From NCBI RefSeq assembly GCF_002837185.1, contig NZ_KZ478013.1, forward strand, positions 1 to 64,000: a DNA stretch of 64,000 nt. Direction: 5' to 3'. The notes under the pieces were generated by a model, which was given only the letters and a program-made list of their open reading frames with translations, ran no database searches and was not told the DNA's origin. This DNA is from Pseudomonas fluorescens (GTDB taxonomy: Bacteria > Pseudomonadota > Gammaproteobacteria > Pseudomonadales > Pseudomonadaceae). A program made the translations under genes and the position numbers. The stretch's first letter is position 1. The number at the start of each line of letters is the position of its first letter. Below are positions 1 through 64,000 of this stretch, piece after piece.

Positions 1-150
1 CGCCGCAATGGGCCATCCCTGGCCCAGTGCGGCTAACCCGGCGTCCTGCCGGGTTGCCCACGGATTCAAGCCTGCGTTCGGCCAGCGTGGTTTAACGGGG
101 CGCCTGAGATCAAAAGCAGATCAAGATCAAGATCAAGATCAAGAGCGGCT
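1..150. repeat. Intergenic palindromic repeat with a GATCAA tandem tract
   Basis: This non-coding stretch holds short hairpins (for example the paired CCCGGCGTCC/GCCGGG arms near 37-56) and ends in four perfect GATCAA hexamers at 119-142, with a fifth degenerate copy at 108-113. I recall the same architecture (hairpins followed by a GATCAA tract) as a dispersed intergenic element in fluorescens-group genomes, which is memory and not a search. The element is cut by the window start. Confidence 0.5.
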
Positions 151-252
151 CGCTTCGCATCGTGGTGACGGGTGGGCGCTACAGAGTTGTGTAAATGCCT
201 ATGCTGGGTGGGTTTGAGAGCCATTAGTTTTTTACCCCAGTGGAGCCATCTG

Positions 253-783
253 ATGCCAGACAGCGTGTCACGTCTCGTCTATCGCACACCTGTTCCGGAA
301 GACGTAGAGCGTTTATTCGCCATCTTCGGCGATCCCCAGACCAACCTGTTCAATCCTGCCGGCCCCATGGCCGGTATCGAGGACGCCCAGCGCCTGCTGG
401 GCCGATGGATCGAGCAATGGTCCAGCGAGGGCTACGGCTGGTGGGCGATTGCGCGGCGCGAGAGCCCCGAGCAGATCATCGGTTTCGGCGGCATTGCACC
501 GCTCGAGTATCTAACCGCGCGGCGCATTAATCTCGGTTATCGATTCGCCGTCGAAGCCTGGGGGCAGGGCTATGCCACCGAGGTCGGACGCGATGCCTTG
601 GCGCTGGCGTTCGACTCGCTGGGTTTGCCTGAAGTGTTCGGCCTGGTACGGCCGGATCATGCGGCGTCGATCCGGGTGTTGAAAAAAATCGGCTTGCAGC
701 CATTCGGCCTGCTGGACGATGTGCCCGGCCAAGCGCCTAGCCTGGTAATGCGCGCTTGTCATCCTACAACTCGCTCAGCCTGA
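253..783 (+). CDS. GNAT acetyltransferase, RimJ/RimL type
   Basis: This 176-residue protein looks like an acetyl-CoA-dependent N-acetyltransferase of the Acetyltransf_3 (RimJ/RimL) group. The central block GFGGIAPLEY, the later LGYRFAVEAWGQGYATE and the final block with IRVLKKIGLQPFG are the usual motifs: beta-4, the Q/RxxGxG/A-like acetyl-CoA loop and the C-terminal strand. The ATG at 253 is preferred over longer frames because GGAG lies 7 bases upstream and the homologous part begins there. The substrate (a ribosomal protein N-terminus, an amino acid or a toxin) cannot be told from sequence. It stands alone, with no obvious operon partner. Confidence 0.85.
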   Translation: MPDSVSRLVYRTPVPEDVERLFAIFGDPQTNLFNPAGPMAGIEDAQRLLGRWIEQWSSEGYGWWAIARRESPEQIIGFGGIAPLEYLTARRINLGYRFAVEAWGQGYATEVGRDALALAFDSLGLPEVFGLVRPDHAASIRVLKKIGLQPFGLLDDVPGQAPSLVMRACHPTTRSA

Positions 784-876
784 TTTTCGTCTCTCCCCTA
801 TACACCTTGGCTGACCTTGATTTTTCAGATTGACACCGTCAGAACAGCTCGATATAAAAGTCGCGGTTGTACGACG

Positions 877-896
877 ACATATGACGTTACATATGT
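877..896. promoter_or_regulatory. Inverted repeat, probable operator of the MFS gene
   Basis: ACATATG and CATATGT form a perfect 7-bp inverted repeat around a 6-base centre, about 30 bases upstream of the transporter start. The position and symmetry fit a dimeric repressor site, for example a GntR-type regulator of sugar-acid uptake. No regulator gene is adjacent. Confidence 0.5.
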
Positions 897-925
897 CCTA
901 TCTAACAAAAATAAAAAGTGATGCC

Positions 926-2338
926 ATGAATCTGAACGAGCCCATCAGTGCCCATCGTGTCGGCCAGGCGGTCGGCAGCTATCGCTGGACGATCTGCGCG
1001 ATGCTGTTTTTCGCCACGACCGTCAACTACCTCGACCGTCAGGTGCTCAGCCTGCTGGCGCCGCAGTTGTCGACGCAATTTGGCTGGAGCAATACCGATT
1101 ACGCCAACATCGCGGCGGTGTTCCAGTTCGTCTACGCGATTTCCATGCTGTTCGCCGGACGCTTTGTCGACAAGATCGGCACCAAGGCCGCCTACGTCGT
1201 GGCGATCGGCATCTGGTCCACCGGCGCGATCATGCATGCGTTCTCGGTGCAGATGGGCGAGGGCATTGCGGCAGTCAGCAGTGCCATCGGCCTGGCGGTG
1301 ATTCCGGTGTCGATTGCTGGCTTCATGCTGTCACGCGCGGTGCTGGCGATTGGCGAGGCGGGCAATTTTCCCATCGCGATCAAGGCCACGGCTGAGTACT
1401 TCCCCAAGAAAGAGCGCTCCTTTGCCACCGGCATCTTCAACTCGGGGGCCAACGTGGGCGCGATCCTGGCGCCAATCTGTGTGCCCTTGATCGCCGGCAT
1501 GTGGGGGTGGGAAGCGGCCTTTATGGTCATCGGCATGCTGGGCTTCGTGTGGGTGGCGGTCTGGGCCGCGGTGTACGAAAAACCTGAGCAGCAAAAGCGC
1601 CTGTCGGCCGAAGAGTTGGCCTACATTCGCAGTGATCAGACCGTACAACCCTTCGCATCAACCTCAGTGGGCCCTGCGGGCGCAACCGCGAAAAAAGTCT
1701 CATGGTTCAAGTTGCTCACCTACCGCCAGACCTGGGCCTTTGCCTTCGGCAAGTTCATGACCGACGGCGTGTGGTGGTTCTTTCTGTTCTGGCTGCCCAC
1801 GTTCCTGTCGGCGCAGTACGGCATGAAGGGCGCCGATATCGTGATGCCGCTGGCCGTGCTGTACAGCATGACCATGGTCGGCAGCATCGGTGGCGGCTGG
1901 TTTCCCAGTTATTTCATGGCGCGGGGCGATGCGCCCTATGATGGCCGCATGAAAGCCATGCTGGTGATCGCGTTGTTCCCGCTGGTGGTGTTGCTGGCGC
2001 AGCCGTTGGGCTACATCAGCTTCTGGGTTCCGGTACTGCTGATCGGCGTGGGTGCTTCGGCGCACCAGGCATGGTCATGCAATATCTTCACCACGGTGTC
2101 GGACATGTTCCCGCAGAAAACCGTCGCGTCGGTGGTCGGTATCGGCGGCATGGCAGGCGGCCTGGGCGGTGTGGTGATGACCAAGATCGGCGGCTGGGTA
2201 TTTGACTACTACAAGTCCATCAACGACATCCACACCGGCTACATGATCATGTTTGCGATCTGTGCCCTGGCGTACCTGGTGGCGTGGAGCGTGATGAAGG
2301 CGCTGGTGCCGCGCCACAAGGAAATCACCGACCTGTAG
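926..2338 (+). CDS. MFS transporter, hexuronate/galactonate (ExuT-like) type
   Basis: The 470-residue protein has about 12 hydrophobic segments and the anion:cation symporter signature: TVNYLDRQVLSLLAP at the start of TM1, then GRFVDKIGTK between TM2 and TM3, RAVLAIGEAGNFP and FPKKERSFATGIFNSGANVGA. These are typical of the ExuT/GudP/galactonate group that import sugar acids with protons across the inner membrane. The frame is open back to 830, but ATG 926 gives the usual N-terminus; no strong ribosome site is visible. An inverted repeat lies just upstream. Its 3' end overlaps that of the convergent EamA gene by 14 bases. The exact substrate is inferred only at family level. Confidence 0.85.
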   Translation: MNLNEPISAHRVGQAVGSYRWTICAMLFFATTVNYLDRQVLSLLAPQLSTQFGWSNTDYANIAAVFQFVYAISMLFAGRFVDKIGTKAAYVVAIGIWSTGAIMHAFSVQMGEGIAAVSSAIGLAVIPVSIAGFMLSRAVLAIGEAGNFPIAIKATAEYFPKKERSFATGIFNSGANVGAILAPICVPLIAGMWGWEAAFMVIGMLGFVWVAVWAAVYEKPEQQKRLSAEELAYIRSDQTVQPFASTSVGPAGATAKKVSWFKLLTYRQTWAFAFGKFMTDGVWWFFLFWLPTFLSAQYGMKGADIVMPLAVLYSMTMVGSIGGGWFPSYFMARGDAPYDGRMKAMLVIALFPLVVLLAQPLGYISFWVPVLLIGVGASAHQAWSCNIFTTVSDMFPQKTVASVVGIGGMAGGLGGVVMTKIGGWVFDYYKSINDIHTGYMIMFAICALAYLVAWSVMKALVPRHKEITDL

Positions 2339-3293
2339 CGCGGCCTGGAAACGTCGCATCGGCCAGAATGATCCGCACCGACATCATGACGCCGACCAGC
2401 ACTGCGGCCAGCCCTGCTGTTTCCATGGGGGTTGGCCAGCGCTGATGAAACCAGAGGCCGAGCAGCGTGGCGAACAAGGACTCAAGCGCAATCAATTGGC
2501 CACTGAGCACCATGGGCAGGCGCCGCGTTGCCGCGTTCCAGGCCCAGGCACCGACGACGGTGGACATCACGGCAATCACCAGGCTCCAGGCATACAGCGC
2601 CCATGCCTGGCTCCAGCCAGCGCCCAGGGTTGGCAAGCGCAACAGGCCCGTCGCGTATGTCCATGGGAGGATCAACAGCGTTGCGACACCTGCGCCCGTC
2701 AGCATCAGGGCGGTCCACAGGCCTGTCACGTTGGCGGGCAGGTGCGCCATCTGCTTCTGGTTGATCACGCTGAAGCCCACCCATAAGGCCACCGCGACCA
2801 AGGAGAAAAACAGCCCGGCCAGCCAGGATTGGGGGCTCGGAGAGGGCTGGTGGACGCTGCTGATATTGGTCAGCAACAGCCCCACCGTGATACAGCACAA
2901 CGGCCTCACCAATTGGCGCCAGCGCAGGGTTTTATGGCTGGAGTTGCCGAGCAGCGCCAGTAGCACCGGTACCATCCCAACAAACGCCGGCGTCAATACC
3001 GGGCCGCCGACTATCACGCCGGCAGCAATGCATACGCCATAACCCAGGCAACCCCATGCGCCCAGTACTGCCGCGAGCAGGCATTGGCCAAGGCTCAGCG
3101 CACGCAGTTGCGCGCGGCACAGGATCACCCCGGCCACGCCCAGCCCACCGGCCATCAGAAAGCGCACGCTCATCAGGTCGTAGATGCTGTAGGCGCCTGT
3201 GACATAGGGCGCAATGAAATTCAGCGCCCAGCCGAGGGTGGCGACCATCGCGAATATCACGCCGGCAATTACAGGGGAGGGGGAAGTGCTCAT
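2325..3293 (-). CDS. EamA/DMT-superfamily inner-membrane exporter
   Basis: This 322-residue protein has about ten hydrophobic helices in two repeated halves, with the EamA hallmark near the N-terminus (ATLGWALNFIAPYV) and RFLMAGGLG following. Members usually export amino acids or other small metabolites. The ATG at 3293 is chosen; an upstream in-frame ATG at 3335 would add 14 residues that do not look like the family. It diverges from a LysR gene that starts at 3386, the usual arrangement of a regulator and the exporter it controls. The substrate is unknown. Confidence 0.85.
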   Translation of the reverse strand: MSTSPSPVIAGVIFAMVATLGWALNFIAPYVTGAYSIYDLMSVRFLMAGGLGVAGVILCRAQLRALSLGQCLLAAVLGAWGCLGYGVCIAAGVIVGGPVLTPAFVGMVPVLLALLGNSSHKTLRWRQLVRPLCCITVGLLLTNISSVHQPSPSPQSWLAGLFFSLVAVALWVGFSVINQKQMAHLPANVTGLWTALMLTGAGVATLLILPWTYATGLLRLPTLGAGWSQAWALYAWSLVIAVMSTVVGAWAWNAATRRLPMVLSGQLIALESLFATLLGLWFHQRWPTPMETAGLAAVLVGVMMSVRIILADATFPGRATGR

Positions 3294-3371
3294 CAGGCTG
3301 ATCCATGAAGTAATGGGTCCATGGTGCCCAGCCACGCGGGTGTGCTACAAACGAGTTCTCGGTCCTGAGTA

Positions 3372-3388
3372 CATAACCTGAGATTATG
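3372..3388. promoter_or_regulatory. LysR-type T-N11-A box overlapping the regulator's start codon
   Basis: CATAA-N7-TTATG is a perfect 5-bp inverted repeat of the T-N11-A kind bound by LysR regulators. It lies between the divergent EamA and LysR genes and its last three bases are the ATG of the LysR gene, so binding would be expected to repress the regulator's own expression. Confidence 0.5.
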
Positions 3389-4294
3389 AATCTACTTGGA
3401 AAAACCCTACCGCCTCTTGCCAGTTTGTTGCCGTTTGAAGCCGCAGCGCGCCTGGAGAGTTTTTCCAGGGCGGCCGATGAACTGCACATCACCCAGGCGG
3501 CTGTCAGCCGGCAGATACGCGGGCTGGAAGACAATCTTGGGGTGAAGCTGTTCTGCCGACGCAACCGTGCAGTGTTCCTGACTCAAGAGGGGCGTGAGTT
3601 GGGGCGGGTGGTCAGCCTCGCGTTGCAAAGCATCAGTGAGGGCGCGGCCAGCCTGAGGGCGTCCCCGCGGCGCAATCGGGTGGTGCTGCTGTGTCAGCTG
3701 TGCGAGGCGTTTTATTGGTTGATGCCGCGGTTGGCGACGTTCCACCAGCAATACCCGCAGATTGAAATCCAGGTGGTGACCTGCACGCGGCCGATCACGC
3801 AGTTCAATGACCCTTTCGATGTCGCCCTGCAAAGTACCCGGCGCGCCAGTGGCGCCCACGCGCTGATGTTTACCGCCTCCGATGAAGTGTTCCCGGTGTG
3901 CAGTCCCGCTTACCTGTGCCCGGAACAACCGCTGGCGCTGGCTGAATTGGCGGCCTGCACGTTTTTGCACCACAGCAGCGAACCTCCGCACTTGATGGCG
4001 TGGGATGAGTGGCTGAACGTGTTCGGTCAGTCGTTGGCCCGTGACGCGCGCAGCGTCACGTTCGACAGCTACCCGCTGATGTTGCAGGCCGCCGTGGAAG
4101 GACATGGTATGGCCATGGGCTGGCGTCGTACCGCAAGCAGGCTGATTGAGAGTGGAGCATTGGTCAGGCCCTGTGCCGAGAGCGTGTTTTTGCCAGAGGC
4201 TATTTCGGTCTACAGGCAGCAAGGGGCAGGCAATCGGGATGAGGTCGTGGCACTGCTGGCCTGGCTCGAGGCGCAGTTGCAGCGTGACGGCTGA
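3386..4294 (+). CDS. LysR-family transcriptional regulator (GcvA-like)
   Basis: A 302-residue LysR protein. The winged helix-turn-helix occupies about residues 13-72 (FEAAARLESFSRAADELHITQAAVSRQI, then LFCRRNR and LTQEG), followed by a periplasmic-binding-protein-like effector domain to the end. The opening PPLASLLPFEAAARL is typical of the GcvA/AmpR-like branch. It is transcribed away from the EamA exporter and probably regulates it. Its stop codon lies inside a hairpin shared with the convergent downstream gene. The effector is unknown. Confidence 0.9.
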   Translation: MNLLGKTLPPLASLLPFEAAARLESFSRAADELHITQAAVSRQIRGLEDNLGVKLFCRRNRAVFLTQEGRELGRVVSLALQSISEGAASLRASPRRNRVVLLCQLCEAFYWLMPRLATFHQQYPQIEIQVVTCTRPITQFNDPFDVALQSTRRASGAHALMFTASDEVFPVCSPAYLCPEQPLALAELAACTFLHHSSEPPHLMAWDEWLNVFGQSLARDARSVTFDSYPLMLQAAVEGHGMAMGWRRTASRLIESGALVRPCAESVFLPEAISVYRQQGAGNRDEVVALLAWLEAQLQRDG

Positions 4295-4317
4295 CAGGGG
4301 CGCGACGGCCCCTGTCA
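4292..4317. terminator. Bidirectional hairpin between convergent genes
   Basis: TGACAGGGGC and GCCCCTGTCA form a perfect 10-bp stem with a 6-base loop. It contains the LysR stop codon and sits just past the end of the reverse-strand dehydrogenase gene, so it can end transcription from both sides. No long U tract is present. Confidence 0.7.
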
Positions 4318-4324
4318 TCCCCGG

Positions 4325-5617
4325 TTATTGATTACGTGTCACGCGCCAGACCGTATTGGCCAGGTCATCGGCAATGATCAGCGCGCCTTTCGGGTCGACT
4401 GTCACGCCCACCGGACGCCCACGGGTCTTGCCGTCGTCACCGCGAAAGCCGGTGGCGAAGTCGACAGGCTCGCCGGCCGGTTTGCCGTTGCTGAAGGGCA
4501 CGAAAATCACTTTGTAGCCCACCGGATTGTCACGGTTCCAGCTGCCGTGTTCGCCAACGAATACGCCGTCGGCGAATTTTTCGCCCATGGCCGGGATGGA
4601 GAAATCCACGCCGAGTGCGGCTACGTGAGAACCCAGGCTGTAATCCGGTTTGATCGCCGACGCGACCTTGGCCGGATTCTGCGGTTGCGCACGCGGGTCC
4701 ACATTCTGGCCCCAATAGCTGTAGGGCCAGCCATAGAAGGCGCCTTCGCGTACCGAGCTGAGGTAATCGGGCACCAAGTCCGGGCCCAATTCATCGCGTT
4801 CGTTGACCACGGTCCACAACTGCCCCGAACCCGGTTGGATGGTCAGCGCCGTCGGGTTGCGCAGGCCGGTGGCGTAGGGTCTGTGCGCGCCGGTGGCGGC
4901 GTCGATCTGCCAGACCATCGCCCGGTCGATTTCCACTTCCATGCCGCGCTCGGTGATGTTGCTGTTGGAGCCGATGCCGACGTAGAGCTGGCGTCCGTCC
5001 TCGCTCACGGCCAGGGATTTGGTCCAGTGATGATTGATCTGGGCCGGCAGGTCGGTGACTTTGGTCGGGGCGCCGCTGGCCTTGGTCTGGCCGTCGGTGT
5101 AGTCGAAGCGCACCAGCGCATCCTGGTTGGCCACGTACAGTTTTCCATCGGCGTAAGCCAGGCCATAGGGCGCATTGAGGTTGTCGGCGAATAAGGTCTT
5201 GAGTTCGTAGGTGCCGTCACCGTCGGCATCGCGCAACAGGGTGATGCGATTGCCGCTCTTGACCTTGGTATTGCCCTCGGCCTTGATCAGGCTGGCGATC
5301 ACGTCCTTGGGCTTGAGTTTGGCCGCGCTGCCGCCACGACCTTCGGCGACGAGGATATCGCCGTTGGGCAGTACCAGGGTCTGGCGCGGAATGGCGAGGT
5401 CGGTGGCAATGGCCGTGATGCTGTAGCCCTGCGGTACCTTGGGTTTCTGATCGCCCCAGGCGGCCGGCTCGGCGATTTTCATGCTCGGCAGCAGGCTGCT
5501 TTGTTGCGCTGGCAGCTTGGGATCGGGGCCGTGGACCTGGGTCTTGTCGCCTTCACCACCGCAGGCGCTCAGTACCAACGCTGCGCTTAACAAGGTCAAT
5601 GTGCGGGTGGTTTTCAT
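4325..5617 (-). CDS. PQQ-dependent sugar dehydrogenase-like lipoprotein (L-sorbosone dehydrogenase family)
   Basis: This 430-residue protein begins with a lipoprotein signal ending in LSAC, so Cys19 would be lipidated; Gly at +2 favours the outer membrane. The rest is a six-bladed beta-propeller of the soluble glucose/sorbosone dehydrogenase family: PNGDILVAEGRGG, ALTIQPGSGQLWTVVNERDE, YGWPYSYWG and EHGSWNRDNPVGYKV are recognisable blade motifs. Family members oxidise sugars or aldoses in the periplasm using pyrroloquinoline quinone. It overlaps the upstream DUF2231 membrane-protein gene by four bases (ATGA), so the two are translationally coupled and that membrane protein may be its electron-transfer or anchoring partner (inference). 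Confidence 0.85.
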   Translation of the reverse strand: MKTTRTLTLLSAALVLSACGGEGDKTQVHGPDPKLPAQQSSLLPSMKIAEPAAWGDQKPKVPQGYSITAIATDLAIPRQTLVLPNGDILVAEGRGGSAAKLKPKDVIASLIKAEGNTKVKSGNRITLLRDADGDGTYELKTLFADNLNAPYGLAYADGKLYVANQDALVRFDYTDGQTKASGAPTKVTDLPAQINHHWTKSLAVSEDGRQLYVGIGSNSNITERGMEVEIDRAMVWQIDAATGAHRPYATGLRNPTALTIQPGSGQLWTVVNERDELGPDLVPDYLSSVREGAFYGWPYSYWGQNVDPRAQPQNPAKVASAIKPDYSLGSHVAALGVDFSIPAMGEKFADGVFVGEHGSWNRDNPVGYKVIFVPFSNGKPAGEPVDFATGFRGDDGKTRGRPVGVTVDPKGALIIADDLANTVWRVTRNQ

Positions 5618-6036
5618 TGGGCAGCTCCCGAGCGCAGGTTAGTCAGGCCGATCCAGGTCGCCAGCATCGCCAGCAGGGTGACGACTGCCGACAGCACCAG
5701 GCCGGTCGGCATCATGGCGTAGGCATCCTTGGCGTGCTGGAAGGCGTTGATCAGCCCCAGCACCCAGGCGGCCAGCAACAGGAGAAAGTAGGCCGCAGGG
5801 CGCCCGGCCTTGCGGTCGGCGCGCAGCAGATTGACCAGCGCGAACAACAGGGCAAATCCACTGAACACCAACGCACCGGCGATCAGCCAGGAGGCGAAGT
5901 TGGCCCATTGGATCTGGTAGGTCTGGCCGTAGGCAACGTCACTGAGCAGGGCGCCCAGGAACAGCGGCACGCTGCCGGCGAGCAATGTCGCATGCAGCGG
6001 GCCTGGTGTGCAGCGATAGGCGGGGAGGGTAGTCAT
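5614..6036 (-). CDS. DUF2231 family inner-membrane protein
   Basis: A 140-residue protein with four hydrophobic segments (about residues 15-35, 45-70, 80-100 and 110-132) and the start PAYRCTPGPLHATLLAGSVPLFLGALLSD, matching DUF2231, whose members are often found beside PQQ sugar dehydrogenases and cytochromes. It is the first gene of a two-gene unit and its stop overlaps the start of the sorbosone-type dehydrogenase. A role in handing electrons or heme/quinone to the respiratory chain is an inference from this pairing. Confidence 0.8.
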   Translation of the reverse strand: MTTLPAYRCTPGPLHATLLAGSVPLFLGALLSDVAYGQTYQIQWANFASWLIAGALVFSGFALLFALVNLLRADRKAGRPAAYFLLLLAAWVLGLINAFQHAKDAYAMMPTGLVLSAVVTLLAMLATWIGLTNLRSGAAQ

Positions 6037-6150
6037 GGGCGGTGCAGCTCCTTATCGTTCGGCACGCCTTGGTGGCAGGTGTGCGATGACTTTGCAGAGT
6101 CTTTGCATAGAGACTTGCTTAGGAAAGGAGCGTGTCGTTTGTGAGAAAGT

Positions 6151-6474
6151 TCACTGGGGGTTCGTGTCGGAATGTTTATCGAACCAGTCGGCGTAGGGTG
6201 TGTTCACCACCTTGTAGCGATTGAAATCCGGGCTGCCATCCGTCCACCACACCGGCCCGCGCTCACCCAGTGCGACCTTCGCGCGCTGTACCTGCTCGCG
6301 GGCCTGCTTCAATTGTTGTGGGTCGCCGCAGGCCTTGGCCGCTTTGACGGCACGACGTGCATCCATCAACGCATCCACCCAGCGCTGGCGTGCGGGCTCA
6401 TCCAGCGCCGGGTTGGTACGCCGCCAGAGTCGACCCTTGAGCACGAAATAGCGCCCATCCGGGGTGTTAATCAT
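6151..6474 (-). CDS. Conserved small cytoplasmic protein, function unknown
   Basis: A 107-residue basic, tryptophan-containing protein (GRYFVLKGRLWRRTNP, a central helix rich in Ala, Lys, Gln and Arg, then GPVWWTDGSPDFNRY). It has no signal or membrane segment. I have seen similar small proteins in Pseudomonas genomes but know no function. It overlaps by 8 bases the preceding 34-codon membrane-peptide gene, so the two are probably one transcript and coupled in translation. Confidence 0.7.
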   Translation of the reverse strand: MINTPDGRYFVLKGRLWRRTNPALDEPARQRWVDALMDARRAVKAAKACGDPQQLKQAREQVQRAKVALGERGPVWWTDGSPDFNRYKVVNTPYADWFDKHSDTNPQ

Positions 6475-6571
6475 GGTGCCAGCGCAGCACCCGCAGCACG
6501 CCCCACATCATCGACATCACAATAGCCAGCCAACCGGCGAACAGGCTGAAGAGTGTCATTGCAAGGTTCAT
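6467..6571 (-). CDS. 34-residue putative membrane peptide
   Basis: This short frame reads MNLAMTLFSLFAGWLAIV, then MSMMWGVLRVLRWHHD, and stops at 6467-6469. It has a GAGGTG ribosome site 5 bases before the ATG, one hydrophobic helix (about residues 4-28) and a basic C-terminus with two Trp, all marks of a genuine small inner-membrane peptide. It overlaps the 107-residue gene by 8 bases. No function is known to me. Confidence 0.65.
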   Translation of the reverse strand: MNLAMTLFSLFAGWLAIVMSMMWGVLRVLRWHHD

Positions 6572-6664
6572 AACCACCTCTCTAACGTCGTCGTTCCAAT
6601 GTTGTCCTGCAATAGGTGACCCCGCTCAGGGCGCAGGATTCAACCGAATTTGACGAATGAACCC

Positions 6665-6696
6665 TTGGCAGCATCCATCGCCTAAGCCTCTATAAT
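6665..6696 (+). promoter_or_regulatory. Candidate sigma-70 promoter of uvsE
   Basis: A perfect TATAAT lies at 6691-6696, 30 bases before the uvsE start, with TTGGCA at 6665-6670. The 20-bp spacing is longer than ideal, so the -35 assignment is weak. Confidence 0.45.
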
Positions 6697-6726
6697 CTCC
6701 CCGATGGCATATCACCAGGCGCTCCC

Positions 6727-7755
6727 ATGACCCACCCCCGCATCGGCTTTGCATGCCAATACAAGCATCCGGAACGACTCCCGTCCGCCAGCGCCCTGAA
6801 GGTGATCGAAGGCCCGTTCAACCCGCGTACCACCACGCTGCGCTGGATGGACAGCGTCGAGCCGCAGGTGGCACGTGGCAAACTGGTCGAGGTGGTCACA
6901 CACAATCTCGCCGCCCAATTGCGCCTGCTGGCCTACGTCGCCGAGCTGCCGCCGACCTTGCGCATGCTGCGCCTGAGCAGTGATCTGTTGCCGTTCTACA
7001 GCCATCCGAAAGTCGCCGCCGTGTATCAAGACCCTGCCATCGCGCGCCAGTTGCAGGACGGCTTTGCCGCCATCGGCGCGCTGGCGCGGGCGTCGGATAT
7101 CCGCCTGTCGTTTCACCCCGGCCAATACTGTGTGCTGGGCTCGGAAAACCCAGGCGTAGTGGAAAACAGCCTGGCCGAATTCGAATACCACGCCGACATG
7201 ATCCGCATGATGGGCTACGGCCGGCGCTTCCAGGACCTCAAGTGCAACGTGCATATCGCCGGTCGCCTGGGCGTGGCGGGTACCCGCGCGGTGTGGTCGC
7301 GCTTGTCCGACGTGGCGCGCAACTGCATCACCTTTGAAAATGACGAGAAGACCTACGGCCTGGACCATTGCCTGCAAGTCGCTGACCTGGCGCCGGTGGT
7401 GTTGGATATTCACCATTGCTGGATCAACGAGGACGAGTACATCGACCCGCACTCGCCCCGCGTCGCCAGGGTGATCGACAGCTGGCGCGGCGTGCGCCCG
7501 ACCCTGCATTACTCCCAGCCCCAGGAAAGCCTGCAGGCATTGGGGTTTGACGCCGAGCACAAACTGGAAATGACCGCCTTGTTGAAGGTGGTTTCCAAGC
7601 GCGACCTCTACGGCCACAGTGCGCAAATGTGGAACCGCTGGACCAACGACTATGCGCTGCAGTTTCTGGATCGCTTCGACATCATGCTTGAAGCCAAGGA
7701 TAAGAACGTCGCGGCACTGGCGTTCTACAGGTATTGGCAAAGCCAATCGGCCTGA
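6727..7755 (+). CDS. uvsE: UV damage endonuclease UvsE/UvdE
   Basis: The 342-residue protein matches the UvdE family, TIM-barrel metal-dependent nucleases that nick DNA 5' to UV photoproducts and abasic sites and start an excision-repair route independent of UvrABC. Recognisable blocks are IGFACQYKHPE at the start, LRLSSDLLPFYSHP, LSFHPGQYCVLGS with the metal-ligand His, VHIAG, ITFENDEKT, and DIHHCWINED near residue 220. It starts 31 bases after a TATAAT box and is followed 40 bases later by the P-loop kinase gene, so cotranscription is possible. Full length; no anomaly seen. Confidence 0.92.
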   Translation: MTHPRIGFACQYKHPERLPSASALKVIEGPFNPRTTTLRWMDSVEPQVARGKLVEVVTHNLAAQLRLLAYVAELPPTLRMLRLSSDLLPFYSHPKVAAVYQDPAIARQLQDGFAAIGALARASDIRLSFHPGQYCVLGSENPGVVENSLAEFEYHADMIRMMGYGRRFQDLKCNVHIAGRLGVAGTRAVWSRLSDVARNCITFENDEKTYGLDHCLQVADLAPVVLDIHHCWINEDEYIDPHSPRVARVIDSWRGVRPTLHYSQPQESLQALGFDAEHKLEMTALLKVVSKRDLYGHSAQMWNRWTNDYALQFLDRFDIMLEAKDKNVAALAFYRYWQSQSA

Positions 7756-7795
7756 ACCATGGCATGCTTGACGGCCTGACAAAAGGAACCGTCCC

Positions 7796-8275
7796 ATGGC
7801 TACCCTGCATCTGCTCTGCGGCAAGATCGCGTCCGGCAAATCCACCCTTGCCGGCCGTCTTGCCACCGATCACGCCGCTGTCCTGCTCAGCGAAGACCAC
7901 TGGCTTGCTACGCTGTATCCCGGCCAGATCCAGACGATTGCCGATTACCTGACCTGTGCCCGGCAGATTCGCGGTGTGGTGGGGCCACTGGTGATCGATC
8001 TCCTGAAGTCCGGCGTCAACGTGGTGCTGGACTTTCCGGCCAACACCCTGGCCAATCGCCAATGGCTGCTGGGCCTGGCCCAGGCTGCCCAGGCACTGCA
8101 TTGCCTGCATTACCTGGAACTGGATGACGCCGCCTGTCGTGCGCGGCTGCACGCACGCAACGGCAGTGGCGAGCATGACTTTGCAGCAACCGACGCCGAG
8201 TTCGACCTGATTACCCGCCACTTTTGTGTGCCGAGTGAGGAGGAGGGGTTGGTGATCGAGGTGCATCGGCCGTGA
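7796..8275 (+). CDS. P-loop ATP-binding kinase-like protein (AAA_33 type)
   Basis: A 159-residue protein with Walker A GKIASGKST at residues 9-17, a conserved SEDHW after the next helix and a distal VVLDFPANT strand carrying the acidic Walker-B-like residue. This is the layout of small AAA_33/zeta-toxin-like kinases that phosphorylate metabolites, nucleotides or antibiotics. A good AAGGA site precedes the ATG. The stop overlaps the GTG start of the following nucleotidyltransferase by four bases (GTGA), so the two act together or on related substrates (inference). Confidence 0.75.
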   Translation: MATLHLLCGKIASGKSTLAGRLATDHAAVLLSEDHWLATLYPGQIQTIADYLTCARQIRGVVGPLVIDLLKSGVNVVLDFPANTLANRQWLLGLAQAAQALHCLHYLELDDAACRARLHARNGSGEHDFAATDAEFDLITRHFCVPSEEEGLVIEVHRP

Positions 8276-9048
8276 GCGCCGGACACTCCATGGGTGTAGA
8301 CCTTAATGGCCACGTGGTCAGCGTCGGCACCGTCCCTGTGCAGGCCGAGTTCGAGCCTTTACTGAAGGATGTGTTGGCGACGCTTTCACAGCCCGCATTC
8401 GGCCTGGAGGGTATCTACCTGTACGGCAGTGTCGCCCGAGGCGATGCCCATGCCGAAGAATCCGACCTCGATCTCACCCTGGTCCTGCGTGACCCACCCC
8501 AGGCCGCGGTGCTTGAACAACTCGAACTGACGCGGCTGGCGCTGGAAAAGCGGCATTCCTGTGTTAGCAAAATCGATTTCGACATCGGCCACCGCGCACA
8601 GGTACTGGCGCCGGAAAACCACAATCGCTGGGGCTTCTGGCTCAAGCATCATTGCCGGTGTGTGTGGGGCGATGACCTCGGGTTGCGGCTCGAGCCATTC
8701 CGGCCAAGCCGAGACATCGCCCTGGCGCTCAACGGTGATTTTGCGCAGGTGTTGTCAGGCTATCGCGCGACTATCCTGCAGGCCGCGACCACACCGCAGC
8801 GCCTGCGCTTGCAGCGCGAAGCCGCACGCAAGTTGATCCGCTCCACGCATACGCTGCGTTCACCCGACGCACTGATGTGGCCGCAAACGCTGGAGGAGCA
8901 TGTGGCGCTGTTCACCCGGCGTTATCCCACCAGGGTCGCGCAAATCGCGTATTTTCTCTTTGAGGCCAGAAATCCAAGCGCCGAGTGCGCGGCATTTTTG
9001 CAGCGTCTTGACGCTTTTGTTGAGTGGATGGCTTCGCAGTCGGAATAA
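8272..9048 (+). CDS. Nucleotidyltransferase-domain protein
   Basis: This 258-residue protein carries the polymerase-beta-fold signature GS-VARG ... SDLDLTL: Gly52-Ser53 followed by Asp65 and Asp67, the metal-binding pair. The C-terminal 120 residues are helical, as in kanamycin-nucleotidyltransferase-like enzymes. The GTG at 8272 overlaps the previous stop; ATG 8290 is a possible alternative start. Together with the coupled P-loop kinase it suggests small-molecule or RNA modification. An antitoxin-like role (MNT type) is less likely because no HEPN partner gene is present. Confidence 0.7.
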   Translation: MSAGHSMGVDLNGHVVSVGTVPVQAEFEPLLKDVLATLSQPAFGLEGIYLYGSVARGDAHAEESDLDLTLVLRDPPQAAVLEQLELTRLALEKRHSCVSKIDFDIGHRAQVLAPENHNRWGFWLKHHCRCVWGDDLGLRLEPFRPSRDIALALNGDFAQVLSGYRATILQAATTPQRLRLQREAARKLIRSTHTLRSPDALMWPQTLEEHVALFTRRYPTRVAQIAYFLFEARNPSAECAAFLQRLDAFVEWMASQSE

Positions 9049-9174
9049 ATCAACACCTGGGGGCAGGAGGGCGATCGGCACAACTGAAACGGTGTAGGCG
9101 CGTAGCGATTTGTTCGATGCATCCAGCATTTGCCTTTACACTGCGGGCCCCGATTTTCAGCAAGGATGCTTTGA

Positions 9175-10584
9175 ATGCGTTCGCTCGTCAGCGCCGTATG
9201 CCTGTTTATGACCTTTTCGGCCAATGCCCTGGCCGAGCCGCGCTCGTTTTCGCTCAACGATCCCAGCGGTCATTACCTGGTGGAAGTCCTGTTCCCGGAT
9301 GCGCCTCAAGACCTGCAACAACTGGCACCGGCACTTATTACCCTGCGCGACAAAACCACCCTCGACATCCTGCAGCAGTTGCACACCCCGGCCGGCAATT
9401 TGCCGCTGGACCAGAACGGCAAGACCGATGCCTATCGTTTGATGGGGCAGTACGGTCTGCTGTACTTCCTGGATATCGACGCCGACGGCCGCCAGGATGT
9501 GGCGATCCGCAACGGCAGCAGCGACGATGACGACAGTCAGTACCACTACGATGTCTACCTGCAGGACCCGCAGCAAACGCAATGGCGGCGCAATGGCCCG
9601 TTGTCGGCGCTGGCGAACGAAACCTTCGGCGGGATGTTTTCGGTCACCCCGAACGACGGCATCATCCATTCCCAATCCGACCGAGGTTGCTGCTGGACTC
9701 GAGCCAGTCGCTTGCAGATGCGCGGCGGCGAGTTGGTGCGACTCGGTGCCTACACCCAGGAGCAGGTCCCGCCCACAGAGTTTGGCGAAAACTCCAGCAT
9801 GCCCAGCGGCTATATGCTGCGCACGACCGGCGAGTGGAAAGACGGCCAGTGGGTGGAGACTTCCCGGCTCGAAGGACCGGTCAACGAAGACCCGCAATAC
9901 CTGGTCGGTACGCTCGACGGCAAGATCCCGGTGCAGCTTTGGTACCAGCAGCAGGGCGCGGTGCTGATTGGCGAGTTGCGTTATACCAGGAGCGGCAGCG
10001 GCAACCCGATCAAGCTGGTGGGCGACCAGGACGAGTACGATGGCAAGCCGTTCGTGTATCTGCACGAGTATGCCGATGACGGCCATCAAACCGGCATCTG
10101 GCGCATCACCCGGCAGACCGTCGCACCTTATCTCTACAGCGGTACCTGGGTCAGCGACGCCAAGGGCAGCCCGCGCGAACTGGCCATCGACCTGCGCTAC
10201 GAAGACCGCGAGCCGGAATACAAAAAACTCGGCGATGTACCCCGCGACCAGCGCAGTGGCCACTACCAGATGCGCGATGACTTCCTGGGCCGCGACGGTG
10301 ACCTGGAGCTGAACATCCTGCCCGAGCGCGATGCCCAGGGCCGGGAAATCGCGGAATTGAGCCTGACGCTCAAAGACGCCGGCACCTCCAAGGTGATCGT
10401 CACGGCGCAGCACCGCGTGCCGATGGAAACCGACAACCTGATCATCGTGCGTGAACCCCTGGCGCCCAAATCCAACGGGCCATATCACATTCAACTGGTG
10501 AAGAACTTTGCCGTGATCAATCACAACTCGGCGCCGGACGCGCAGGATTATCTGACCGGAATGTACCGCAGGCAGCCGCGTTGA
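9175..10584 (+). CDS. Secreted protein of unknown function with a DxDxDG calcium-type loop
   Basis: The 469-residue product starts with a clear Sec signal peptide (cleavage after ANALA, about residue 20). Residues 100-108 read DIDADGRQD, a DxDxDGxxD loop as in FG-GAP/integrin-like or dockerin-type calcium sites, followed by a run of Ser and Asp. The remainder alternates beta-type segments with several tryptophans and no further motif I know. It is likely periplasmic or outer-surface. It is separated from both neighbours and no operon is obvious. Confidence 0.65.
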   Translation: MRSLVSAVCLFMTFSANALAEPRSFSLNDPSGHYLVEVLFPDAPQDLQQLAPALITLRDKTTLDILQQLHTPAGNLPLDQNGKTDAYRLMGQYGLLYFLDIDADGRQDVAIRNGSSDDDDSQYHYDVYLQDPQQTQWRRNGPLSALANETFGGMFSVTPNDGIIHSQSDRGCCWTRASRLQMRGGELVRLGAYTQEQVPPTEFGENSSMPSGYMLRTTGEWKDGQWVETSRLEGPVNEDPQYLVGTLDGKIPVQLWYQQQGAVLIGELRYTRSGSGNPIKLVGDQDEYDGKPFVYLHEYADDGHQTGIWRITRQTVAPYLYSGTWVSDAKGSPRELAIDLRYEDREPEYKKLGDVPRDQRSGHYQMRDDFLGRDGDLELNILPERDAQGREIAELSLTLKDAGTSKVIVTAQHRVPMETDNLIIVREPLAPKSNGPYHIQLVKNFAVINHNSAPDAQDYLTGMYRRQPR

Positions 10585-10703
10585 CGCCCGATAACCCAAG
10601 ACACAGGTGATTGCCCACTTACGCATGGAACCGTTACCCTCGGTTTTGACTTTACTAGCCACCGACCGTAACAGTGAGTCACGGTCTGCACCGAATCAGG
10701 ACG

Positions 10704-13700
10704 ATGAACGACTACTCTCTGAAGCTTGCCAACTACTGGCGAAACTCGCTGGCCGACGCGGAAAACGGCAACGGTGCCCTGTCCCCCAGCCATGTCAAAA
10801 CCTACGCGGTCGTACCTTTGGCCGCCCTGGCCGCCGGTTGTCTGCCGGTCGAGCAGGTGGACCTGCTATTCGCCGGCGAACCTGCGCAACGGCTCCATGT
10901 AGATGTCACGCTGCGCCCGTTTGTGTATGCCTCACGCCAGGAACACCGCATGGCGCGCAGAGGGTTGCCGGCCTTTATCACACCGATCATTTGCCGGGTG
11001 TCGGTCACCCGTGACGGGCTCATCTATCCGACCGGCCCCACGCTGGTACCCCGCGACATCCTGGAACCGTTGGACCGCGACAATTTCACCATCGGCGCCC
11101 AACCTGACCTGGACAGGTTTTTAACCACGCAAGACGCACCCCGATTCGAAGTGCCTGCCCCCGGCACAGAGGTGCAGCCGGACGAATATCGCGACAAATG
11201 GCTCACTTACCTGCGTTACTGCAAGACGATGTTCCAAACGGTGTGCAACGCCTGGAACGGCGAGGACGACGGTTTCGATCCGGCCAACTATTGCTACGTG
11301 TTCAAGGAGCAGAAGGCGGACGGTTTCAGTCGCAATATCGTTGCGCTATACGATCACCTGCGCCTCGCCAAACCCGAGGCGCCGTTGTTCGAGCGCTTTG
11401 CACAACGTGAACCCACGCCCGATGAACCCTGCCTGCCGGCCAATGGCCTGTTCGCCGGACGAGGCGGGCATGCCGGTGACGAATACGCGCTGGCGCCGGC
11501 CCAACGCGACAGTCTCGCGCACCTGCTGGTGGGTAACACCGGGGATATCCTCGCGGTCAACGGGCCGCCGGGCACCGGCAAGACCACATTGCTGTTGTCC
11601 GTGGTCGCGTCGCTCTGGGCCAGGGCCGCCGCCGAGGGCGGCGAGCCGCCGGTGATTGTCGCCAGTTCGACGAACAACCAGGCGGTCACCAACATCATCA
11701 AGGCCTTTGGTAAGGACTTCTCCGAAGGCACCGGCCCCTTTGCCGGGCGCTGGCTTCCCGATATCAGCAGCTTTGGCGCCTACTTTCCGACGGCCTCGGC
11801 GGAAGCGGAGATGGCCCGCACCTACCAGACCAGGAGCTTTTACCTGGCGCTGGAAACGCAGGCCTACGTCGATAAAGCGCAGCAGGCTTATCTGGCGCGC
11901 GCCGCCATCGCTTTCCCGGGACAGTCGCAGCCCACGCTCAAAAACACCGTAGACGCGCTGCAGGCGCGGATTCGCCTGCGCCTGCAGCAACTGAGTGATA
12001 TCGAGCAGGGATGGGCCCGATTGCGGGTGGCGCGCGACGCCCTCAAGGCCGTGCTGGGCGATGATCCACAGGCGGCGGTCGCGGGTCTAGACGCTCAACT
12101 GCGGGCACATTCGGAGCGGCTGACCAATGCCAAGGCACGTCTGAAAGATTTCAGGCATTACCTGGCCCATGAGTCGCTGGTGTATACGCTGTTCGGTTGG
12201 TTCGGCCCGATTGCCGCCAAGCGCCTGCGCCTGGCCAAACTGCACGTCGATGAGGCTGACGTACAGTTGCAGGAGGCCACCGACGTGCATGACATCGAGC
12301 GCCGGTTGACGGCCGCAGTGGCGCATCAGGCACAAAGCCTGAAAACCCTCGAAACCCAGCGTGAGCGTGTGGAGCAACTGCTGCGCGGCGAACAGCGTGA
12401 ACTGTTGAACTGGCAGGCGGTGATTGGCCGGTTACCCCAGGCGGCCGGCAAGCCCGCCGCCCAGGTGACCCTGGAAGACTGCGATCGCTGGGCGGACACC
12501 TCGTTGCGCTTCGAGACCTTCCTGCTGACCACGCATTACTGGGAGGGGCGGTGGCTGTTGGAAGTCATCGACGAGCTGCCGCTGATTCTCAAGAGCCGCA
12601 AAAAAACCGGCCGCAAGACGTTGGAAAAAAACTGGCGCCGCTGGATGAAGCTCACGCCCTGCGTCGTGGCCACGTTCTACCGGCTACCGAGAGAGTTGTC
12701 CTGCGAGCGCCATGATGGCAACGGCCTTGTCGACGATTACGCGCTGAATTTCATCGACCTGCTGATCGTGGACGAAGCCGGCCAAGTGCTGCCCGAGGTG
12801 GCGGCGCCGTCGTTCGCCCTCGCGCGGCAAGCGCTGGTGATTGGCGACACGCAGCAGATCGAGCCCATCTGGTCGGTGCCGCCGGCGGTGGATATCGGCA
12901 ATCTGCTCGCCACCGGCCTGCTGTCACGCAGCCGCGTGGACGATGAGTACGAGGCCTTTTGTGACAGTGGACGCAGCGCCGCCAGTGGCAGCGTCATGGC
13001 GATTGCACAGTCCACCAGCCGCTATCATTACGACCGCGACCTGGCGCGCGGCCTTTACCTGTACGAACACCGCCGGTGTTATGACTCGATCATCGATTAC
13101 TGCAACGCGCTCTGCTACAAGGGCAAGCTGCAACCACGGCGCGGCGCCAAGCCCGATGGCGGCCTGCCGGGGCTGGGGTACCTGCATATCGACGGGATCT
13201 GTCAGCAAAAGCAGGGCGGCAGCCGCCATAACCTGCTGGAAGCCCAGACCATCGCCGCCTGGATCAAGGCCCATGAACAGCCACTCACTGAACGCTACGG
13301 CAAAGACCTCTGGGAAATCCTCGGGGTGATTACCCCATTTGGCGCCCAGACCCAGGCCATTACCCAAGCGTGCAGCGCGCTGGGTATTCGTACCGGCAAA
13401 GGCGACGGCGAACTCACCGTGGGCACCGTGCATTCCTTTCAGGGCGCCGAACGGCCGGTGGTGATTTTTTCCGCTGTGTACTCCAAGCATGCCGACGGGC
13501 CTTTTATCGACCGCCGCGACAGCATGTTGAACGTGGCCGTTTCCCGCGCCAAAGACAGTTTCCTGGTGTTCGGCGACATGGACCTGTTCAGCCAGATACC
13601 CGCCAGCAAACCCCGTGGACGTCTGGCGCAGTACCTGCTGAACAGCCCGGAAAATGAGCTCACATTCGACTTCCAACCCCGGGCGGATTTGCTCACGGTG

Positions 13701-14186
13701 CGCACCGGCTTGAGCCACCTGCATGAATTCGCCGAGCATGATCGGTTCCTGTTGCGAACCCTGGAAACTGCGCGCCAGCAGGTGCAGATTGTCACGCCGT
13801 GGGTCAAGTTGCGCGGGATGCGCGAAAGCGGTGCCTTGGACGCGATGGGCGAGACCGTGCAGCGAGGCGTGCCGGTGACGGTCTACACTGACCTGCGCTT
13901 CAACACCGAAGGTAAGCCGGCCAAGGCCGCTTACTTTCAGGATGCAATCGCAGCGCTGAAAAACCATGCCGTGCAGGTGCACGTGGTCAACAAGGTACAC
14001 AGCAAGCTGGTAATGGCCGATGAGGAACTGCTGTGTGTCGGCTCATTCAACTGGCTGAGCGCTGCACGCTCGGGCGATTTTGTGCACCATGAAACGTCCA
14101 TGGTCTACCACGGGCCGGACGTCAGCAGCGAGCTGGCCATCAACCGCAGGAGCCTGGCGCAACGCCTGAGCTCAAGCCAGCCCTAG
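10704..14186 (+). CDS. SF1 (UPF1/DNA2-like) helicase with C-terminal PLD-like domain
   Basis: This 1160-residue protein carries a full set of superfamily-1 helicase motifs: Walker A GPPGTGKT at 287-294, Walker B VDEAGQ at about 689-694 (the DEAGQ form of UPF1/SMUBP2 enzymes), GTVHSFQGAERPVVIF (motif V) and NVAVSRAKDSFLVFGD (motif VI). A coiled stretch lies between motifs I and II. The last 150 residues form a phospholipase-D-like nuclease module with VHSKLVMADEELLCVGSFNW, a single HxK site at His1099/Lys1101. The start at 10704 follows CAGGAC; the frame is open to 10674. Helicase plus PLD in one chain resembles nuclease-helicase defence or DNA-repair proteins. No phage-defence partner is visible beside it. 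Confidence 0.8.
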   Translation: MNDYSLKLANYWRNSLADAENGNGALSPSHVKTYAVVPLAALAAGCLPVEQVDLLFAGEPAQRLHVDVTLRPFVYASRQEHRMARRGLPAFITPIICRVSVTRDGLIYPTGPTLVPRDILEPLDRDNFTIGAQPDLDRFLTTQDAPRFEVPAPGTEVQPDEYRDKWLTYLRYCKTMFQTVCNAWNGEDDGFDPANYCYVFKEQKADGFSRNIVALYDHLRLAKPEAPLFERFAQREPTPDEPCLPANGLFAGRGGHAGDEYALAPAQRDSLAHLLVGNTGDILAVNGPPGTGKTTLLLSVVASLWARAAAEGGEPPVIVASSTNNQAVTNIIKAFGKDFSEGTGPFAGRWLPDISSFGAYFPTASAEAEMARTYQTRSFYLALETQAYVDKAQQAYLARAAIAFPGQSQPTLKNTVDALQARIRLRLQQLSDIEQGWARLRVARDALKAVLGDDPQAAVAGLDAQLRAHSERLTNAKARLKDFRHYLAHESLVYTLFGWFGPIAAKRLRLAKLHVDEADVQLQEATDVHDIERRLTAAVAHQAQSLKTLETQRERVEQLLRGEQRELLNWQAVIGRLPQAAGKPAAQVTLEDCDRWADTSLRFETFLLTTHYWEGRWLLEVIDELPLILKSRKKTGRKTLEKNWRRWMKLTPCVVATFYRLPRELSCERHDGNGLVDDYALNFIDLLIVDEAGQVLPEVAAPSFALARQALVIGDTQQIEPIWSVPPAVDIGNLLATGLLSRSRVDDEYEAFCDSGRSAASGSVMAIAQSTSRYHYDRDLARGLYLYEHRRCYDSIIDYCNALCYKGKLQPRRGAKPDGGLPGLGYLHIDGICQQKQGGSRHNLLEAQTIAAWIKAHEQPLTERYGKDLWEILGVITPFGAQTQAITQACSALGIRTGKGDGELTVGTVHSFQGAERPVVIFSAVYSKHADGPFIDRRDSMLNVAVSRAKDSFLVFGDMDLFSQIPASKPRGRLAQYLLNSPENELTFDFQPRADLLTVRTGLSHLHEFAEHDRFLLRTLETARQQVQIVTPWVKLRGMRESGALDAMGETVQRGVPVTVYTDLRFNTEGKPAKAAYFQDAIAALKNHAVQVHVVNKVHSKLVMADEELLCVGSFNWLSAARSGDFVHHETSMVYHGPDVSSELAINRRSLAQRLSSSQP

Positions 14187-14196
14187 TCCCGCGCAA

Positions 14197-14231
14197 CGCT
14201 ATGCCAGCGGCCACAGGCGGTTGGCATAGCG
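14197..14231. terminator. Hairpin after the helicase gene
   Basis: CGCTATGCCA and TGGCATAGCG form a perfect 10-bp stem with a 15-base loop, starting 11 bases after the helicase stop codon. No U tract follows, so termination is likely but may depend on other factors. Confidence 0.55.
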
Positions 14232-14330
14232 CTACCGATCAGCAGCCCATGCGCAAAACCCTGCGACTTCCCGGTGAAAATCTTCATAATGGCGGCCATT
14301 TTGTTTAGCCCGTTATTCTGGTGTGCCCGC

Positions 14331-16529
14331 ATGGAAATTAAGGTCAACTTTCTCGACAACCTTCGGCTTGAAGCCAAGTTCGATGATTTCACGGTGATTG
14401 CCGACCAGCCGATTCGCTACAAGGGTGACGGTTCGGCGCCGGGGCCATTCGATTACTTCCTGGCTTCGTCGGCGTTGTGCGCGGCGTACTTCGTGAAGCT
14501 GTACTGCGCCACGCGCAATATTCCCACGGACAATATTCGCCTGTCGCAGAACAACATCGTCGACCCGGAAAACCGCTACAACCAGATCTTCAAGATCCAG
14601 GTCGAGCTGCCGGCGGACATTTCCGACAAGGACCGCCAAGGCATCCTGCGTTCCATCGACCGTTGCACCGTGAAAAAAGTAGTGCAGGCCGGGCCGGAGT
14701 TTGTGATCGAGCAAGTGGACAACCTCGACGCCGACGCCCAGGCGCTGTTGATGCCCAACTCGACGTCGGAGGCGGGCACCTACATCGCCGGCAAGGACCT
14801 GCCGCTGGAGCAGACCATTGCCAATATGTCGGCGATCCTTGCGCGCCTGGGCATGAAGATCGAGATCGCCTCGTGGCGCAATATCGTGCCCAATGTCTGG
14901 TCGCTGCATGTGCGCGATGCCCACTCGCCGATGTGTTTCACCAACGGCAAGGGTGCGACCAAGGAGGGCGCGCTGGCATCGGCACTGGGCGAGTTTATCG
15001 AGCGGCTCAACTGCAACTTCTTCTACAACGACCAGTTCTGGGGCGAAGAGCTGGCCAATGCGCCGTTCGTGCATTACCCGGATGAGCGCTGGTTCCAGCC
15101 GGGCCCCAACGACGAGCTGCCGAGCGAGATCCTCGACGCTTACTGCCGCAAGGTCTACGACCGCGAAGGCGAACTGCGCGGTTCGCACCTGTTCGACACC
15201 AACTCCGGTAACGAAGCGCGGGGCATTGTCTCGCTGCCGTTCGTGCGCCAGTCCGATGGCGAAGTGGTGTATTTCCCGTCCAACCTGATCGAAAACCTCT
15301 ACCTGAGCAACGGCATGAGCGCCGGCAACACCTTGGCCGAAGCCCAGGTGCAGTGCCTGTCGGAGATTTTCGAGCGGGCGGTGAAGCGCGAAATCATCGA
15401 AGGTGAATTTGCCCTGCCGGACGTACCTGCCGAGGTATTGGCCAAATACCCCGGCATCCTCGCCGGTATTGAAGGCCTGGAGGCCCAGGGCTTCCCGGTG
15501 CTGGTCAAGGATGCGTCCCTGGGCGGTGAATTCCCGGTGATGTGCGTGACCCTGATGAACCCGCGCACCGGCGGTGTCTTCGCCTCGTTCGGCGCGCACC
15601 CAAGCTTTGAAGTGGCGCTGGAGCGCAGCCTCACCGAACTGCTGCAAGGCCGCAGTTTCGAAGGCCTGAACGACTTGCCGCAGCCGACCTTCGAAGGCCA
15701 GGCGGTTACCGAGCCGAACAACTTCGTCGAGCACTTTATCGACTCCAGCGGGGTGGTGTCGTGGCGCTTTTTCAGCGCCCGATCGGACTACGAATTCGTC
15801 GAATGGGACTTCTCCGGCCACGGCGAAGACTCCAATGCCCAGGAGGCCGCAACGCTGTTCGGCATCCTGGAAGGCATGGGCAAAGAATCGTACATGGCGG
15901 TTTACCAACACCTGGGCGCCACCGCCTGCCGCATCCTGGTGCCGGACTATTCGGAAATCTACCCGGTGGACGACCTGATCTGGGACAACACCAACAAGGC
16001 ACTGTTTTTCCGCGAAGACATCCTCAACCTGCACCGCCTTGATGAGGACGCGTTGCAGGCCTTGGTCGAGCGCCTGATCGAAAGCGAGCTGGACGACTAC
16101 ACGGATATCACCACGCTGATCGGCATCGAGTTCGACGACAACACCGCGTGGGGCCAACTGACCATCCTGGAATTGAAACTGTTGATCTTCCTGGCGTTGA
16201 AGCAGTATGAAGAGGCCAAGGAGTGCGTGGAAATGTTCCTGCAGTACAACGACAACACCGTCGAGCGTGGGCTGTTCTACCAGGCGATGAATGCGGTGCT
16301 GGAAATGGAACTGGACGACGACCTGGAACTGGCCGACTACGAAGCCAACTTCCGGCGCATGTTCGGCAATGAGCGCATGGACGCGGTGATCGGCTCGGTC
16401 GAGGGCAGTGTGCGCTTTTACGGGCTGACACCGACCAGCATGAAGCTCGAAGGGCTGGACCGGCATTTGCGCTTGATCGACAGCTACAAGAAGCTGCATG
16501 CGGCGCGGGCCAACGTCATTCTTGGCTGA
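14331..16529 (+). CDS. OsmC-domain/YcaO-domain fusion protein
   Basis: A 732-residue protein with an N-terminal OsmC-like domain (about 1-140; KVNFLDNLRLEAKFDD, GDGSAPGPFDYFLASSALCAAYFVKLYC with the usual cysteine) followed by a YcaO domain (about 160-560; GKGATKEGALASALGEFIERLNC, GMSAGNTLAEAQVQCLSEIFERAV) and a helical C-terminal tail. E. coli YcaO, about 586 residues, activates RimO in beta-methylthiolation of ribosomal protein S12; YcaO domains phosphorylate amide backbones with ATP. The longer Pseudomonas form with the OsmC head is familiar to me. ATG 14331 fits the OsmC start, though no clear ribosome site is seen and GTG 14274 is in frame. No peptide-precursor gene is nearby, which argues for the S12 role rather than a natural product. 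Confidence 0.85.
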   Translation: MEIKVNFLDNLRLEAKFDDFTVIADQPIRYKGDGSAPGPFDYFLASSALCAAYFVKLYCATRNIPTDNIRLSQNNIVDPENRYNQIFKIQVELPADISDKDRQGILRSIDRCTVKKVVQAGPEFVIEQVDNLDADAQALLMPNSTSEAGTYIAGKDLPLEQTIANMSAILARLGMKIEIASWRNIVPNVWSLHVRDAHSPMCFTNGKGATKEGALASALGEFIERLNCNFFYNDQFWGEELANAPFVHYPDERWFQPGPNDELPSEILDAYCRKVYDREGELRGSHLFDTNSGNEARGIVSLPFVRQSDGEVVYFPSNLIENLYLSNGMSAGNTLAEAQVQCLSEIFERAVKREIIEGEFALPDVPAEVLAKYPGILAGIEGLEAQGFPVLVKDASLGGEFPVMCVTLMNPRTGGVFASFGAHPSFEVALERSLTELLQGRSFEGLNDLPQPTFEGQAVTEPNNFVEHFIDSSGVVSWRFFSARSDYEFVEWDFSGHGEDSNAQEAATLFGILEGMGKESYMAVYQHLGATACRILVPDYSEIYPVDDLIWDNTNKALFFREDILNLHRLDEDALQALVERLIESELDDYTDITTLIGIEFDDNTAWGQLTILELKLLIFLALKQYEEAKECVEMFLQYNDNTVERGLFYQAMNAVLEMELDDDLELADYEANFRRMFGNERMDAVIGSVEGSVRFYGLTPTSMKLEGLDRHLRLIDSYKKLHAARANVILG

Positions 16530-16542
16530 TGTACACCGTCAA

Positions 16543-16631
16543 TGTGGGAGGGGGCTTGCCCCCGATAGCGGTGGGTCAGTTGCCAGTAAGCTGACTGATG
16601 CACCGCCATCGGGAGCAAGCCCCCTCCCACA
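16543..16631. repeat. REPIN copy 1
   Basis: TGTGGGAGGGGGCTTGCC begins a REP sequence that is repeated in inverted order and ends in CTCCCACA at 16631. The arms carry the GATAGCGG/CCGCCATC core of fluorescens-group REPs. It is the first unit of a three-copy tandem array with a 179-bp period. Confidence 0.85.
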
Positions 16632-16721
16632 GTTTGAGCGATGTTTGACTTCAAGTATTTGCTAGGACCTGGGGCCAGATCTGCCCGCGCCGCCTAACCT
16701 CGCGCCGATTAGCACAAACAG
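16632..16721. repeat. 90-bp inter-REPIN spacer, first copy
   Basis: This spacer matches the one at 16811-16900 with only a few substitutions. Its first 55-60 bases align at roughly three quarters identity, with one gap, to 16990-17047, which is the 3' flank and last 13 codons of the adjacent cystathionine gene. Confidence 0.7.
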
Positions 16722-16810
16722 TGTGGGAGGGGGCTTGCCCCCGATGGCGGTGGGTCAGATGTGAATAAGCCGACTGACACACCGCCATCGGGGGCAAGCC
16801 CCCTCCCACA
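16722..16810. repeat. REPIN copy 2
   Basis: This is the second inverted REP pair, starting exactly 179 bases after copy 1 and nearly identical to it. The 90-base spacers before and after it are also almost identical to each other. Confidence 0.85.
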
Positions 16811-16900
16811 GTTTGAGCGATGTTTGACTTCAAGTATTTGCCAGGAGCTGGGGCCAGATCTGCCCGCGCCGCCTAACCTCGGGCCGATTAGCACAACCAG
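16811..16900. repeat. 90-bp inter-REPIN spacer, second copy
   Basis: Near-identical to 16632-16721. In reverse it retains GGCAGATCTGGCCCC where the gene has GCGCAGATTTGGCCC, and a TTGAAGTCA tail like the gene's 3' flank. It therefore looks like a decayed duplicate of the gene end. Confidence 0.7.
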
Positions 16901-16989
16901 TGTGGGAGGGGGCTTGCCCCCGATAGCGGTGGGTCAGATGTGAATAAGCCGACTGACACACCGCCATCGGGAGCAAGCCCCCTCCCACA
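16901..16989. repeat. REPIN copy 3
   Basis: This is the third inverted REP pair, again 179 bases after the previous one. It abuts the 3' end of the reverse-strand cystathionine gene, for which it probably also provides the RNA 3' hairpin. Confidence 0.85.
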
Positions 16990-17007
16990 TTTGATTGATG
17001 CCTGACT

Positions 17008-18174
17008 TTAGATGTGTGCCAGGGCTTGGGCCAAATCTGCGCGCAGATCTTCCACATCCTCAACCCCCACCGACAAACGCACCAACCCGTCACCAATCCC
17101 CAACTGCGCCCGCGTCGCCGCCGGGATGCTGGCGTGGGTCATGATCGCCGGGTGTTCGATCAGGCTTTCCACGCCACCCAGACTCTCGGCCAGGGCGAAG
17201 ATGTTCACATTTTCCAGAAAGCGTGTGGCGCCCGCCAGGTCGCTGTTCAAGTCCACCGAAATCATCCCGCCAAACCCGTGCATCTGCCGTTTGGCCAGTT
17301 CGTGCTGCGGGTGGGATTCAAGGCCTGGGTAGTACACCCGCGCCACCTGCGGCTGCTGCTCCAGCCAGGTCGCCAGTTCCAGCGCGTTGCGGCAGTGGCG
17401 CTCCATGCGCAGGGCCAGGGTTTTCACGCCGCGCAGGGTCAGGAATGCGTCGAAGGGGCCGGCGATGGCGCCCACCGAGTTTTGCAGAAAGCCCAGGCGT
17501 TCGGCCAATTCCGGGTTGTCGCCGACAACGGCGATGCCGCCGATCACATCCGAGTGGCCGTTCAGGTACTTGGTGGTGGAGTGCACGACGATATCGCACC
17601 CCAGCTCCAGCGGGCGCTGGATCCACGGGCTGGCGAAGGTATTGTCGGCCACGCAGAGAATGCCGCGCGCACGGCACACGCGGGCAATGGCGCTGAGGTC
17701 GGTGAGGCTCAGCAGCGGGTTGCTCGGGGTTTCGACCCAGACCATGCGCGTGTCGTCTTGCAGCGCCGCTTCGAAGGCCGACACGTCACTCAGGTCTACG
17801 TAGCTGAACCTGTGGCCGGCGCTGCGCTGGCGCACCTTGTCGAACAGGCGGAAGCTGCCGCCGTACAGGTCATTGCCGGAAACGATGTGCGCACCGGCAT
17901 CGAGCAACTCCAGCACCGTGGAAATCGCCGCCAGCCCCGAGGCGAACGCGAAGGCCTGAGTGCCGCCTTCAAGGTCGGCCACGCAACGCTCCAGCGCAAA
18001 GCGCGTGGGGTTGTGGGAGCGCCCGTAGTCGAAGCCTTTGTGCACGCCAGGGCTGTCTTGCAGGTAGGTGGAGTTGGCATAGATCGGCGGCATCAGCGCG
18101 CCCGTGGTCGGGTCGGGGGACTGTCCGGCATGGATCACACGGGTGGCAAACGCGCTTTTATCGGGCTGACTCAT
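17008..18174 (-). CDS. Cystathionine gamma-lyase/gamma-synthase family PLP enzyme
   Basis: This 388-residue enzyme belongs to the Cys/Met metabolism PLP family. The Schiff-base lysine is Lys202 in HSTTKYLNGHSDV; other family marks are RSHNPTRFALE, FASGLAAISTVLEL, ETPSNPL and the C-terminal GGVESLIEHPA. Its start overlaps the stop of the upstream cystathionine beta-synthase gene (ATGA), so the pair most likely runs reverse transsulfuration, homocysteine to cystathionine to cysteine, and gamma-lyase is the better call than gamma-synthase. P. aeruginosa has the same adjacent pair. The 3' end abuts the REPIN array. Confidence 0.85.
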   Translation of the reverse strand: MSQPDKSAFATRVIHAGQSPDPTTGALMPPIYANSTYLQDSPGVHKGFDYGRSHNPTRFALERCVADLEGGTQAFAFASGLAAISTVLELLDAGAHIVSGNDLYGGSFRLFDKVRQRSAGHRFSYVDLSDVSAFEAALQDDTRMVWVETPSNPLLSLTDLSAIARVCRARGILCVADNTFASPWIQRPLELGCDIVVHSTTKYLNGHSDVIGGIAVVGDNPELAERLGFLQNSVGAIAGPFDAFLTLRGVKTLALRMERHCRNALELATWLEQQPQVARVYYPGLESHPQHELAKRQMHGFGGMISVDLNSDLAGATRFLENVNIFALAESLGGVESLIEHPAIMTHASIPAATRAQLGIGDGLVRLSVGVEDVEDLRADLAQALAHI

Positions 18175-19547
18175 GCAAGGGATCTCCGTAGATGGTTGAG
18201 CAGGTCGACGCGGGTGATCAGGCCATGGAAGCCCGAGGCGTCGGCAATGATGGCGACCAGGCCGCGATCCAGTTCCGCCTGCAGTTCGGCCAGGCTGGCG
18301 CCGGGGGCCAGGGTGTGTGGGGTGCGAGTCATGGCGCTGGCCACGCTCATGGAAAAATGCGCGGCGTCCTGATGCAGGCCCAGCAGCAGGTCGGACTCGT
18401 CGATGACCCCGGCCAGTTGCTGGCCGTCGATCAATACCGGCAGTTGCGAGACATCCGCCAGGCGCATGCGCTGGAAGGCGGTAAGCAGGGTGTCGTCGGG
18501 GCTGACGCTGATCACCCGGCCATCTTCGAAGCGGCGGGCGATCAGGTCGCGCAGGTCGCCGTAATGCTTGTACTGCAACAGCCCGGCGTCATTCATCCAC
18601 TGGTCGTTGTAGACCTTGGACAGGTAGCGCGTGCCGGTGTCGCACACGAACGTCACCACGCGCTTGGGTTCGGTTTGCTCGCGGCAATAGCGCAGCGCGG
18701 CGGCGAGCAGGGTGCCGGTGGACGAGCCGCCCAGAATGCCTTCGGCCTTGAGCAGTTGGCGGGCATGGTCGAAGCTTTCTTCATCGCTGATCGAGTAGGC
18801 GTGGCGCACGCTGGACAGGTCGGCAATCGACGGAATGAAATCCTCGCCGATGCCTTCGACGGCCCAGGAACCCGGGGTTTCAAGCTGACCGCTGCGGCTG
18901 TATTCGGCCATCACCGACCCCACCGGATCGGCCAGCACCATGGCCAGTTCGGGCTGCACGCGCTTGAAGAAACGGGTCAGGCCGGTAAGGGTGCCGGCCG
19001 AGCCGACGCCCACCACAATCGCATCGACATCATGCTGGGTCTGCGCCCAGATCTCCGGTGCGGTGCTGGTTTCATGGGCCAGCGGATTGGCCGGGTTGTT
19101 GAATTGATCGGCAAAGAACGAGCCCGGAATATCCTTGGCCAGGCGCGCCGCCACGTCCTGGTAATACTCGGGATGGCCCTTGCCCACATCGGAGCGGGTG
19201 ATATGCACCTCGGCGCCCATGGCCTTGAGGTGCAGCACCTTTTCCGTGGACATCTTGTCCGGCACCACCAGCACCACCCGATAGCCCTTGGCCCGACCGA
19301 CCAGCGCCAGGCCCAGGCCGGTGTTGCCGGCGGTGGCTTCGATAATGGTGCCGCCGGGGCACAGGCGGCCGTCGCGCTCGGCGGCGTCGATCATGGCCAG
19401 GCCGATACGGTCCTTGATGGAGCCGCCGGGGTTTTGCGATTCAAGCTTGAGAAACAGCGTGCAGGGGCCGGTGTCGAAGCGGCTGACCTTGACCAGCGGC
19501 GTGTTGCCAATCAGTTCAAGTACGGCGGGGCGGGAGAGGGTAGGCAT
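18171..19547 (-). CDS. cbs: Cystathionine beta-synthase
   Basis: The 458-residue protein has a fold-type II PLP domain (NTPLVKVSRF, GGSIKDRIG with Lys45 as the PLP lysine, EATAGNTGLGLAL, GVGSAGTLTG, GGSSTGTLLAAAL) and two C-terminal CBS repeats from about residue 335 (VISVSPDDTLLTAFQRMR and MTRTPHTLAPGASLAE). It condenses serine and homocysteine to cystathionine; the CBS pair may bind adenosyl ligands. ATG 19547 has AGGTGAC upstream and replaces a much longer open frame whose extra N-terminus looks non-coding. It is translationally coupled to the gamma-lyase gene. No heme-binding N-terminal extension is present, unlike the animal enzyme. Confidence 0.9.
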   Translation of the reverse strand: MPTLSRPAVLELIGNTPLVKVSRFDTGPCTLFLKLESQNPGGSIKDRIGLAMIDAAERDGRLCPGGTIIEATAGNTGLGLALVGRAKGYRVVLVVPDKMSTEKVLHLKAMGAEVHITRSDVGKGHPEYYQDVAARLAKDIPGSFFADQFNNPANPLAHETSTAPEIWAQTQHDVDAIVVGVGSAGTLTGLTRFFKRVQPELAMVLADPVGSVMAEYSRSGQLETPGSWAVEGIGEDFIPSIADLSSVRHAYSISDEESFDHARQLLKAEGILGGSSTGTLLAAALRYCREQTEPKRVVTFVCDTGTRYLSKVYNDQWMNDAGLLQYKHYGDLRDLIARRFEDGRVISVSPDDTLLTAFQRMRLADVSQLPVLIDGQQLAGVIDESDLLLGLHQDAAHFSMSVASAMTRTPHTLAPGASLAELQAELDRGLVAIIADASGFHGLITRVDLLNHLRRSLA

Positions 19548-19708
19548 GTCGTCACCTGGGTTACGGGATGGGCACAGGGTGGGGGGACAGCAAATTACTG
19601 CATGGCTTGAAACATAGGCCGCTATCGCCAGGCTCGCAACCGAGCGGTCCGATGCATGACTTTTTTTGGCGCATGGGCGATCGGGAGGTGGGACTGGTGA
19701 TGAGCAAA

Positions 19709-19818
19709 TGTGGGAGCGCACGAGCCTTGGCGAGGCCGCGAAGGCGGCGGCACTGCTGGCATTCACGTTGCCTGACCTACCGCCATCGCGGCCTCGCCAA
19801 GGCTCGAGCGCTCCCACA
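19709..19818. repeat. REPIN of a second REP type
   Basis: TGTGGGAGCGCACGAGCC ... GGCGAGGCCGCG is mirrored by CGCGGCCTCGCC ... GCGCTCCCACA, giving two inverted REPs about 110 bases long overall. The sequence differs from the array at 16.5-17 kb. It fills most of the 289-base gap between the SnoaL-like gene and cbs. Confidence 0.8.
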
Positions 19819-19836
19819 CCGTCAGTGGGCGTTGCC

Positions 19837-20223
19837 TCACAACTGCTCGGCGATCGCAGCCTTGTCAATCACCGACCAGACGCGAGCGAATTTACCGTCG
19901 ACGCATTCATAGAACACGTTCTCGTCGAACACGACCGTCTTGCCATTGATCGGCAGCCCGAAAAACTCACCCCTGGGGCTGACCCGAAAGTTCAGCCGAC
20001 TGGCGACCGTCGGCGGGTCGGCAACCAGCAACTGAATACGGAACACCAGATCGGGAATTTCCCGGAAGTCCCGCTCCAGCATCGCCCGGTAACCCTCCAG
20101 GCCGACCCGGCTCACGTTGTAGGTGACATCGGCGTGGACAAAATCACCCAGGTGCTGCCAATCCTGGCGATTCAGACAATCGATATAGCTTTCGTAGAAG
20201 CTGGCGAGTTGGTCGCGGGTCAT
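19837..20223 (-). CDS. SnoaL-like/NTF2-fold protein
   Basis: A 128-residue protein with the NTF2-like layout: helix 1 RDQLASFYESYIDCLNRQDW, then HADVTYN, a middle helix EGYRAMLERDFREIPDLVF and strands ending FARVWSVIDK. Members include polyketide cyclases, ester cyclases and many uncharacterised small enzymes. It lies 16 bases downstream of an MFS gene and is probably its operon partner, under the divergent LysR regulator. Its chemistry cannot be assigned. Confidence 0.75.
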   Translation of the reverse strand: MTRDQLASFYESYIDCLNRQDWQHLGDFVHADVTYNVSRVGLEGYRAMLERDFREIPDLVFRIQLLVADPPTVASRLNFRVSPRGEFFGLPINGKTVVFDENVFYECVDGKFARVWSVIDKAAIAEQL

Positions 20224-20239
20224 GGGCTACTCTCTTCGG

Positions 20240-21445
20240 TTAAACGCGCTCATCCACTGTCGTCGGCAAATGGATGTCGGCGCAAGTGCGTGACCCCTTA
20301 CGCCGCGAACGCCAGCCCAACCCCAGCACCATCAGCAAACCCAGCCCTGCCATCAGCGCACCGGCCAGGGAAATGGCCGGATAGCCCAAGCCGGCGTTGA
20401 TCACCGCGCCGCCCACTGCCGCGCCAATCGCATTGCCAAAATTGAAGGCGCCGATGTTCATCGCCGAGGCCAGGTTGGGCGCAGCTTTGGCGGCCTCCAT
20501 CACACGCATCTGCAACGGCGGCACCAGGGCAAAGCTGGCGGCGCCCCACAGCAGGATCGACAAGGCGGCCGGCAGCGGCCATTGCATCAGCACCGAGAAA
20601 GCCAGCAGCACGGCAATCAACACCACCAACGACGTAATGAGCGTACGGTCCACCGAGCGGTCCGCAGACTTGCCGCCCCACACGTTGCCCAGGGTCAGCC
20701 CGATACCGAACAGCACGAGCATGCCAGTGACGAAGTTAGTCGATGCGTGAGTAACGTCGCGCAAAATTGGCGCGATGTAAGTGAACACCGTAAACATCGC
20801 ACTGGAGCCCACCACCGTCAGCGCCAATGCCGCCAGCACCGGCCCGCGACCCAGCACGCGAATCTCCGCCATCAGGCTGCCGCCTTTGGGCGCGGGCGCA
20901 TTCGGCAATGCCCACCAGAGCGCCGCCATCACCACCGCGCCGAGCCCGCTGATGCCCCAGAACGCCGTGCGCCAGCCGAAGTTCTCACCAAACCAGGTCG
21001 CCAGCGGCACGCCTCCGATGGTCGCCAGGGTCAGCCCCAGAAACATCGCCGCGACCGCACCCGCGCGCTTTTCCGGTGCTACCACACTTGCCGCCACAAT
21101 CGCGCCAATGCCGAAGAACGCCCCGTGGTTCAGCGACGTCACTAGCCTCGCGATCATCAAGGTCTGGTAATTGGTCGCCAGCGCCGACAGCAAATTACCC
21201 AGGGTGAAAATCGCCATCAGCCCGATCAGCAGATAACGGCGCGGCACCCTGGCCGTCGCCAGCGTCATGATCGGCGCACCGATCAGCACGCCCATGGCGT
21301 AGGCGCTCACCAACAGCCCGGCGGCGGGAATGGATACGCCAAGATCGGCGGCAATACCGGGCAACATGCCCATGGGTGCAAACTCGGTGACCCCGATGCC
21401 AAAGGCACCGACGGACAACGCTACAAGGGGTGGATTGATACGCAT
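20240..21445 (-). CDS. MFS drug/metabolite exporter (DHA1, AraJ-like)
   Basis: A 401-residue transporter with 12 predicted membrane helices. GVTEFAPMGMLPGIAADLGVS in TM1 and LVSAYAMGVLIGAPIMTLATARVPRR, the motif A loop between TM2 and TM3, are typical of the AraJ/YdhP/NepI branch that exports sugars, nucleosides or drugs. GGAGT precedes the ATG. It forms a probable two-gene operon with the SnoaL-like protein and diverges from a LysR gene 94 bases away, which likely controls it. Confidence 0.85.
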   Translation of the reverse strand: MRINPPLVALSVGAFGIGVTEFAPMGMLPGIAADLGVSIPAAGLLVSAYAMGVLIGAPIMTLATARVPRRYLLIGLMAIFTLGNLLSALATNYQTLMIARLVTSLNHGAFFGIGAIVAASVVAPEKRAGAVAAMFLGLTLATIGGVPLATWFGENFGWRTAFWGISGLGAVVMAALWWALPNAPAPKGGSLMAEIRVLGRGPVLAALALTVVGSSAMFTVFTYIAPILRDVTHASTNFVTGMLVLFGIGLTLGNVWGGKSADRSVDRTLITSLVVLIAVLLAFSVLMQWPLPAALSILLWGAASFALVPPLQMRVMEAAKAAPNLASAMNIGAFNFGNAIGAAVGGAVINAGLGYPAISLAGALMAGLGLLMVLGLGWRSRRKGSRTCADIHLPTTVDERV

Positions 21446-21496
21446 GGGTGACTCCTCATCTGTGTGCCGAATGCTACAATCCAGCCTTTTCCAGCA

Positions 21497-21518
21497 GTAG
21501 CCCCTGGTTGGGAACTAC
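21497..21518. promoter_or_regulatory. Possible LysR operator between MFS and LysR genes
   Basis: GTAG and CTAC flank a 14-base centre in the divergent promoter region. The dyad is short, so this is a weak candidate for the LysR binding site. Confidence 0.25.
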
Positions 21519-21539
21519 ACCTTTGCGCAGGAGGCAAAA

Positions 21540-22433
21540 ATGGACATGGCCGGCCGCTCAGGCGAGATGGAAGTGTTCACCCTGGTCGCCGAACACGGCA
21601 GCCTGTCCGGCGCGGCGCGCGCCCTGGGGCTGACGCCATCGTCCATCAGCCGCATCATCACCCGCACCGAACAGCGCATCGGCACCCGGCTACTGCTGCG
21701 CACCACCCGCGCCATCACCTTCACCGCCGAAGGCGAAGCCTACCTGCGCGGCGCCCGGCGCATCCTCGCGGACATGGCCGAAGTCGAAGACGCCATCACC
21801 GACCAGGGCGCCCCACGCGGCCGCTTGCGAGTCAGCGCGGCACTGGCCCATGGCCGCATGACCATCGTTCCACTGGTCGCCGCCTTCAGCGCCCGCTATC
21901 CCGCCATCGTGGTCGACCTGATGCTCGGCGACGAAGTGGTGGACATCCTCGGCGGCCAGGCAGACGTGGCCATCCGCTTCGGCCCACTCCCCGACAGCCC
22001 CTTGACCGCCCGCCATATCGGCGCCACCGGCCAAGTCATCGTCGCCTCCCCGGACTACCTGGTCCGGCACGGCACCCCGGTGACGCCGCAGGACCTACTT
22101 CAGCACAACTGCCTGCGCTTCAACTTCCGCCGGGCGGCTCCCGACTGGCCGTTTCGCATGGACGGGCGGGAGTTTTCTTTAAAGGTGGCGGGAACGATTG
22201 AAGGGAACAGCGGCGAGGCATTGGCGCAATTGGCGAAGCTGGGGGCGGGGATTGCGCGGGTAGGAACGTTCAGCGTGGCGCAGGATCTTGAACGCGGGGA
22301 TCTGGTGCCGTTGCTGGAGGCTTATAACCCGGAGGATGTGGAGCCGATTCATGCGGTGTTTGTGGGGGGCACGGCGATGCCGGCGCGGGTGAGGGCGTTT
22401 GTGGATTTTTTGCTGGAGCGGCATGAGGGTTGA
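21540..22433 (+). CDS. LysR-family transcriptional regulator (CrgA-like)
   Basis: This 297-residue LysR protein has its helix-turn-helix at about residues 9-68 (EMEVFTLVAEHGSLSGAARALGLTPSSISRII, then LLLRTTRAITFTAEG) and an effector domain opening with RGRLRVSAALAHG. The CrgA-type branch commonly controls adjacent MFS or oxidoreductase genes. GCAGGAGG sits 5 bases before the ATG. It is divergent from the MFS-SnoaL operon. The first two thirds of the gene prefer C in the third codon position and the last third prefers G, a switch also seen in the next gene. Confidence 0.88.
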   Translation: MDMAGRSGEMEVFTLVAEHGSLSGAARALGLTPSSISRIITRTEQRIGTRLLLRTTRAITFTAEGEAYLRGARRILADMAEVEDAITDQGAPRGRLRVSAALAHGRMTIVPLVAAFSARYPAIVVDLMLGDEVVDILGGQADVAIRFGPLPDSPLTARHIGATGQVIVASPDYLVRHGTPVTPQDLLQHNCLRFNFRRAAPDWPFRMDGREFSLKVAGTIEGNSGEALAQLAKLGAGIARVGTFSVAQDLERGDLVPLLEAYNPEDVEPIHAVFVGGTAMPARVRAFVDFLLERHEG

Positions 22434-22759
22434 CGATATCCCTGGCTGTATCGCTTGGCGGATAGTGGGTATATGTCGGTTAAGCCCGGGTGCTACGGTG
22501 ATCATTCGTGACGCCGGGACCGGCGAAGAACTGCGCAGTTTCCTGCTTCTGACGAAGGGCTTGAGTCGGCTAAAAGCGGACACCAGGAGCGTCTACGAAA
22601 CCCGGAGCGATTCACGCTCGGCCCAAAGCGGCCTGTCAATAAAGGAGAATTCCCTAAAACCGCGTCCATCCGTCACATCCCCCTCCAGCCCCCACCCAAC
22701 CGGCCGATAACCCTACCAATCGCGTGCCTACCCCTATCCCCCCAAATCGAGTCCACCAC
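22434..22759. other. Intergenic region with a decayed lipoprotein fragment
   Basis: This 326-base gap holds a remnant at 22485-22538 (separate entry) and two short GGC-(T/C)-NAAAGCGG-type repeats near 22570 and 22620, which resemble intergenic repeats flanking the ATPase gene at 34 kb. No intact gene is seen. Confidence 0.5.
22485..22538 (+). pseudogene. Fragment of a small lipoprotein gene
   Basis: Translation gives PGATVIIRDAGTGEELRS, matching PGATVIIRDAKTGEELRS of the broken lipoprotein gene at 32299 in both protein and DNA (about 54 bases, few differences). Neither the signal peptide nor the C-terminal half can be found around it, so this is a relic of a paralog. Confidence 0.65.
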
Positions 22760-24781
22760 ATGAACCCACTCTCCCGTCTAAAAAAAGCCCGGGGTGATCG
22801 TCAAGGCACCGCCACGCTCACCAGCACTGCCAACGATCTGGACGCCTCCCTCACCGCCTTACGTATCACCCCCACCCTGATCACCGGCTTTATCTCGCCG
22901 CATCTGGACATCGACGTAATCTCCGCCAAGCTCAAACGCCGCTTCCCCCAATCCACCATCAGCCTGTGCACCACCTCCGGCGAACTCTGCAATGCACCCA
23001 ATTCGCTGTATTGCGCCACGGGCGAGCGCTGGGACCGGGTTGTATTGCAGCTGTTCGACGACAGTCTGATCGCCTCGGCCGAGGTGGTGATGGTGCCGTT
23101 GGAGTGTGAGGACATTCGCGGTGGCGGTAAGCGGTTGGGGATGCAGGAGCGGATTGCCAAGTTGGTGGCCAATATCAAGCGAGTGCAGGTACGCATGTCG
23201 ATTGATCATCGCGATACGTTGGCGTATGTGGTGTTCGACGGGTTGTCGGCGTCGGAGTCGTTCTTTATGGAGGCGCTGTATGAGTCGGGGCGGTTTCCAT
23301 GTTTGTTTGTAGGGGGATCGGCCGGGGGTAAGTCGGATTTCCAGAAGACGCTGATTCATGACGGTCAGCGCAGTTATCAGAACCATGCGCAGATTGTGTT
23401 CCTGAAGACGGCGGCAAATGTGCGGTTTGGGGTGTTCAAGAGCCAGAACTTCAAACCGGCGGATTTGACCTTCAGTGTGCTGACCGCGTCGGTGGAGGAC
23501 CGCACGATTGACCAGGTGATCGACAGCAACGGCAATATCAAGAGCATGGTGCAAGCGCTGTGTGATGCGTTCAGTTGCGTGCCCCAGGCGCTGGAGTCGA
23601 AGCTGGCGGACTATTCGTTTGCGATTCGGGTGGGCAGTGAGTTGTTTGTACGATCCATCGCGCGCATCGATTATGAGCAGCAGATCGTGCAGTTGTTTTG
23701 CGACGTGGCGCCGGGCGAGGAATTGGTGATGGTGCGGCGTACGCCGTTGCGTGAGGCGACGCGCCTGGACTATGAGCAGTTCCTGCGCGGCAAGGGTGGC
23801 CAGCCGGTGGCGGGGATTTTGAATGACTGCATTTTGCGCCGGCTGAACAACGGCGCCGAGCTGGCCAGCATGGCCGGCATTTTTGGTGATGTACCGTTGG
23901 CGGGTTTTTCGACCTTTGGGGAGATTTTGGGCTTGAACCTGAATCAGACGCTGACTGCGATTTTCTTCTTTCGGGTGGCCAAGGGTGCGAGTTTCAGTGA
24001 TGAGTACGTGGACAATTTCATCGCCCATTACGGCGAGTTCAAGGCGTTTTTCCTACGGCGCCAGGTGAAGAAGTTGGCGGGGTTGAACCATGTGGTGGTC
24101 AAGCAGATTACCGCGTTCAAGAACAATGACTTCAGCAATACCCTCAATACCCGTGGGCTGGACCGCAATATCCTGCCGGTGTTCGAAGGCTTGGCAGATT
24201 TAGGCATGGTGTTGGCCCATGCCGAGCGTCAGCAGGAGGACATCGCCGCGCAGCTCAAGCATTACTCGGGTGAGTTGCACGCGTCGATGGATGAACTTGT
24301 GGGTACGATCAACCAGCAGAACGCCGTGTCTGCCCAGGCCGGGACAACGGTGGAAGGGCTTTCCAGCCAGGCGGATGTGGCGGTGGAAGGCGCGCGCACG
24401 CTGGCCGGGTCGAGTTTGCGTATCCAGTCGATTGTGCAGGTGATCCAGCAGATCGCCGGGCAGACCAACCTGCTGGCGCTTAACGCCGCTATTGAAGCGG
24501 CGCGCGCGGGCGACCTGGGCCGGGGTTTTGCGGTGGTGGCGGATGAAGTGCGCAAACTGGCGGAAATCACCCGTAAGAATGCGGCGGAAATCGGTGTGGA
24601 TATTGACCTGCTGTCCAGTGAGATCCAGCGTGTTGCCCAGCAGATCGAAGACCAATCCACCGGCGTCGGCGCGTTGCGCGAAATGCTCGATGCACTGGGG
24701 GCGTCGAGCCGCGCGACCGAGGGTACGGCGCAACGCACTAAAACCATTGCGGATACGTTGACCGGGCTCACCCATGCGTAG
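22760..24781 (+). CDS. Soluble chemoreceptor-like protein: FIST sensor plus MCP signalling domain
   Basis: The 673-residue protein has no membrane segment. About residues 40-230 match a FIST N-terminal domain ([50 protein letters not shown]) and 235-390 the FIST_C part ([13 protein letters not shown]), followed by a methyl-accepting signalling domain with the hairpin tip [20 protein letters not shown] and [19 protein letters not shown] domains are predicted small-ligand sensors, possibly of amino acids. It would report a cytoplasmic signal to the CheA/CheW array or a related pathway. No che genes are nearby. The N-terminal codons end mostly in C, the rest mostly in G. Confidence 0.87.
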
Positions 24782-24870
24782 GCGCAAGTCGAGTCGCCAG
24801 GGCTACAACGCTTATCCGCAATAATCGGTTGAAAAAGCATCATCAAAGCGGCTGCGGGGCGTAGCGAACG

Positions 24871-25818
24871 TCAGGACTGCGCCCCTGGCGGATGGCCGAA
24901 ATACGCCTTATAGGCATGATTGAAGTTGGCAGGGTTGGCGTAGCCCAGACGGTGGGCAATCTGTGCCACGTGCCATTTGCGCTGGCGCAGCAGGTTGCGC
25001 GCCAGTTCCAGGCGCTGTTGGCGCACGTAATCGAGCATCGACTGGCCGTACACCCGGCTGAAGGCGCGTCTCAGGGTGGTTTCACCCACGCCCAGTTCCC
25101 GTGCCAGCGCCAGAGTGCCGGGTGGGTTCATCAGGTTGGCGTCGAGCTTGAAGCGTGCTTCGTGTGCCAGGTCCGAATGGCTGCGCAACGCGGTCTCAGG
25201 GGTGGCCGGCTGTGGCGCCAGGTGCGTCGCCAGCTCGACCAGCACGGCCAGGCTCAGGCTTTCCTGATTCAGCCGTTCCAACGTGCCCTGGTAGGGCGAG
25301 TGATAAAGGCGCTCGAACAAACGCCCGACGACACGGCAGCCGTGCAGTTCTGAAAAGTGCATGCCATCGTCGAGCAGCCTGGCCAGCGATTGCAGTGTCG
25401 GGTCTTCTTCGGCCAATTCGCGCAGGTAGTCGCCGCCGATGCGCAGCCCGGCCATGCGCGCATGGCTGCCGGCAGGCATCTGGTCCATGGCTTCCATGCT
25501 TTCGCTCAAGCCCAGCACATGAGGCGCGCCGAGGGTGTATTCATTTAGCCGACCGTCTACCCGATGCTGCCATTGCCCATTCAGTACCTGCACGATGCAC
25601 ACGCTGTCGGGCAGCACCTTGTGGATGCGTAACGGTTCGGGGAACTGCAAATCGCAGTCGAAATATTGCAGGTGCGACCGCACAGTCTGCGCGCGGTAAT
25701 GGCCGACCGCGCTGCCGATGACCTGCCGCGCGCTGGCATCGAATACACCGGCCTGGTCCAGGGCCTCTGGGTGATCGAAGCAGAAGTGGGTGTCCAGATA
25801 GGGGTTGCGGCGGTCCAT
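24871..25818 (-). CDS. AraC-family transcriptional regulator
   Basis: A 315-residue regulator with an N-terminal sensory region and a C-terminal AraC DNA-binding domain (about 225-315): two helix-turn-helix units, LALARELGVGETTLRRAF and VAQIAHRLGYANPANFNHAYKAYFGHPPG. It resembles the PchR-like or OruR-like branch. It is divergent from the three-gene metalloprotease operon, and two direct repeats 21 bases apart lie in the shared promoter region, so it is likely that operon's regulator (inference). Confidence 0.87.
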   Translation of the reverse strand: MDRRNPYLDTHFCFDHPEALDQAGVFDASARQVIGSAVGHYRAQTVRSHLQYFDCDLQFPEPLRIHKVLPDSVCIVQVLNGQWQHRVDGRLNEYTLGAPHVLGLSESMEAMDQMPAGSHARMAGLRIGGDYLRELAEEDPTLQSLARLLDDGMHFSELHGCRVVGRLFERLYHSPYQGTLERLNQESLSLAVLVELATHLAPQPATPETALRSHSDLAHEARFKLDANLMNPPGTLALARELGVGETTLRRAFSRVYGQSMLDYVRQQRLELARNLLRQRKWHVAQIAHRLGYANPANFNHAYKAYFGHPPGAQS

Positions 25819-25885
25819 TGGTAAAAGCGTCCGTCAGGGCTGGTGGGCAGCGTTGCATGATATCGACATCGGGCAGTCCGATCAG

Positions 25886-25924
25886 TTGTTGTGACTCACG
25901 GCCTTATTGTTGTGCGCCACGGCC
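25886..25924. promoter_or_regulatory. Direct repeats spaced 21 bp, candidate AraC-family operator
   Basis: TTGTTGTGACTCACGGCC (25886-25903) and TTGTTGTGCGCCACGGCC (25907-25924) match at 15 of 18 positions and start 21 bases apart, two helical turns, the usual geometry of AraC-type half-sites on one face of DNA. They lie between the AraC gene and the divergent operon. Confidence 0.55.
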
Positions 25925-25991
25925 GGGCCGCTTGGCACGCGCCGGAGCTTTGATTTCAATGGTTGGCTTTCAACTCTCGAGGAAGCCATAA

Positions 25992-26420
25992 ATGTTGATG
26001 TATCGCAAGTGGGCAGCGCTGCTGGGCCTGGTTCTGGCCGTGATCGCGGGCCTCGCCCATGCTGACAATCGTCCGGAAGTCGCGGAAAAAGTGCTGGCCT
26101 ATGCCGGCGAAGGCGGCGTGAAAGTCTGGACCCTGCGCATCGGTGCGCGCGGTGACAATCAGGCGCTGGTGCAGGTGGAGGGCGTGGACCATGACTGGAA
26201 CATGAAGATCCAGAAAATGGCCGTGGAAAAGACCAGCAAGGACACCCGTTATTCCACCACCGTGGACGGCCAGAAATTCGTGGTGCTGGTGCTGCAACAA
26301 GGTTGGGGCGAGCTGTACCTGCCTGGCGAATCGCAGGCGCTGAACGTCGGCTATGACGAGTTCCTGTCCAGCCAAGGCAATGCACAGGCTTTTTTGACCG
26401 ATTATTTGCAGGCCAACTGA
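25992..26420 (+). CDS. Small periplasmic protein of unknown function
   Basis: The 142-residue product has a Sec signal peptide (WAALLGLVLAVIAGLAHA, cleavage near residue 25) and a compact mixed domain with WTLRIGARGDNQALVQVEG and QGWGELYLPGE. No catalytic motif is seen. It is the first gene of a three-gene unit; its stop is followed after 3 bases by the start of the M48 metalloprotease gene. A role as a substrate, inhibitor or sensor of that protease is a guess from position. Confidence 0.7.
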   Translation: MLMYRKWAALLGLVLAVIAGLAHADNRPEVAEKVLAYAGEGGVKVWTLRIGARGDNQALVQVEGVDHDWNMKIQKMAVEKTSKDTRYSTTVDGQKFVVLVLQQGWGELYLPGESQALNVGYDEFLSSQGNAQAFLTDYLQAN

Positions 26421-26423
26421 GCC

Positions 26424-27755
26424 ATGGGCCGGTTCGCGCGGTGGTCGTGGCCGCTGACGATGTTGCTGCTGCCGCTGGTACTGATGGGCTGGGCCAGTGT
26501 GCAAGGCGGGCGCGTCGATGACGTGCTGCGCGAAGCACAGGGTATGGGCAGCGACTACGCTTGGCTGCGCGTGCTTGAGGTGCTGGCGGGGCTGGCCTAC
26601 TGGCTGGCCCTCGCCGCGTTGGTGGCCGGACCTGCGACGTGGCTCAAGCTGAGGCTGGATGCCTGGCGCGCGCTGAAGTCCAGGGATTTTCTCTACGACC
26701 GCCTGTTCCTCTGCTGGCGTGCCTTGGGGCATTGGCTGGTGGCGTACACCGGGCTGTTGGTGGGCGCGTTGGCCCTGAGCCTGGTGTATGAACTGAGCTG
26801 GGGCTGGGACCACTTCAAGGCCGGTGGCGCGTTCATGCTGGTGGTGGCGGTGCCGCTGATTGCGGTGCTGTGGGCGGGATGTTTGTTGATCGGGCGTCTG
26901 CGCCAGCGATGGCATGCCCTGGATAGCCCGTCCTCGGCGCTTCTGGGGCAAAGGATCGGGCGTGACAAGGCCCCGGCCTTGTGGGCGTGGATTGAACAAC
27001 TGGCCACAGCCACCTGCGCGCCGGTGCCCGACCATATCGTGGTGGGCATCGACCAATCGTTTTTCGTCACCAGCGTCAATGTGGCCCTGCAACCGGCCTG
27101 CGACTTGCTCTGCGGGCGTACCCTGTACCTGCCGCTGACCTACCTCTCGACCCTGAGCCAGGCCGAGACCGCGTCGATCATCGGTCATGAGCTGGGCCAT
27201 TTCAGCCGCCGCGACACCGAGCGCGGCAGCCAGATCGGTGCGCAATTCAGCCTGATGTGCCTGCACTTTGCGTTTATCCGTGCCGAGGATGCCGACCCGG
27301 CGTGGATCGAGCGCCCGGCGATCTGGATGACGCAACGTTTCCTGCATTACTTTCAACTGGCGGTGCATCACTGGGGACGCGCTCAGGAATTGGTCGCGGA
27401 TCGGGTGGGCGCCAATATCGGCGGTGAGCGCCTGTTCTGCCAGGCGCTGTTACGGGTGATCGCGTTGGACGGTGAAATCGCCACGCTGCTCGCCGAGCGT
27501 CACTCCAACCTGATCCAGGCCCTGGCCGACCACCTGAGCCACGCGCCGCTGCGCCTGAACGAGGCGGCGCTGGACCACGCCATCGCGCACCCTTTCGATA
27601 CACACCCGCCGACGGCATTACGCCTCCAGCAACTGGGCGTAACGCTGGATGAGGCGCTGCTGGCCGAGGCCACCCGCGTGCCCACCGAGCACGACCGACA
27701 CTGGTTCAGCCAACTCACCCGTACGGCGCCGCTGGCTGCCGCGCAGCCCGGATAA
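26424..27755 (+). CDS. M48-family membrane metallopeptidase
   Basis: A 443-residue membrane protein with about three or four N-terminal transmembrane helices and the zinc-protease motif HELGH at residues 255-259 (IIGHELGHFSRRDTE), followed by a downstream helix with the third-ligand candidate glutamate in AQELVADRVGAN. This is the HtpX/Ste24-like M48 arrangement, with the active site at the membrane surface. It is sandwiched between a secreted protein and a two-TM protein in one operon, suggesting a dedicated envelope quality-control or processing module. Confidence 0.82.
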   Translation: MGRFARWSWPLTMLLLPLVLMGWASVQGGRVDDVLREAQGMGSDYAWLRVLEVLAGLAYWLALAALVAGPATWLKLRLDAWRALKSRDFLYDRLFLCWRALGHWLVAYTGLLVGALALSLVYELSWGWDHFKAGGAFMLVVAVPLIAVLWAGCLLIGRLRQRWHALDSPSSALLGQRIGRDKAPALWAWIEQLATATCAPVPDHIVVGIDQSFFVTSVNVALQPACDLLCGRTLYLPLTYLSTLSQAETASIIGHELGHFSRRDTERGSQIGAQFSLMCLHFAFIRAEDADPAWIERPAIWMTQRFLHYFQLAVHHWGRAQELVADRVGANIGGERLFCQALLRVIALDGEIATLLAERHSNLIQALADHLSHAPLRLNEAALDHAIAHPFDTHPPTALRLQQLGVTLDEALLAEATRVPTEHDRHWFSQLTRTAPLAAAQPG

Positions 27756-27788
27756 CCGCAGATACCAAACGCTCAAGGAGAATGACCC

Positions 27789-28457
27789 ATGACCCAACCC
27801 TTCGATCCGCTGTCGGATCTCGCCAGTTCACTCAGCCAGGAATATGCCGAATCCCGCGACGCCCAGCGCGAGCGTGCGATGGCCGAACTCGAGCAGGTTA
27901 TCCAGCGCGTCCCCGAACAGACCGAATTCACCAACTCGCGCCGGTACAAGGTGCGCGGCCCGCTGTTTTTGCTGATTGCCCTGGGCTTGCTGGGGTACGC
28001 CCTGAATCGCGGGGCCACCGGCCTGGCCGTGTGTGCCGCGGTGATGGCGGTGGTGTTTGTATTGATCACTTGGCAGCACCGCAACGCCGGGCAACACGCG
28101 TTTATGCGCTTGACCCGCCGCCAGTTGTTTGTAGACACCCTGAGCGCACCGTTGAATCTGGTGGACATTGTCGACGTCTGCGCCGGTGAGGAAGGCTGGC
28201 TGACGGTGCAGAAACTGATGTTGCGGCCCGATGCGCCCCTGCCTGTTCATCGCTCCGCGCGACAACTGTTCGGCAACCAGGCCCTGGCCCTGAAAAAGCC
28301 CCAGCCGCAGATCCGCATCCAATCTGCCGGCCTGATGCATGAGGGCGTTACCCTGGATTGCGACCAGGTTGCACACATCCTCAACGCCTATTGCCAAGCC
28401 GCCCACGCGCAACGACAGCTTGATGCGCTGCGCCAGGGCACTCGGAGCGATTCCTGA
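27789..28457 (+). CDS. Two-TM protein of unknown function, metalloprotease operon
   Basis: A 222-residue protein: a charged N-terminal helix (ESRDAQRERAMAELEQVIQ), two adjacent membrane helices at about residues 57-95 and a C-terminal cytoplasmic domain (LTRRQLFVDTLSAPLNLVDIVDV...) reminiscent of small PH-like or regulatory domains but not assigned. AAGGAG precedes the ATG. It ends the operon 33 bases after the protease gene and could be its regulator or substrate (inference). Confidence 0.7.
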   Translation: MTQPFDPLSDLASSLSQEYAESRDAQRERAMAELEQVIQRVPEQTEFTNSRRYKVRGPLFLLIALGLLGYALNRGATGLAVCAAVMAVVFVLITWQHRNAGQHAFMRLTRRQLFVDTLSAPLNLVDIVDVCAGEEGWLTVQKLMLRPDAPLPVHRSARQLFGNQALALKKPQPQIRIQSAGLMHEGVTLDCDQVAHILNAYCQAAHAQRQLDALRQGTRSDS

Positions 28458-28489
28458 GTGGTTGTACGGTGAAATCTGGGTCATGAAAT

Positions 28490-28535
28490 CAGGGCAGACC
28501 ACACTTCAGATAGTGGTGGTCTGACCCTGTTTGTA
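28490..28535. repeat. GGTCAGACCAC inverted-repeat element, copy 1
   Basis: CAGGGCAGACCAC and GTGGTCTGACCCTG form a stem with one bulge around a 13-base loop, followed by TTTGTA. Bases 28509-28535 match 37463-37489 almost exactly. It sits just after the metalloprotease operon, at the border of the A+T-rich accessory region, and may also act as a terminator. Confidence 0.65.
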
Positions 28536-28580
28536 TGGCCCCGCATGTATGCGATGGGCAAGGCCGATAGACAGGGCATT

Positions 28581-29132
28581 TCACATACGCAGCATCGATT
28601 CACCGTCCATTCCGCAGGGAGGATCGAATGTGCCATGCCATCCAATCAGCGGGCGCCCAAACGAATCTGCGTAATACCTGGCGTCGCTGGGAATTTGTAC
28701 CACTCCTCCCGCATAGGCAACGAGCATCAACGTACTCGCTCGATGCTCATTCGCCTCCTGGAAAAGGTTACTGCTGGGCAGCAGAGCTGGGTTGGACGGA
28801 ACTGACCACAAGGAGCGATCCTCAAAGCTTGACCGATCCAGTAGAAGAGCGAGTTCACTGTGTCCATGCTCCCGAGCCACCTCAATTGCGGACTTCCCTT
28901 TGGCGCTCTGCCTGGCAGCTGAACCACCAAGGCGAATGAGTTCAATGCATGCAGCCTCGTGCCCGAAATAAGCGGCTTGGTGCAAGAATGTCCAGCCGGA
29001 GGAGGGCGCCTGGTACAGGCTGCAAAGCCGGCCGAGCAAAGGCTCTTGCATCCACTGCGACATAACGCTGTCCCAGTCTCCATTTTTGGCCTGCTCGTAG
29101 ATTTGACTTATCAGATAGTTCAGAGCGCTCAT
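28581..29132 (-). CDS. Ankyrin-repeat protein
   Basis: A 183-residue protein with about one and a half ankyrin repeats: SGWTFLHQAAYFGHEAACIELIRLGG and then GKSAIEVAREHGHSELALLLD, each with the typical loop, two helices and LL ending. The C-terminal 80 residues are not repeated and have no known motif. No signal peptide is present. It is a single gene at the edge of an accessory region. Ankyrin proteins mediate protein binding; the partner is unknown. Confidence 0.75.
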   Translation of the reverse strand: MSALNYLISQIYEQAKNGDWDSVMSQWMQEPLLGRLCSLYQAPSSGWTFLHQAAYFGHEAACIELIRLGGSAARQSAKGKSAIEVAREHGHSELALLLDRSSFEDRSLWSVPSNPALLPSSNLFQEANEHRASTLMLVAYAGGVVQIPSDARYYADSFGRPLIGWHGTFDPPCGMDGESMLRM

Positions 29133-29367
29133 GCGTTTACGACCTATGATCGACAGTGTGGTTCTAATCGGGATCAGGTTGCGCGGGATTATCTACGATG
29201 GAGGTAACGCTGCGACATATCAGTTTTTCATTTGTTTAAAGTCTGCCCCCTTTTTTTATTGCCGATTGTTCATTACGGCAATTCTGTTGTGACTGACGGC
29301 CATGCAATAGGTATGAGCAAATAATTCTGTCCTAATAGGCTTTTACTGGTTCAAAGGCGTCTGTCTG

Positions 29368-30420
29368 ATGATACGAAGCACTTTCATATTCCTTTTGGCT
29401 GCAGGCATTGGCTGCGTCCACGCGGCCGAGAAGGTGCCGTTGGAGCGCGAAATCAAGGACTGGATTATCGGCTGCGATAACACACGAACATGCACGGCCA
29501 TCAGTGCCGTGCAGCAGCGCGATGACACTGGTTTTTCAACGTTCAGCGTACGAATCACACGTGAAGCCGGCCCGCAGGGCGCCTTGCATGTCGGGGTGTT
29601 CAGCTACACGAAACCCCTCGGCCAGCCAACACTTGATGACGAACCGCTGAAGTCTCAATTTGAGCCTGGCGAACTGAAAGAAGGCGATACACCCGAGGTG
29701 TTTGCGCTGAACGGTAAGTCAGCCCAAGCCCTGATCACAGAATTGCGCAACGGGAACTACCTGGTACTGCCGTTCAAGGAGGATAAATCGTACGCATCGC
29801 TAAGCGGGATGAGTGCGGCGCTGTTGCTGATGGACTCGGTCCAGGGGCGGGTCGGCACGCAGGACGCCCTGATCTCCAAGGGGCCGGCGCCCGCTGGCAG
29901 CGTGCCGCAAGCCGCCGCCGCTCCGCTAGCGCCAAGTTGGCAGGCACCTGCCGCGCTGACGCCGGACAAAGCAAAAGAGATCACGGATGCCGTGGTGGTC
30001 GCCACGCGCAAGGACTGGCAGGAAGATCTGAATGAAGGTATCGCGCCAAAAGCCAAAGCGTATGCCTTGAGTTCAGATCAAGCGCTAGTGATCATCGAAA
30101 CCGGCTGTGGGGCCTACAACTGTTTCTACACTATTTACCAGGCGCCTCTGGACCACCCGGAGCAGGCGCGTGCGGCGCTGATCGCCGACGTGCCAAACCT
30201 GCCGGAAAGAGAGCCCCAGGGCTTTGTAGCGTTTGATCCGGCCACGGGTGAACTTAGCAGTCAGGTAAGGGCGATGAGTATGGGCAATTGTGGCACTGCG
30301 CTGCGCTGGCGTTACGATGGTAAGGGTTTCACGCTGACGCATGCGGCTGAAATGATCCCGTGCATGGGACTGGATCAGGTGTACTGGCCTGTGCTGTGGC
30401 GTACCCAGGCAAGCCGCTGA
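29368..30420 (+). CDS. DUF1176 family secreted protein
   Basis: The 350-residue product has a signal peptide (IFLLAAGIGCVHA, cleavage near residue 19) and the DUF1176 pattern: an early REIKDWIIGCDNTRTCTAIS with a Cys pair, a proline/alanine-rich linker near residue 175-190 and a C-terminal half with GCGAYNCFYTIYQAP, GNCGTALRWRYDG and MIPCMGL. Conserved cysteines suggest disulfides, so it probably folds in the periplasm. Function is unknown in the family. Confidence 0.8.
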   Translation: MIRSTFIFLLAAGIGCVHAAEKVPLEREIKDWIIGCDNTRTCTAISAVQQRDDTGFSTFSVRITREAGPQGALHVGVFSYTKPLGQPTLDDEPLKSQFEPGELKEGDTPEVFALNGKSAQALITELRNGNYLVLPFKEDKSYASLSGMSAALLLMDSVQGRVGTQDALISKGPAPAGSVPQAAAAPLAPSWQAPAALTPDKAKEITDAVVVATRKDWQEDLNEGIAPKAKAYALSSDQALVIIETGCGAYNCFYTIYQAPLDHPEQARAALIADVPNLPEREPQGFVAFDPATGELSSQVRAMSMGNCGTALRWRYDGKGFTLTHAAEMIPCMGLDQVYWPVLWRTQASR

Positions 30421-30493
30421 TACTGTCGGATATCCCACCATGCTGACGTTCCTGATTGATCCGTGCAGTGACACATTGGTTGCTTTGGACTGG

Positions 30494-31309
30494 TCAGGCC
30501 GTCGAAAGAGCAATCGCTTTTTCTAAGACGGCTTGTAACATCTTCTCCGGTGATTGTGCCTTGTTGAAGACGCTCGGTGCCAATGTATCAGCGTCGTTTT
30601 CAGTCGATTGCCTGAGAAGGGCGAGCGGCCCCGAGTGTTCTAACTGCTCTTGGTAAAGACTTTTGATACTGTCCCTAAAGCCATCAGGGTATGCCGCTTT
30701 CTCGACCGCTGGAAGATCATCGAAATAGTCCATGATGCCTTTGAAGATTTCACTGTTGTCACCGCCGTTCGTGATAGTGGCGTACAACTTGGAAAAATAG
30801 GTTTCATCCTGCTTACTAAGCTCCCCATAGGCGGCATATCGTTCGGCATCCGTATAGGTTCCTGAATCATCATAAACAATATTGCTTAGCCCGTTTCGAG
30901 CCATACCTTCAAACGGGTTTGGAAGTTTTTCCGGGGGGAGTTTAGAAAGCCCAATTGCGTAATCCAGTGACTGCTGACCTAACGCCAAACGGGCAGGGTC
31001 GTCTGTTTTGGGAAGCAGGTCCTCATTATCAAGATTCCCGCCAGCAATCCGCTGCCCGAAATTGTACATATCGCTCTGACCTTTTGCATATTGTCCTTTT
31101 AAATCCTTATTGGACATAGAGGCTTGTTTATCATCAGCGTTACTTAATGCGTACAGTGCCCGTGCAGAATCGGAGATTGTGACGGTCTCCGTCGTCTTGA
31201 GGGCGACATCCCCTGAAGGTAAATTTACAGGGTTGGACGAAGGCGGCTTCTCTTGTGTAGACACTTTTGCCTGTGTGCTTGCTTGATACGATTTAATCGA
31301 AATATCCAT
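30494..31309 (-). CDS. Unknown 271-residue protein with disordered N-terminus
   Basis: This protein starts with about 60 residues rich in Ser, Thr, Lys and Pro, then TVTISDSARALYALS, a phrase I associate with Pseudomonas flagellar or secreted-effector-like unknowns, and a helical remainder. There is no signal peptide or membrane segment. GGAGT lies before the ATG. Its codons are visibly richer in A/T than neighbours, in keeping with acquisition. It follows the secreted 140-residue protein by 69 bases on the same strand and may share its transcript. Confidence 0.6.
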   Translation of the reverse strand: MDISIKSYQASTQAKVSTQEKPPSSNPVNLPSGDVALKTTETVTISDSARALYALSNADDKQASMSNKDLKGQYAKGQSDMYNFGQRIAGGNLDNEDLLPKTDDPARLALGQQSLDYAIGLSKLPPEKLPNPFEGMARNGLSNIVYDDSGTYTDAERYAAYGELSKQDETYFSKLYATITNGGDNSEIFKGIMDYFDDLPAVEKAAYPDGFRDSIKSLYQEQLEHSGPLALLRQSTENDADTLAPSVFNKAQSPEKMLQAVLEKAIALSTA

Positions 31310-31378
31310 GGTGATACTCCATACGCTGGAGATAGATCGAGAGCTATCTTTAGCTAAAGTGCCTATACAAATGTCGGA

Positions 31379-31801
31379 TTATTTGATTTCAAATTCGACA
31401 GTGTAGTTATAGGGAGGCGTCGATTGAATGGCTGTGATAGTGGCATTGCAAGTAGCCATATCAGAACCAGTGCTGGTGCCCATTTTAGTCCAGCTAGGAG
31501 CTTTAGTCGTTGGATTGACTTGGTGGCTTGCTGCAAAACGACATTTCTTATTACCTGACGTATAGACGAAGCGCATTCCTGAAACCGTATCCGCCACACT
31601 GGTCAGGGCAAATGTGGTCGTTGCAGACGGCAGAATCGTACTTGGGGAGGGGGCTACACTCCCTGAAAAGTACTCGAAGGTGTAGGCGGCTGGACCGGTC
31701 GTAGAGTTCTTTACCTTGACGGTGACGATTATGCCTGCCTGGGCAGATGCAATCATAGAGGCGAATAGAGTTGCTGCCCCGAACAGTTTAGCGAATCTCA
31801 T
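31379..31801 (-). CDS. Secreted protein with beta-sandwich-like sequence
   Basis: The 140-residue product begins with a signal peptide (KLFGAATLFASMIASAQA, cleavage near residue 22). The mature part is rich in Thr, Ser and aromatic residues with two cysteines (KKCRFAA and MATCNAT) that may form one disulfide. It could be a fimbria-like or extracellular small protein, but no family was recognised. AAAGGGA precedes the ATG at 31801; longer starts up to 31873 are less likely. Confidence 0.65.
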   Translation of the reverse strand: MRFAKLFGAATLFASMIASAQAGIIVTVKVKNSTTGPAAYTFEYFSGSVAPSPSTILPSATTTFALTSVADTVSGMRFVYTSGNKKCRFAASHQVNPTTKAPSWTKMGTSTGSDMATCNATITAIQSTPPYNYTVEFEIK

Positions 31802-32298
31802 AAATATCCCTTTAATTTGATAATCACTATGACTCTTGTCCTTGCGCGTCGTCTTGTATAGAAAAGACAGCAAGACTCAACCTCTATAACGGCAGGTGAC
31901 CAGAATTCTTTAAGCCAAGGGTTGCCTTTTTGACACATCGGATGAACAGCGAATTCACTACCTGCAGGAACTAACACATATCCAGCCTGCAACCCTTCAA
32001 TTTCAATAGCTTGCGCAGTGGTCCTGGTTGCCGCTGCCGGCTATCACCCTAGTCACAGTACATAGGTTGAGTTATTCATTTTCGCCATTGCCTGCCGGCA
32101 CCACTATGCTCTGCTCGTTTCGGTAGAAAGATGGCACTGCCGCCATCCTCCTGGCAAAGTGGGCGGGCGCGTGGGTAGCGGCCACCGTCGGCAATGAAGA
32201 GCAGGCCGCCGTCGCTCGGGCGGCGAGGGCAGATCTGGTGTTGGACCGTCTCGCCCACTTCTGGAGCAATCGCATTGAACGCTTTAAGGACATCACCT
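31802..32298. other. Region without a recognised gene
   Basis: This 497-base stretch holds the promoter region of the secreted protein. A reverse-strand frame at about 31798-32039 reads like coding (GLQAGYVLVPAGSEF) but has no start or family, and there are overlapping open frames on both strands at 32076-32298 without recognisable motifs. It may be debris from rearranged genes. No intact gene is supported. Confidence 0.4.
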
Positions 32299-32722
32299 GT
32301 GAAGTACGCAATCTGCGCCACCTTGCTTCTGGCGCTGAGCGGCTGCGTGACCATGTCGGGTGAGTACACCGTGACGGCTCACGACGCATCCGGCGCTCAG
32401 ATAACAAAGCTCGGGACCTTCGTTGCCCAGGGCCATAACATTTACCCCATACGCAACGCCTTCTGCCTTAACGCGCCAGGGGCGACGGTGATCATTCGCG
32501 ACGCCAAAACCGGCGAGGAACTGCGCAGCGAGAGTCCTTACCACTGCCGCTAACCCTGCCAGCAAACCTTCCGCTTCACCCCAAAGGCGGGTCAGGACTA
32601 TGAATTGATTCTGTTGAACGGTGGCCAGTGCCTGGTCGCGTTGCAGCGTTTGAACCCGGCTGGCCAAACTGAAAACGAGCCTGTTGAAAAGGCACAGCTT
32701 TGCGTACGCCGAGGTGCATCAT
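32299..32722 (+). pseudogene. Small lipoprotein gene broken by an in-frame stop
   Basis: A GTG start at 32299 gives a lipoprotein signal ending in LALSGC, then TVTAHDASGAQITKLGTF and PGATVIIRDAKTGEEL, and TAA at 32551-32553. The same frame stays open after the stop and continues sensibly (QTFRFTPKAGQDYELILLNGGQ, then CVRRG), so the full gene was longer and the TAA is a nonsense mutation. Its distal end runs into the tail of the convergent GNAT gene. A relic of a paralog lies at 22485. The 84-residue truncated product could still be exported. Confidence 0.6.
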
Positions 32723-33211
32723 ATCCAGCTGGCAGGCTGGGCCAATCGCCGGAACATGCTGACGAACATAATAATTGTCGAATTCACTGCTTTCGATGAA
32801 CTGGAAGCCATGGCGGGTATAAAAGCGATTGGAAGCGCTTTCTTTGAGAGCGCCCACTTTAAGAGGAAGCGCAGCTGCATCCGCCTCTTTGAAAATCTGC
32901 GTGAGAACAGCAGACCCCACCCCTGATCCTTGCGCGCTCGGCCTTACATACAAATGATCGAGCAAGAGTTCATTGTGGTGATGTTTGACCACTACGAAAC
33001 CCACCCTCTCTCCAGATACCTCGATGTAACGTGTGTAGCGAGCTTCAAAGCCGCTAAGAAACCGCTCCCGCGCACGGACCGGATCAAACCGCCCAACACG
33101 CTCCAGACTTTCGCGCATGGCCTCAATTCGAATGGCTACCAGAGTATCCAAGTCGCTTTGTTGAGCGGGGACCAAAATGATGGGGGAATTTTGATTGGGT
33201 GTGACGGGCAT
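32576..33211 (-). CDS. GNAT acetyltransferase with an aberrant C-terminal extension
   Basis: Residues 10-150 form a normal GNAT domain: LDHLYVRPSAQGSGVGSAVL with the acetyl-CoA loop, and SNRFYTRHGFQF before FDNYYVR, where relatives usually end. The frame then reads on for about 60 residues, antisense to the broken lipoprotein gene, and this part has no GNAT character. A rearrangement that removed the native stop is the simple explanation. Start ATG 33211 has GGAG upstream. It diverges from another GNAT gene starting at 33331. Confidence 0.75.
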   Translation of the reverse strand: MPVTPNQNSPIILVPAQQSDLDTLVAIRIEAMRESLERVGRFDPVRARERFLSGFEARYTRYIEVSGERVGFVVVKHHHNELLLDHLYVRPSAQGSGVGSAVLTQIFKEADAAALPLKVGALKESASNRFYTRHGFQFIESSEFDNYYVRQHVPAIGPACQLDMMHLGVRKAVPFQQARFQFGQPGSNAATRPGTGHRSTESIHSPDPPLG

Positions 33212-33330
33212 TTGGTGTGCTCCAACTACCATCCTGGGGGCTCAGTATAGAGAGCCTGATTCTGATGAAGCGACCCGCATGGTATGTTCACGGCATAAAT
33301 GGAGTAACGGCCGCCAGGAAGGAAATTGCA

Positions 33331-33846
33331 ATGCCAGTCGACACCCACCCAATCCGCATTCTCTCGCAACGCCTTAGTATTGAGCCCTTCTGCGAACAGG
33401 ACGCTGCTGAGTCTTTCCCTTGTCTCACACCGTCTCTGACTCGCTACATGTCCTGGGAACCGCCTGCCTCGCTAGAAGAGTACGCGCAAGTCTGGGAGCA
33501 GTGGCTGCCTGCGATAGCGGATGGCAGCGACATCGTGTTCACGGTCAGGGAACTGGTGAGTGCCCGTTTTACCGGCTTGGTCGGGCTGCACCATACCGGC
33601 AGTGAAACACCGGAGTTGGGTATCTGGATCCGTGAAGATAAGCACGGGCTGGGCTTTGGTGGTGAAGCGGTGCGCGCGGTTGTTCAGTGGGCTAGCAAGC
33701 GGGTGGCGGCGAAGTGCTTCATCTACCCTGTTGCGACGCAGAATCGTGCGAGTCGACGTATTGCCGAAGCTTTGGGGGGAGTCGTCATTGAGAGGCGAAT
33801 GACGGAGAAATATGATTCGGTTGTGTACCAGATACCGGGGGGTTAA
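33331..33846 (+). CDS. GNAT acetyltransferase, RimJ/RimL type
   Basis: A 171-residue Acetyltransf_3 protein: LSIEPFCEQDAAESFPCLTPSLTRYM at the start, FTGLVGLHH in the middle, ELGIWIREDKHGLGFGGEAVRAVVQWA as the acetyl-CoA block, and NRASRRIAEALGG near the end. AGGAAGG precedes the ATG, which is preferred over the open frame from 33217. It is similar in type to the GNAT at 253. The substrate is unknown; the gene lies in the accessory stretch just before the ATPase-TOPRIM gene. Confidence 0.83.
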   Translation: MPVDTHPIRILSQRLSIEPFCEQDAAESFPCLTPSLTRYMSWEPPASLEEYAQVWEQWLPAIADGSDIVFTVRELVSARFTGLVGLHHTGSETPELGIWIREDKHGLGFGGEAVRAVVQWASKRVAAKCFIYPVATQNRASRRIAEALGGVVIERRMTEKYDSVVYQIPGG

Positions 33847-33880
33847 CTCTGGGTAACAGGTTTGCCGATTGTTGTCCTTC

Positions 33881-33915
33881 ACGAACGGCAGAAACCGGCC
33901 AGAACCGGTCATTCC
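33881..33915. repeat. Degenerate repeat upstream of the ATPase-TOPRIM gene
   Basis: GAACGGCAGAAACCGGCCAG and the following bases match a segment at 35787-35824 at about 22 of 32 positions (shared core GGCAGAA-NN-CGGCCA). The two copies stand in the same orientation on either side of the 1.6-kb gene. Confidence 0.4.
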
Positions 33916-34031
33916 ATGAGCTACATCCATATTCAGAAAAAGGAATGTTTATCAAGCACGCGAATCTCGCAGCGTAGATTTCCAGAAATATGATTTGCCT
34001 ACAGTTTGGCTATGCCTTCAATTGGGCTACC

Positions 34032-34047
34032 ATCAAGAATTCTTGAT
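34032..34047. promoter_or_regulatory. Perfect 16-bp palindrome upstream of the ATPase-TOPRIM gene
   Basis: ATCAAGAATTCTTGAT is a perfect palindrome ending 23 bases before the GTG start, where an operator could overlap the promoter or leader. No regulator gene is adjacent, so the binding protein would be the gene product itself or a host factor. Confidence 0.45.
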
Positions 34048-34070
34048 AGAGCGAAATCGAAGGATCCGAC

Positions 34071-35702
34071 GTGGAAAGAGAAGAAAACCATCTGCTAGTT
34101 GAAATGCAAATTCCAACGCAACTGGAACCCATTCGTGTCGGAGTGAAAGCTGGACGGCCCATTTTCATTCTGGGGCGCAACGGGACTGGAAAGTCGGCTC
34201 TTGTGAATAATCTTGCAGCGCAGTGGAGAGGGCAATGCGTCTATATGCCGGGGTCTCGGCCAAGCTATTTCGATCACGAAAGTTTGTCCATGACTCCCGC
34301 ATCTCGTCGGGACTTCGGCACTAATCAGAGTTATTACGATTCGCCGGATAGCAGATGGAAGTCCTTATCGGGTACGACTCGAAACGAGAAAGCCATTCAT
34401 GACCTTCAAGCAGCTGAAACTCAATACAAACTAGACGCAGCTAATCAGATAAAAGCCGAGGGACCAGGATCTTTGGCGATTGTGCGGCTTCAGGCTGATG
34501 ATTCCCCGCTGGATATCGTCAACTCAGTATTGTCTCAAGCCAATCTAGCAGTGCAACTACAGGTCGCCGGCGGTGAATTACGAGCTATCCAAGCCGGCTC
34601 ACTGTACAGCTATGCACGTATGTCCGACGGGGAGCGATCTGCACTTATTTTTTCAGCCGAGGTAGTTGCGGCACCGTCGGGCACAGTCTTCCTAATTGAC
34701 GAACCTGAGCTTCACCTTCATCCATCAATCGTCATCGCACTTATCAAAGCGCTGATACTGACGCGTCCCGACTGCGGTTTCGTGGTTTGTACCCACGAAC
34801 TTGAGTTACCTATTGCCATAAAAGGCGGGGAGATCGTTCTAGTGCGCGGCAGCGTTTGGCAAAATGAAAACATCTCTTCATGGGATGTTGATGTTATCCA
34901 TGATCCAGAAAAAATTCCAGAATGGTTATGGGTCGATGTGACCGGCGCTCGACGCAAGCTTCTTTTCATTGAGGGAGATGATAAAACGAGCTTGGATCAA
35001 CCGTTGTACTCGCTGCTATTCCCGGAAGTTTCGGTTAGAACGATGGAGTCTTGTAAAGACGTAATAAGAGCTGTTGAGGGGCTTCGCGCAGTTGAAGGAG
35101 TCCATCGAACTAGAGCATTCGGCCTGATCGATCATGATGGAATGTCCGCAGACCAAATGAGTAAGTTTGAAGATGGGGGTATCTACCCGCTGCCGATTTT
35201 CTCTGTTGAAAGCCTGATCTATTCTGAGGAAGCTCAAAGCGCAGTAGCCTTGTTACAGGCAGAAACCTTAGGTGTCGCCTCCCAACTACTATTGGACGAT
35301 GCGACAAGGCGTGCAATCGATTCGCTGAAAAGTGAGGGTAAGAAAGAACATCTCGCAAGTCGCCTTGCTGAGCGACACATGAGAGACCGCCTGCTTTCGA
35401 TGATACCTACACGTCAACAGTTGATGGGTCATGACGCTGGTGACATAAGTATCACATTCAGATCGCCATACCCCGACGAGCTTGAACGTCTGACAGCGTT
35501 GATTGAGACCAATAATTTAAAGGAGATTGTGAGCCGGTATCCAGTTCGCGAATCGGGCGTTCTAAATGGCATTGCCAAGGGGCTTCGTTTCAACAGCCGT
35601 GATGATTATGAGAGAGCTGTATTGAGACGCGTATATACTGACTCCAATCTGCGCAATGTGCTAAAGATGAAATTGAGCAATCTTGCTACGCAGTTGGGGT
35701 GA
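34071..35702 (+). CDS. ABC-type ATPase fused to a TOPRIM/DUF4435-like domain (PARIS/OLD-like defence candidate)
   Basis: In this 543-residue protein the N-terminal half is an SMC/ABC-type ATPase: Walker A GRNGTGKS at 35-42, signature-like MSDGER at 184-189, Walker B FLIDEPELHLHP with Asp210-Glu211, and a switch His242 in CTHE. The next part resembles the DUF4435/TOPRIM fold: LLFIEGDDK with Glu301 and Asp303/304, FGLIDHDGMS with Asp354/Asp356, then PLPIFSVESLIYS with Glu380. OLD nucleases, and the AriA (ATPase) plus AriB (DUF4435) pair of PARIS, combine these activities; PARIS also exists as a fusion. GTG 34071 has AAGGA 7 bases upstream. The gene is A/T-richer than the core. Assignment to PARIS itself is uncertain. 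Confidence 0.7.
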   Translation: MEREENHLLVEMQIPTQLEPIRVGVKAGRPIFILGRNGTGKSALVNNLAAQWRGQCVYMPGSRPSYFDHESLSMTPASRRDFGTNQSYYDSPDSRWKSLSGTTRNEKAIHDLQAAETQYKLDAANQIKAEGPGSLAIVRLQADDSPLDIVNSVLSQANLAVQLQVAGGELRAIQAGSLYSYARMSDGERSALIFSAEVVAAPSGTVFLIDEPELHLHPSIVIALIKALILTRPDCGFVVCTHELELPIAIKGGEIVLVRGSVWQNENISSWDVDVIHDPEKIPEWLWVDVTGARRKLLFIEGDDKTSLDQPLYSLLFPEVSVRTMESCKDVIRAVEGLRAVEGVHRTRAFGLIDHDGMSADQMSKFEDGGIYPLPIFSVESLIYSEEAQSAVALLQAETLGVASQLLLDDATRRAIDSLKSEGKKEHLASRLAERHMRDRLLSMIPTRQQLMGHDAGDISITFRSPYPDELERLTALIETNNLKEIVSRYPVRESGVLNGIAKGLRFNSRDDYERAVLRRVYTDSNLRNVLKMKLSNLATQLG

Positions 35703-35744
35703 GATCGAGCCAGGATTTCGGCAAACAATAATAATAAATTTATT

Positions 35745-35766
35745 GCTGCCTGTTGATAAAGGCAGC
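35745..35766. terminator. Hairpin between the ATPase-TOPRIM gene and the membrane-anchored gene
   Basis: GCTGCCT and AGGCAGC form a 7-bp stem with an 8-base loop, directly after the AT-only palindrome AATAAATTTATT (35733-35744). It could end or attenuate the ATPase transcript before the next gene. Confidence 0.45.
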
Positions 35767-35786
35767 TTGGGGTCTTATCTGCCCTC

Positions 35787-35824
35787 CGTGACGGGCAGAA
35801 GTCGGCCACTAACCGCCACTCGGC
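35787..35824. repeat. Degenerate repeat downstream of the ATPase-TOPRIM gene
   Basis: GACGGGCAGAAGTCGGCCAC and following bases form the second copy of the repeat described at 33881-33915. It lies in the intergenic space before the membrane-anchored gene. Confidence 0.4.
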
Positions 35825-35881
35825 ATCACGTCGAAAGCCAGATAGATTTCAAGTACAACGGGAATAACAAGGACCGAAGCA

Positions 35882-36535
35882 ATGGATTACCCCAGTATCG
35901 ATACGCTCGTTAATTTGTCTGTAGGACTTATCGGCGCAGGCATTGGCGGATTTTGTACACTCAAGGGAACCAATCATGCGCATCGGTTGGCGCTCGAGAA
36001 GGAAGCGGCAGCCGACCATGAAAAAATGGTCACTACATTGATGCTGTTGCGCACTGAGATAGAGACGGCGTGGCAGATCTTTGAGGGTGAGATGGGAAGT
36101 GAGATACTCGCTCAGGCCGCAGATGAACCCTACCTCGCGATATTCCCTATTGGGGACTCACCGTTTCCCTTTTTCAACTCTGCCCCACAAGCGCTCAATC
36201 TACTGCCGTACGACCAGGCCAAAGACGTTGTTCGGTTTTACATGCGCGCCAAAGGCATGATAGCGATGATTGAGATGAACAATCGTGACTACGAAAAGGC
36301 GCTTCAACACGCTCGTCATCTGCTGGATTCACATCTAGCACAGGACCGAGATATGCCTCAGAAGTTGCAACAGGAACTCTTCCAAGGCAGCGTCGAGTAC
36401 ATGGCTGCCATGCTGGGGATGGATGCTAACGCGGAAGGAATACGCGGGCTCGCCCGTGAGTTAGCTCCAGTGGTTAAACGCATAACGACTTCCGTCGACG
36501 AGCTACTGGCTCCGCACACCAACCGTATGGGCTAG
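35882..36535 (+). CDS. Membrane-anchored protein of unknown function
   Basis: A 217-residue protein with one N-terminal membrane helix (about residues 8-30, LVNLSVGLIGAGIGGFCTL) and a long helical cytoplasmic region starting HRLALEKEAAADHEKMVTTLMLLRTEIE, probably partly coiled coil. It resembles the short one-TM plus helical unknowns common in accessory islands. AAGGA precedes the ATG. It follows the ATPase-TOPRIM gene by 179 bases containing a hairpin, on the same strand and with the same A/T-rich codon use. It is a possible membrane effector or an independent cargo gene. Confidence 0.65.
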   Translation: MDYPSIDTLVNLSVGLIGAGIGGFCTLKGTNHAHRLALEKEAAADHEKMVTTLMLLRTEIETAWQIFEGEMGSEILAQAADEPYLAIFPIGDSPFPFFNSAPQALNLLPYDQAKDVVRFYMRAKGMIAMIEMNNRDYEKALQHARHLLDSHLAQDRDMPQKLQQELFQGSVEYMAAMLGMDANAEGIRGLARELAPVVKRITTSVDELLAPHTNRMG

Positions 36536-36642
36536 GTGCCCCCGCTCCTTTAGCTCCGTCAAGGCGATAACGTAGGCCTTGGCATATGCCTTCAACCAAG
36601 AAGCAGACGCCAAGGGGAAAGTGAATAGCACCCGCTTGGTAG

Positions 36643-36810
36643 ATACTCGACGTCCGCTATTGGCCGAAAGCATTTGCCGCTTTCGTCATCGCAGAGGGTT
36701 TTGTGCTGGGGCTGGAGTCCACCAAGGTGATCAAAGAACAAATCGCCGAGTCGTTGTACGTGGCTTACGACGACGCGGCGAGTTATCTAGCTATTGAGTC
36801 GAAGGGTTAA
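36643..36810 (+). pseudogene. Unrecognised coding remnant
   Basis: The frame opens after a TAG at 36640-36642 and reads WPKAFAAFVIAEGFVLGLES then TKVIKEQIAESLYVAYDDAA before TAA at 36808-36810. Amino-acid composition and codon use look genuine, but there is no start codon or ribosome site, so this appears to be the 3' end of a lost gene. The family is unknown to me. Confidence 0.35.
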
Positions 36811-36813
36811 TCA

Positions 36814-37046
36814 TCAGCCAGGGCAGGGCGCTTCGCGGTCTAGGAGTCTGGCGGTGAGGAGTACGCCCAGTTCGCTCAGTTGGTGGATGGCGAGGCCGAT
36901 GTCGCGGTGTTTGCCGTTGAGGTCTTCGGACAAGTCGAGCAGCAGGGTGCTGACGCTGGTGAAGGTTTCGTAGCTGTTGGTGATGAGGGTTTCGTTACTG
37001 GCGTTGGGGCAACGTTGAAGAGGGCACTTGAATCTGCTTTTGACAT
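36814..37046 (-). pseudogene. DUF6124/DUF3077-like small gene with a one-base frameshift
   Basis: From ATG 37046 the frame gives MSKADSSALFNVAP, the usual opening of this Pseudomonas family, and then turns to nonsense. The next frame continues the expected protein (NASNETLITNSYETFTSVST ... LNGKHRDIGLAIHQLSELG) to the stop at 36814. A single missing base near 37003-37008, beside a run of C on the coding strand, explains both halves. Another start at 37056 lies in the second frame, so a chimeric product could still be made. Confidence 0.55.
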
Positions 37047-37390
37047 GAGTAGACATCCTGAGTGATGCCACCACCTTTCCGCTACTAAACAGTGGGTGGC
37101 AGCTGTACGCAGGTTAGTAGACCGGTGGATATCTAAAGCCGGCGCGCCCGGAGACGCCCTACGCACAGCCACCATCAAGCACAGACGCACTGTCTGACTG
37201 ATGAAACTCATGCACTAATAGATACCCAAGCTCAGGCTACTAAACCCGAATCACTGAACAATTCAGCGACCGAGCCACCTTAGAGACGGCCACCCCAGCG
37301 CACAAGCCGGCGGATTCTGACGCACGCGTAGGCAATGGAGCAAGCCGCGGCGAGGGAATCGGATTTTGCCTTCAGGCGCTGCTCTGCGGT
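37047..37390. other. Intergenic region with no recognised content
   Basis: No open frame with coding character, no strong hairpin and no known repeat is visible here. It leads into the inverted-repeat element starting at 37391. Confidence 0.4.
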
Positions 37391-37489
37391 GCACTATAGG
37401 GGTCATGCACTATAGGGGTCAGACCACTATTAATCAGAAAGCCAGGGTCGGACCACACTCTATATAGTGGTGGCCTGACCCCGTTTGTA
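37391..37489. repeat. GGTCAGACCAC inverted-repeat element, copy 2, with a tandem 16-mer
   Basis: GCACTATAGGGGTCAT is repeated at once as GCACTATAGGGGTCAG (37391-37406 and 37407-37422). GGGGTCAGACCACTAT at 37415-37430 is mirrored by ATAGTGGTGGCCTGACCCC ending at 37482, followed by GTTTGTA. The right end nearly equals 28509-28535. No transposase is present, so it would be a non-autonomous or structural repeat. Confidence 0.65.
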
Positions 37490-37490
37490 C

Positions 37491-37655
37491 TTGCACACCT
37501 ACAGCCAAAGCAGTTATTACACCCAGCCTGGCTGGAAAGTATTGGAGCGCTTTGAGGCCTGGGGGGAAAGAGCACTACCTTATGTCACGGCGTTTATAGT
37601 CAAGGCTGGCTTCAAATTTGTGCCGCTTTTTATAAGCAACAAAACTGTGATTTGA
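37491..37655 (+). pseudogene. Possible 3' fragment of a GNAT gene
   Basis: Directly after the repeat element an open frame reads LHTYSQSSYYTQPGWKVLER followed by FEAWGERALPYVTA, resembling the C-terminal strand region of GNAT proteins (GW-x-V-x-E-R-F). There is no start, so the element may have cut the gene. The similarity is short. Confidence 0.35.
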
Positions 37656-37773
37656 CGTCTGCGTTTTCACACAGCCTTAGTCGATAGCTGCCACTGGCGT
37701 GCCCACGGCCCACATCAAGATCCCCAGAGACCTCAGAAGGGTCTCGCGCCCGGTCAGGAGAAGATTGACCTCA

Positions 37774-38211
37774 ATGGAGATTCAACGGATCACGCATCTG
37801 CCGCCCCAAATCCTCGACCTGGAAAAAGCGGCAGTTGCAGAAGGCTTCAGGTTTCTCACCCGGCTGACTTCAGAATGGCAATCAGGCACCCATCGCTTTG
37901 ATGCGCCTGGCGAATGCCTCATGGCGGCTTATCTGAACCAGCAGCTTGTGGGCATTGGAGGCCTGTCGGTTGATCCGTTCACCCATGACCGTACAGGAAG
38001 GCTGCGACGTGTGTATGTGGCGCCTGCGTCACGCGGGCAAGAGGTTGGCCGCAGATTGGTTGGCGCATTGCTTGCCCACGCCGCAGTGCATTTTGAACGT
38101 GTGCGTCTCTACACCGACACCTCCCAGGGGAACACTTTTTACCTGCGCTGCGGATTCATTCGAATAGAAGACGCTCATGCGAGCCATATCGTGCAGGTCA
38201 CAAGCCTTTGA
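37774..38211 (+). CDS. GNAT acetyltransferase
   Basis: A 145-residue Acetyltransf_1 protein. LVGIGGLSVDPF is beta-4, LRRVYVAPASRGQEVGRRLVGALLAHA contains the acetyl-CoA loop (R-G-Q-E-V-G-R), and VRLYTDTSQGNTFYLRCGFI is the last motif with the usual Tyr. AGGAG at 37757 and ATG 37774 define the start better than the open frame from 37699. Substrate unknown. It closes the accessory segment. Confidence 0.83.
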   Translation: MEIQRITHLPPQILDLEKAAVAEGFRFLTRLTSEWQSGTHRFDAPGECLMAAYLNQQLVGIGGLSVDPFTHDRTGRLRRVYVAPASRGQEVGRRLVGALLAHAAVHFERVRLYTDTSQGNTFYLRCGFIRIEDAHASHIVQVTSL

Positions 38212-38420
38212 GTTGTTGGGCATCGGCAAGAATCGGTGACTCAGCTTTTAACAGGTTGCACTGCACGTTCAGATTCATTCGCGTATAGCTCAGGGCACCA
38301 AGGGAGCCGACCTACAGCCTCAACCCCTTTTCAGCGCTTGGCCAGATACCGCCTTTTAAGCTTGCTGAAACGTTTCATCGAGTTTATAAATCGCACACAA
38401 CTCCAAAAAAGGCTATCGCC

Positions 38421-39635
38421 ATGACCCCACTCAAATTCGTTGTCGCCCTCAGCGCACTCTCTGCCGCCTCCCACGCCATGGCCTGGGACTACGTGCTCCT
38501 CGACACCGACAAAGCCGCCCAGAACTGGCAGGTCACCAGCCAGCAACTCGGCGTGCAAACCGACAAACCCTTCAGCGTAACCTTGCGCACCTTGCACGGC
38601 GGTCGGCAGGAGGGCGTGAGCATTGTCGACATCGATAACGGCACGATGAAGCTCTCGGTAGTGCCAACTCGCGGTATGAATGTGTTGCAGGCTTCGGTCG
38701 GCGAGGTGCGCATGGGGTGGGATTCACCGGTCAAGGAAGTGGTCAATCCTTCCTTTATCGAGCTCACTGGCCGCGGCGGGCTGGGCTGGTTGGAAGGTTT
38801 CAACGAGCTGGTCACCCGTTGCGGCTACGAATGGGTCGGTCACCCGGGCATCGACAATGGCGAATTGCTGACCCTGCATGGTCGGGCGGCGAATATCCCT
38901 GCGAACAAAGTCACCCTGCACATCGATGAAAAACCGCCGTACGCCATCACTCTGCGCGGTGAGCTGAAAGAGCAGGCGTTCAAGAAGGTCGACTTCTCCG
39001 TGGCGACCGAACTGGTCACCGAGCCCGGCAGCGTTGTGTTCGCGCTCAACGACACGCTGACCAACAACGGCGACTATCCGAAGGAATACCAGGCGCTGTA
39101 TCACAGTAACTTCAGCACCCCGTTCCTGGAGCAGGGCGCGCAGTTCGCCGCGCCGGTGAAGCAGGTGTCGCCGTTCAACGACAAGGCCAAGGGCGAATTG
39201 GCCGACTGGCAAACCTACCGCGCACCCACCAAGGACTACGACGAAACGGTTTACAACGTGGTGCCCTATGCCGATGCCAAGGGCGATACCTTGACCGTGC
39301 TGCATAACAAGGCCGGCAGCCTGGGCGTGTCGGTTGGTTTCAATACGCAGACACTGCCGGTATTTTCCCTGTGGAAGAACACCGATACCCAAGGGCAGGG
39401 CTATGTCACGGGGCTGGAGCCGGGGACAAGTTTTTCCTACAACCGTCGTTATCAGCGGCCGCTGAACCTGGTACCTACCATCGGGGCCAAGGAACACAAG
39501 CAGTTCCGCATCAGCTACAGCTTGTTGGCGGATAAGGCGGCTGTGGACAAGGCCTTGAAGCAGGTCAGCGAGATTCAGGCGGGTCGCGAGACCGAGGTGC
39601 GGCAGACGCCGTTGGTTGATTTGACCAAGGAGTAA
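38421..39635 (+). CDS. Periplasmic DUF4432 family protein (aldose-1-epimerase-like)
   Basis: The 404-residue product has a signal peptide (KFVVALSALSAASHAMA, cleavage near residue 21) and a galactose-mutarotase-like beta-sandwich: VVPTRGMNVLQA, GWLEGFNELVTRCG, LLTLHGRAANIPA and HSNFSTPFLEQGAQF are DUF4432 blocks with the His and Glu expected for sugar binding. It probably isomerises or binds a sugar in the periplasm. It stands alone and converges on the LysE gene across a hairpin. Confidence 0.82.
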   Translation: MTPLKFVVALSALSAASHAMAWDYVLLDTDKAAQNWQVTSQQLGVQTDKPFSVTLRTLHGGRQEGVSIVDIDNGTMKLSVVPTRGMNVLQASVGEVRMGWDSPVKEVVNPSFIELTGRGGLGWLEGFNELVTRCGYEWVGHPGIDNGELLTLHGRAANIPANKVTLHIDEKPPYAITLRGELKEQAFKKVDFSVATELVTEPGSVVFALNDTLTNNGDYPKEYQALYHSNFSTPFLEQGAQFAAPVKQVSPFNDKAKGELADWQTYRAPTKDYDETVYNVVPYADAKGDTLTVLHNKAGSLGVSVGFNTQTLPVFSLWKNTDTQGQGYVTGLEPGTSFSYNRRYQRPLNLVPTIGAKEHKQFRISYSLLADKAAVDKALKQVSEIQAGRETEVRQTPLVDLTKE

Positions 39636-39656
39636 GGCCAGCTAAAGCGCGGTCGG

Positions 39657-39685
39657 GCGCCTGCACTGCTTGCACACGCAGGCGC
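39657..39685. terminator. Hairpin between convergent DUF4432 and LysE genes
   Basis: GCGCCTGC and GCAGGCGC form a perfect 8-bp stem with a 13-base loop between the two converging stop codons, suited to ending transcription from both directions. Confidence 0.6.
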
Positions 39686-39690
39686 GGGGT

Positions 39691-40311
39691 TCACGCCCGG
39701 CGCGCGGTCAACAACACCGCCGCCGCCGCCGACAACAGCCCCGCGCAGCAACGATTGAAGAGCCGCTTGCCGCTCGGCTCGGCGAACCAGCGGCGCATGT
39801 GCAGGCCCATGTAGGCGTAGGCGCTGATGGCGATCCATTCCAGGGCCAGGAACAGTGCGCCCAACAAAGCGAATTGCGCGGTGATGGGTTGGCCGGGCAC
39901 CACGAACTGCGGCAGGAAAGCGGTGAAGATCAGGATGGCTTTGGGGTTGCCTGCCGCCACCAGAAACTCCTGCCGCGCCAGGGCCCATAAGCCGACTTTT
40001 TTCGTCGCCGTTTCCGCTTCTGCCTGCGGGTCTGCACGCCACAGTTGATAGGCCAGGTAAAACAGATACGCCGCGCCGAGCAGCTTGATCGCGTAGAACA
40101 ACAACTCCGATGTTTGCAGCACCACCGCCAGCCCGGCGGAGGCGAGGGCGATCATGCCGGCGAAGGCCAGCAAGCGGCCGATACCGGCGAGGCAGGAGGT
40201 GCGGTAGCCGTAACGGGTGGCGTTGCTCACCGACAGCAGGTTGTTGGGGCCGGGTGCCATGTTGAGGGCGAAACAGGCGGGCAGGAAGAGGGCGAGGGTG
40301 GCGAGGTCCAT
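39691..40311 (-). CDS. LysE/RhtB-family amino-acid exporter
   Basis: A 206-residue inner-membrane protein with five to six hydrophobic helices and the LysE signature PGPNNLLSVSNATRYGYR followed by AGIGRLLAF, then ALARQEFLVAAGNPKAILIFTAFLPQFV. The family exports amino acids such as lysine, threonine or homoserine lactone. ATG 40311 is chosen over an open frame to 40374. No dedicated regulator lies beside it. Confidence 0.88.
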   Translation of the reverse strand: MDLATLALFLPACFALNMAPGPNNLLSVSNATRYGYRTSCLAGIGRLLAFAGMIALASAGLAVVLQTSELLFYAIKLLGAAYLFYLAYQLWRADPQAEAETATKKVGLWALARQEFLVAAGNPKAILIFTAFLPQFVVPGQPITAQFALLGALFLALEWIAISAYAYMGLHMRRWFAEPSGKRLFNRCCAGLLSAAAAVLLTARRA

Positions 40312-40482
40312 GGCGGCTCCGGAGTGGGTCGGGCGGGAGTGTCGAGAATAAGGGTTGTTGGGGCGGTGCGGCAATCCGTGCGCCGAAAGCGGGCGTTATC
40401 CAGCGGGTATTACCCCTAGTCAAACTTAATTTCGTCACAGGGTCGCGTGCATAGTCAGACGACAGCAAGATGGAGCAAACCC

Positions 40483-41021
40483 ATGATCCGCAGAGCGTTA
40501 CCTGCCGACGCCAAGGCTGTCGCCCAGGTGCATATCAGCAGTTGGCAAGACGCGTATCGCGATCTGATGCCTGCCCATTACTTGAGCGCGCTGAATACAA
40601 CGCTGGCTCAACGGGAAACGCATTGGCGCCGCTTGATTGCATCGGGCGAGTCGACGTCTGGGTTGCGGAGTTGGACCAGCAGATTGTCGGTTGGATATCG
40701 GTCGGCGCGAGCCGCGATGACGATGCCGTTGGGGCAGATGCCGGTGAGGTCATGGCGCTCTATGTGTTGGCCCGGTATTGGCAAACAGGCGTCGGGCTGG
40801 CCCTGTGGCGCGCGGGCCTGCGGGATCTGATGGCGCAAGGATATGAGCGTTTGACGCTGTGGGTCCTGGCAGGTAATGAAAGGGCTATCCGATTTTATCG
40901 CAAGGCAGGATGTGTTGAGCAAACCGGAACAGAGCGCACGCTTGAGAGGGGCGGTGTCACCCTGGTGGAGGTGAGGTATGGGTTGCCGATAATCCGAGTG
41001 ACTCAGCCAAGCTTCCTTTGA
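40483..41021 (+). pseudogene. GNAT acetyltransferase gene with a frameshift
   Basis: The first frame reads MIRRALPADAKAVAQVHISS, then WQDAYRDLMPAHYLSAL up to IASGES; the rest of the protein (DVWVAELDQQIVGWISVGAS, LYVLARYWQTGVGLAL, NERAIRFYRKAGC) is in a frame shifted by minus one. The break falls near 40651-40653 and is explained by loss of one base. Both halves together make a normal GNAT of about 165 residues, so the gene is inactive unless the deletion is a sequencing error. Its 3' end overlaps the convergent membrane-protein gene by 65 bases. Confidence 0.7.
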
Positions 41022-41580
41022 AAATAAACTGATAGCCCACAATATAAGAACCCACTGTGTTTGCCCGGGCAGTCACCCATACGGCATCCATGCCGCGCTG
41101 CCGTTGTTTGTCTAAATCCGATGGGTTTGTACAGAGTTCAGTCCAGCGTCCGGTGTTTATATCCTTGATGCGCAAGCCCGCCTCGCAACGGCTGAATTTG
41201 CCAGCGGCGGGCCCTGGGTAAGTGATTTCATACGCCGATTCGTAGTGGATGACGTCCCCGGGCAATAGGTAAGCGCAGACGGCGTAAATATTTAAGGAAC
41301 ACGCAAAACCCAAGCAAAATCCGCCGAAAAAAGGGTCTACGGCCCGTGCTGATGTCTGTTGAGCGGGCCGAGAGTAGAACGCCTTTGCTGCAAAGATCAG
41401 CCCTACGACACATCCGGCTGTTATATAAGTGGTCCATTCAGGGATTGACGCCATTAGAACCGTGCGCATGCCAATGCGCGCGGCCCACAGCATGTAAAGT
41501 ATCCAGGCACCAAACAGTGAACATATGATCGCCAGGAGCGCTGCTTTTTTTAACCTGTTCTCCTGTAAAAAATCCTTCAA
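40957..41580 (-). CDS. Three-TM membrane protein of unknown function
   Basis: A 207-residue protein with membrane helices at about residues 12-32, 49-68 and 84-105, then a 90-residue extramembrane domain with two cysteines (FSRCEAGLRIKD and WTELCTNP). No family was recognised. It lies downstream of two other accessory genes on the same strand, 152 bases after the nearest, and overlaps the end of the broken GNAT gene on the opposite strand. Confidence 0.6.
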   Translation of the reverse strand: MKDFLQENRLKKAALLAIICSLFGAWILYMLWAARIGMRTVLMASIPEWTTYITAGCVVGLIFAAKAFYSRPAQQTSARAVDPFFGGFCLGFACSLNIYAVCAYLLPGDVIHYESAYEITYPGPAAGKFSRCEAGLRIKDINTGRWTELCTNPSDLDKQRQRGMDAVWVTARANTVGSYIVGYQFIFKGSLAESLGLSATHTSPPPG

Positions 41581-41732
41581 TTTTTGCGTGCTCTGTTTGT
41601 TCTAATCATGAGGATGGCGCTGAGATTGCCCATCATACAGATGCGCTTCCAATGCCCGCGCCTGTGGGGTCACCTTCCTGCGATCGGGCGTGGCTGGGCT
41701 TATGTTTCCGAATCGCTGGTGCCGGAAGTTGT

Positions 41733-42353
41733 CTAGCCTTTGACCTCGTCCGCTTCAGTCGACTTAATCCTCTCCAGATTCGACAGTGCGACCTCTTTGA
41801 ATCGTGATGAAAGGCGGCGTAATCGCTTATGCATAATGATCGAATACACGCATGTAACGGAGCAGATGACCGTTATGACGGTTTGGTACTCAGGGGGCGC
41901 ATAAAAAAATGCGGTGACGGCTCCTGCAAAAGCGTTGAGGGCGGCGCCACGGGCAATTCGGTCTCTGCTGACATAGGCCTCCATTGTCCTGACGGCATCT
42001 GGAACTGAACGCGCTAGAATTGCCGCGCTTCGTTCATAGGAGTCTTTCTTCGGCGTCCCGGCAATAGCAAAATATATTGAAACGAGCTTAGTTCGAACGC
42101 CTTCGGCGATAGTCAGCTTTTCATCCAGTAGGCTGAATATTTCTCCACTTCTTCTTATGAGATAGGAGGACGTGGTGTCGATGTAAATGCCCAAAATGTA
42201 AGTGATGGGCAGGTAAATGATAATAAAAACCTCTTTGTAATCATTTATTCTATCGAGTGGCAGCGGATAGTAATGATGGAATATCGCGGTCAGCCACGCT
42301 GAGGCGACTACGCCGGAAATAAGATATTCGATCAGGGCTACGGCAAATTGCAT
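41733..42353 (-). CDS. Membrane protein downstream of the RES gene, function unknown
   Basis: A 206-residue protein with N-terminal hydrophobic helices (ALIEYLISGVVASAWLTAIF and IIIYLPITYILGIYIDT), a soluble central part and a further hydrophobic pair near residues 138-172 (FAGAVTAFFYAPP, ITVICSVTCVYSIIM). No motif is known to me. It starts 69 bases after the RES-domain gene on the same strand with similar A/T-rich codons, so the two are probably one unit. Confidence 0.6.
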   Translation of the reverse strand: MQFAVALIEYLISGVVASAWLTAIFHHYYPLPLDRINDYKEVFIIIYLPITYILGIYIDTTSSYLIRRSGEIFSLLDEKLTIAEGVRTKLVSIYFAIAGTPKKDSYERSAAILARSVPDAVRTMEAYVSRDRIARGAALNAFAGAVTAFFYAPPEYQTVITVICSVTCVYSIIMHKRLRRLSSRFKEVALSNLERIKSTEADEVKG

Positions 42354-42422
42354 TTATTTCTCCGGTAGAGCGTATTCGAGCGCCAATGTGGTTAGGTGTT
42401 GGGACGCGTGCGCGCCGAGCGC

Positions 42423-43370
42423 TCACATATATCCCTGTTGCGTTAGTAACTTGAATGGGGTGGCGTGGATGTCCTCGTAATCTTCTCGCTGGATGAGGAT
42501 TTCGTTTTTCTTTCTGATCTGCTGGATTTTTTTCATTACGTTTCGGTGCGCTGACAAAAACATCGATTCGTTACCGAAGTAGGGCACAGAGAGAAGTTGT
42601 CTTTTCTTCTTTGCAGTGGGCAAAAGCATCTGCTCGTAGCATGGGCGGTACTGCTCGTCACAGCGGGCAAGCCAGCCGGCGTGCAGGCGCGCGGCGGGAA
42701 ATTTGTCCTCGGTCATTGCGAGGTTCGTGACAGAGTCAATTGTCCCCCAAGTGGCGTCTTGCTGGTTTCTCTGTACTTTTACGGAGTCGTAAGCGATTCC
42801 GTGATGCGTTTCATAGTTGCAATAATCGTTGTAGACCCGTCTGATAACCTCATAAAATCTTTCGTCTTTAGTGGCAAATAAAGAACTCAGCAGTTGTGAA
42901 AATCTGGAGCCGTCGTGGGCTGCATACGTGAAGTGTGTATCTTTGCTGAACGTAAAATAACTGAATAGAAAATAGTCGCCAGGCTTGATGCCACATTCTT
43001 TTAATGCAATAAACGGATGGTCGGCCAAATAAAGCTTGCGTTCGCCCTCGGCGTTGAAGCGGCCGGCACGGACTTGCCCGGCGTTGGATGTTGGGGGGAA
43101 GAAGTCATCGACCATTAGAGGAGTTGATGACAGCTTGTCAAGTTTTTCTTCGCTGAGTTTTCGAACTCTTGAAAAGACCGAGCCTTTGCAGTAAGTGCGC
43201 GATACGATCTCAAACTCCGCAAAGCTGAAGCTGGCGGGTGATGAGTCTGGCATGAGAAATTTTCGGATCGCCGTGCAATATCCTTCAACCCCTCGGCAGG
43301 GATCAAACTTGTCGAAATTGGGTATAGGAGACGCGTAGAAGCGACGCGCGAAAGGCGGCTCTATTTTCAT
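42423..43370 (-). CDS. RES-domain protein (putative NAD+ phosphorylase)
   Basis: This 315-residue protein contains the RES signature: an early FSRVR (66-70), VRAGRFNAEGERKLYLADHP with IALKE (100-125; the Arg, the GRFN loop and the downstream Glu are the conserved positions), and GIAYDSVKVQ followed by DSVTNLAM (191-220), like the GI-x-Y-x-S ... N-L block of the family. RES toxins degrade NAD+ with phosphate, normally beside an Xre antitoxin; here no Xre gene is present and the protein is longer than the usual 150-230 residues. The partner on the same strand is a membrane protein. The family call rests on motifs only. Confidence 0.6.
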   Translation of the reverse strand: MKIEPPFARRFYASPIPNFDKFDPCRGVEGYCTAIRKFLMPDSSPASFSFAEFEIVSRTYCKGSVFSRVRKLSEEKLDKLSSTPLMVDDFFPPTSNAGQVRAGRFNAEGERKLYLADHPFIALKECGIKPGDYFLFSYFTFSKDTHFTYAAHDGSRFSQLLSSLFATKDERFYEVIRRVYNDYCNYETHHGIAYDSVKVQRNQQDATWGTIDSVTNLAMTEDKFPAARLHAGWLARCDEQYRPCYEQMLLPTAKKKRQLLSVPYFGNESMFLSAHRNVMKKIQQIRKKNEILIQREDYEDIHATPFKLLTQQGYM

Positions 43371-43508
43371 ACTTAAATTCCTTTTAAATTATCGAACCTG
43401 CTGGCCCAGAGCACAGTCACCACGCCCGTTGTAGTCAGGCGGGTGCATTATGTCTTACTGCGTCTGCCCGCCGCAAAGTGTCTCTGCCAGCGTCAGGGAT
43501 AATCGACT

Positions 43509-44654
43509 TCAGGCAACGCCGGGCTCCTGCCTATCAAGCGGCACTCTCACCCGAAACACCGTGCCCTGTTCCGTGTCGGAGCTGACCTCAATCGACCCAC
43601 CATGGGAGGCGACGATTTCCGAGGCGATGAACAGCCCCAGGCCCAGGCCCTCCGTGGGGCCGTGGTCGATTGCGGTACGCTGGGAAAAACGGCCCATGGG
43701 GTTGAATATGAACGGGAGCGCATCCTCGGGTATCGCTTCACCGCTGTTGTGCACGGTGAATACCGCGAAATCCTCTTGTATACCCAGCTCGACCTGGATA
43801 GGCCGTGTGGTGTCGCCATGCTGCACCGCGTTACTGATGATGTTTGAAAACACCTGCTCCATCCGCCCGCCGTCAAACTTGCCTGACACGCTTGTGTTCG
43901 CGTCGAACGTCACGATGGCTTCGGGATGAAACGCGCGAATTTCCTCGATCACCCGCTGACACAGCGGCGAGAGGTTTATATCGGCGGTTTTGACCGGGAT
44001 GCCCGGCCCCATCTGGCAGCGTGTCAGGTCAAGCAGGTCGCCGACGATCTGGCTCGCTCGGCGCACGCTGGTGTAGACCTGATTGGCGATCTTGGTCGCC
44101 CGGGCTCCGGCGTCCTGGGAGCGTCGCAGCACGTCGGCACCCAGCAGGATTGCGCCGAGTGGGGTGCGCAGATCGTGGCCGAGGATGCCCAGGAACATAT
44201 TGCGCGAGGCCTCGACCGCTCGTGAATAGCTGGCAATCGATTCGGCCAGGGCCTGGTCAATGGCCTCGTGGAATCGGGTCATGTCGTCGACGTTGATCGG
44301 TGTGCCGTCCTTGACCTGGCGCATCCACTGGCTGACCACACTGGTGCGCAGCGCGCGGTATTCCGAGACCATCTGATCGATCGTGAACCCGGCCATCAGC
44401 CGCGTCATTGCATGGGTTTCCGCCGCGGTTTCCTGATCATCCGCCGGGGCCAGGCCCTGGGCCTTGTCGATTTGCTCCTGGCGGGTCTGCTTGGTGCGCA
44501 GGTCGCTGACGATGGCCAGCAACATCTGCTCGGCATGATCGCGCAGCGCGACGCTGTCGAGTGCCTCGCCCGGGGTGTCGAGGGTTCTGGCAAAATCTTC
44601 CCAGGCCTGCAGAATCGGCTCGAGGTTTTCCAGAATGAAGTCGGGCAGGCGCAT
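43509..44654 (-). CDS. Soluble sensor histidine kinase with RsbRD-type N-terminal domain
   Basis: A 381-residue kinase with no membrane helix. Residues 5-140 look like the RsbRD N-terminal domain (FILENLEPILQAWEDFAR ... YRALRTSVVSQWM). The HisKA box is FLGILGHDLRTPLGAIL with the phospho-acceptor His160, followed by the ATPase lobe with MEQVFSNIISNAVQHG (N box), EAIPEDALPFIFNPMGRFSQ and GLGLGLFIASEIVASHGG (G box). It would phosphorylate a response regulator that is not encoded next to it. No signal-sensing ligand can be inferred. Confidence 0.88.
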   Translation of the reverse strand: MRLPDFILENLEPILQAWEDFARTLDTPGEALDSVALRDHAEQMLLAIVSDLRTKQTRQEQIDKAQGLAPADDQETAAETHAMTRLMAGFTIDQMVSEYRALRTSVVSQWMRQVKDGTPINVDDMTRFHEAIDQALAESIASYSRAVEASRNMFLGILGHDLRTPLGAILLGADVLRRSQDAGARATKIANQVYTSVRRASQIVGDLLDLTRCQMGPGIPVKTADINLSPLCQRVIEEIRAFHPEAIVTFDANTSVSGKFDGGRMEQVFSNIISNAVQHGDTTRPIQVELGIQEDFAVFTVHNSGEAIPEDALPFIFNPMGRFSQRTAIDHGPTEGLGLGLFIASEIVASHGGSIEVSSDTEQGTVFRVRVPLDRQEPGVA

Positions 44655-44813
44655 GTCTGTAATCCTGATGGGAGGCGGGCAGAAAAGCGAGGCTGCAAAG
44701 ATGAAGGGGCAATGCCCGGCAGTGTAGGAGGTTGTTCGTCGCTTTTAAAGCCCGGCCGCTAGCGTGAGGCCGCTGATCCCATCGGTGCACAGACAGCATT
44801 CATGGGGCTGACG

Positions 44814-45053
44814 CTACAGCCCCAATGTCAGCGACCGCAGCCTTTGTTCCACCACGCTGTCAAAATGGCTTGCCAGCTGCTCGCAGCGCTCCGGGGTGAG
44901 CCCTTCACAGCAGGTTATTCCCAACACAAAGCCCTGGGCCTTGGCACCGCCTTTGACGGCAAGAATCATCGACCCCGCCAGCTCGATCTCACGCAGAATT
45001 CTGTCAGCCTGTCGCTTTATAGGGCCGGGCAAGTCGTTCAAGGCTTCTTTCAT
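44814..45053 (-). CDS. Small conserved protein of unknown function
   Basis: A 79-residue protein, MKEALNDLPGPIKRQADRIL, then a central ILAVKGGAKAQGFVLGITCCEGLTPE and a C-terminal helix. GGAGAA precedes ATG 45053; longer frames to 45188 are unlikely. The two neighbouring cysteines could bind metal or be redox-active. I recognise no domain. Confidence 0.6.
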   Translation of the reverse strand: MKEALNDLPGPIKRQADRILREIELAGSMILAVKGGAKAQGFVLGITCCEGLTPERCEQLASHFDSVVEQRLRSLTLGL

Positions 45054-45211
45054 GGCCGTTCTCCGCAGGCATTCACTACACACAAGGCAACAGAGGCACT
45101 GTCGGCCTCTTGAAAGCATCGACCGAAGGATGGTGCGAGAGTTTCGTCGTGCGCGATCGGGAGGCGATGATCTGCAGTGCAAAGCCAAACCTGCCCAACC
45201 TTTCAGTGTTC

Positions 45212-45250
45212 TGTAGGAGCGCTCGAGCCCCGGCGAGGCTGCGATGGCGG
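45212..45250. repeat. Single REP sequence
   Basis: TGTAGGAGCGCTCGAGCC ... GGCGAGGCTGCGATGGCGG resembles one arm of the REPIN at 19709-19818. It lies 3' of the chemoreceptor gene and has no inverted partner within the next hundred bases. Confidence 0.65.
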
Positions 45251-45312
45251 TGGGTCAAGCGATGAAGAGGTCGACCTTGCGGCCGACCCACGACTGTTCG
45301 TACACCCTTGAA

Positions 45313-46806
45313 TCAGGGATGAAACCTGCGCCCCAGCGCATCCAGGCGTACGGCGATCGGTGGCAGGCGTTCGCTGCTGCGGGCCAGGGTTTCCACGTCG
45401 TCGGCGGTGTTTTGCGCGATGTGCTGCACCGATTGCAGGCGCTCGACAATTTCCAGGTTCGCCGAGCTTTGCTCGCGGGTGGTGGTGACGATGCGGCCAT
45501 TGAGTTGGTCGATATGCGCAATGTCTTCGCCCACTGCGCGCAGCATATCGACGGCCACTTGGCTGTCTTCCACGCAACGCTCCACACCCTGGCGGCTGTC
45601 GTGCATGGCTTCGACGGCCTGGCGGCTGCCTTGCTGCAAGCCTTCGATGATGGTCTTGATTTCCTGGGTGGAGAGGGCGGTGCGCTGGGCCAGGCTACGC
45701 ACTTCGTCGGCGACCACGGCAAAGCCACGGCCTTGCTCGCCGGCGCGGGCGGCTTCGATGGCGGCATTGAGGGCAAGCAGGTTGGTCTGGTTGGCGATGC
45801 TGCTGATCACCTCCAGCACCGAACCGATTTGCTCCGCCTGCACGGCCAGCGATTGCACGGTCGATTGCGTGCCATTGATGCGCGAGGCCAGTTGCGTGAT
45901 TTCATGCTGGGCGCGCCCCACGCTTTGCTGACCGCGTTCAATCTGCTGGCTGGCTTGGCCGGCGTGCTCCACGGCCTGTTCGACGTGCACAGTGATGTGG
46001 CCCGTGGCGTCTTCCATGCGCTGCATCGAGCCGGTCATTTCATTGATTTGCGCCAGTTGATGCCGCGCGCCTTGTTCCAGGGTGCCGCTGGCCGTGGCCA
46101 GTTCCTGGCCGAGTTGGCCCAGGCCATGGGAGTCGCGTGCGACGCCGTCGATCAGGTGAGTGAGTTGCTGCAGGAAATGGTCGAAGCGCTTGGCGAGGGA
46201 CACATGCTCCTTGTCTTCACCCTTGGCCGTGTCTTCGGTGAACTGCGAGGTGACGGCGAGCATTTTTTCCAGCATTTCCTGACTTTCGACCGCTTCGGCG
46301 TGGCTATGCACGGCGAGGTAGAGCAGGGCGACGGTTTCCATCACCACATAGAAGGCGTGGACGAAGATCATCGTCCAGCCGCCGTGATGTGCCATCACAA
46401 ACACCGGCCAGCCTTGATGCTGCAGGGCATGGAACACCAGGTGATGCACGGCGATGGTCAGCGCCGCCACCAGGATCGGCAGCCAGTCACGGTAGAACGT
46501 CAATACCGCGAGCAGCGCGAAGATACCAAAGTGCGCTTCGATGACACCCTGCGCCTGGTTGATGTGCAAGGCGGCCATCACCATCAGGCCGGCACCGAGT
46601 GCGCAGCGCATCGCACGGGTGCCGCCAATGGCGCGATACAGCGCGGTCAGCACCACGGCGGTGCCGCCACCGACGATCACCGCCTGGGTGAAGGTGTCAT
46701 GCCAGAACCCCAGGCCGAGGGAGAACAGGAACATCAGCCAGATCAACGCCAGCATGATGCGGTCGGCCTTGCGGTAGTGCTCCAGAAAGCGTGTGCGGAG
46801 GGGCAT
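45313..46806 (-). CDS. Methyl-accepting chemotaxis protein with multi-TM N-terminal sensor
   Basis: The 497-residue protein has about five or six membrane helices in residues 15-170, rich in His ([20 protein letters not shown]), instead of a periplasmic ligand domain, and then a cytoplasmic signalling domain with the hairpin tip [20 protein letters not shown] and [15 protein letters not shown]. No clear HAMP domain is seen. This architecture suits sensing within the membrane, for example energy state or a metal, but the stimulus is unknown. A single REP follows the gene. Confidence 0.88.
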
Positions 46807-46942
46807 TGGCGTTTACTCCATGTGATTTAGCCAGGAATCAAGCACGCGGCGTGCCACGCGCGGAGCCGGTAAAGAGCCAGGCAGGTGCGGCGATAAGATC
46901 CGGCAAATCGGTTATCGGCACGTCGCAGGGAGACTTTAAGAA

Positions 46943-46964
46943 CGGCTGCCCGGGCGGGCAGCCG
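46943..46964. terminator. Terminator hairpin of the TonB-receptor gene
   Basis: CGGCTGCCC and GGGCAGCCG form a perfect 9-bp GC-rich stem with a 4-base loop, 16 bases after the receptor's stop on the reverse strand, followed by TTCTTAAAG. It is the strongest terminator-like structure in the window. Confidence 0.75.
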
Positions 46965-46979
46965 AGGTTGCAATGACGA

Positions 46980-49136
46980 TCAGAAGCTGTACTTGGCCGT
47001 CATCATCATGTTGCGCGGGCTGCCGTAGGAGTCGCCGCCGTAGCTGACGTCCTCGGAGATGGACTGGTAGTAGTGCCGATCAAAGATATTGTTGGCGTTG
47101 AGCTGCAGATCCAGGTGCTGGTTGACCCGGTACCCGGCCATCAGGTCGGTGACGGCGTAGCCGCCTTGCTTGAGCCGATAGGTGCTGCCGTCCGCCAGCT
47201 GGATGTCGTTGTACATACGGCTCTGCCAGGACACGTTGCCGCCCACCCGGAGTTTCTCCAGCGGGCCCTGGAAGTTGTAGCGGGTGGTGACCTTGAACAG
47301 GTGTTCCGGGGTGTCGGTATCGAACTGCTTGTTGACCTTCTGCGGGTTGGCGTCGTCCCTGATAGTGTGGGTGCGCGCGTAGGTGTAGCCACCGCCGACC
47401 TGCCAGTTGTCGGTCAAGGCGCCTTGCAGTTCGAAGTCGATGCCCTGACTGCGGATCTCCCCCGAGGCTTGATAGCAGGCCGCCTGCGGGCAGTCCGGCA
47501 CAACGATCTGCACGGCACGGTTTTCCTGGTCGACACGGAACAGCGCCACGCTGGCATTCAGTGCGCCGCCCAGGTATTCGCCCTTGATGCCCACTTCATA
47601 GTTTTTGCCGACGATGGGCTTGAGCGGCGTCGCGCCGGTGCTCTTTTCTTTTTGCGGCGTGAAGATGTCGCTGTAGCTGGCATACACCGAGTGCTGGTCG
47701 TCCAGCTCATAGATCAGGCCTGCGTAGCGGGTGAGGTTGCGGGTGACCTTATAGTCGCCGTCGCCGTCGCGGTTGTCATAGTCGTACCAGTCCAGGCGCC
47801 CGCCGAGGATCAGCTTGAGCGGGTCGGCCAGGCTCAGGCGCGTGGTGACGTAGACACCGTCCTGGGTGGTGACGTCACGCTGGTTGGTGGTGCGGGTGAA
47901 GTTCGGCTTGCCGGCATTGATCGGCCAATCCAGACGGTACGGGCTGTAACCATGGGTGGTCATGTCGTAGATGCGTTTGCTGGCGCCCACCACCAGCTCA
48001 TGGGTGCGCCCGAACGCCTGGAACGGGCCGCTGGCAAAGGCGTCGAGCCCGGCCTGGTTCTCATCGAAGGCGGCCTGGTACACCGTACGCGCCAAGGTAT
48101 TTTCGACCCAGCGCGACTGGTAGGAGCCGGAGAACAGCGCGTTTTGTTCGGCGTAATTGGCATTGACCTGCAGTTTCCAGTCGTTGGCCAGTTGCTGGCG
48201 CAATTCGACGAAAACCGTGTTGATCTCCTGGTCCTTGTTCTCCCAGTCGGTGCCGGGATTGTAGGAGCGCGACAGGCCAAGGTGATGGCCGTCCAGGCCG
48301 ACCATCGACGAGCCCCAGAAGTAGTTGGTCTTGTCTTTCTGGTTGGAGTAGCCGAGCGTCAGGCTCGTGTCCTCGCTCAGGTCGGCTTCGGTCACGGCGT
48401 AGAACAGGCCGTGATCCTGCTCGGCCTTGTCGATGAAACTGTTGGCGTCGCGGTAGGAGGTGACCACCCGGCCGCGCCAGGTGCCGCTGTCATTGAGGGG
48501 GCTGGAGGCGTCGAGTTCGCCACGGTAGTCGTCCCAACTGCCGGCGGCACCGGTCAGGGTGACTTTCTGCTCGTCCAGGGGCCGCTTGCGAATCAGGTTG
48601 ATGGCCGCTGATGGGTTGCCGGCGCCGGTGACCAGCCCGGTAGCGCCGCGTACCACCTCGACGCGATCGAACATTGCCAGGTTCGGTTGAGCCCCTACGT
48701 CGACGCCGTTATAGCCACTGGGAATGCCGTCGTACATGAGGTTGTCGACGTTGAAACCGCGCGCAGTGTAGGCCTGCCGGCCGGGGCCGTTGGAGTAGTT
48801 GAGGAACAATCCCGGCGTGGCATTGACCACATCGTTGATGCTGGTCATCGCCTGGTCATCCATGCGCTGACGGGTAATCACGGTGACGGCCTGCGGCGTT
48901 TCGCGCAGTGTCAGCGGCAGCTTGGTCGCGGTGCTCATCGAACCGGTGGTGTACGACTGGCTGCCTTCGGTGGTTTCGCCAAGCTGTTGGCCGGAAACCT
49001 CTGTGGCGCCCAGTTCTATGGTGGCGGGCTGGGTGGCGACGTCGGCGGCGAAGGCCGCGTGGGAGGTGGTCAGACAGATGGCCATCGCTATCAAGCTGGG
49101 TGAAAACCCTTTATCGCCGTGGTGGTGCACAGACAT
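46980..49136 (-). CDS. TonB-dependent siderophore receptor
   Basis: The 718-residue outer-membrane protein has a signal peptide (cleavage after AAFA, about residue 30), an N-terminal plug domain (PQAVTVITRQRMDDQAMTSI ... ARGFNVDNLMYDGIPSGY ... VEVVRGATGLVTGAGNPSAAINLIRKRP) and a 22-strand barrel ending in YSF, the terminal Phe needed for outer-membrane assembly. It lacks the STN signalling domain, so it should not act through a sigma/anti-sigma pair. The sequence is most like ferric-siderophore receptors of the FhuA/FpvA-like class. A Fur-like palindrome lies 30 bases before the start. Confidence 0.9.
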   Translation of the reverse strand: MSVHHHGDKGFSPSLIAMAICLTTSHAAFAADVATQPATIELGATEVSGQQLGETTEGSQSYTTGSMSTATKLPLTLRETPQAVTVITRQRMDDQAMTSINDVVNATPGLFLNYSNGPGRQAYTARGFNVDNLMYDGIPSGYNGVDVGAQPNLAMFDRVEVVRGATGLVTGAGNPSAAINLIRKRPLDEQKVTLTGAAGSWDDYRGELDASSPLNDSGTWRGRVVTSYRDANSFIDKAEQDHGLFYAVTEADLSEDTSLTLGYSNQKDKTNYFWGSSMVGLDGHHLGLSRSYNPGTDWENKDQEINTVFVELRQQLANDWKLQVNANYAEQNALFSGSYQSRWVENTLARTVYQAAFDENQAGLDAFASGPFQAFGRTHELVVGASKRIYDMTTHGYSPYRLDWPINAGKPNFTRTTNQRDVTTQDGVYVTTRLSLADPLKLILGGRLDWYDYDNRDGDGDYKVTRNLTRYAGLIYELDDQHSVYASYSDIFTPQKEKSTGATPLKPIVGKNYEVGIKGEYLGGALNASVALFRVDQENRAVQIVVPDCPQAACYQASGEIRSQGIDFELQGALTDNWQVGGGYTYARTHTIRDDANPQKVNKQFDTDTPEHLFKVTTRYNFQGPLEKLRVGGNVSWQSRMYNDIQLADGSTYRLKQGGYAVTDLMAGYRVNQHLDLQLNANNIFDRHYYQSISEDVSYGGDSYGSPRNMMMTAKYSF

Positions 49137-49166
49137 GAATGTAACTCTCCCGGAATGCCGTCCGTG

Positions 49167-49197
49167 GCGAATAATAAAGCTGTTGATAATTATTCGC
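49167..49197. promoter_or_regulatory. Fur-like palindrome of the TonB-receptor gene
   Basis: GCGAATAA and TTATTCGC are inverted arms around a centre containing GTTGATAATTATTC, which resembles the GATAAT-rich Fur site. Its position just upstream of an iron receptor fits iron repression. Confidence 0.55.
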
Positions 49198-49259
49198 AGC
49201 AGTGTGGCAGATCAGGTCTGTGGGAAAAAGCCCAATGAATGAATCAGTTAACGAATTTT

Positions 49260-50060
49260 TCACGCGTGGGGAGGGCCAGTGCGTTTTGCTGCCTGTGCCG
49301 GGATGAATACGATTTCGTAAGGCTCACGCATGCGCTCCAGCAACACCTGGGCGAGCATCGGCGCCAGGCCGATCGCGGGGTCCCCCGTGAGCTGGCTGGC
49401 ATAGGCATGCAAGGCGTGGAGTTTGTGCGCCACGCTCCAAGTGTCCAGGCACAACTTGCGCGCACGCTGCCACGGCATCACCGAGCCTTCGCGTGCGGGC
49501 CAGTGCCAGGCCCACATCGGCAGTTCATACAATTGCGCGCCCACCCGATTGCATGCCTCGGCGCTGGCACGGCCGACGGCTTCGTGATCATCGTTGCCGT
49601 CATGGCGCCACGTGGTAAACACCACATCACCTGGCGTCAGGTATCGGGCGATGAACTGGCTTATCCGTTGCCCGTGGTTGGCCAGGGCGTTGTCGCAAAA
49701 CCCGCCACGAATCCATTTCAGGCTGTGCAACGGCATACCCAGGCGGCGCAGGGCCTCGGCGCTTTCCTGGGGGCGAATCACACTCAAGCGACCGGCCGAC
49801 CAGACCCGCGAGCCGGGGTGGCTGGCGCTGCCATCGGTGACGGAGATCAGTTTCAAGGGGTGTTGGCGCGTGCTGAGCATTTGCAGCAGGCCCCCGCAGA
49901 TGAGCACTTCATCGCCCGGGTGCGGCGCGATCACCACCACGCGAGCACCCGGCGGTATGAGGCTGGACAAACTGATGACGGGGATCTGCGCCAACTGTGG
50001 CGCGCTGTTCCAGATTTGCGCGGGGCCGCGACGGCCCTCGCTTAACGAGGCAGTTCTCAT
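49260..50060 (-). CDS. PIG-L deacetylase paralog with altered active-site motif (HPGDE)
   Basis: A 266-residue PIG-L (LmbE) family protein. Its strand-turn motif reads AHPGDEVLICGGLLQ, whereas family enzymes have AHPDDE; the replaced first Asp is the general base in MshB-type enzymes, while the next Asp and the His (zinc ligands) are kept. The rest follows the paralog at 51454-52212 closely (LISVTDGSASHPGS, RLSVIRPQESAEALRRLG, DDHEAVGRASAEA). It may have lost deacetylase activity or changed chemistry. It lies downstream of the glycosyltransferase gene after 141 bases with a hairpin. Confidence 0.85.
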   Translation of the reverse strand: MRTASLSEGRRGPAQIWNSAPQLAQIPVISLSSLIPPGARVVVIAPHPGDEVLICGGLLQMLSTRQHPLKLISVTDGSASHPGSRVWSAGRLSVIRPQESAEALRRLGMPLHSLKWIRGGFCDNALANHGQRISQFIARYLTPGDVVFTTWRHDGNDDHEAVGRASAEACNRVGAQLYELPMWAWHWPAREGSVMPWQRARKLCLDTWSVAHKLHALHAYASQLTGDPAIGLAPMLAQVLLERMREPYEIVFIPAQAAKRTGPPHA

Positions 50061-50128
50061 GGCGTATTACATCCTTGTCGGTTGACGCTCTTGTGCTCAC
50101 CCCAGGCTCCGGCTGCGGTGAGCGCGCG

Positions 50129-50148
50129 GCGCTCCGATCCTGGAGCGC
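50129..50148. terminator. Hairpin after the glycosyltransferase gene
   Basis: GCGCTCC and GGAGCGC form a perfect 7-bp stem with a 6-base loop, 54 bases past the glycosyltransferase stop on the reverse strand. It may end the long glg-tre transcript. Confidence 0.5.
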
Positions 50149-50201
50149 TGTGCGAGACGTTATGAGCATAGACAAGGACGAATGGGCGCAACGTCGTATT
50201 T

Positions 50202-50861
50202 TTACGAAACCTGCAGCAGGCCCTTCAAGTAGTCACCGAAACCACCCTGGGCGCGGCAATCCAGGCGCGCGCTGGTGATCACCTGGGGCGAATGGCTCCA
50301 GGCGATTGACGCGCCGCAACGCTCCAGATTGCGCACCAATTGCACATCCTCATGGCAGGCCACTGGTTCAAAGCCACCCGCCTGTAAATACGCGCTGGCG
50401 CTGACGCCCAGGTTGGCGCCGTGGACATGCCGATGCCCGTCGCGGGCTTCGTAAGCCTGGTGATAGCGCATCTGCGCCGCCGCGTCGAAGCCCTCGCTCC
50501 AGGCGTCTACGGTCACGGTGCCGCATACGGCGTCGCAGCCCAGCGCCAATTGCGCCACCAGCCAGTCCGGGGCAACGCGGCTGTCGGCGTCTGTACAGGC
50601 AATCCAGCGCGCGCCCAGGTCCAGCAAATGCCGTGCGCCCGCACCGCGGGCATGCCCGACATTACGTGCCTGCACCGCCAGGCTGTGCACCCCGTGCGTG
50701 CGGGCAATCGTCGCACTGGCGTCGCTGCAACTGTCGAGGACGACCAGGATGTGCACCGCTTCACCCTGCAATCCCGGATGGTTGGCGGCGATTGACGCAG
50801 CGTTCAGGCATTCGCCCAATAACGCTTCTTCGTTATGCACCGGAATCAGGATGCCGATCAT
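50202..50861 (-). CDS. Family-2 glycosyltransferase
   Basis: A 219-residue GT-A fold enzyme: ILIPVHNEEALLGECL at the start, VVLDSCSDASATIA for nucleotide-sugar binding and ARWIACTDADSRVAPDWL with the DxD metal motif, then GANLGVSASAYLQAGGF and CHEDVQL with the ED acceptor-side pair. It transfers a sugar from a nucleotide donor to an unknown acceptor in the cytoplasm. It overlaps the upstream methyltransferase gene by four bases and is the last gene of the long unit. Confidence 0.82.
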   Translation of the reverse strand: MIGILIPVHNEEALLGECLNAASIAANHPGLQGEAVHILVVLDSCSDASATIARTHGVHSLAVQARNVGHARGAGARHLLDLGARWIACTDADSRVAPDWLVAQLALGCDAVCGTVTVDAWSEGFDAAAQMRYHQAYEARDGHRHVHGANLGVSASAYLQAGGFEPVACHEDVQLVRNLERCGASIAWSHSPQVITSARLDCRAQGGFGDYLKGLLQVS

Positions 50862-51457
50862 CGCAGGCCCTCAAGACGTGCCACCGAGGTGCCATCTCGG
50901 CCCCACAGGTCGAGCAGGAAATCGTCTTCATGGTGGCGTACCACCGCGTGCAGCCCCAGTCGTTGCTCAAGCAGCGCGTGCACCTGTTCGGCGGTTTGCG
51001 GGCACCCTTCGATGGGCGGTCGCCAATGGCAGGCCAGTAGTTGGCCGCCCTGCGCCAGGGCGGCGCGGCAGCGCTCGGCCAGGCGCTCAAGATCAGCGGC
51101 GTCCAGGTAGTAACAGAATTCGCTCAATACGATGAGCTCGAATTGCCCCGATGGCCACTGTTCGGGCAAACAGCGCTGCTCTATCTGCACGTTGGAAAAC
51201 CCGGCCAGCCGCTTGCTGGCCAGCGCCACCGCAGCGCTCGCCGTATCGCAGCACAGCAAGCGATCACAACGCGCCGCCAGCTCGGCGCTCAACTCGCCAT
51301 TGGCGCAGCCGGGTTCGAACACCGAGGTGTAGCGCGCCCGGGTCAGGATGGCCAGGGTCAATGCGCGTTTGCGTTGCTCGTACCAGCGTTGACGAAACGC
51401 CCACGGGTCGTCGTTGCCGGCGAACATCTGGTCGAAATAAGGGGTCGTCACGCTCAC
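50858..51457 (-). CDS. SAM-dependent methyltransferase, NodS-like
   Basis: The 199-residue protein has class-I motif I VFEPGCANGELSAELA (47-61), a DxA at the end of strand 2 (CCDTASAAV) and IVLSEFCYYLD as motif II/III. The start DPWAFRQRWYEQRKRALTLA matches the NodS family, N-methyltransferases acting on lipo-oligosaccharide amines. It overlaps both neighbours by four bases and sits between a PIG-L N-deacetylase and a glycosyltransferase, a combination that suggests N-methylation of a deacetylated amino sugar (inference). Confidence 0.8.
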   Translation of the reverse strand: MSVTTPYFDQMFAGNDDPWAFRQRWYEQRKRALTLAILTRARYTSVFEPGCANGELSAELAARCDRLLCCDTASAAVALASKRLAGFSNVQIEQRCLPEQWPSGQFELIVLSEFCYYLDAADLERLAERCRAALAQGGQLLACHWRPPIEGCPQTAEQVHALLEQRLGLHAVVRHHEDDFLLDLWGRDGTSVARLEGLR

Positions 51458-52212
51458 ACGAACACCACTTCAAAAGGTTGCAGCAAACGCTCCACTATAT
51501 AGGGCGCCAATACAGGCGGCAGACCGGCCTGCGGGTCGCCCTCCAGCTGGCTGGCGAAGGCGTGGATGGCATGGCGTTTGCGCGCCACCCTTTCGGGCGT
51601 CAAAGGGATCTTGCGCGCACGGTCCCAAGGCACCATGCCATCTTCAGCGGTCGCCCAGTGCCAGGTCCACACAGGCAGTTCGTACAACGTAGCGCCCACT
51701 GCCTGGGCGGCTTTCGCGCTGGCGCGGCCGACGGCCTCATGGTCGCAATGCCCGTCTTCACGCCAGGTGGCGAACACCACATCGTCGGGCTTGAGGTAGC
51801 GCTGGATGAAAGCGGCGAGTTCTTCTTCACGCTCGGCAACTTTACTGTCGGTAAACCCGGCGCGCAGCCACTTCAAACTGTGCAGCGGCAAGCCCAGGCG
51901 GTGCAACGCCTGGGCCGATTCCTGGGGCCGTACCACGCTCAGACGTTGCACCGGCCACCGTTTGGAGCCCGGATGGCTGGCGCTGCCGTCGGTGACCGAG
52001 ATCAGTTGAATGGGCCGGCCCAGTTCGGCCAGACCTTGCAGCAAACCGCCGCAGCCGAGCACTTCATCGTCCGGATGCGGCGCAATGATGACTGCGCGCC
52101 GCCCCTCGGGCACCAGTTGTTCAACGCTGATATGCGGCAATTCAGCCAGGCGCGACGAGGTTTGCCAGTAATGCAGCGACGTACCCTGGCCGACAATCGG
52201 GTTGGGTTTCAT
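51454..52212 (-). CDS. PIG-L family N-deacetylase
   Basis: A 252-residue PIG-L (LmbE) enzyme with the intact AHPDDEVLGCGGLLQ motif (catalytic Asp and zinc-binding His/Asp), LISVTDGSASHPGSKRW and DGHCDHEAVGRASAKA with the third zinc His. Such enzymes remove N-acetyl groups from GlcNAc-type conjugates. ATG 52212 overlaps the stop of the acyl-CoA-dehydrogenase-like gene (ATGA); the longer open frame is antisense noise. An altered paralog lies at 49260-50060. Confidence 0.87.
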   Translation of the reverse strand: MKPNPIVGQGTSLHYWQTSSRLAELPHISVEQLVPEGRRAVIIAPHPDDEVLGCGGLLQGLAELGRPIQLISVTDGSASHPGSKRWPVQRLSVVRPQESAQALHRLGLPLHSLKWLRAGFTDSKVAEREEELAAFIQRYLKPDDVVFATWREDGHCDHEAVGRASAKAAQAVGATLYELPVWTWHWATAEDGMVPWDRARKIPLTPERVARKRHAIHAFASQLEGDPQAGLPPVLAPYIVERLLQPFEVVFV

Positions 52213-53207
52213 AACTGCCACCTCCCTGACGGTTCGCCGGCGACCTGTTCGCCCAGGGCGGCCAGGTCGCGTTCGGCGTGACTTTGACGCACATACACCG
52301 GCAAGTCCGCCATCAATTGGGCGAAGTGCGGGTCCTTGCAGTAAGGCCCCGCACCGACGGCACGCCCGACATGATGGATCACCTGCTCGACGGTTTCCTC
52401 GACGCACGCGCGCACCTGCTGGGCCAGTAGCCGGGCATCGGCGGTCGGTGCCTGGTCGACCTGCTCGGCACTGGCGCGCAGCACGCAGGCCGCGCTGTTG
52501 AGTGCGCTGTCCACCGCGCCGAGGTGGGCCAGGGCATGGGGCTCAGGGTGCTTGCCGCACTGCTCGCGCAACACTTCGGCCAGGCGCTGCGCCGCGCCAT
52601 ACCAGCACGCCGCAATGCCGATGCCGCCGTGCCAGAAGCCCGGGCGGGCCAGGTAGTCGCCTGGCCCGCCAACCGCAAGCCCCGGGGCCTCATCGAAGAC
52701 GATCTCGACACTGCCAGTAGCCGCCATGCCCACCGCATCCCAGCCTTCATCCGTCACCGTGACGCCGGGCTGGTCCATCGCCACGGCAACCAGTTGCTGG
52801 CGATCTTCTTCATCCCACGCGGTCAACAACCCGTGCGAGACAACGGAGGCCCCTGAGCACCAGGCTTTACGCCCGTCGACAATCAGCCGTTGGCCATCGC
52901 GCCGCACGCGCGCCCTGGCGCTCGGCGGCTCGGCGGCCCACATCCCCCAGATGCTGCCCAACGGCGGCAGCGGGCTGTCGAGCTCGGCAATGATCGCCAG
53001 GGCGTCGGTGTGGCCCTCGAACAGCTTGCACAAGCGCAGGTCATGTCCGGCGACCTGCGCCAGCCCGCTGTAACGCTCCAGCGTCTGGCCGCTGCCGGGC
53101 AAGGGCAGTTGGTCCAGGCCTTCTTCCTGAAGGTCCCTTAGGGCATTACCCAGGGCTTGCGTATTCGCATAGCCCCGGTAGCCGGAAAGGAATCCGTGCA
53201 ACGCCAT
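52209..53207 (-). CDS. Acyl-CoA dehydrogenase-like protein
   Basis: The 332-residue chain resembles the acyl-CoA dehydrogenase fold: a helical N-terminal part, SIWGMWAAEPPSARARV then GRKAWCSGASVVSHGLLTA as the FAD-contacting beta region, and a helical C-terminal domain from about residue 200. It is shorter than typical ACADs (about 380), and the catalytic Glu position cannot be located by eye. It starts 1 base after the glgX stop, so it is coupled to the glycogen genes. Its substrate is unknown; acyl or amine oxidation in a small biosynthetic route is possible. Confidence 0.75.
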   Translation of the reverse strand: MALHGFLSGYRGYANTQALGNALRDLQEEGLDQLPLPGSGQTLERYSGLAQVAGHDLRLCKLFEGHTDALAIIAELDSPLPPLGSIWGMWAAEPPSARARVRRDGQRLIVDGRKAWCSGASVVSHGLLTAWDEEDRQQLVAVAMDQPGVTVTDEGWDAVGMAATGSVEIVFDEAPGLAVGGPGDYLARPGFWHGGIGIAACWYGAAQRLAEVLREQCGKHPEPHALAHLGAVDSALNSAACVLRASAEQVDQAPTADARLLAQQVRACVEETVEQVIHHVGRAVGAGPYCKDPHFAQLMADLPVYVRQSHAERDLAALGEQVAGEPSGRWQL

Positions 53208-53208
53208 T

Positions 53209-55368
53209 TCACACCTCGTCGTCGTGATGCAGCTCAAACAGAAGCAGCGAGCGGCCGGTTGCAGCGTACTCGTGCTCAAACTCAAAACGCTCCTGGCCAC
53301 GGACTGCCGGGTCATTGGTATCGAGCAGGCAATTCCAGTACTCGCCCTGGGGCACCGGTGGCAGGCGGAAATTGACCATGTCGTGATGGGCGTTGACCAC
53401 CAGCAGCAACGTCGCGTCGGCGCCGGCACGTCGAATCCCGGTCTCCTGGGCGCGACCATCCATCAGCATGCCCAGGCAACGACCATGGCTGTCTTCCCAC
53501 TGCTCGGTGGTCATTTCATTGCCATCCGGGGCCAGCCAGGTGACGTCTTTTACGCCGATATCTTCGTTATAGTCGCCGACCAGGAAGCGCCCACGGCGCA
53601 GGATCGGGTACGCCAGGCGCAACTTGATCAGGCGCTTGACGAACTTGAGCAGCGCCTTGCCGTCGTCGTCCAGTTCCCAGTTGACCCAACCGATCTCACT
53701 GTCCTGGCAATAAGCATTGTTGTTGCCATGCTGGGTGCGGGCGAATTCATCGCCGGCCACGATCATCGGCGTGCCTTGGGCCAGCAGCAGGGTAGCGAAG
53801 AAGTTGCGCATCTGGCGCAGACGCAACGCGTTGATTTCCGGATCTTCGGTAGGGCCTTCGACACCATGGTTCCACGACAGGTTGTTATTGCTGCCGTCCT
53901 GGTTGTTCTCGTCGTTGGCTTCGTTGTGCTTGTCGTTGTAGGACACCAGGTCATGCAGGGTGAACCCGTCATGGGCGGTGATGAAGTTCACCGAGCTGTA
54001 AGGTCGGCGCCCACGGTGGTTGAACATTTCGCCCGAGGCGGTCATGCGCCCGGCGAAGTCCGCCAACTGGCCGTCATCGCCTTTCCAGAAGGCGCGCACG
54101 GTGTCGCGGAAACGGTCGTTCCATTCCGCCCAGCCCGGTGGGAAATTGCCCACCTGATAGCCGCCCGGTCCGCAGTCCCAGGGTTCGGCGATGAGTTTGA
54201 GCTGACGCAGGATAGGGTCCTGGCGGCACGCCACGAGGAAGCTGTGACGTTCGTCAAAGCCGTCGCGATAGCGTCCGAGGATGGTCGCCAGGTCAAAGCG
54301 GAAACCATCAACGTGCATCTCGGTCGCCCAGTAACGCAGGGAGTCGGTGACCATCTGCAGCACGCACGGGTGACTCAGGTCCAGAGTGTTGCCCGTGCCG
54401 GAATCATTGATGTAGAAGCGCTTTTCGTCGGGCATCAGGCGGTAGTACGAGGCGTTGTCGATGCCGCGCATGGACAGGGTAGGGCCGCGCTCGTTGCCTT
54501 CGGCGGTGTGGTTGTAGACCACGTCGAGGATCACCTCGAGCTTCTGCTCATGCAGGTGCGCGACCATCTCCTTGAACTCGGCGATCTTGCCGCTGGCCAG
54601 GTAGCGCGGGTCGGGCGCAAAAAACGCAATGCTGTTGTAGCCCCAGTAGTTGGTCATGCCTTTTTCCAGCAGATGCTGGTCGTTGACGAAGGCATGGACG
54701 GGCAACAGCTCGACCGAAGACACCCCCAACTGGCGGATATGCTTGAGCACGTCATCTTCCATCAGCCCGGCGCAGGTGCCGCGCACGGATTCGCCGACCG
54801 AAGGATGGCGCATGCTGATGCCGCGCAGGTGGGTTTCATAGATGATCGTGCGGTCCCATGGCACGCGCACCGGCTGGTCATTGCCCCAGGTGTGCGCCGG
54901 GTCGATGACCTTGCACTTGGGCACGAACGGCGCGCTGTCGCGCTCGTCGAAGCTGAGGTCGTCGTCGGGGTGGCCGATGGTGTAGCCAAACAGCGCTTCG
55001 GACCATTTGAGTTCGCCCACCAGTTGCTTGGCATAGGGGTCGATCAGCAATTTGTTGTGGTTGAAGCGATGGCCGTTTTCCGGGTCGTAAGGGCCATACA
55101 CACGGTAGCCGTAAATCAGCCCGGGATGGGCGTCGGGCAGGTAGCCGTGGAAGATTTCATCGGTGTACTCAGGCAGCTCGATGCGCTCCAGTTCCACTTC
55201 GCCGGCATCGTCGAACAGGCACAGCTCGACCTTGGTGGCGTTGGCTGAAAACAGCGCAAAGTTGACGCCCAGGCCGTCCCAGGTGGCGCCGAGGGGGAAG
55301 GGCAAACCTTCACGAATCCGCGACGGCTCATGGTCCGGCGTGGTTGAGGCTTTATCGGGTTTGCTCAT
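53209..55368 (-). CDS. glgX: Glycogen debranching enzyme GlgX
   Basis: The 719-residue protein is a GH13 isoamylase-type enzyme: an N-terminal CBM48-like domain (PFPLGATWDGLGVNFALFS), then the barrel with ILDVVYNHTAEG, MHVDGFRFDLATILGR carrying the nucleophile Asp, ELKLIAEPWDCG-like LIAEPWDCGPGGYQVG with the acid Glu, and FITAHDGFTLHDLVSYN. It removes alpha-1,6 side chains from limit dextrins. It is preceded by the DUF2934 gene and followed 1 base later by the ACAD-like gene. Confidence 0.93.
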   Translation of the reverse strand: MSKPDKASTTPDHEPSRIREGLPFPLGATWDGLGVNFALFSANATKVELCLFDDAGEVELERIELPEYTDEIFHGYLPDAHPGLIYGYRVYGPYDPENGHRFNHNKLLIDPYAKQLVGELKWSEALFGYTIGHPDDDLSFDERDSAPFVPKCKVIDPAHTWGNDQPVRVPWDRTIIYETHLRGISMRHPSVGESVRGTCAGLMEDDVLKHIRQLGVSSVELLPVHAFVNDQHLLEKGMTNYWGYNSIAFFAPDPRYLASGKIAEFKEMVAHLHEQKLEVILDVVYNHTAEGNERGPTLSMRGIDNASYYRLMPDEKRFYINDSGTGNTLDLSHPCVLQMVTDSLRYWATEMHVDGFRFDLATILGRYRDGFDERHSFLVACRQDPILRQLKLIAEPWDCGPGGYQVGNFPPGWAEWNDRFRDTVRAFWKGDDGQLADFAGRMTASGEMFNHRGRRPYSSVNFITAHDGFTLHDLVSYNDKHNEANDENNQDGSNNNLSWNHGVEGPTEDPEINALRLRQMRNFFATLLLAQGTPMIVAGDEFARTQHGNNNAYCQDSEIGWVNWELDDDGKALLKFVKRLIKLRLAYPILRRGRFLVGDYNEDIGVKDVTWLAPDGNEMTTEQWEDSHGRCLGMLMDGRAQETGIRRAGADATLLLVVNAHHDMVNFRLPPVPQGEYWNCLLDTNDPAVRGQERFEFEHEYAATGRSLLLFELHHDDEV

Positions 55369-55453
55369 GGTGTTGCTCCTGCAAGGATTCTTTTTTCGGG
55401 CCGAACGCGGCCGTACTGACAGTTATTCAGCGTATGACGTAGACAGTTGAGGG

Positions 55454-55480
55454 CCCCCTGACGGCAATGCGGTCAGGAGG
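55454..55480. terminator. Hairpin between DUF2934 and glgX
   Basis: CCCCCTGAC and GTCAGGAGG form a 9-bp stem (one wobble pair) with a 9-base loop in the 129-base gap. It may attenuate readthrough from glgA-treY into glgX. Confidence 0.5.
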
Positions 55481-55497
55481 CGCGGCGATCGATGAGC

Positions 55498-55758
55498 TTA
55501 GGGCTTGGGTTTCTTCGGTGCCGCGGGCTTCTTCGGCGCAGGTTTGGCAGCGGCGGGCGCCGCCGGCTTGGCTTTGGCCGCAGGCTTGGGCGCGGTCTTG
55601 GGCTTGGCGGCCGGCTTGGGCTTGCTTGGCGTCAATGCCTCGGCTTCGGCCAGCTTGCGTGCCATTTCCCAGTGACGCGCATCTTCACCGTGGGGCTTGC
55701 CTTCGGACTCCCAGATCTGGTGTGCCAGTTCGCGGATGCGTTTGTCTTCATTACTCAT
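55498..55758 (-). CDS. DUF2934 family small protein with Pro/Ala/Lys-rich tail
   Basis: An 86-residue protein: the first 45 residues are a DUF2934 domain (RIRELAHQIWESEGKPHG, ARHWEMARKLAEAEA), followed by a 40-residue tail of Lys, Pro and Ala repeats that should be disordered and strongly basic, perhaps binding nucleic acid or polysaccharide. GAGGAG lies 7 bases before ATG 55758; a GTG codon directly before it is also in frame. The gene position matches the small gene between treY and glgX in P. aeruginosa. Function unknown. Confidence 0.8.
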   Translation of the reverse strand: MSNEDKRIRELAHQIWESEGKPHGEDARHWEMARKLAEAEALTPSKPKPAAKPKTAPKPAAKAKPAAPAAAKPAPKKPAAPKKPKP

Positions 55759-55779
55759 CACACACTCCTCAGAAAATGT

Positions 55780-58530
55780 TCAGCTTTCTTGAATATCGGC
55801 ATTGATAAAGACATTGACCGGGAAATCCCCCAGGGCAGCGCTGATCAACAGCTCCTTGTCTGGTGTGACTGCGCTTGTCTGAAAAAGTCCCTTCCAGTTT
55901 TGAGTTGTGGCGGCGAACGGTAATTTCACCCGCGTATCGCCCCAAACCTGGGCAGGAATCAGGGGCAGCAGCGCATTTTCGAGCAGGCGCCGGGGCCAGC
56001 GAGGCACCACCACCAACACGTGTTTGCCGTGAAGTTCGCGGCAGAACGCAACGACATGATCGGCCAGTGGGCCAACCACCTCCAGAGCGGTGTAGGCGCC
56101 GTCGCTGAACAGCTCGACGTTAGCCTTGCGCAAGGCGAGTACTTGCCCGATCACCGCCTGCTTGATACGCCCGTCGCGCCAGCTGGACAGCAGTTCACCG
56201 ATGTCCGCCGGGTTTTCCAGGGCGCGTTGCCGCGCCTGGAAGTCCACCGGGCGCCGGTTGTCCGGGTCGACCAGGCTGAAGTCCCAGTACTCATCGCCCT
56301 GGTACACGTCCGGCACACCCGGCACGCTCAGATGAAGCAAGGTCTGCGCCAGCCCGTTCAAGGCGCCGGCGGGAGCGATGGCCTGGGCTGCGCCGGCAAG
56401 AGCGTCGCGCAACGGCTTGCCGGTTTCACTGAGCAATACGCGCTGCACAAAGGTCTCGACGCCGCGCTCGTATGCCTCGTTCGGCGCGCTCCAGCTGCTT
56501 TGCAGCTTGGCTTCGCGCAGCGCTTTCTGTTGCCACTGCCAGAGGCGTTGCTGATAGGCCTCAAGGTCAGGGTTCGGCTCCAGCGGCCAACTGCCGAGCA
56601 GCACTTGATAAAGGATCAACTCGTCGCCCGCCGAGGGGCTGTCTGGCGTCTCGCGCAACGGCGCGGCCAGGCTGCGCCAGTGTTCGACCTGCTCGGCGTA
56701 CCAGGGCGCGCACTCGCTCAGTACCGCCAGACGCGCACGGGTGTCTTCGCCACGTTTATGGTCGTGGGTGGCGGTGGCCAGCAAGTTATGGGGGAAGCTC
56801 TTCAGACGCTGCTGATTCACTGCATGAAAATCGGCCAACGGTGCGCTGAACTGCTCGGTGCTGAAGCCTACGTCGTTACGCGACAGCAACACCGCCGAAC
56901 GATAGAACGCCGTATCTTCCACGGCCTTGGCTGCGGCAGGTGAGGTCAGTTGCTGGAAGCGCACGCAGGCATGCTTGAGCATCTTGCGCGCACGGCCCAG
57001 CGGGCGATTGCGCCACGGTTGCCCACCCAGCCATTGTTCCAGGTGATCGAGTACCGGCCAGTCGCCCTCGTTCAGCGTGCTGCGCGCGCCCTCCATGGCC
57101 TGCTGGAAGATCTTGTCGTCAGCCGCGCTGCGCCCGCGAGCGCTGATGTAGGTGCGGTACACCGGAAAATGCACGATCAGTTCCTGTAACGCGCGGCGGA
57201 TCGCGCCCAGGGTCAGGTCGCGGGTCATTACGTCGTCACGGGCCACTTGCAACAGCGCCTGGGCCACACTCTCGAAATCGCCGCCCAATGAACCGTTGAG
57301 GATTTGCTGGCGGGCCAGCCGCGCCTCTTCGATAAACGCCGACGGCCGTTCGCTGTGGCGCGACCATAACTCGGCGAGCGGCGCGAAACCGTCCGGGTGA
57401 TGCTGCAGCAATGACAGCTGGTTCATGAATTCGTAGCCGGTAGTGCCGTCCACTTGCCAGTCTTCGCGCAGGGTCTCGCCGTCACCGAGGATTTTTTCCA
57501 CGAAGATCGGCAAATGCCGCTGCGGCGACAGCGCATCCACCCGGCGCCGCAGCTTGCGGCAGTAACCACGTGGGTCGGCCAGCCCGTCGATATGGTCGAT
57601 GCGCAGGCCATCGATCAGGCCTGCGCTGATCAACTCGAAAATCTTCCCGTGAGTGGCCTCGAACACCGCCGTGCGCTCGACGCGCAGGCCACCCAGTTCG
57701 TTGACGTCGAAGAAGCGCCGCCAGTTGATGTCGTCCGCCGCCGTGCGCCAACTGGCGAGGCGGTAGCTCTGTTCTTCCAGCAACTGATGCAGGCGGGCGA
57801 AACCCTCAGGCGTGCGCCCGTCGAACGCGGCGAGGCGCTGTTCGATGGCGGGCAATACCTCGCCGGCCCGCTCGGCCAGTGCCTGTTTCAGCCAGCCGGC
57901 TTCGGCGTAGGCATCGTCCTGATACGCCAGGGCGGCGAAGCGCTCGGCCAGCGGCTTGAGCGGTTCGTCGTTGCCCAGGATCAGTGCGTAGTCCCGTGGA
58001 CAGATCGGGAAACGATGTTCGTAGTGCTCAACGTAAAAGGCGCCGTGCGCCGCCTCGAACTTCAGCACCAGGTTGCCGCTTTGCAACGCTTCGCCGTAAT
58101 CGCTGCCCAGGAACGGCATCAGCAGTTGGCCCTTGAGCAGCGGGTCGGGTGAGTGCCATTGAATGTCGAAGAATTCGCTGTAGGGGCTCAAGCGTCCCCA
58201 TTCCAGCAGGTCCAGCCACCAGGGGTTGTCGGCGCCGCCCACGGCCATATGGTTAGAGACGATGTCGAGGATCAGGCCCATGTCGTGTTCGCGCAACGCG
58301 GCAACCAAGCGCTGCAACGCCGCTTCACCACCCAGTTCCGGGTTGACACAGGTGGGGTCGACCACGTCATAGCCATGCATCGAACCGGCCCGCGCCTTGA
58401 GCAGGGGCGAGGCATACAGGTGACTGATGCCCAGTCGGGCGAAATACGGCACCAACGGCACCGCATCATCCAGGGTGAAGCCTTTATGAAATTGCAGACG
58501 CTGAGTGGCGCGCAGGGGCAGTGCTTTCAT
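55780..58530 (-). CDS. treY: Malto-oligosyltrehalose synthase TreY
   Basis: The 916-residue GH13 enzyme converts the reducing end of a malto-oligosaccharide into a trehalosyl unit. Signatures: RLQFHKGFTLDDAVPLVPYFARLGISHLYASPL at the start, GSMHGYDVVDP, GLILDIVSNHMA, GLRIDHIDGLADP with the nucleophile Asp, and PIFVEKILGDGETL with the acid Glu, far apart as usual in TreY because of inserted helical regions. It overlaps malQ by four bases (ATGA) and pairs with TreZ to release trehalose from glycogen-type glucan. Confidence 0.93.
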   Translation of the reverse strand: MKALPLRATQRLQFHKGFTLDDAVPLVPYFARLGISHLYASPLLKARAGSMHGYDVVDPTCVNPELGGEAALQRLVAALREHDMGLILDIVSNHMAVGGADNPWWLDLLEWGRLSPYSEFFDIQWHSPDPLLKGQLLMPFLGSDYGEALQSGNLVLKFEAAHGAFYVEHYEHRFPICPRDYALILGNDEPLKPLAERFAALAYQDDAYAEAGWLKQALAERAGEVLPAIEQRLAAFDGRTPEGFARLHQLLEEQSYRLASWRTAADDINWRRFFDVNELGGLRVERTAVFEATHGKIFELISAGLIDGLRIDHIDGLADPRGYCRKLRRRVDALSPQRHLPIFVEKILGDGETLREDWQVDGTTGYEFMNQLSLLQHHPDGFAPLAELWSRHSERPSAFIEEARLARQQILNGSLGGDFESVAQALLQVARDDVMTRDLTLGAIRRALQELIVHFPVYRTYISARGRSAADDKIFQQAMEGARSTLNEGDWPVLDHLEQWLGGQPWRNRPLGRARKMLKHACVRFQQLTSPAAAKAVEDTAFYRSAVLLSRNDVGFSTEQFSAPLADFHAVNQQRLKSFPHNLLATATHDHKRGEDTRARLAVLSECAPWYAEQVEHWRSLAAPLRETPDSPSAGDELILYQVLLGSWPLEPNPDLEAYQQRLWQWQQKALREAKLQSSWSAPNEAYERGVETFVQRVLLSETGKPLRDALAGAAQAIAPAGALNGLAQTLLHLSVPGVPDVYQGDEYWDFSLVDPDNRRPVDFQARQRALENPADIGELLSSWRDGRIKQAVIGQVLALRKANVELFSDGAYTALEVVGPLADHVVAFCRELHGKHVLVVVPRWPRRLLENALLPLIPAQVWGDTRVKLPFAATTQNWKGLFQTSAVTPDKELLISAALGDFPVNVFINADIQES

Positions 58531-60611
58531 CGGTCACGCTCATAGGCTTGGTTGCGCGCGACGGCCAGCAGCTCGAGGCGGCGCGCGGCGCCGGCATTGT
58601 CGAGCAGGCTGGACGCTTCACCGGGCAGGCGGCGGCGCCAGTTGGGGTGGGTGTCGGTGGTGCCGGGCAGGTTGGGTTGTTCTTCCATGCCCAGGGCATC
58701 CTCCAGGGGCAGCAGCACCAGCGGCGCACGGGTGTGGCCGAGGTAGCGCACGCTGGCATCGATCATGTGGTCGGTGTCGTTGCGGATCTCATCGACAAAG
58801 TTCTGCGGGTCCTGGCTCAAGGCCTGGCGCAATGCCTGGCGTTCGCGCAGGCGGTGTTCGCTCCATTGATCCACGGTCGGCGCGTCGATCAGGCCCAGTT
58901 CGATATTCCATTCGATGTCACGGCTGTGCCACCAGCCGTTGAGCGTCGGCAAGTCGTGAGTGCTGGTGGTGGCCAGGGCGTTGTCGGGCCAGTCGAGGAT
59001 CGGCCTGAACTGGCCTTCATGGTTTTGCTCGAACAGCAATACACGCATGCCCAGAATTGCCCGGCTGCTGAGTTTTTCACGCAGGCCGTCGGGCACGGTG
59101 CCGAGGTCCTCACCGAGGACAATGGCCTGGTGACGATGGGATTCGAGGGCCAACAGCCGCAGCATGTCGTCCACCGGGTAATACAGGTAGGCGCCTTCGC
59201 GCGGTGAAGCCCCGTTGGGGATGACCCACAGGCGTTGCAGGCCCATCACATGGTCGATTCGCAGGCCGCCCGCGTGCGCGAAGTTAGCCCGCAGCATTTC
59301 AATAAAGGCACGGAAACCGTGGCGTTTGAGCCCCTCGGGGGAAAACGCGGAAATGCCCCAACCCTGGCCTGCACGGTTGAGAATGTCCGGTGGCGCGCCG
59401 ACGGTGAGGTCGGCGAGCAATTCGTCCTGGCGACTCCATGCCTGGCTGCCACCGCCGTCCGCACCCACCGCCAGGTCGGCGATCAGGCCGATACCCATGC
59501 CGCTGCCACGCGCGGCCTGTTGTGCGCGCTGCAAACTGCGGGCGATCAACCACTGGGTAAAAGCGAAATAGCCGATTTCATCACGGTGCTCCTCGGCAAA
59601 CTGTGCCAGCGCCGGGCTCTGCGGCGTACGCCAGTCTTGCGGCCAGTGACGCCAGTCGAGGTCTTCCCCGGCGGCGGCGCGCAATGCCTGCACCGCTTCG
59701 AAACGGCAGTGGTTTTCCAAGGCTTCGCCGCCAGCCTGACGGAAGCTCTGGAAATCGGCATGTTGCGGGTGGTGGCCGTGGCGGAAGTCGTCATACAGGG
59801 CGCGCAGCAGGCGCTGCTTGGCTTTGGCGGCGGCGGGCCAGTCGATCAGCGTGAGCTGTTCAAGGTCGTGCAGTTCATCGGCCAGGCCTGTGGCCTCGAT
59901 GGCATTGCGCACTTCACGTTCACCCAGGATGCACCCGGGCGAGGCATACAAGCTGTTGAGAAACAGCCGGCTGGAAGGCGAGTAGGGGCTGTAGCGCTCG
60001 GCATCGGCGCTGAACATCGCATGCATCGGGCTGATCGCCACGGCGTCGGCCCCGCGTTCGGCGGCCGAACGGGCCAGGTGCTCCAGGGCCAGGGTGTCGC
60101 CGAACCCCCCGTCGCCGAGGCGGCGCAGCGAGTAGAGCTGGGCGCTGATGCCCCAGGCGCGGGCGGGGTCATTTTGCACCGCTTCGGCCACGCTGTAGCA
60201 CTGGGCGGGGGCGACGGCGAGGGTGAACGTCTGGCCGTCGATATGCGCCTGATGGTAGCCAAGGGCGATCACGCCGGGCAGCACGGCATCACCATCCAGA
60301 CGCAGTTCCAGGCTTTCGCCATCTTCCAACTGCACGCGGCACGGCGTGTCCGGGGCAAAGAAACGCGCCAGGTCCAGGCCTTCGCCGCTGTCGACGGTGA
60401 TCAGCGGGGGCAGATGCTTATCCTGCTGTACGTGTTCCAACGACTGCAGGCTGGCCTCGATTTCGGCCTCGGTATCGGCCGGGTGACCCAGCCCCTTGAG
60501 CACGGCGCGCAGGGCGTCGGGTTTCACATGTTGTGGGCGACCATTGGCATCGATCCAATCGACGGCCAGGCCCGCGCGGCTGGCGAGTATTTCCAGGTTC
60601 GCTTCACTCAA
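58527..60611 (-). CDS. malQ: 4-alpha-glucanotransferase MalQ
   Basis: A 694-residue GH77 amylomaltase, the same length as E. coli MalQ. Recognisable parts are ARAWGISAQLYSLR, GLRIDHVMGLQRLW with the nucleophile Asp, IVLGEDLGTVPDGLRE with the acid Glu, and STHDLPTLNGWW. It disproportionates short maltodextrins so they can re-enter the TreY/TreZ route or glycogen. The start is a TTG at 60611 overlapping the treZ stop (TTGA), and its stop overlaps treY, so translation is coupled on both sides. Confidence 0.93.
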   Translation of the reverse strand: MSEANLEILASRAGLAVDWIDANGRPQHVKPDALRAVLKGLGHPADTEAEIEASLQSLEHVQQDKHLPPLITVDSGEGLDLARFFAPDTPCRVQLEDGESLELRLDGDAVLPGVIALGYHQAHIDGQTFTLAVAPAQCYSVAEAVQNDPARAWGISAQLYSLRRLGDGGFGDTLALEHLARSAAERGADAVAISPMHAMFSADAERYSPYSPSSRLFLNSLYASPGCILGEREVRNAIEATGLADELHDLEQLTLIDWPAAAKAKQRLLRALYDDFRHGHHPQHADFQSFRQAGGEALENHCRFEAVQALRAAAGEDLDWRHWPQDWRTPQSPALAQFAEEHRDEIGYFAFTQWLIARSLQRAQQAARGSGMGIGLIADLAVGADGGGSQAWSRQDELLADLTVGAPPDILNRAGQGWGISAFSPEGLKRHGFRAFIEMLRANFAHAGGLRIDHVMGLQRLWVIPNGASPREGAYLYYPVDDMLRLLALESHRHQAIVLGEDLGTVPDGLREKLSSRAILGMRVLLFEQNHEGQFRPILDWPDNALATTSTHDLPTLNGWWHSRDIEWNIELGLIDAPTVDQWSEHRLRERQALRQALSQDPQNFVDEIRNDTDHMIDASVRYLGHTRAPLVLLPLEDALGMEEQPNLPGTTDTHPNWRRRLPGEASSLLDNAGAARRLELLAVARNQAYERDR

Positions 60612-62356
60612 GACTGTTCTCCAGCAGGGAATAGGGACACGCGTGCGCTGAAGGGCGGCAACTGCGCCGCCGCAGGGTCGGCAGGCGTTTGAAAAATCAC
60701 GTGGGGCGAAGCCGGCTGATCGACGGGCTCGGTGCTCAGGTTCAGATCGATTTGCAACACGCTGCCATTGCCCAGGCGCCAGCGCGCGCTAACGGCACTG
60801 TCAGCCAGCACCTGCGCGCCGAGGGCCGCGCTGCCAGGCAGATGAGGCACTACGTATTGATGGCGCAGGCTCAATAAATGTCGATAGAGCTGGGCATGCT
60901 CGTTTTCCACCAGGGTTGGCCTGGATTGCAGGAAGGTCGTCAAGGCGTTGGGATCGGGGATGCGTTCGCGCTGCTCAGGGTCATGAAACGCGGCGAAATC
61001 GGCAAACTCGTTGCGTCGACCTTCACGTACAGCCTCTGCCAGTTCCCCGTGATGGTCGGTGAAGAACAGGAAAGACTCGCCAGCATTGACCTCATCGCCC
61101 ATGAACATCAGCGGGATCATCGGCGACAACAGCAACAGCGCGGTCGCCGCCTTCAACGCCTGGGGCGGGCACAGCTGGTGCAGGCGTTCGCCCAGGGCCC
61201 GATTGCCGATCTGGTCGTGGTTCTGTAAAAACGCCACGAACGCGGTCGGAGGCAATTCGCCGCTCGGTTCGCCGCGTGCATGGCCGTGGCGAGTGGTCTG
61301 GCCCTGATAGATAAAGCCTTCAGCCAGGCAGCGCGCCAATTTGGCCGTGGGCTGCTCGGCGAAGTCGCTGTAGTAGGCGTCGGTTTCGCCGGTGAGCAGC
61401 ACGTGCAGCACGTTGTGGAAGTCATCGTTCCATTGTGCGTCGAAATCATGTTGGAGCAGGCCGGCCTGGTTCAGCTCGTTTTCCAGCATCAGCCATACGT
61501 GGCGCCCGGTGTCGACTTGCTGGCGTACTCGCTGCGCCAGCTCCTGGAGGAAGCCGGGGTTGTCGATGGCGTGCACTGCGTCCAGCCGCAGGCCGTCGAA
61601 GCGGTATTCCAGCAGCCACATCAGGGCGTTATCGAGGAAGAAATCCCGCACTTCGCGGCGTTCGAAATCAATCCCCGCGCCCCAGGGTGTGTGCACGTCT
61701 TCCTGGAAAAAGCCCTTGGCGTACTGGCCCAGGTAGTTGCCATCGGGACCGAAGTGGTTGTAGACCACGTCAAGGATCACCGCCAGGCCGTGCTCGTGGG
61801 CGCTGTCGATCAGGTGCTTGAGTTGTTCGGGGGAGCCGTAGGTTGCTTGCGGGGCGTAGGGCAGTACACCGTCGTAGCCCCAGTTGCGCTCACCGGGGAA
61901 CTGCGCGAGCGGCATCAATTCGATGGCGGTCACGCCCAGCTCGGCCAGGCGCGGCAGGTGCTTCTCGACTTCGGCGTAACCGCCCATCGCGCCGACGTGC
62001 AGTTCGTAGATCACCGCCTCATGCCAGGGGCGCCCCTGCCAGTGGGTGTGCCGCCATTGATAGGCGAGCGGGTCGACCACGCGGCTCCAACCATGCACAT
62101 CCAGGGCCTGGGCCCTGGACGCGGGGTCGGGAACTTCGCGTTCCCCGTCGATATTGAAGCGATAGAGCGTCCCGGCGGGGCAGGCTATTTCGACTTCAAA
62201 CCAGCCATCTGCCTGGGGCAGCATGGCGATGGATTTTCCTTCTTGCAATTCAACGCTGACATAAAACGCGTCTGGCGCCCACAAGGCGAAACGCGTGTGT
62301 TGCGCGTCCAGCATCAGTGCGCCGTGGGGCCAGGTTTCCAAAGTCCGTAACGGCAT
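60608..62356 (-). CDS. treZ: Malto-oligosyltrehalose trehalohydrolase TreZ
   Basis: The 582-residue GH13 enzyme hydrolyses the trehalosyl end made by TreY and frees trehalose. An N-terminal CBM48-like domain (TRFALWAPDAFYVSVEL) precedes the barrel with YELHVGAMGGYAEVEKHLP, GLAVILDVVYNHFGPDGNYLG, YRFDGLRLDAVHAID with the nucleophile Asp, and WLMLENELNQA with the acid Glu. It starts 19 bases after the glgA stop, with AGAGAGG upstream. Confidence 0.92.
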   Translation of the reverse strand: MPLRTLETWPHGALMLDAQHTRFALWAPDAFYVSVELQEGKSIAMLPQADGWFEVEIACPAGTLYRFNIDGEREVPDPASRAQALDVHGWSRVVDPLAYQWRHTHWQGRPWHEAVIYELHVGAMGGYAEVEKHLPRLAELGVTAIELMPLAQFPGERNWGYDGVLPYAPQATYGSPEQLKHLIDSAHEHGLAVILDVVYNHFGPDGNYLGQYAKGFFQEDVHTPWGAGIDFERREVRDFFLDNALMWLLEYRFDGLRLDAVHAIDNPGFLQELAQRVRQQVDTGRHVWLMLENELNQAGLLQHDFDAQWNDDFHNVLHVLLTGETDAYYSDFAEQPTAKLARCLAEGFIYQGQTTRHGHARGEPSGELPPTAFVAFLQNHDQIGNRALGERLHQLCPPQALKAATALLLLSPMIPLMFMGDEVNAGESFLFFTDHHGELAEAVREGRRNEFADFAAFHDPEQRERIPDPNALTTFLQSRPTLVENEHAQLYRHLLSLRHQYVVPHLPGSAALGAQVLADSAVSARWRLGNGSVLQIDLNLSTEPVDQPASPHVIFQTPADPAAAQLPPFSARVSLFPAGEQS

Positions 62357-62375
62357 CTATGAAGACCTCTCTTGA

Positions 62376-63932
62376 TTATTTAGTCGATTTCCCCAGTGCT
62401 TTAACCACCAGTTGTTCGTACAGCTCGGCGTAGGGTTCCACCGCCTGCGACCAGTTGAACGGTTGGGTCATGGCGCGGCTGCGCATGGCGTTGAGCAGGC
62501 CGGGGAAGGAGAACACTTTGAACGCGCGCTCCAGCGCGGCCTTGTAGCTGTCGACGGTGGATTCGTTGAACAGAAAACCGGTTACGCCGTCTTCAATGGT
62601 GTCGGCCAGGCCACCGGTATTGCGCGCCACCGGCAACGAGCCGAAACGCTGCGCATACATCTGGCTCAGGCCGCAGGGCTCATAACGCGAAGGCATCAAC
62701 AGGAAGTCGCTGCCGGCGAACATGCGGCGGGCGTCGGTTTCGTTGAAGCCGATGCGCACGCCGACCTGGCCCGGGAAGCGCAGCGCCAGTTCACGCATGG
62801 CGTGTTCCTCTTCCGGCTCGCCGCGCCCGATGATCGCGATCTGGCCACCGTTTTCGACAATGAAGCTGGCGACTGCCTCGGTCAGGTCCAGGCCTTTCTG
62901 GTAGACCAGTCGCGAAACCACGGCAAACAAAGGGCCGGTGGAATCGTGCAGGCCGAACAGTTCGCGCACGTGGGCGGCGTTGATGGCCTTGCCTTCCCAG
63001 TCACCGATATTGAAGTTGTGGGTCAGGTGGGTGTCGGTGGAGGTTTCCCAGCTTTCGTCGATCCCGTTGGGAATGCCGCTGAGCAGGCCCTGCTGGGTCT
63101 TGCTGGCGAGGAAGCCGTCCAGGCCGCAGCCGAATTCCGGCGTGGTGATTTCCTGGGCATAGGTGGCGCTGACCGTGGTGATATGGCTGGAATAAGCCAT
63201 GCCGGCCTTGAGAAACGACATCTTGCCGTAGAACTCCATGCCTTCCTGTTGCAGCGCATGGGGCGGAATGCCCAGTTCCGGGGTGCAACCCAGGCTTACC
63301 ACGCCTTGGTAGGCGAGGTTATGAATAGTGAACAGGGTCGGGGTGCGTGAACCACGCCAGTGCATATACGCCGGGGCCAGGCCAGCGGGCCAGTCGTGGG
63401 CGTGCACCAGGTCCGGGCACCAGTGGATCTGTGCCAGGTTGGCGGCCATGTCGGCGGCGGCCAGGCCCAGACGGGCGAAGCGGATGTGATTGTCCGGCCA
63501 GTCGCGGCCATTGTTGGCGCCGTAGGGTGTACCTTCGCGCTCGTACAGCTCGGGACAGATCAGCACATAGATGACCAGGCCGTCCTTGAGGTCCATGCGC
63601 CCGATCTTGCACGGCGGCAGCGCAGCGTGGCCACCCAGTTCGCCAATGATGTGAATCGGGTTGTCGCTTTCCATCACTTGCGGGTAACCGGGAATCAGCA
63701 CACGCACATCGTGCAAGTGAGCCATGGCGCGGGGCAGGGCCGCCGACACATCGCCCAGGCCGCCGGTTTTCACCAGGTCGGCAAACTCGGACGTGACAAA
63801 CAGCACCTTCTTTCGGTTGGGGTTATGACTGGACACCGGCCGCACCGTGTTGAGGTCGACGACCAAAGGGGTCGACCCGCCAACTGGCTGACTAACACGC
63901 TCTCCCTGAATACTTGCTGCGGCACTGATCAT
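62376..63932 (-). CDS. glgA: Glycogen synthase GlgA
   Basis: The 518-residue GT5 enzyme elongates alpha-1,4-glucan from ADP-glucose. KVLFVTSEFADLVKTGGLGDV carries the KTGGLGDV substrate loop, and the C-terminal half has VSRLVYQKGLDL and LMPSRYEPCGLSQMYAQRFGSLPVARNTGGLADTI with the conserved EPCGL catalytic block. ATG 63932 has GGAGAG upstream and is preferred over the TTG at 63944. It is the first visible gene of the trehalose/glycogen unit. Its promoter is at or beyond the window edge. Confidence 0.93.
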   Translation of the reverse strand: MISAAASIQGERVSQPVGGSTPLVVDLNTVRPVSSHNPNRKKVLFVTSEFADLVKTGGLGDVSAALPRAMAHLHDVRVLIPGYPQVMESDNPIHIIGELGGHAALPPCKIGRMDLKDGLVIYVLICPELYEREGTPYGANNGRDWPDNHIRFARLGLAAADMAANLAQIHWCPDLVHAHDWPAGLAPAYMHWRGSRTPTLFTIHNLAYQGVVSLGCTPELGIPPHALQQEGMEFYGKMSFLKAGMAYSSHITTVSATYAQEITTPEFGCGLDGFLASKTQQGLLSGIPNGIDESWETSTDTHLTHNFNIGDWEGKAINAAHVRELFGLHDSTGPLFAVVSRLVYQKGLDLTEAVASFIVENGGQIAIIGRGEPEEEHAMRELALRFPGQVGVRIGFNETDARRMFAGSDFLLMPSRYEPCGLSQMYAQRFGSLPVARNTGGLADTIEDGVTGFLFNESTVDSYKAALERAFKVFSFPGLLNAMRSRAMTQPFNWSQAVEPYAELYEQLVVKALGKSTK

Positions 63933-64000
63933 AATTCTCTCCAACGTGTTGGTTAGCTAGTGGCCCGCTGCCATTAGCTCGATGACCGCTTCCTGCGGCC

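Follow-up and report, generated by a model that had tools for sequence, protein, structure and literature searches.

Several described systems resemble parts of the locus analysed here. The nodulation N-methyltransferase NodS (3OFJ/3OFK) acts on a deacetylated amino sugar, and PIG-L/LmbE deacetylases such as diacetylchitobiose deacetylase, BshB1 and TT1542 are characterized by the PF02585 domain and by HPDDE and HxDH motifs, the middle Asp of HPDDE being their usual catalytic Asp. Flavin monooxygenases with an acyl-CoA dehydrogenase (ACAD) fold include TdsC/DszC and the nitrososynthases KijD3 and DnmZ; nitrososynthases oxidise amino sugars. We analysed a cassette in Pseudomonas fluorescens that encodes a NodS-like methyltransferase, a PIG-L protein sharing PF02585, HPDDE and HxDH, and an ACAD-like protein that has the ACAD-fold monooxygenases among its best profile, sequence and Foldseek matches, together with a family-2 glycosyltransferase (GT2). 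No description of this cassette was found in the literature searched, the coverage of which takes in a minority of subscription journals.

The host operon of the cassette is the GlgA-TreZ-MalQ-TreY-GlgX operon of Pseudomonas. In P. fluorescens UK4, glgA to glgX are lowered in an rpoS mutant, and the portion of that report available to us gives the operon as RS03630-55 with GlgX as its last gene and makes no mention of the cassette genes (PMC6372562). Because the locus tags in this portion fit only two genes from GlgX to the next gene given, the RpoS result does not extend to the cassette.

Gene order at the locus

The window, by which we mean the whole 64,000-nucleotide stretch of DNA that was analysed, carries the four cassette genes co-directionally on the minus strand, in the order ACAD-like, PIG-L, NodS-like methyltransferase and GT2 (Table 1). 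As the original prediction stated, the cassette begins 1 nt past glgX, which ends at 53209, with the ACAD-like gene starting at 53207. The genes had also been described as overlapping one another by ATGA; all three later junctions are indeed 4-nt overlaps, and their sequences are ATGA, GTGA and ATGA. The further description of the genes as fused in translation was too strong, since they encode four separate proteins, and the cassette genes are at most translationally coupled. A second PIG-L gene, missing from the original prediction, starts 141 bp downstream of the GT gene.

Table 1 Features of the cassette and its host operon, in window coordinates
Feature	Coordinates	Strand	Remarks
ACAD-fold flavoprotein, 332 aa	52209..53207	-	canonical catalytic Glu position is Arg
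PIG-L/LmbE-type N-deacetylase (predicted), 252 aa	51454..52212	-	HPDDE and GHCDH motifs intact
NodS-like SAM methyltransferase, 199 aa, GTG start	50858..51457	-	solved close relative 4ISC
Short family-2 glycosyltransferase (GT2), 219 aa	50202..50861	-	
Second PIG-L gene, 266 aa	49260..50060	-	probably pseudo-deacetylase; HPGDE for HPDDE, GNDDH for GHCDH
glgX, glycogen debranching enzyme	53209..55368	-	upstream, same gene run
Small DUF2934 protein, 87 aa	55498..55761	-	
treY	55780..58530	-	
malQ	58527..60611	-	
treZ	60608..62356	-	
glgA	62376..63944	-	
Two neighbouring inverted repeats, between GT and second PIG-L	50095..50154	.	possible processing site or attenuator

Between positions 49000 and 56200 we detected no promoter-like sites (shuffle mean 1.4) and five terminator-like sites, which is no excess over shuffles (6.2); no terminator-like site was called in the inverted-repeat region, and Rfam returned no match at E 0.1 in 49000-56000.

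Enzyme families of the cassette

The ACAD-like protein adopts the ACAD fold (AlphaFold2 model pLDDT 85.8; best Foldseek E 1e-13 to 1e-11, Z ~30). Its profile search was led by the flavin monooxygenases TdsC/DszC (TdsC 6.2e-14), with true acyl-CoA dehydrogenases close behind, within about three orders of magnitude (1RX0 9.7e-11), and VIA-align Z-scores tie between dehydrogenases and monooxygenases and choose no reaction. Compared with the ACAD-fold monooxygenases the protein is shorter and only ~20% identical, and dehydrogenases score nearly as well; KijD3 and DnmZ are absent among the 50 VIA-align matches listed, an absence that is uninformative. In the column of the catalytic Glu (YEGT motif), which was anchored on two genuine YEGT ACADs of the four aligned, 39 of 40 family members carry Arg, and the adjacent position is Gln in 40/40. 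Some acyl-CoA dehydrogenases carry the catalytic Glu on the following helix instead; positions 161-236 of the family alignment, examined as a region and not at the exact place of the alternative Glu, contain no nearly invariant Asp or Glu. The ACAD-fold protein is probably not an acyl-CoA dehydrogenase.

These observations bear on the acyl step that is suggested by the term acyl-CoA-dehydrogenase-like partner in the original prediction. If the protein were a true acyl-CoA dehydrogenase or took part in acyl transfer, yielding an acylated amino sugar in the style of a Nod factor, this would be consistent with the fold and with the Z of ~30 to isovaleryl-CoA dehydrogenases. However, the canonical Glu is absent, no nearly invariant acid stands in the alternative helix, and the scanned operon genes of the window include no acyltransferase or carrier protein; we consider this explanation very improbable, and the acyl step is not supported.

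The PIG-L protein has a match to PF02585 above the cut-off (90.6 vs 28.2 bits), has both HPDDE and GHCDH, and resembles sugar deacetylases, diacetylchitobiose deacetylase among them. Its best NCBIfam match is BshB1, which would fit a thiol cofactor pathway of the mycothiol or bacillithiol type, where a GT acts before PIG-L deacetylation. Yet this match reaches 52.1 bits against an equivalog cut-off of 182.5, and the protein falls under both the BshB1 and the BshB2 equivalog cut-offs; moreover, the cassette GT belongs to family 2, unlike BshA/MshA, which are family 4 glycosyltransferases, and no cysteine ligase was found among the scanned operon genes, so that a thiol pathway is barely credible. 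The second PIG-L (49260-50060) is a paralogue, 57-59% identical, that has HPGDE rather than HPDDE in the window and in 59/59 other aligned copies (motif counts cover copies best-matching the window PIG-L or its paralogue only), and from this motif it is probably a pseudo-deacetylase.

The nearest PDB relative of the methyltransferase is 4ISC (E 6.3e-69 over 164 residues), a close relative whose PDB label is only "Methyltransferase"; the next is NodS (3OFJ, E 5.9e-11), the closest characterised one. The protein scores above the gathering threshold of Pfam NodS (PF05401; 48.9 vs 24 bits) but far below the NodS NCBIfam equivalog cut-off (54.8 vs 300 bits), and none of the NodA, NodB and NodC models matched among the operon genes. 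The Nod-type activities originally proposed therefore survive in part: the methyltransferase lies near NodS and the PIG-L near sugar deacetylases, but neither NodS equivalog membership nor a match to NodA, NodB or NodC was found. The family names PIG-L, NodS-like and ACAD all span many substrates.

The GT has the family-2 domain (PF00535; 42.4 vs 23.3 bits) and a GT-A fold (model pLDDT 89.8; Z ~21 to WrtF), with general GT2 models as its only profile matches and general GT-A enzymes as its structure matches. All 12 tested Pseudomonas genomes without the cassette GT, the group covered by this search, carry a GT relative (52-57%) elsewhere; the surroundings of that second GT contained none of the other reference genes.

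Conservation within Pseudomonas

A strong ACAD match was present in 92 of 149 Pseudomonas genomes, and in the fluorescens/syringae branch the cassette forms the tail of the trehalose/glycogen operon. For the near relatives we used the best 80 of 569 Pseudomonas loci, a sample biased toward relatives, and glgX was immediately upstream of the ACAD gene in 80/80 of these at a gap of 0-20 nt (ACAD start extrapolated where the match begins inside the query; raw aligned gaps 4-46). Because it is kept in all of these nearest loci, the adjacency is not a matter of chance. The ACAD-PIG-L overlap is kept in 62/80 and the PIG-L-methyltransferase overlap in 71/80, while a methyltransferase-GT overlap was recorded in 61/80, two of the 61 being match artefacts, with 11 loci lacking the GT. 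The complete set occurs in 69/80 near loci with glgX adjacent throughout, which supports the co-occurrence of the four genes. Median dN/dS against the window, computed from 21-27 loci per gene, was 0.075-0.144 across the cassette genes. We also hand-picked 20 extra Pseudomonas loci from the lower half of the ACAD match list; ligD was nearby in 8 of the 13 Pseudomonas loci without glgX.

Distribution and neighbours beyond near relatives

Among 89 diverse loci, the ACAD, PIG-L and methyltransferase genes occur together in 62, the GT either preceding or following, and all four genes fall within the fetched stretch in 49. Forty of the 89 are without PIG-L (25), GT (19) or both in the fetched stretch, a few of them being cut by contig ends, and this counts against a strict four-gene unit. 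The original prediction would have been undermined by genes usually found apart, which is not the situation in the near loci, although just over half of the diverse loci are complete. Of the 25 loci without the usual PIG-L, 8 have a divergent one no more than 3 kb from the ACAD gene, which suggests that the deacetylase step is needed.

Outside the near relatives, the cassette is often found next to other trehalose genes (otsA/otsB or treY) or ligD/ku, or close to sucrose-phosphate synthase. In Comamonas antarctica, otsA and otsB flank the four genes, and the ends overlap or nearly touch. Other stress-gene neighbours include CsbD, YqjD, ferritin-like and catalase genes, and many loci have no sugar gene at all in the fetched stretch. 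Such diverse stress neighbours, together with the absence of PIG-L or GT from 40/89 loci, are what would be expected if the enzymes had no common product and were grouped in general-stress islands through co-regulation only. Against this, the same families recur jointly in distant genera and in varied orders, and the divergent PIG-L near the ACAD gene in 8/25 loci suggests a required deacetylation; we regard co-regulation alone as unlikely, if still to be reckoned with.

To quantify the association with trehalose genes, we compared observed and expected linkage. OtsA or TreY was found within 10 kb of the ACAD gene in 9 of 50 tested non-Pseudomonas genomes, or by genus in 8/33 against 0.28 expected (P ~2e-10), a statistic that uses rounded genome sizes and genera that are not independent, from which contig ends can hide linkage, and for which the list of linked genomes was compiled by hand from match positions. 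The 50 genomes were drawn from 77 matching non-Pseudomonas genomes; of the other 27, 25 represent family f20 and two (G176, G536) were seen as short stretches only. Omitting the f20 genomes favours the linkage reading because their fetched stretches hold no trehalose gene (neither a trehalose nor a glycogen gene was present in any of 39 f20 stretches), and P remained ~7e-9 after a pessimistic addition of 25 genomes and five unlinked genera. A tree of 95 ACADs requires 9 changes of the trehalose-linked label, at least four of them forced by starred branches; this is a quick tree in which some branches, including L183, L212 and L003, are long.

The only tested genomes lacking both OtsA and TreY at the thresholds used were G284, G701 and G353, and all three have sucrose-phosphate synthase/phosphatase no more than 10 kb away; these three genomes are the basis of the sucrose argument. 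They bear on the alternative in which the cassette enzymes modify trehalose or glucan directly, for example to a glycosylated, amino- or N-methyl-trehalose, with linkage reflecting a shared substrate. The Comamonas arrangement and the position of glgX directly before the ACAD gene in every near locus would fit this explanation, but the set lies near sucrose-phosphate synthase in the three genomes without OtsA/TreY, many of the fetched stretches are free of sugar genes, and none of the four enzyme families is known to introduce an amine into a neutral sugar. Decoration of trehalose or glucan is fairly improbable. Given neighbours as varied as OtsAB, TreY, sucrose-phosphate synthase and Ku/LigD, what these contexts have in common would instead be expression under stress, whether from osmotic conditions, desiccation or stationary phase, rather than a glucan as substrate. 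The originally proposed tie to desiccation or stationary phase is backed by the trehalose, sucrose and ligD neighbours beyond glgX, whereas a link to glgX as such is not, since elsewhere the set adjoins these other genes.

A possible stress-induced amino-sugar pathway

Gene order, conservation, motifs and linkage counts, all computed here, are the basis of our preferred reading, which we hold tentatively and at slightly short of even confidence: the cassette may encode a stress-induced intracellular pathway to one amino-sugar conjugate, for which we infer reactions, order, product, location and regulation alike. In this pathway an acceptor would receive an N-acetylated sugar through the GT2, the PIG-L would then strip the acetyl group, the NodS-like enzyme would methylate the freed amine, and the ACAD-fold flavoprotein would oxidise the product by N-oxygenation or C-N dehydrogenation. 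The gene neighbours of the cassette suggest that its product, so far undescribed, belongs to the response to drying or starvation.

If this pathway exists, many soil and plant bacteria make an unnamed stress metabolite, and the enzymes responsible currently carry the annotations acyl-CoA dehydrogenase and nodulation protein. The cassette pairs recurrently with trehalose, with DNA-end repair and, in genomes without an OtsA or TreY match, with sucrose, which offers a testable lead on survival of drying and starvation. A broader version, which is conceivable and on balance doubtful, is that bacteria accumulating a non-reducing disaccharide, be it sucrose or trehalose from whichever route, widely make a second small protectant as well, an N-methylated, flavin-oxidised amino-sugar conjugate, and that in fluorescent pseudomonads the catalytically silent PIG-L paralogue serves as a binding or regulatory partner. 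The gene for this paralogue is present in 58 of the 80 nearest loci.

Organization of the cassette and its conservation within Pseudomonas

The minus strand of the window carries, in order, glgA, treZ, malQ, treY, a gene for a DUF2934 protein and glgX, followed by the genes for an ACAD-like flavoprotein (ACAD), a PIG-L protein, a NodS-like methyltransferase (MT) and a GT2 glycosyltransferase (GT). A single base separates the stop codon of glgX from the start of ACAD, and the following three junctions are 4-base overlaps. The original prediction had the coordinates of these four genes correct, and its description of the arrangement was right but incomplete, as it omitted a second, paralogous PIG-L gene. 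The window Pseudomonas is close to P. orientalis, whose ACAD is 96% identical to that of the window.

Coordinates of features in the window and in two related loci
Feature	Location	Coordinates	Strand	Remarks
Cassette (ACAD, PIG-L, MT, GT)	Window	50202-53207	-	Behind glgX
Second PIG-L	Window	49260-50060	-	141 bases past cassette; 57-59% identical to first PIG-L
C4 antisense RNA match (RF01695, 71.9 bits)	Window	37092-37179	-	Outside operon
AAA/ABC-type ATPase	Window	34071-35702		With DUF4435 segment
Sucrose-phosphate synthase/phosphatase fusion, two more glycosyltransferases, MT and very divergent ACAD in one run	L183 (genome G284)	4275-12384		Histone-deacetylase-family gene nearby, opposite strand; no PIG-L found in stretch
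Lone GT relative	L005 (Paraburkholderia plasmid)	7838-8488		ligD and ku about 5 kb off

Counting the window's own, 92 of 149 Pseudomonas genomes have an ACAD match better than 1e-40, all other ACAD matches in these genomes being weaker than 1e-9. Two of the Pseudomonas genomes (G052 and G080) each have this match broken into two segments that lie in different frames, reflecting either decay or sequencing error. Among the best 80 of 569 loci, which are near relatives by selection, glgX ends an estimated 0-20 nt before the start of ACAD in every case, and the overlaps are retained in 62 (ACAD-PIG-L), 71 (PIG-L-MT) and 61 (MT-GT, two of these being match artefacts). GT is missing in 11 of the 80, including one locus (L068) in which the second PIG-L follows 178 bp after MT. 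Median dN/dS values are low (ACAD 0.097, PIG-L 0.075, MT 0.144, GT 0.103, second PIG-L 0.143), and so all five genes appear, judging from these substitution patterns, to be kept by selection. Of 20 further Pseudomonas loci, hand-picked among more divergent matches, seven have the glgX arrangement and 13 another; ligD adjoins the cassette in eight of these 13 (L122, L125, L127-L131, and L134), with ku on the other side in six of the eight.

Distribution and genomic context outside Pseudomonas

Beyond Pseudomonas the distribution is patchy, with ACAD matches in 31 of 398 genomes of a phylum sample (at 1e-20), 6 of 369 in a class sample and 12 of 293 in an order sample (both at 1e-30), and 14 and 38 of 150 each in two family samples (at 1e-40). 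ACAD, PIG-L and MT occur together in 62 of 89 diverse loci and all four genes in 49, the GT lying before, after, inverted or more distant. A plasmid of Comamonas antarctica has the whole four-gene set between otsA and otsB, and on Pandoraea and Kitasatospora plasmids the set lies amid stress genes, such as those for CsbD, YqjD and a ferritin-like protein.

The positions of OtsA and TreY relative to ACAD were evaluated in 50 of the 77 matching genomes outside the genus; the other 27 comprise 25 whose fetched stretches contain no trehalose gene and two that went unexamined. OtsA or TreY lies within 10 kb of ACAD in 9 of the 50 genomes, representing 8 of 33 genera (g4, g9, g28, g45, g65, g572, g582, and g632) where 0.28 would be expected (P ~2e-10, or ~7e-9 after a pessimistic correction for the genomes left out). 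In two further genomes (G1289 and G621) only other glycogen genes are close to ACAD. Both OtsA and TreY are absent, at the thresholds used, from three of the 50 (G284, G701, and G353), and all three have sucrose-phosphate synthase/phosphatase ~3-8 kb from ACAD; in the other five genomes with this gene it is far off or on another contig. In a phylogeny of 95 ACADs, nine changes are needed to account for the trehalose label, with at least four imposed by starred branches, and five to account for the ligD label, indicating that linkage was gained or lost repeatedly. The common factor of these loci is thus stress physiology, rather than glgX or glucan, although the lack of any trehalose or glycogen gene in all 39 stretches from one family outside Pseudomonas (f20) counts against this shared-stress reading.

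The expression data reported for an rpoS mutant of P. fluorescens UK4 have glgA, treZ, malQ and treY, as well as the small gene and glgX, all down, at 0.23-0.41 of wild type (PMC6372562). Between GlgX and GlgB, the locus tags in that report can accommodate no more than two genes, and UK4 therefore probably lacks the complete four-gene cassette. Full-text literature searches returned no published description of the cassette; the relevant passages on P. synxantha (PMC12442406) and Azotobacter (PMC10651043) mention trehalose genes and not the cassette.

Predicted activities of the encoded proteins

Pfam recognises only the middle ACAD domain of the flavoprotein, and its model has the ACAD fold (pLDDT 85.8). 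A single-sequence search places it closest to the structures of TcsD, KijD3 and nitrososynthases, whereas a profile search ranks TdsC and DszC first, with true dehydrogenases close behind. Alignment to four genuine ACADs of neighbouring loci, two of which have YEGT, was used to set the catalytic-Glu column, which in 39 of 40 family members is Arg, followed by an invariant Gln. Some dehydrogenases carry the catalytic Glu instead in the stretch corresponding to positions 161-236, and the family has no nearly invariant Asp or Glu between these positions. These two features make an acyl-CoA dehydrogenase unlikely; given the deacetylase and NodS-like MT neighbours, the simplest inference is that it oxidises an amine or a C-N bond.

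Against the PDB, MT matched 4ISC (6.3e-69) and NodS (5.9e-11), with no other match below 0.0088. GT has no PDB sequence relative at 0.01, and its model (pLDDT 89.8) is similar to WrtF and other GT-A enzymes. The Nod analogy originally proposed is reasonable for MT and the deacetylase, and for those two only.

Among the 89 diverse loci, the usual PIG-L is missing in 25, GT in 19 and both in four, a few of these owing to contig ends. Eight of the 25 (L171, L235, L243, L245, L247, and L249-L251) have a divergent PIG-L no more than 3 kb from ACAD, after GT in seven of them, which may be a non-orthologous replacement; none was found in the fetched stretch of the other 17. The 12 Pseudomonas genomes tested for a second GT, all of them GT-less at the cassette, each have a 52-57% GT elsewhere. 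The divergent PIG-Ls and second GTs are compatible with a pathway needing each activity, though they do not prove it. The number of loci without PIG-L or GT slightly lowers confidence in a stress-linked small glycoconjugate, which is still the best reading of the cassette, at just under even chances; this part of the earlier interpretation survives, whereas its 'acyl' and 'glgX' cues were misleading.

A paralogous PIG-L with replaced catalytic residues

Both motifs are intact in the window PIG-L and in the copies aligned to it, except for HADDE in one locus (L184). The second PIG-L has HPGDE, in which Gly replaces the catalytic Asp, in all 59 copies beyond the window's own (loci L037-L117). 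Of the 58 copies whose second motif, HxDH, was aligned, 54 have another residue in place of its first His, and just one (L086) has lost its second His. From MshB chemistry, we take the replaced residues to be catalytic and the remaining ones zinc-binding. This pattern makes the second PIG-L, which holds its place behind the cassette, likely a conserved pseudoenzyme resembling a deacetylase.
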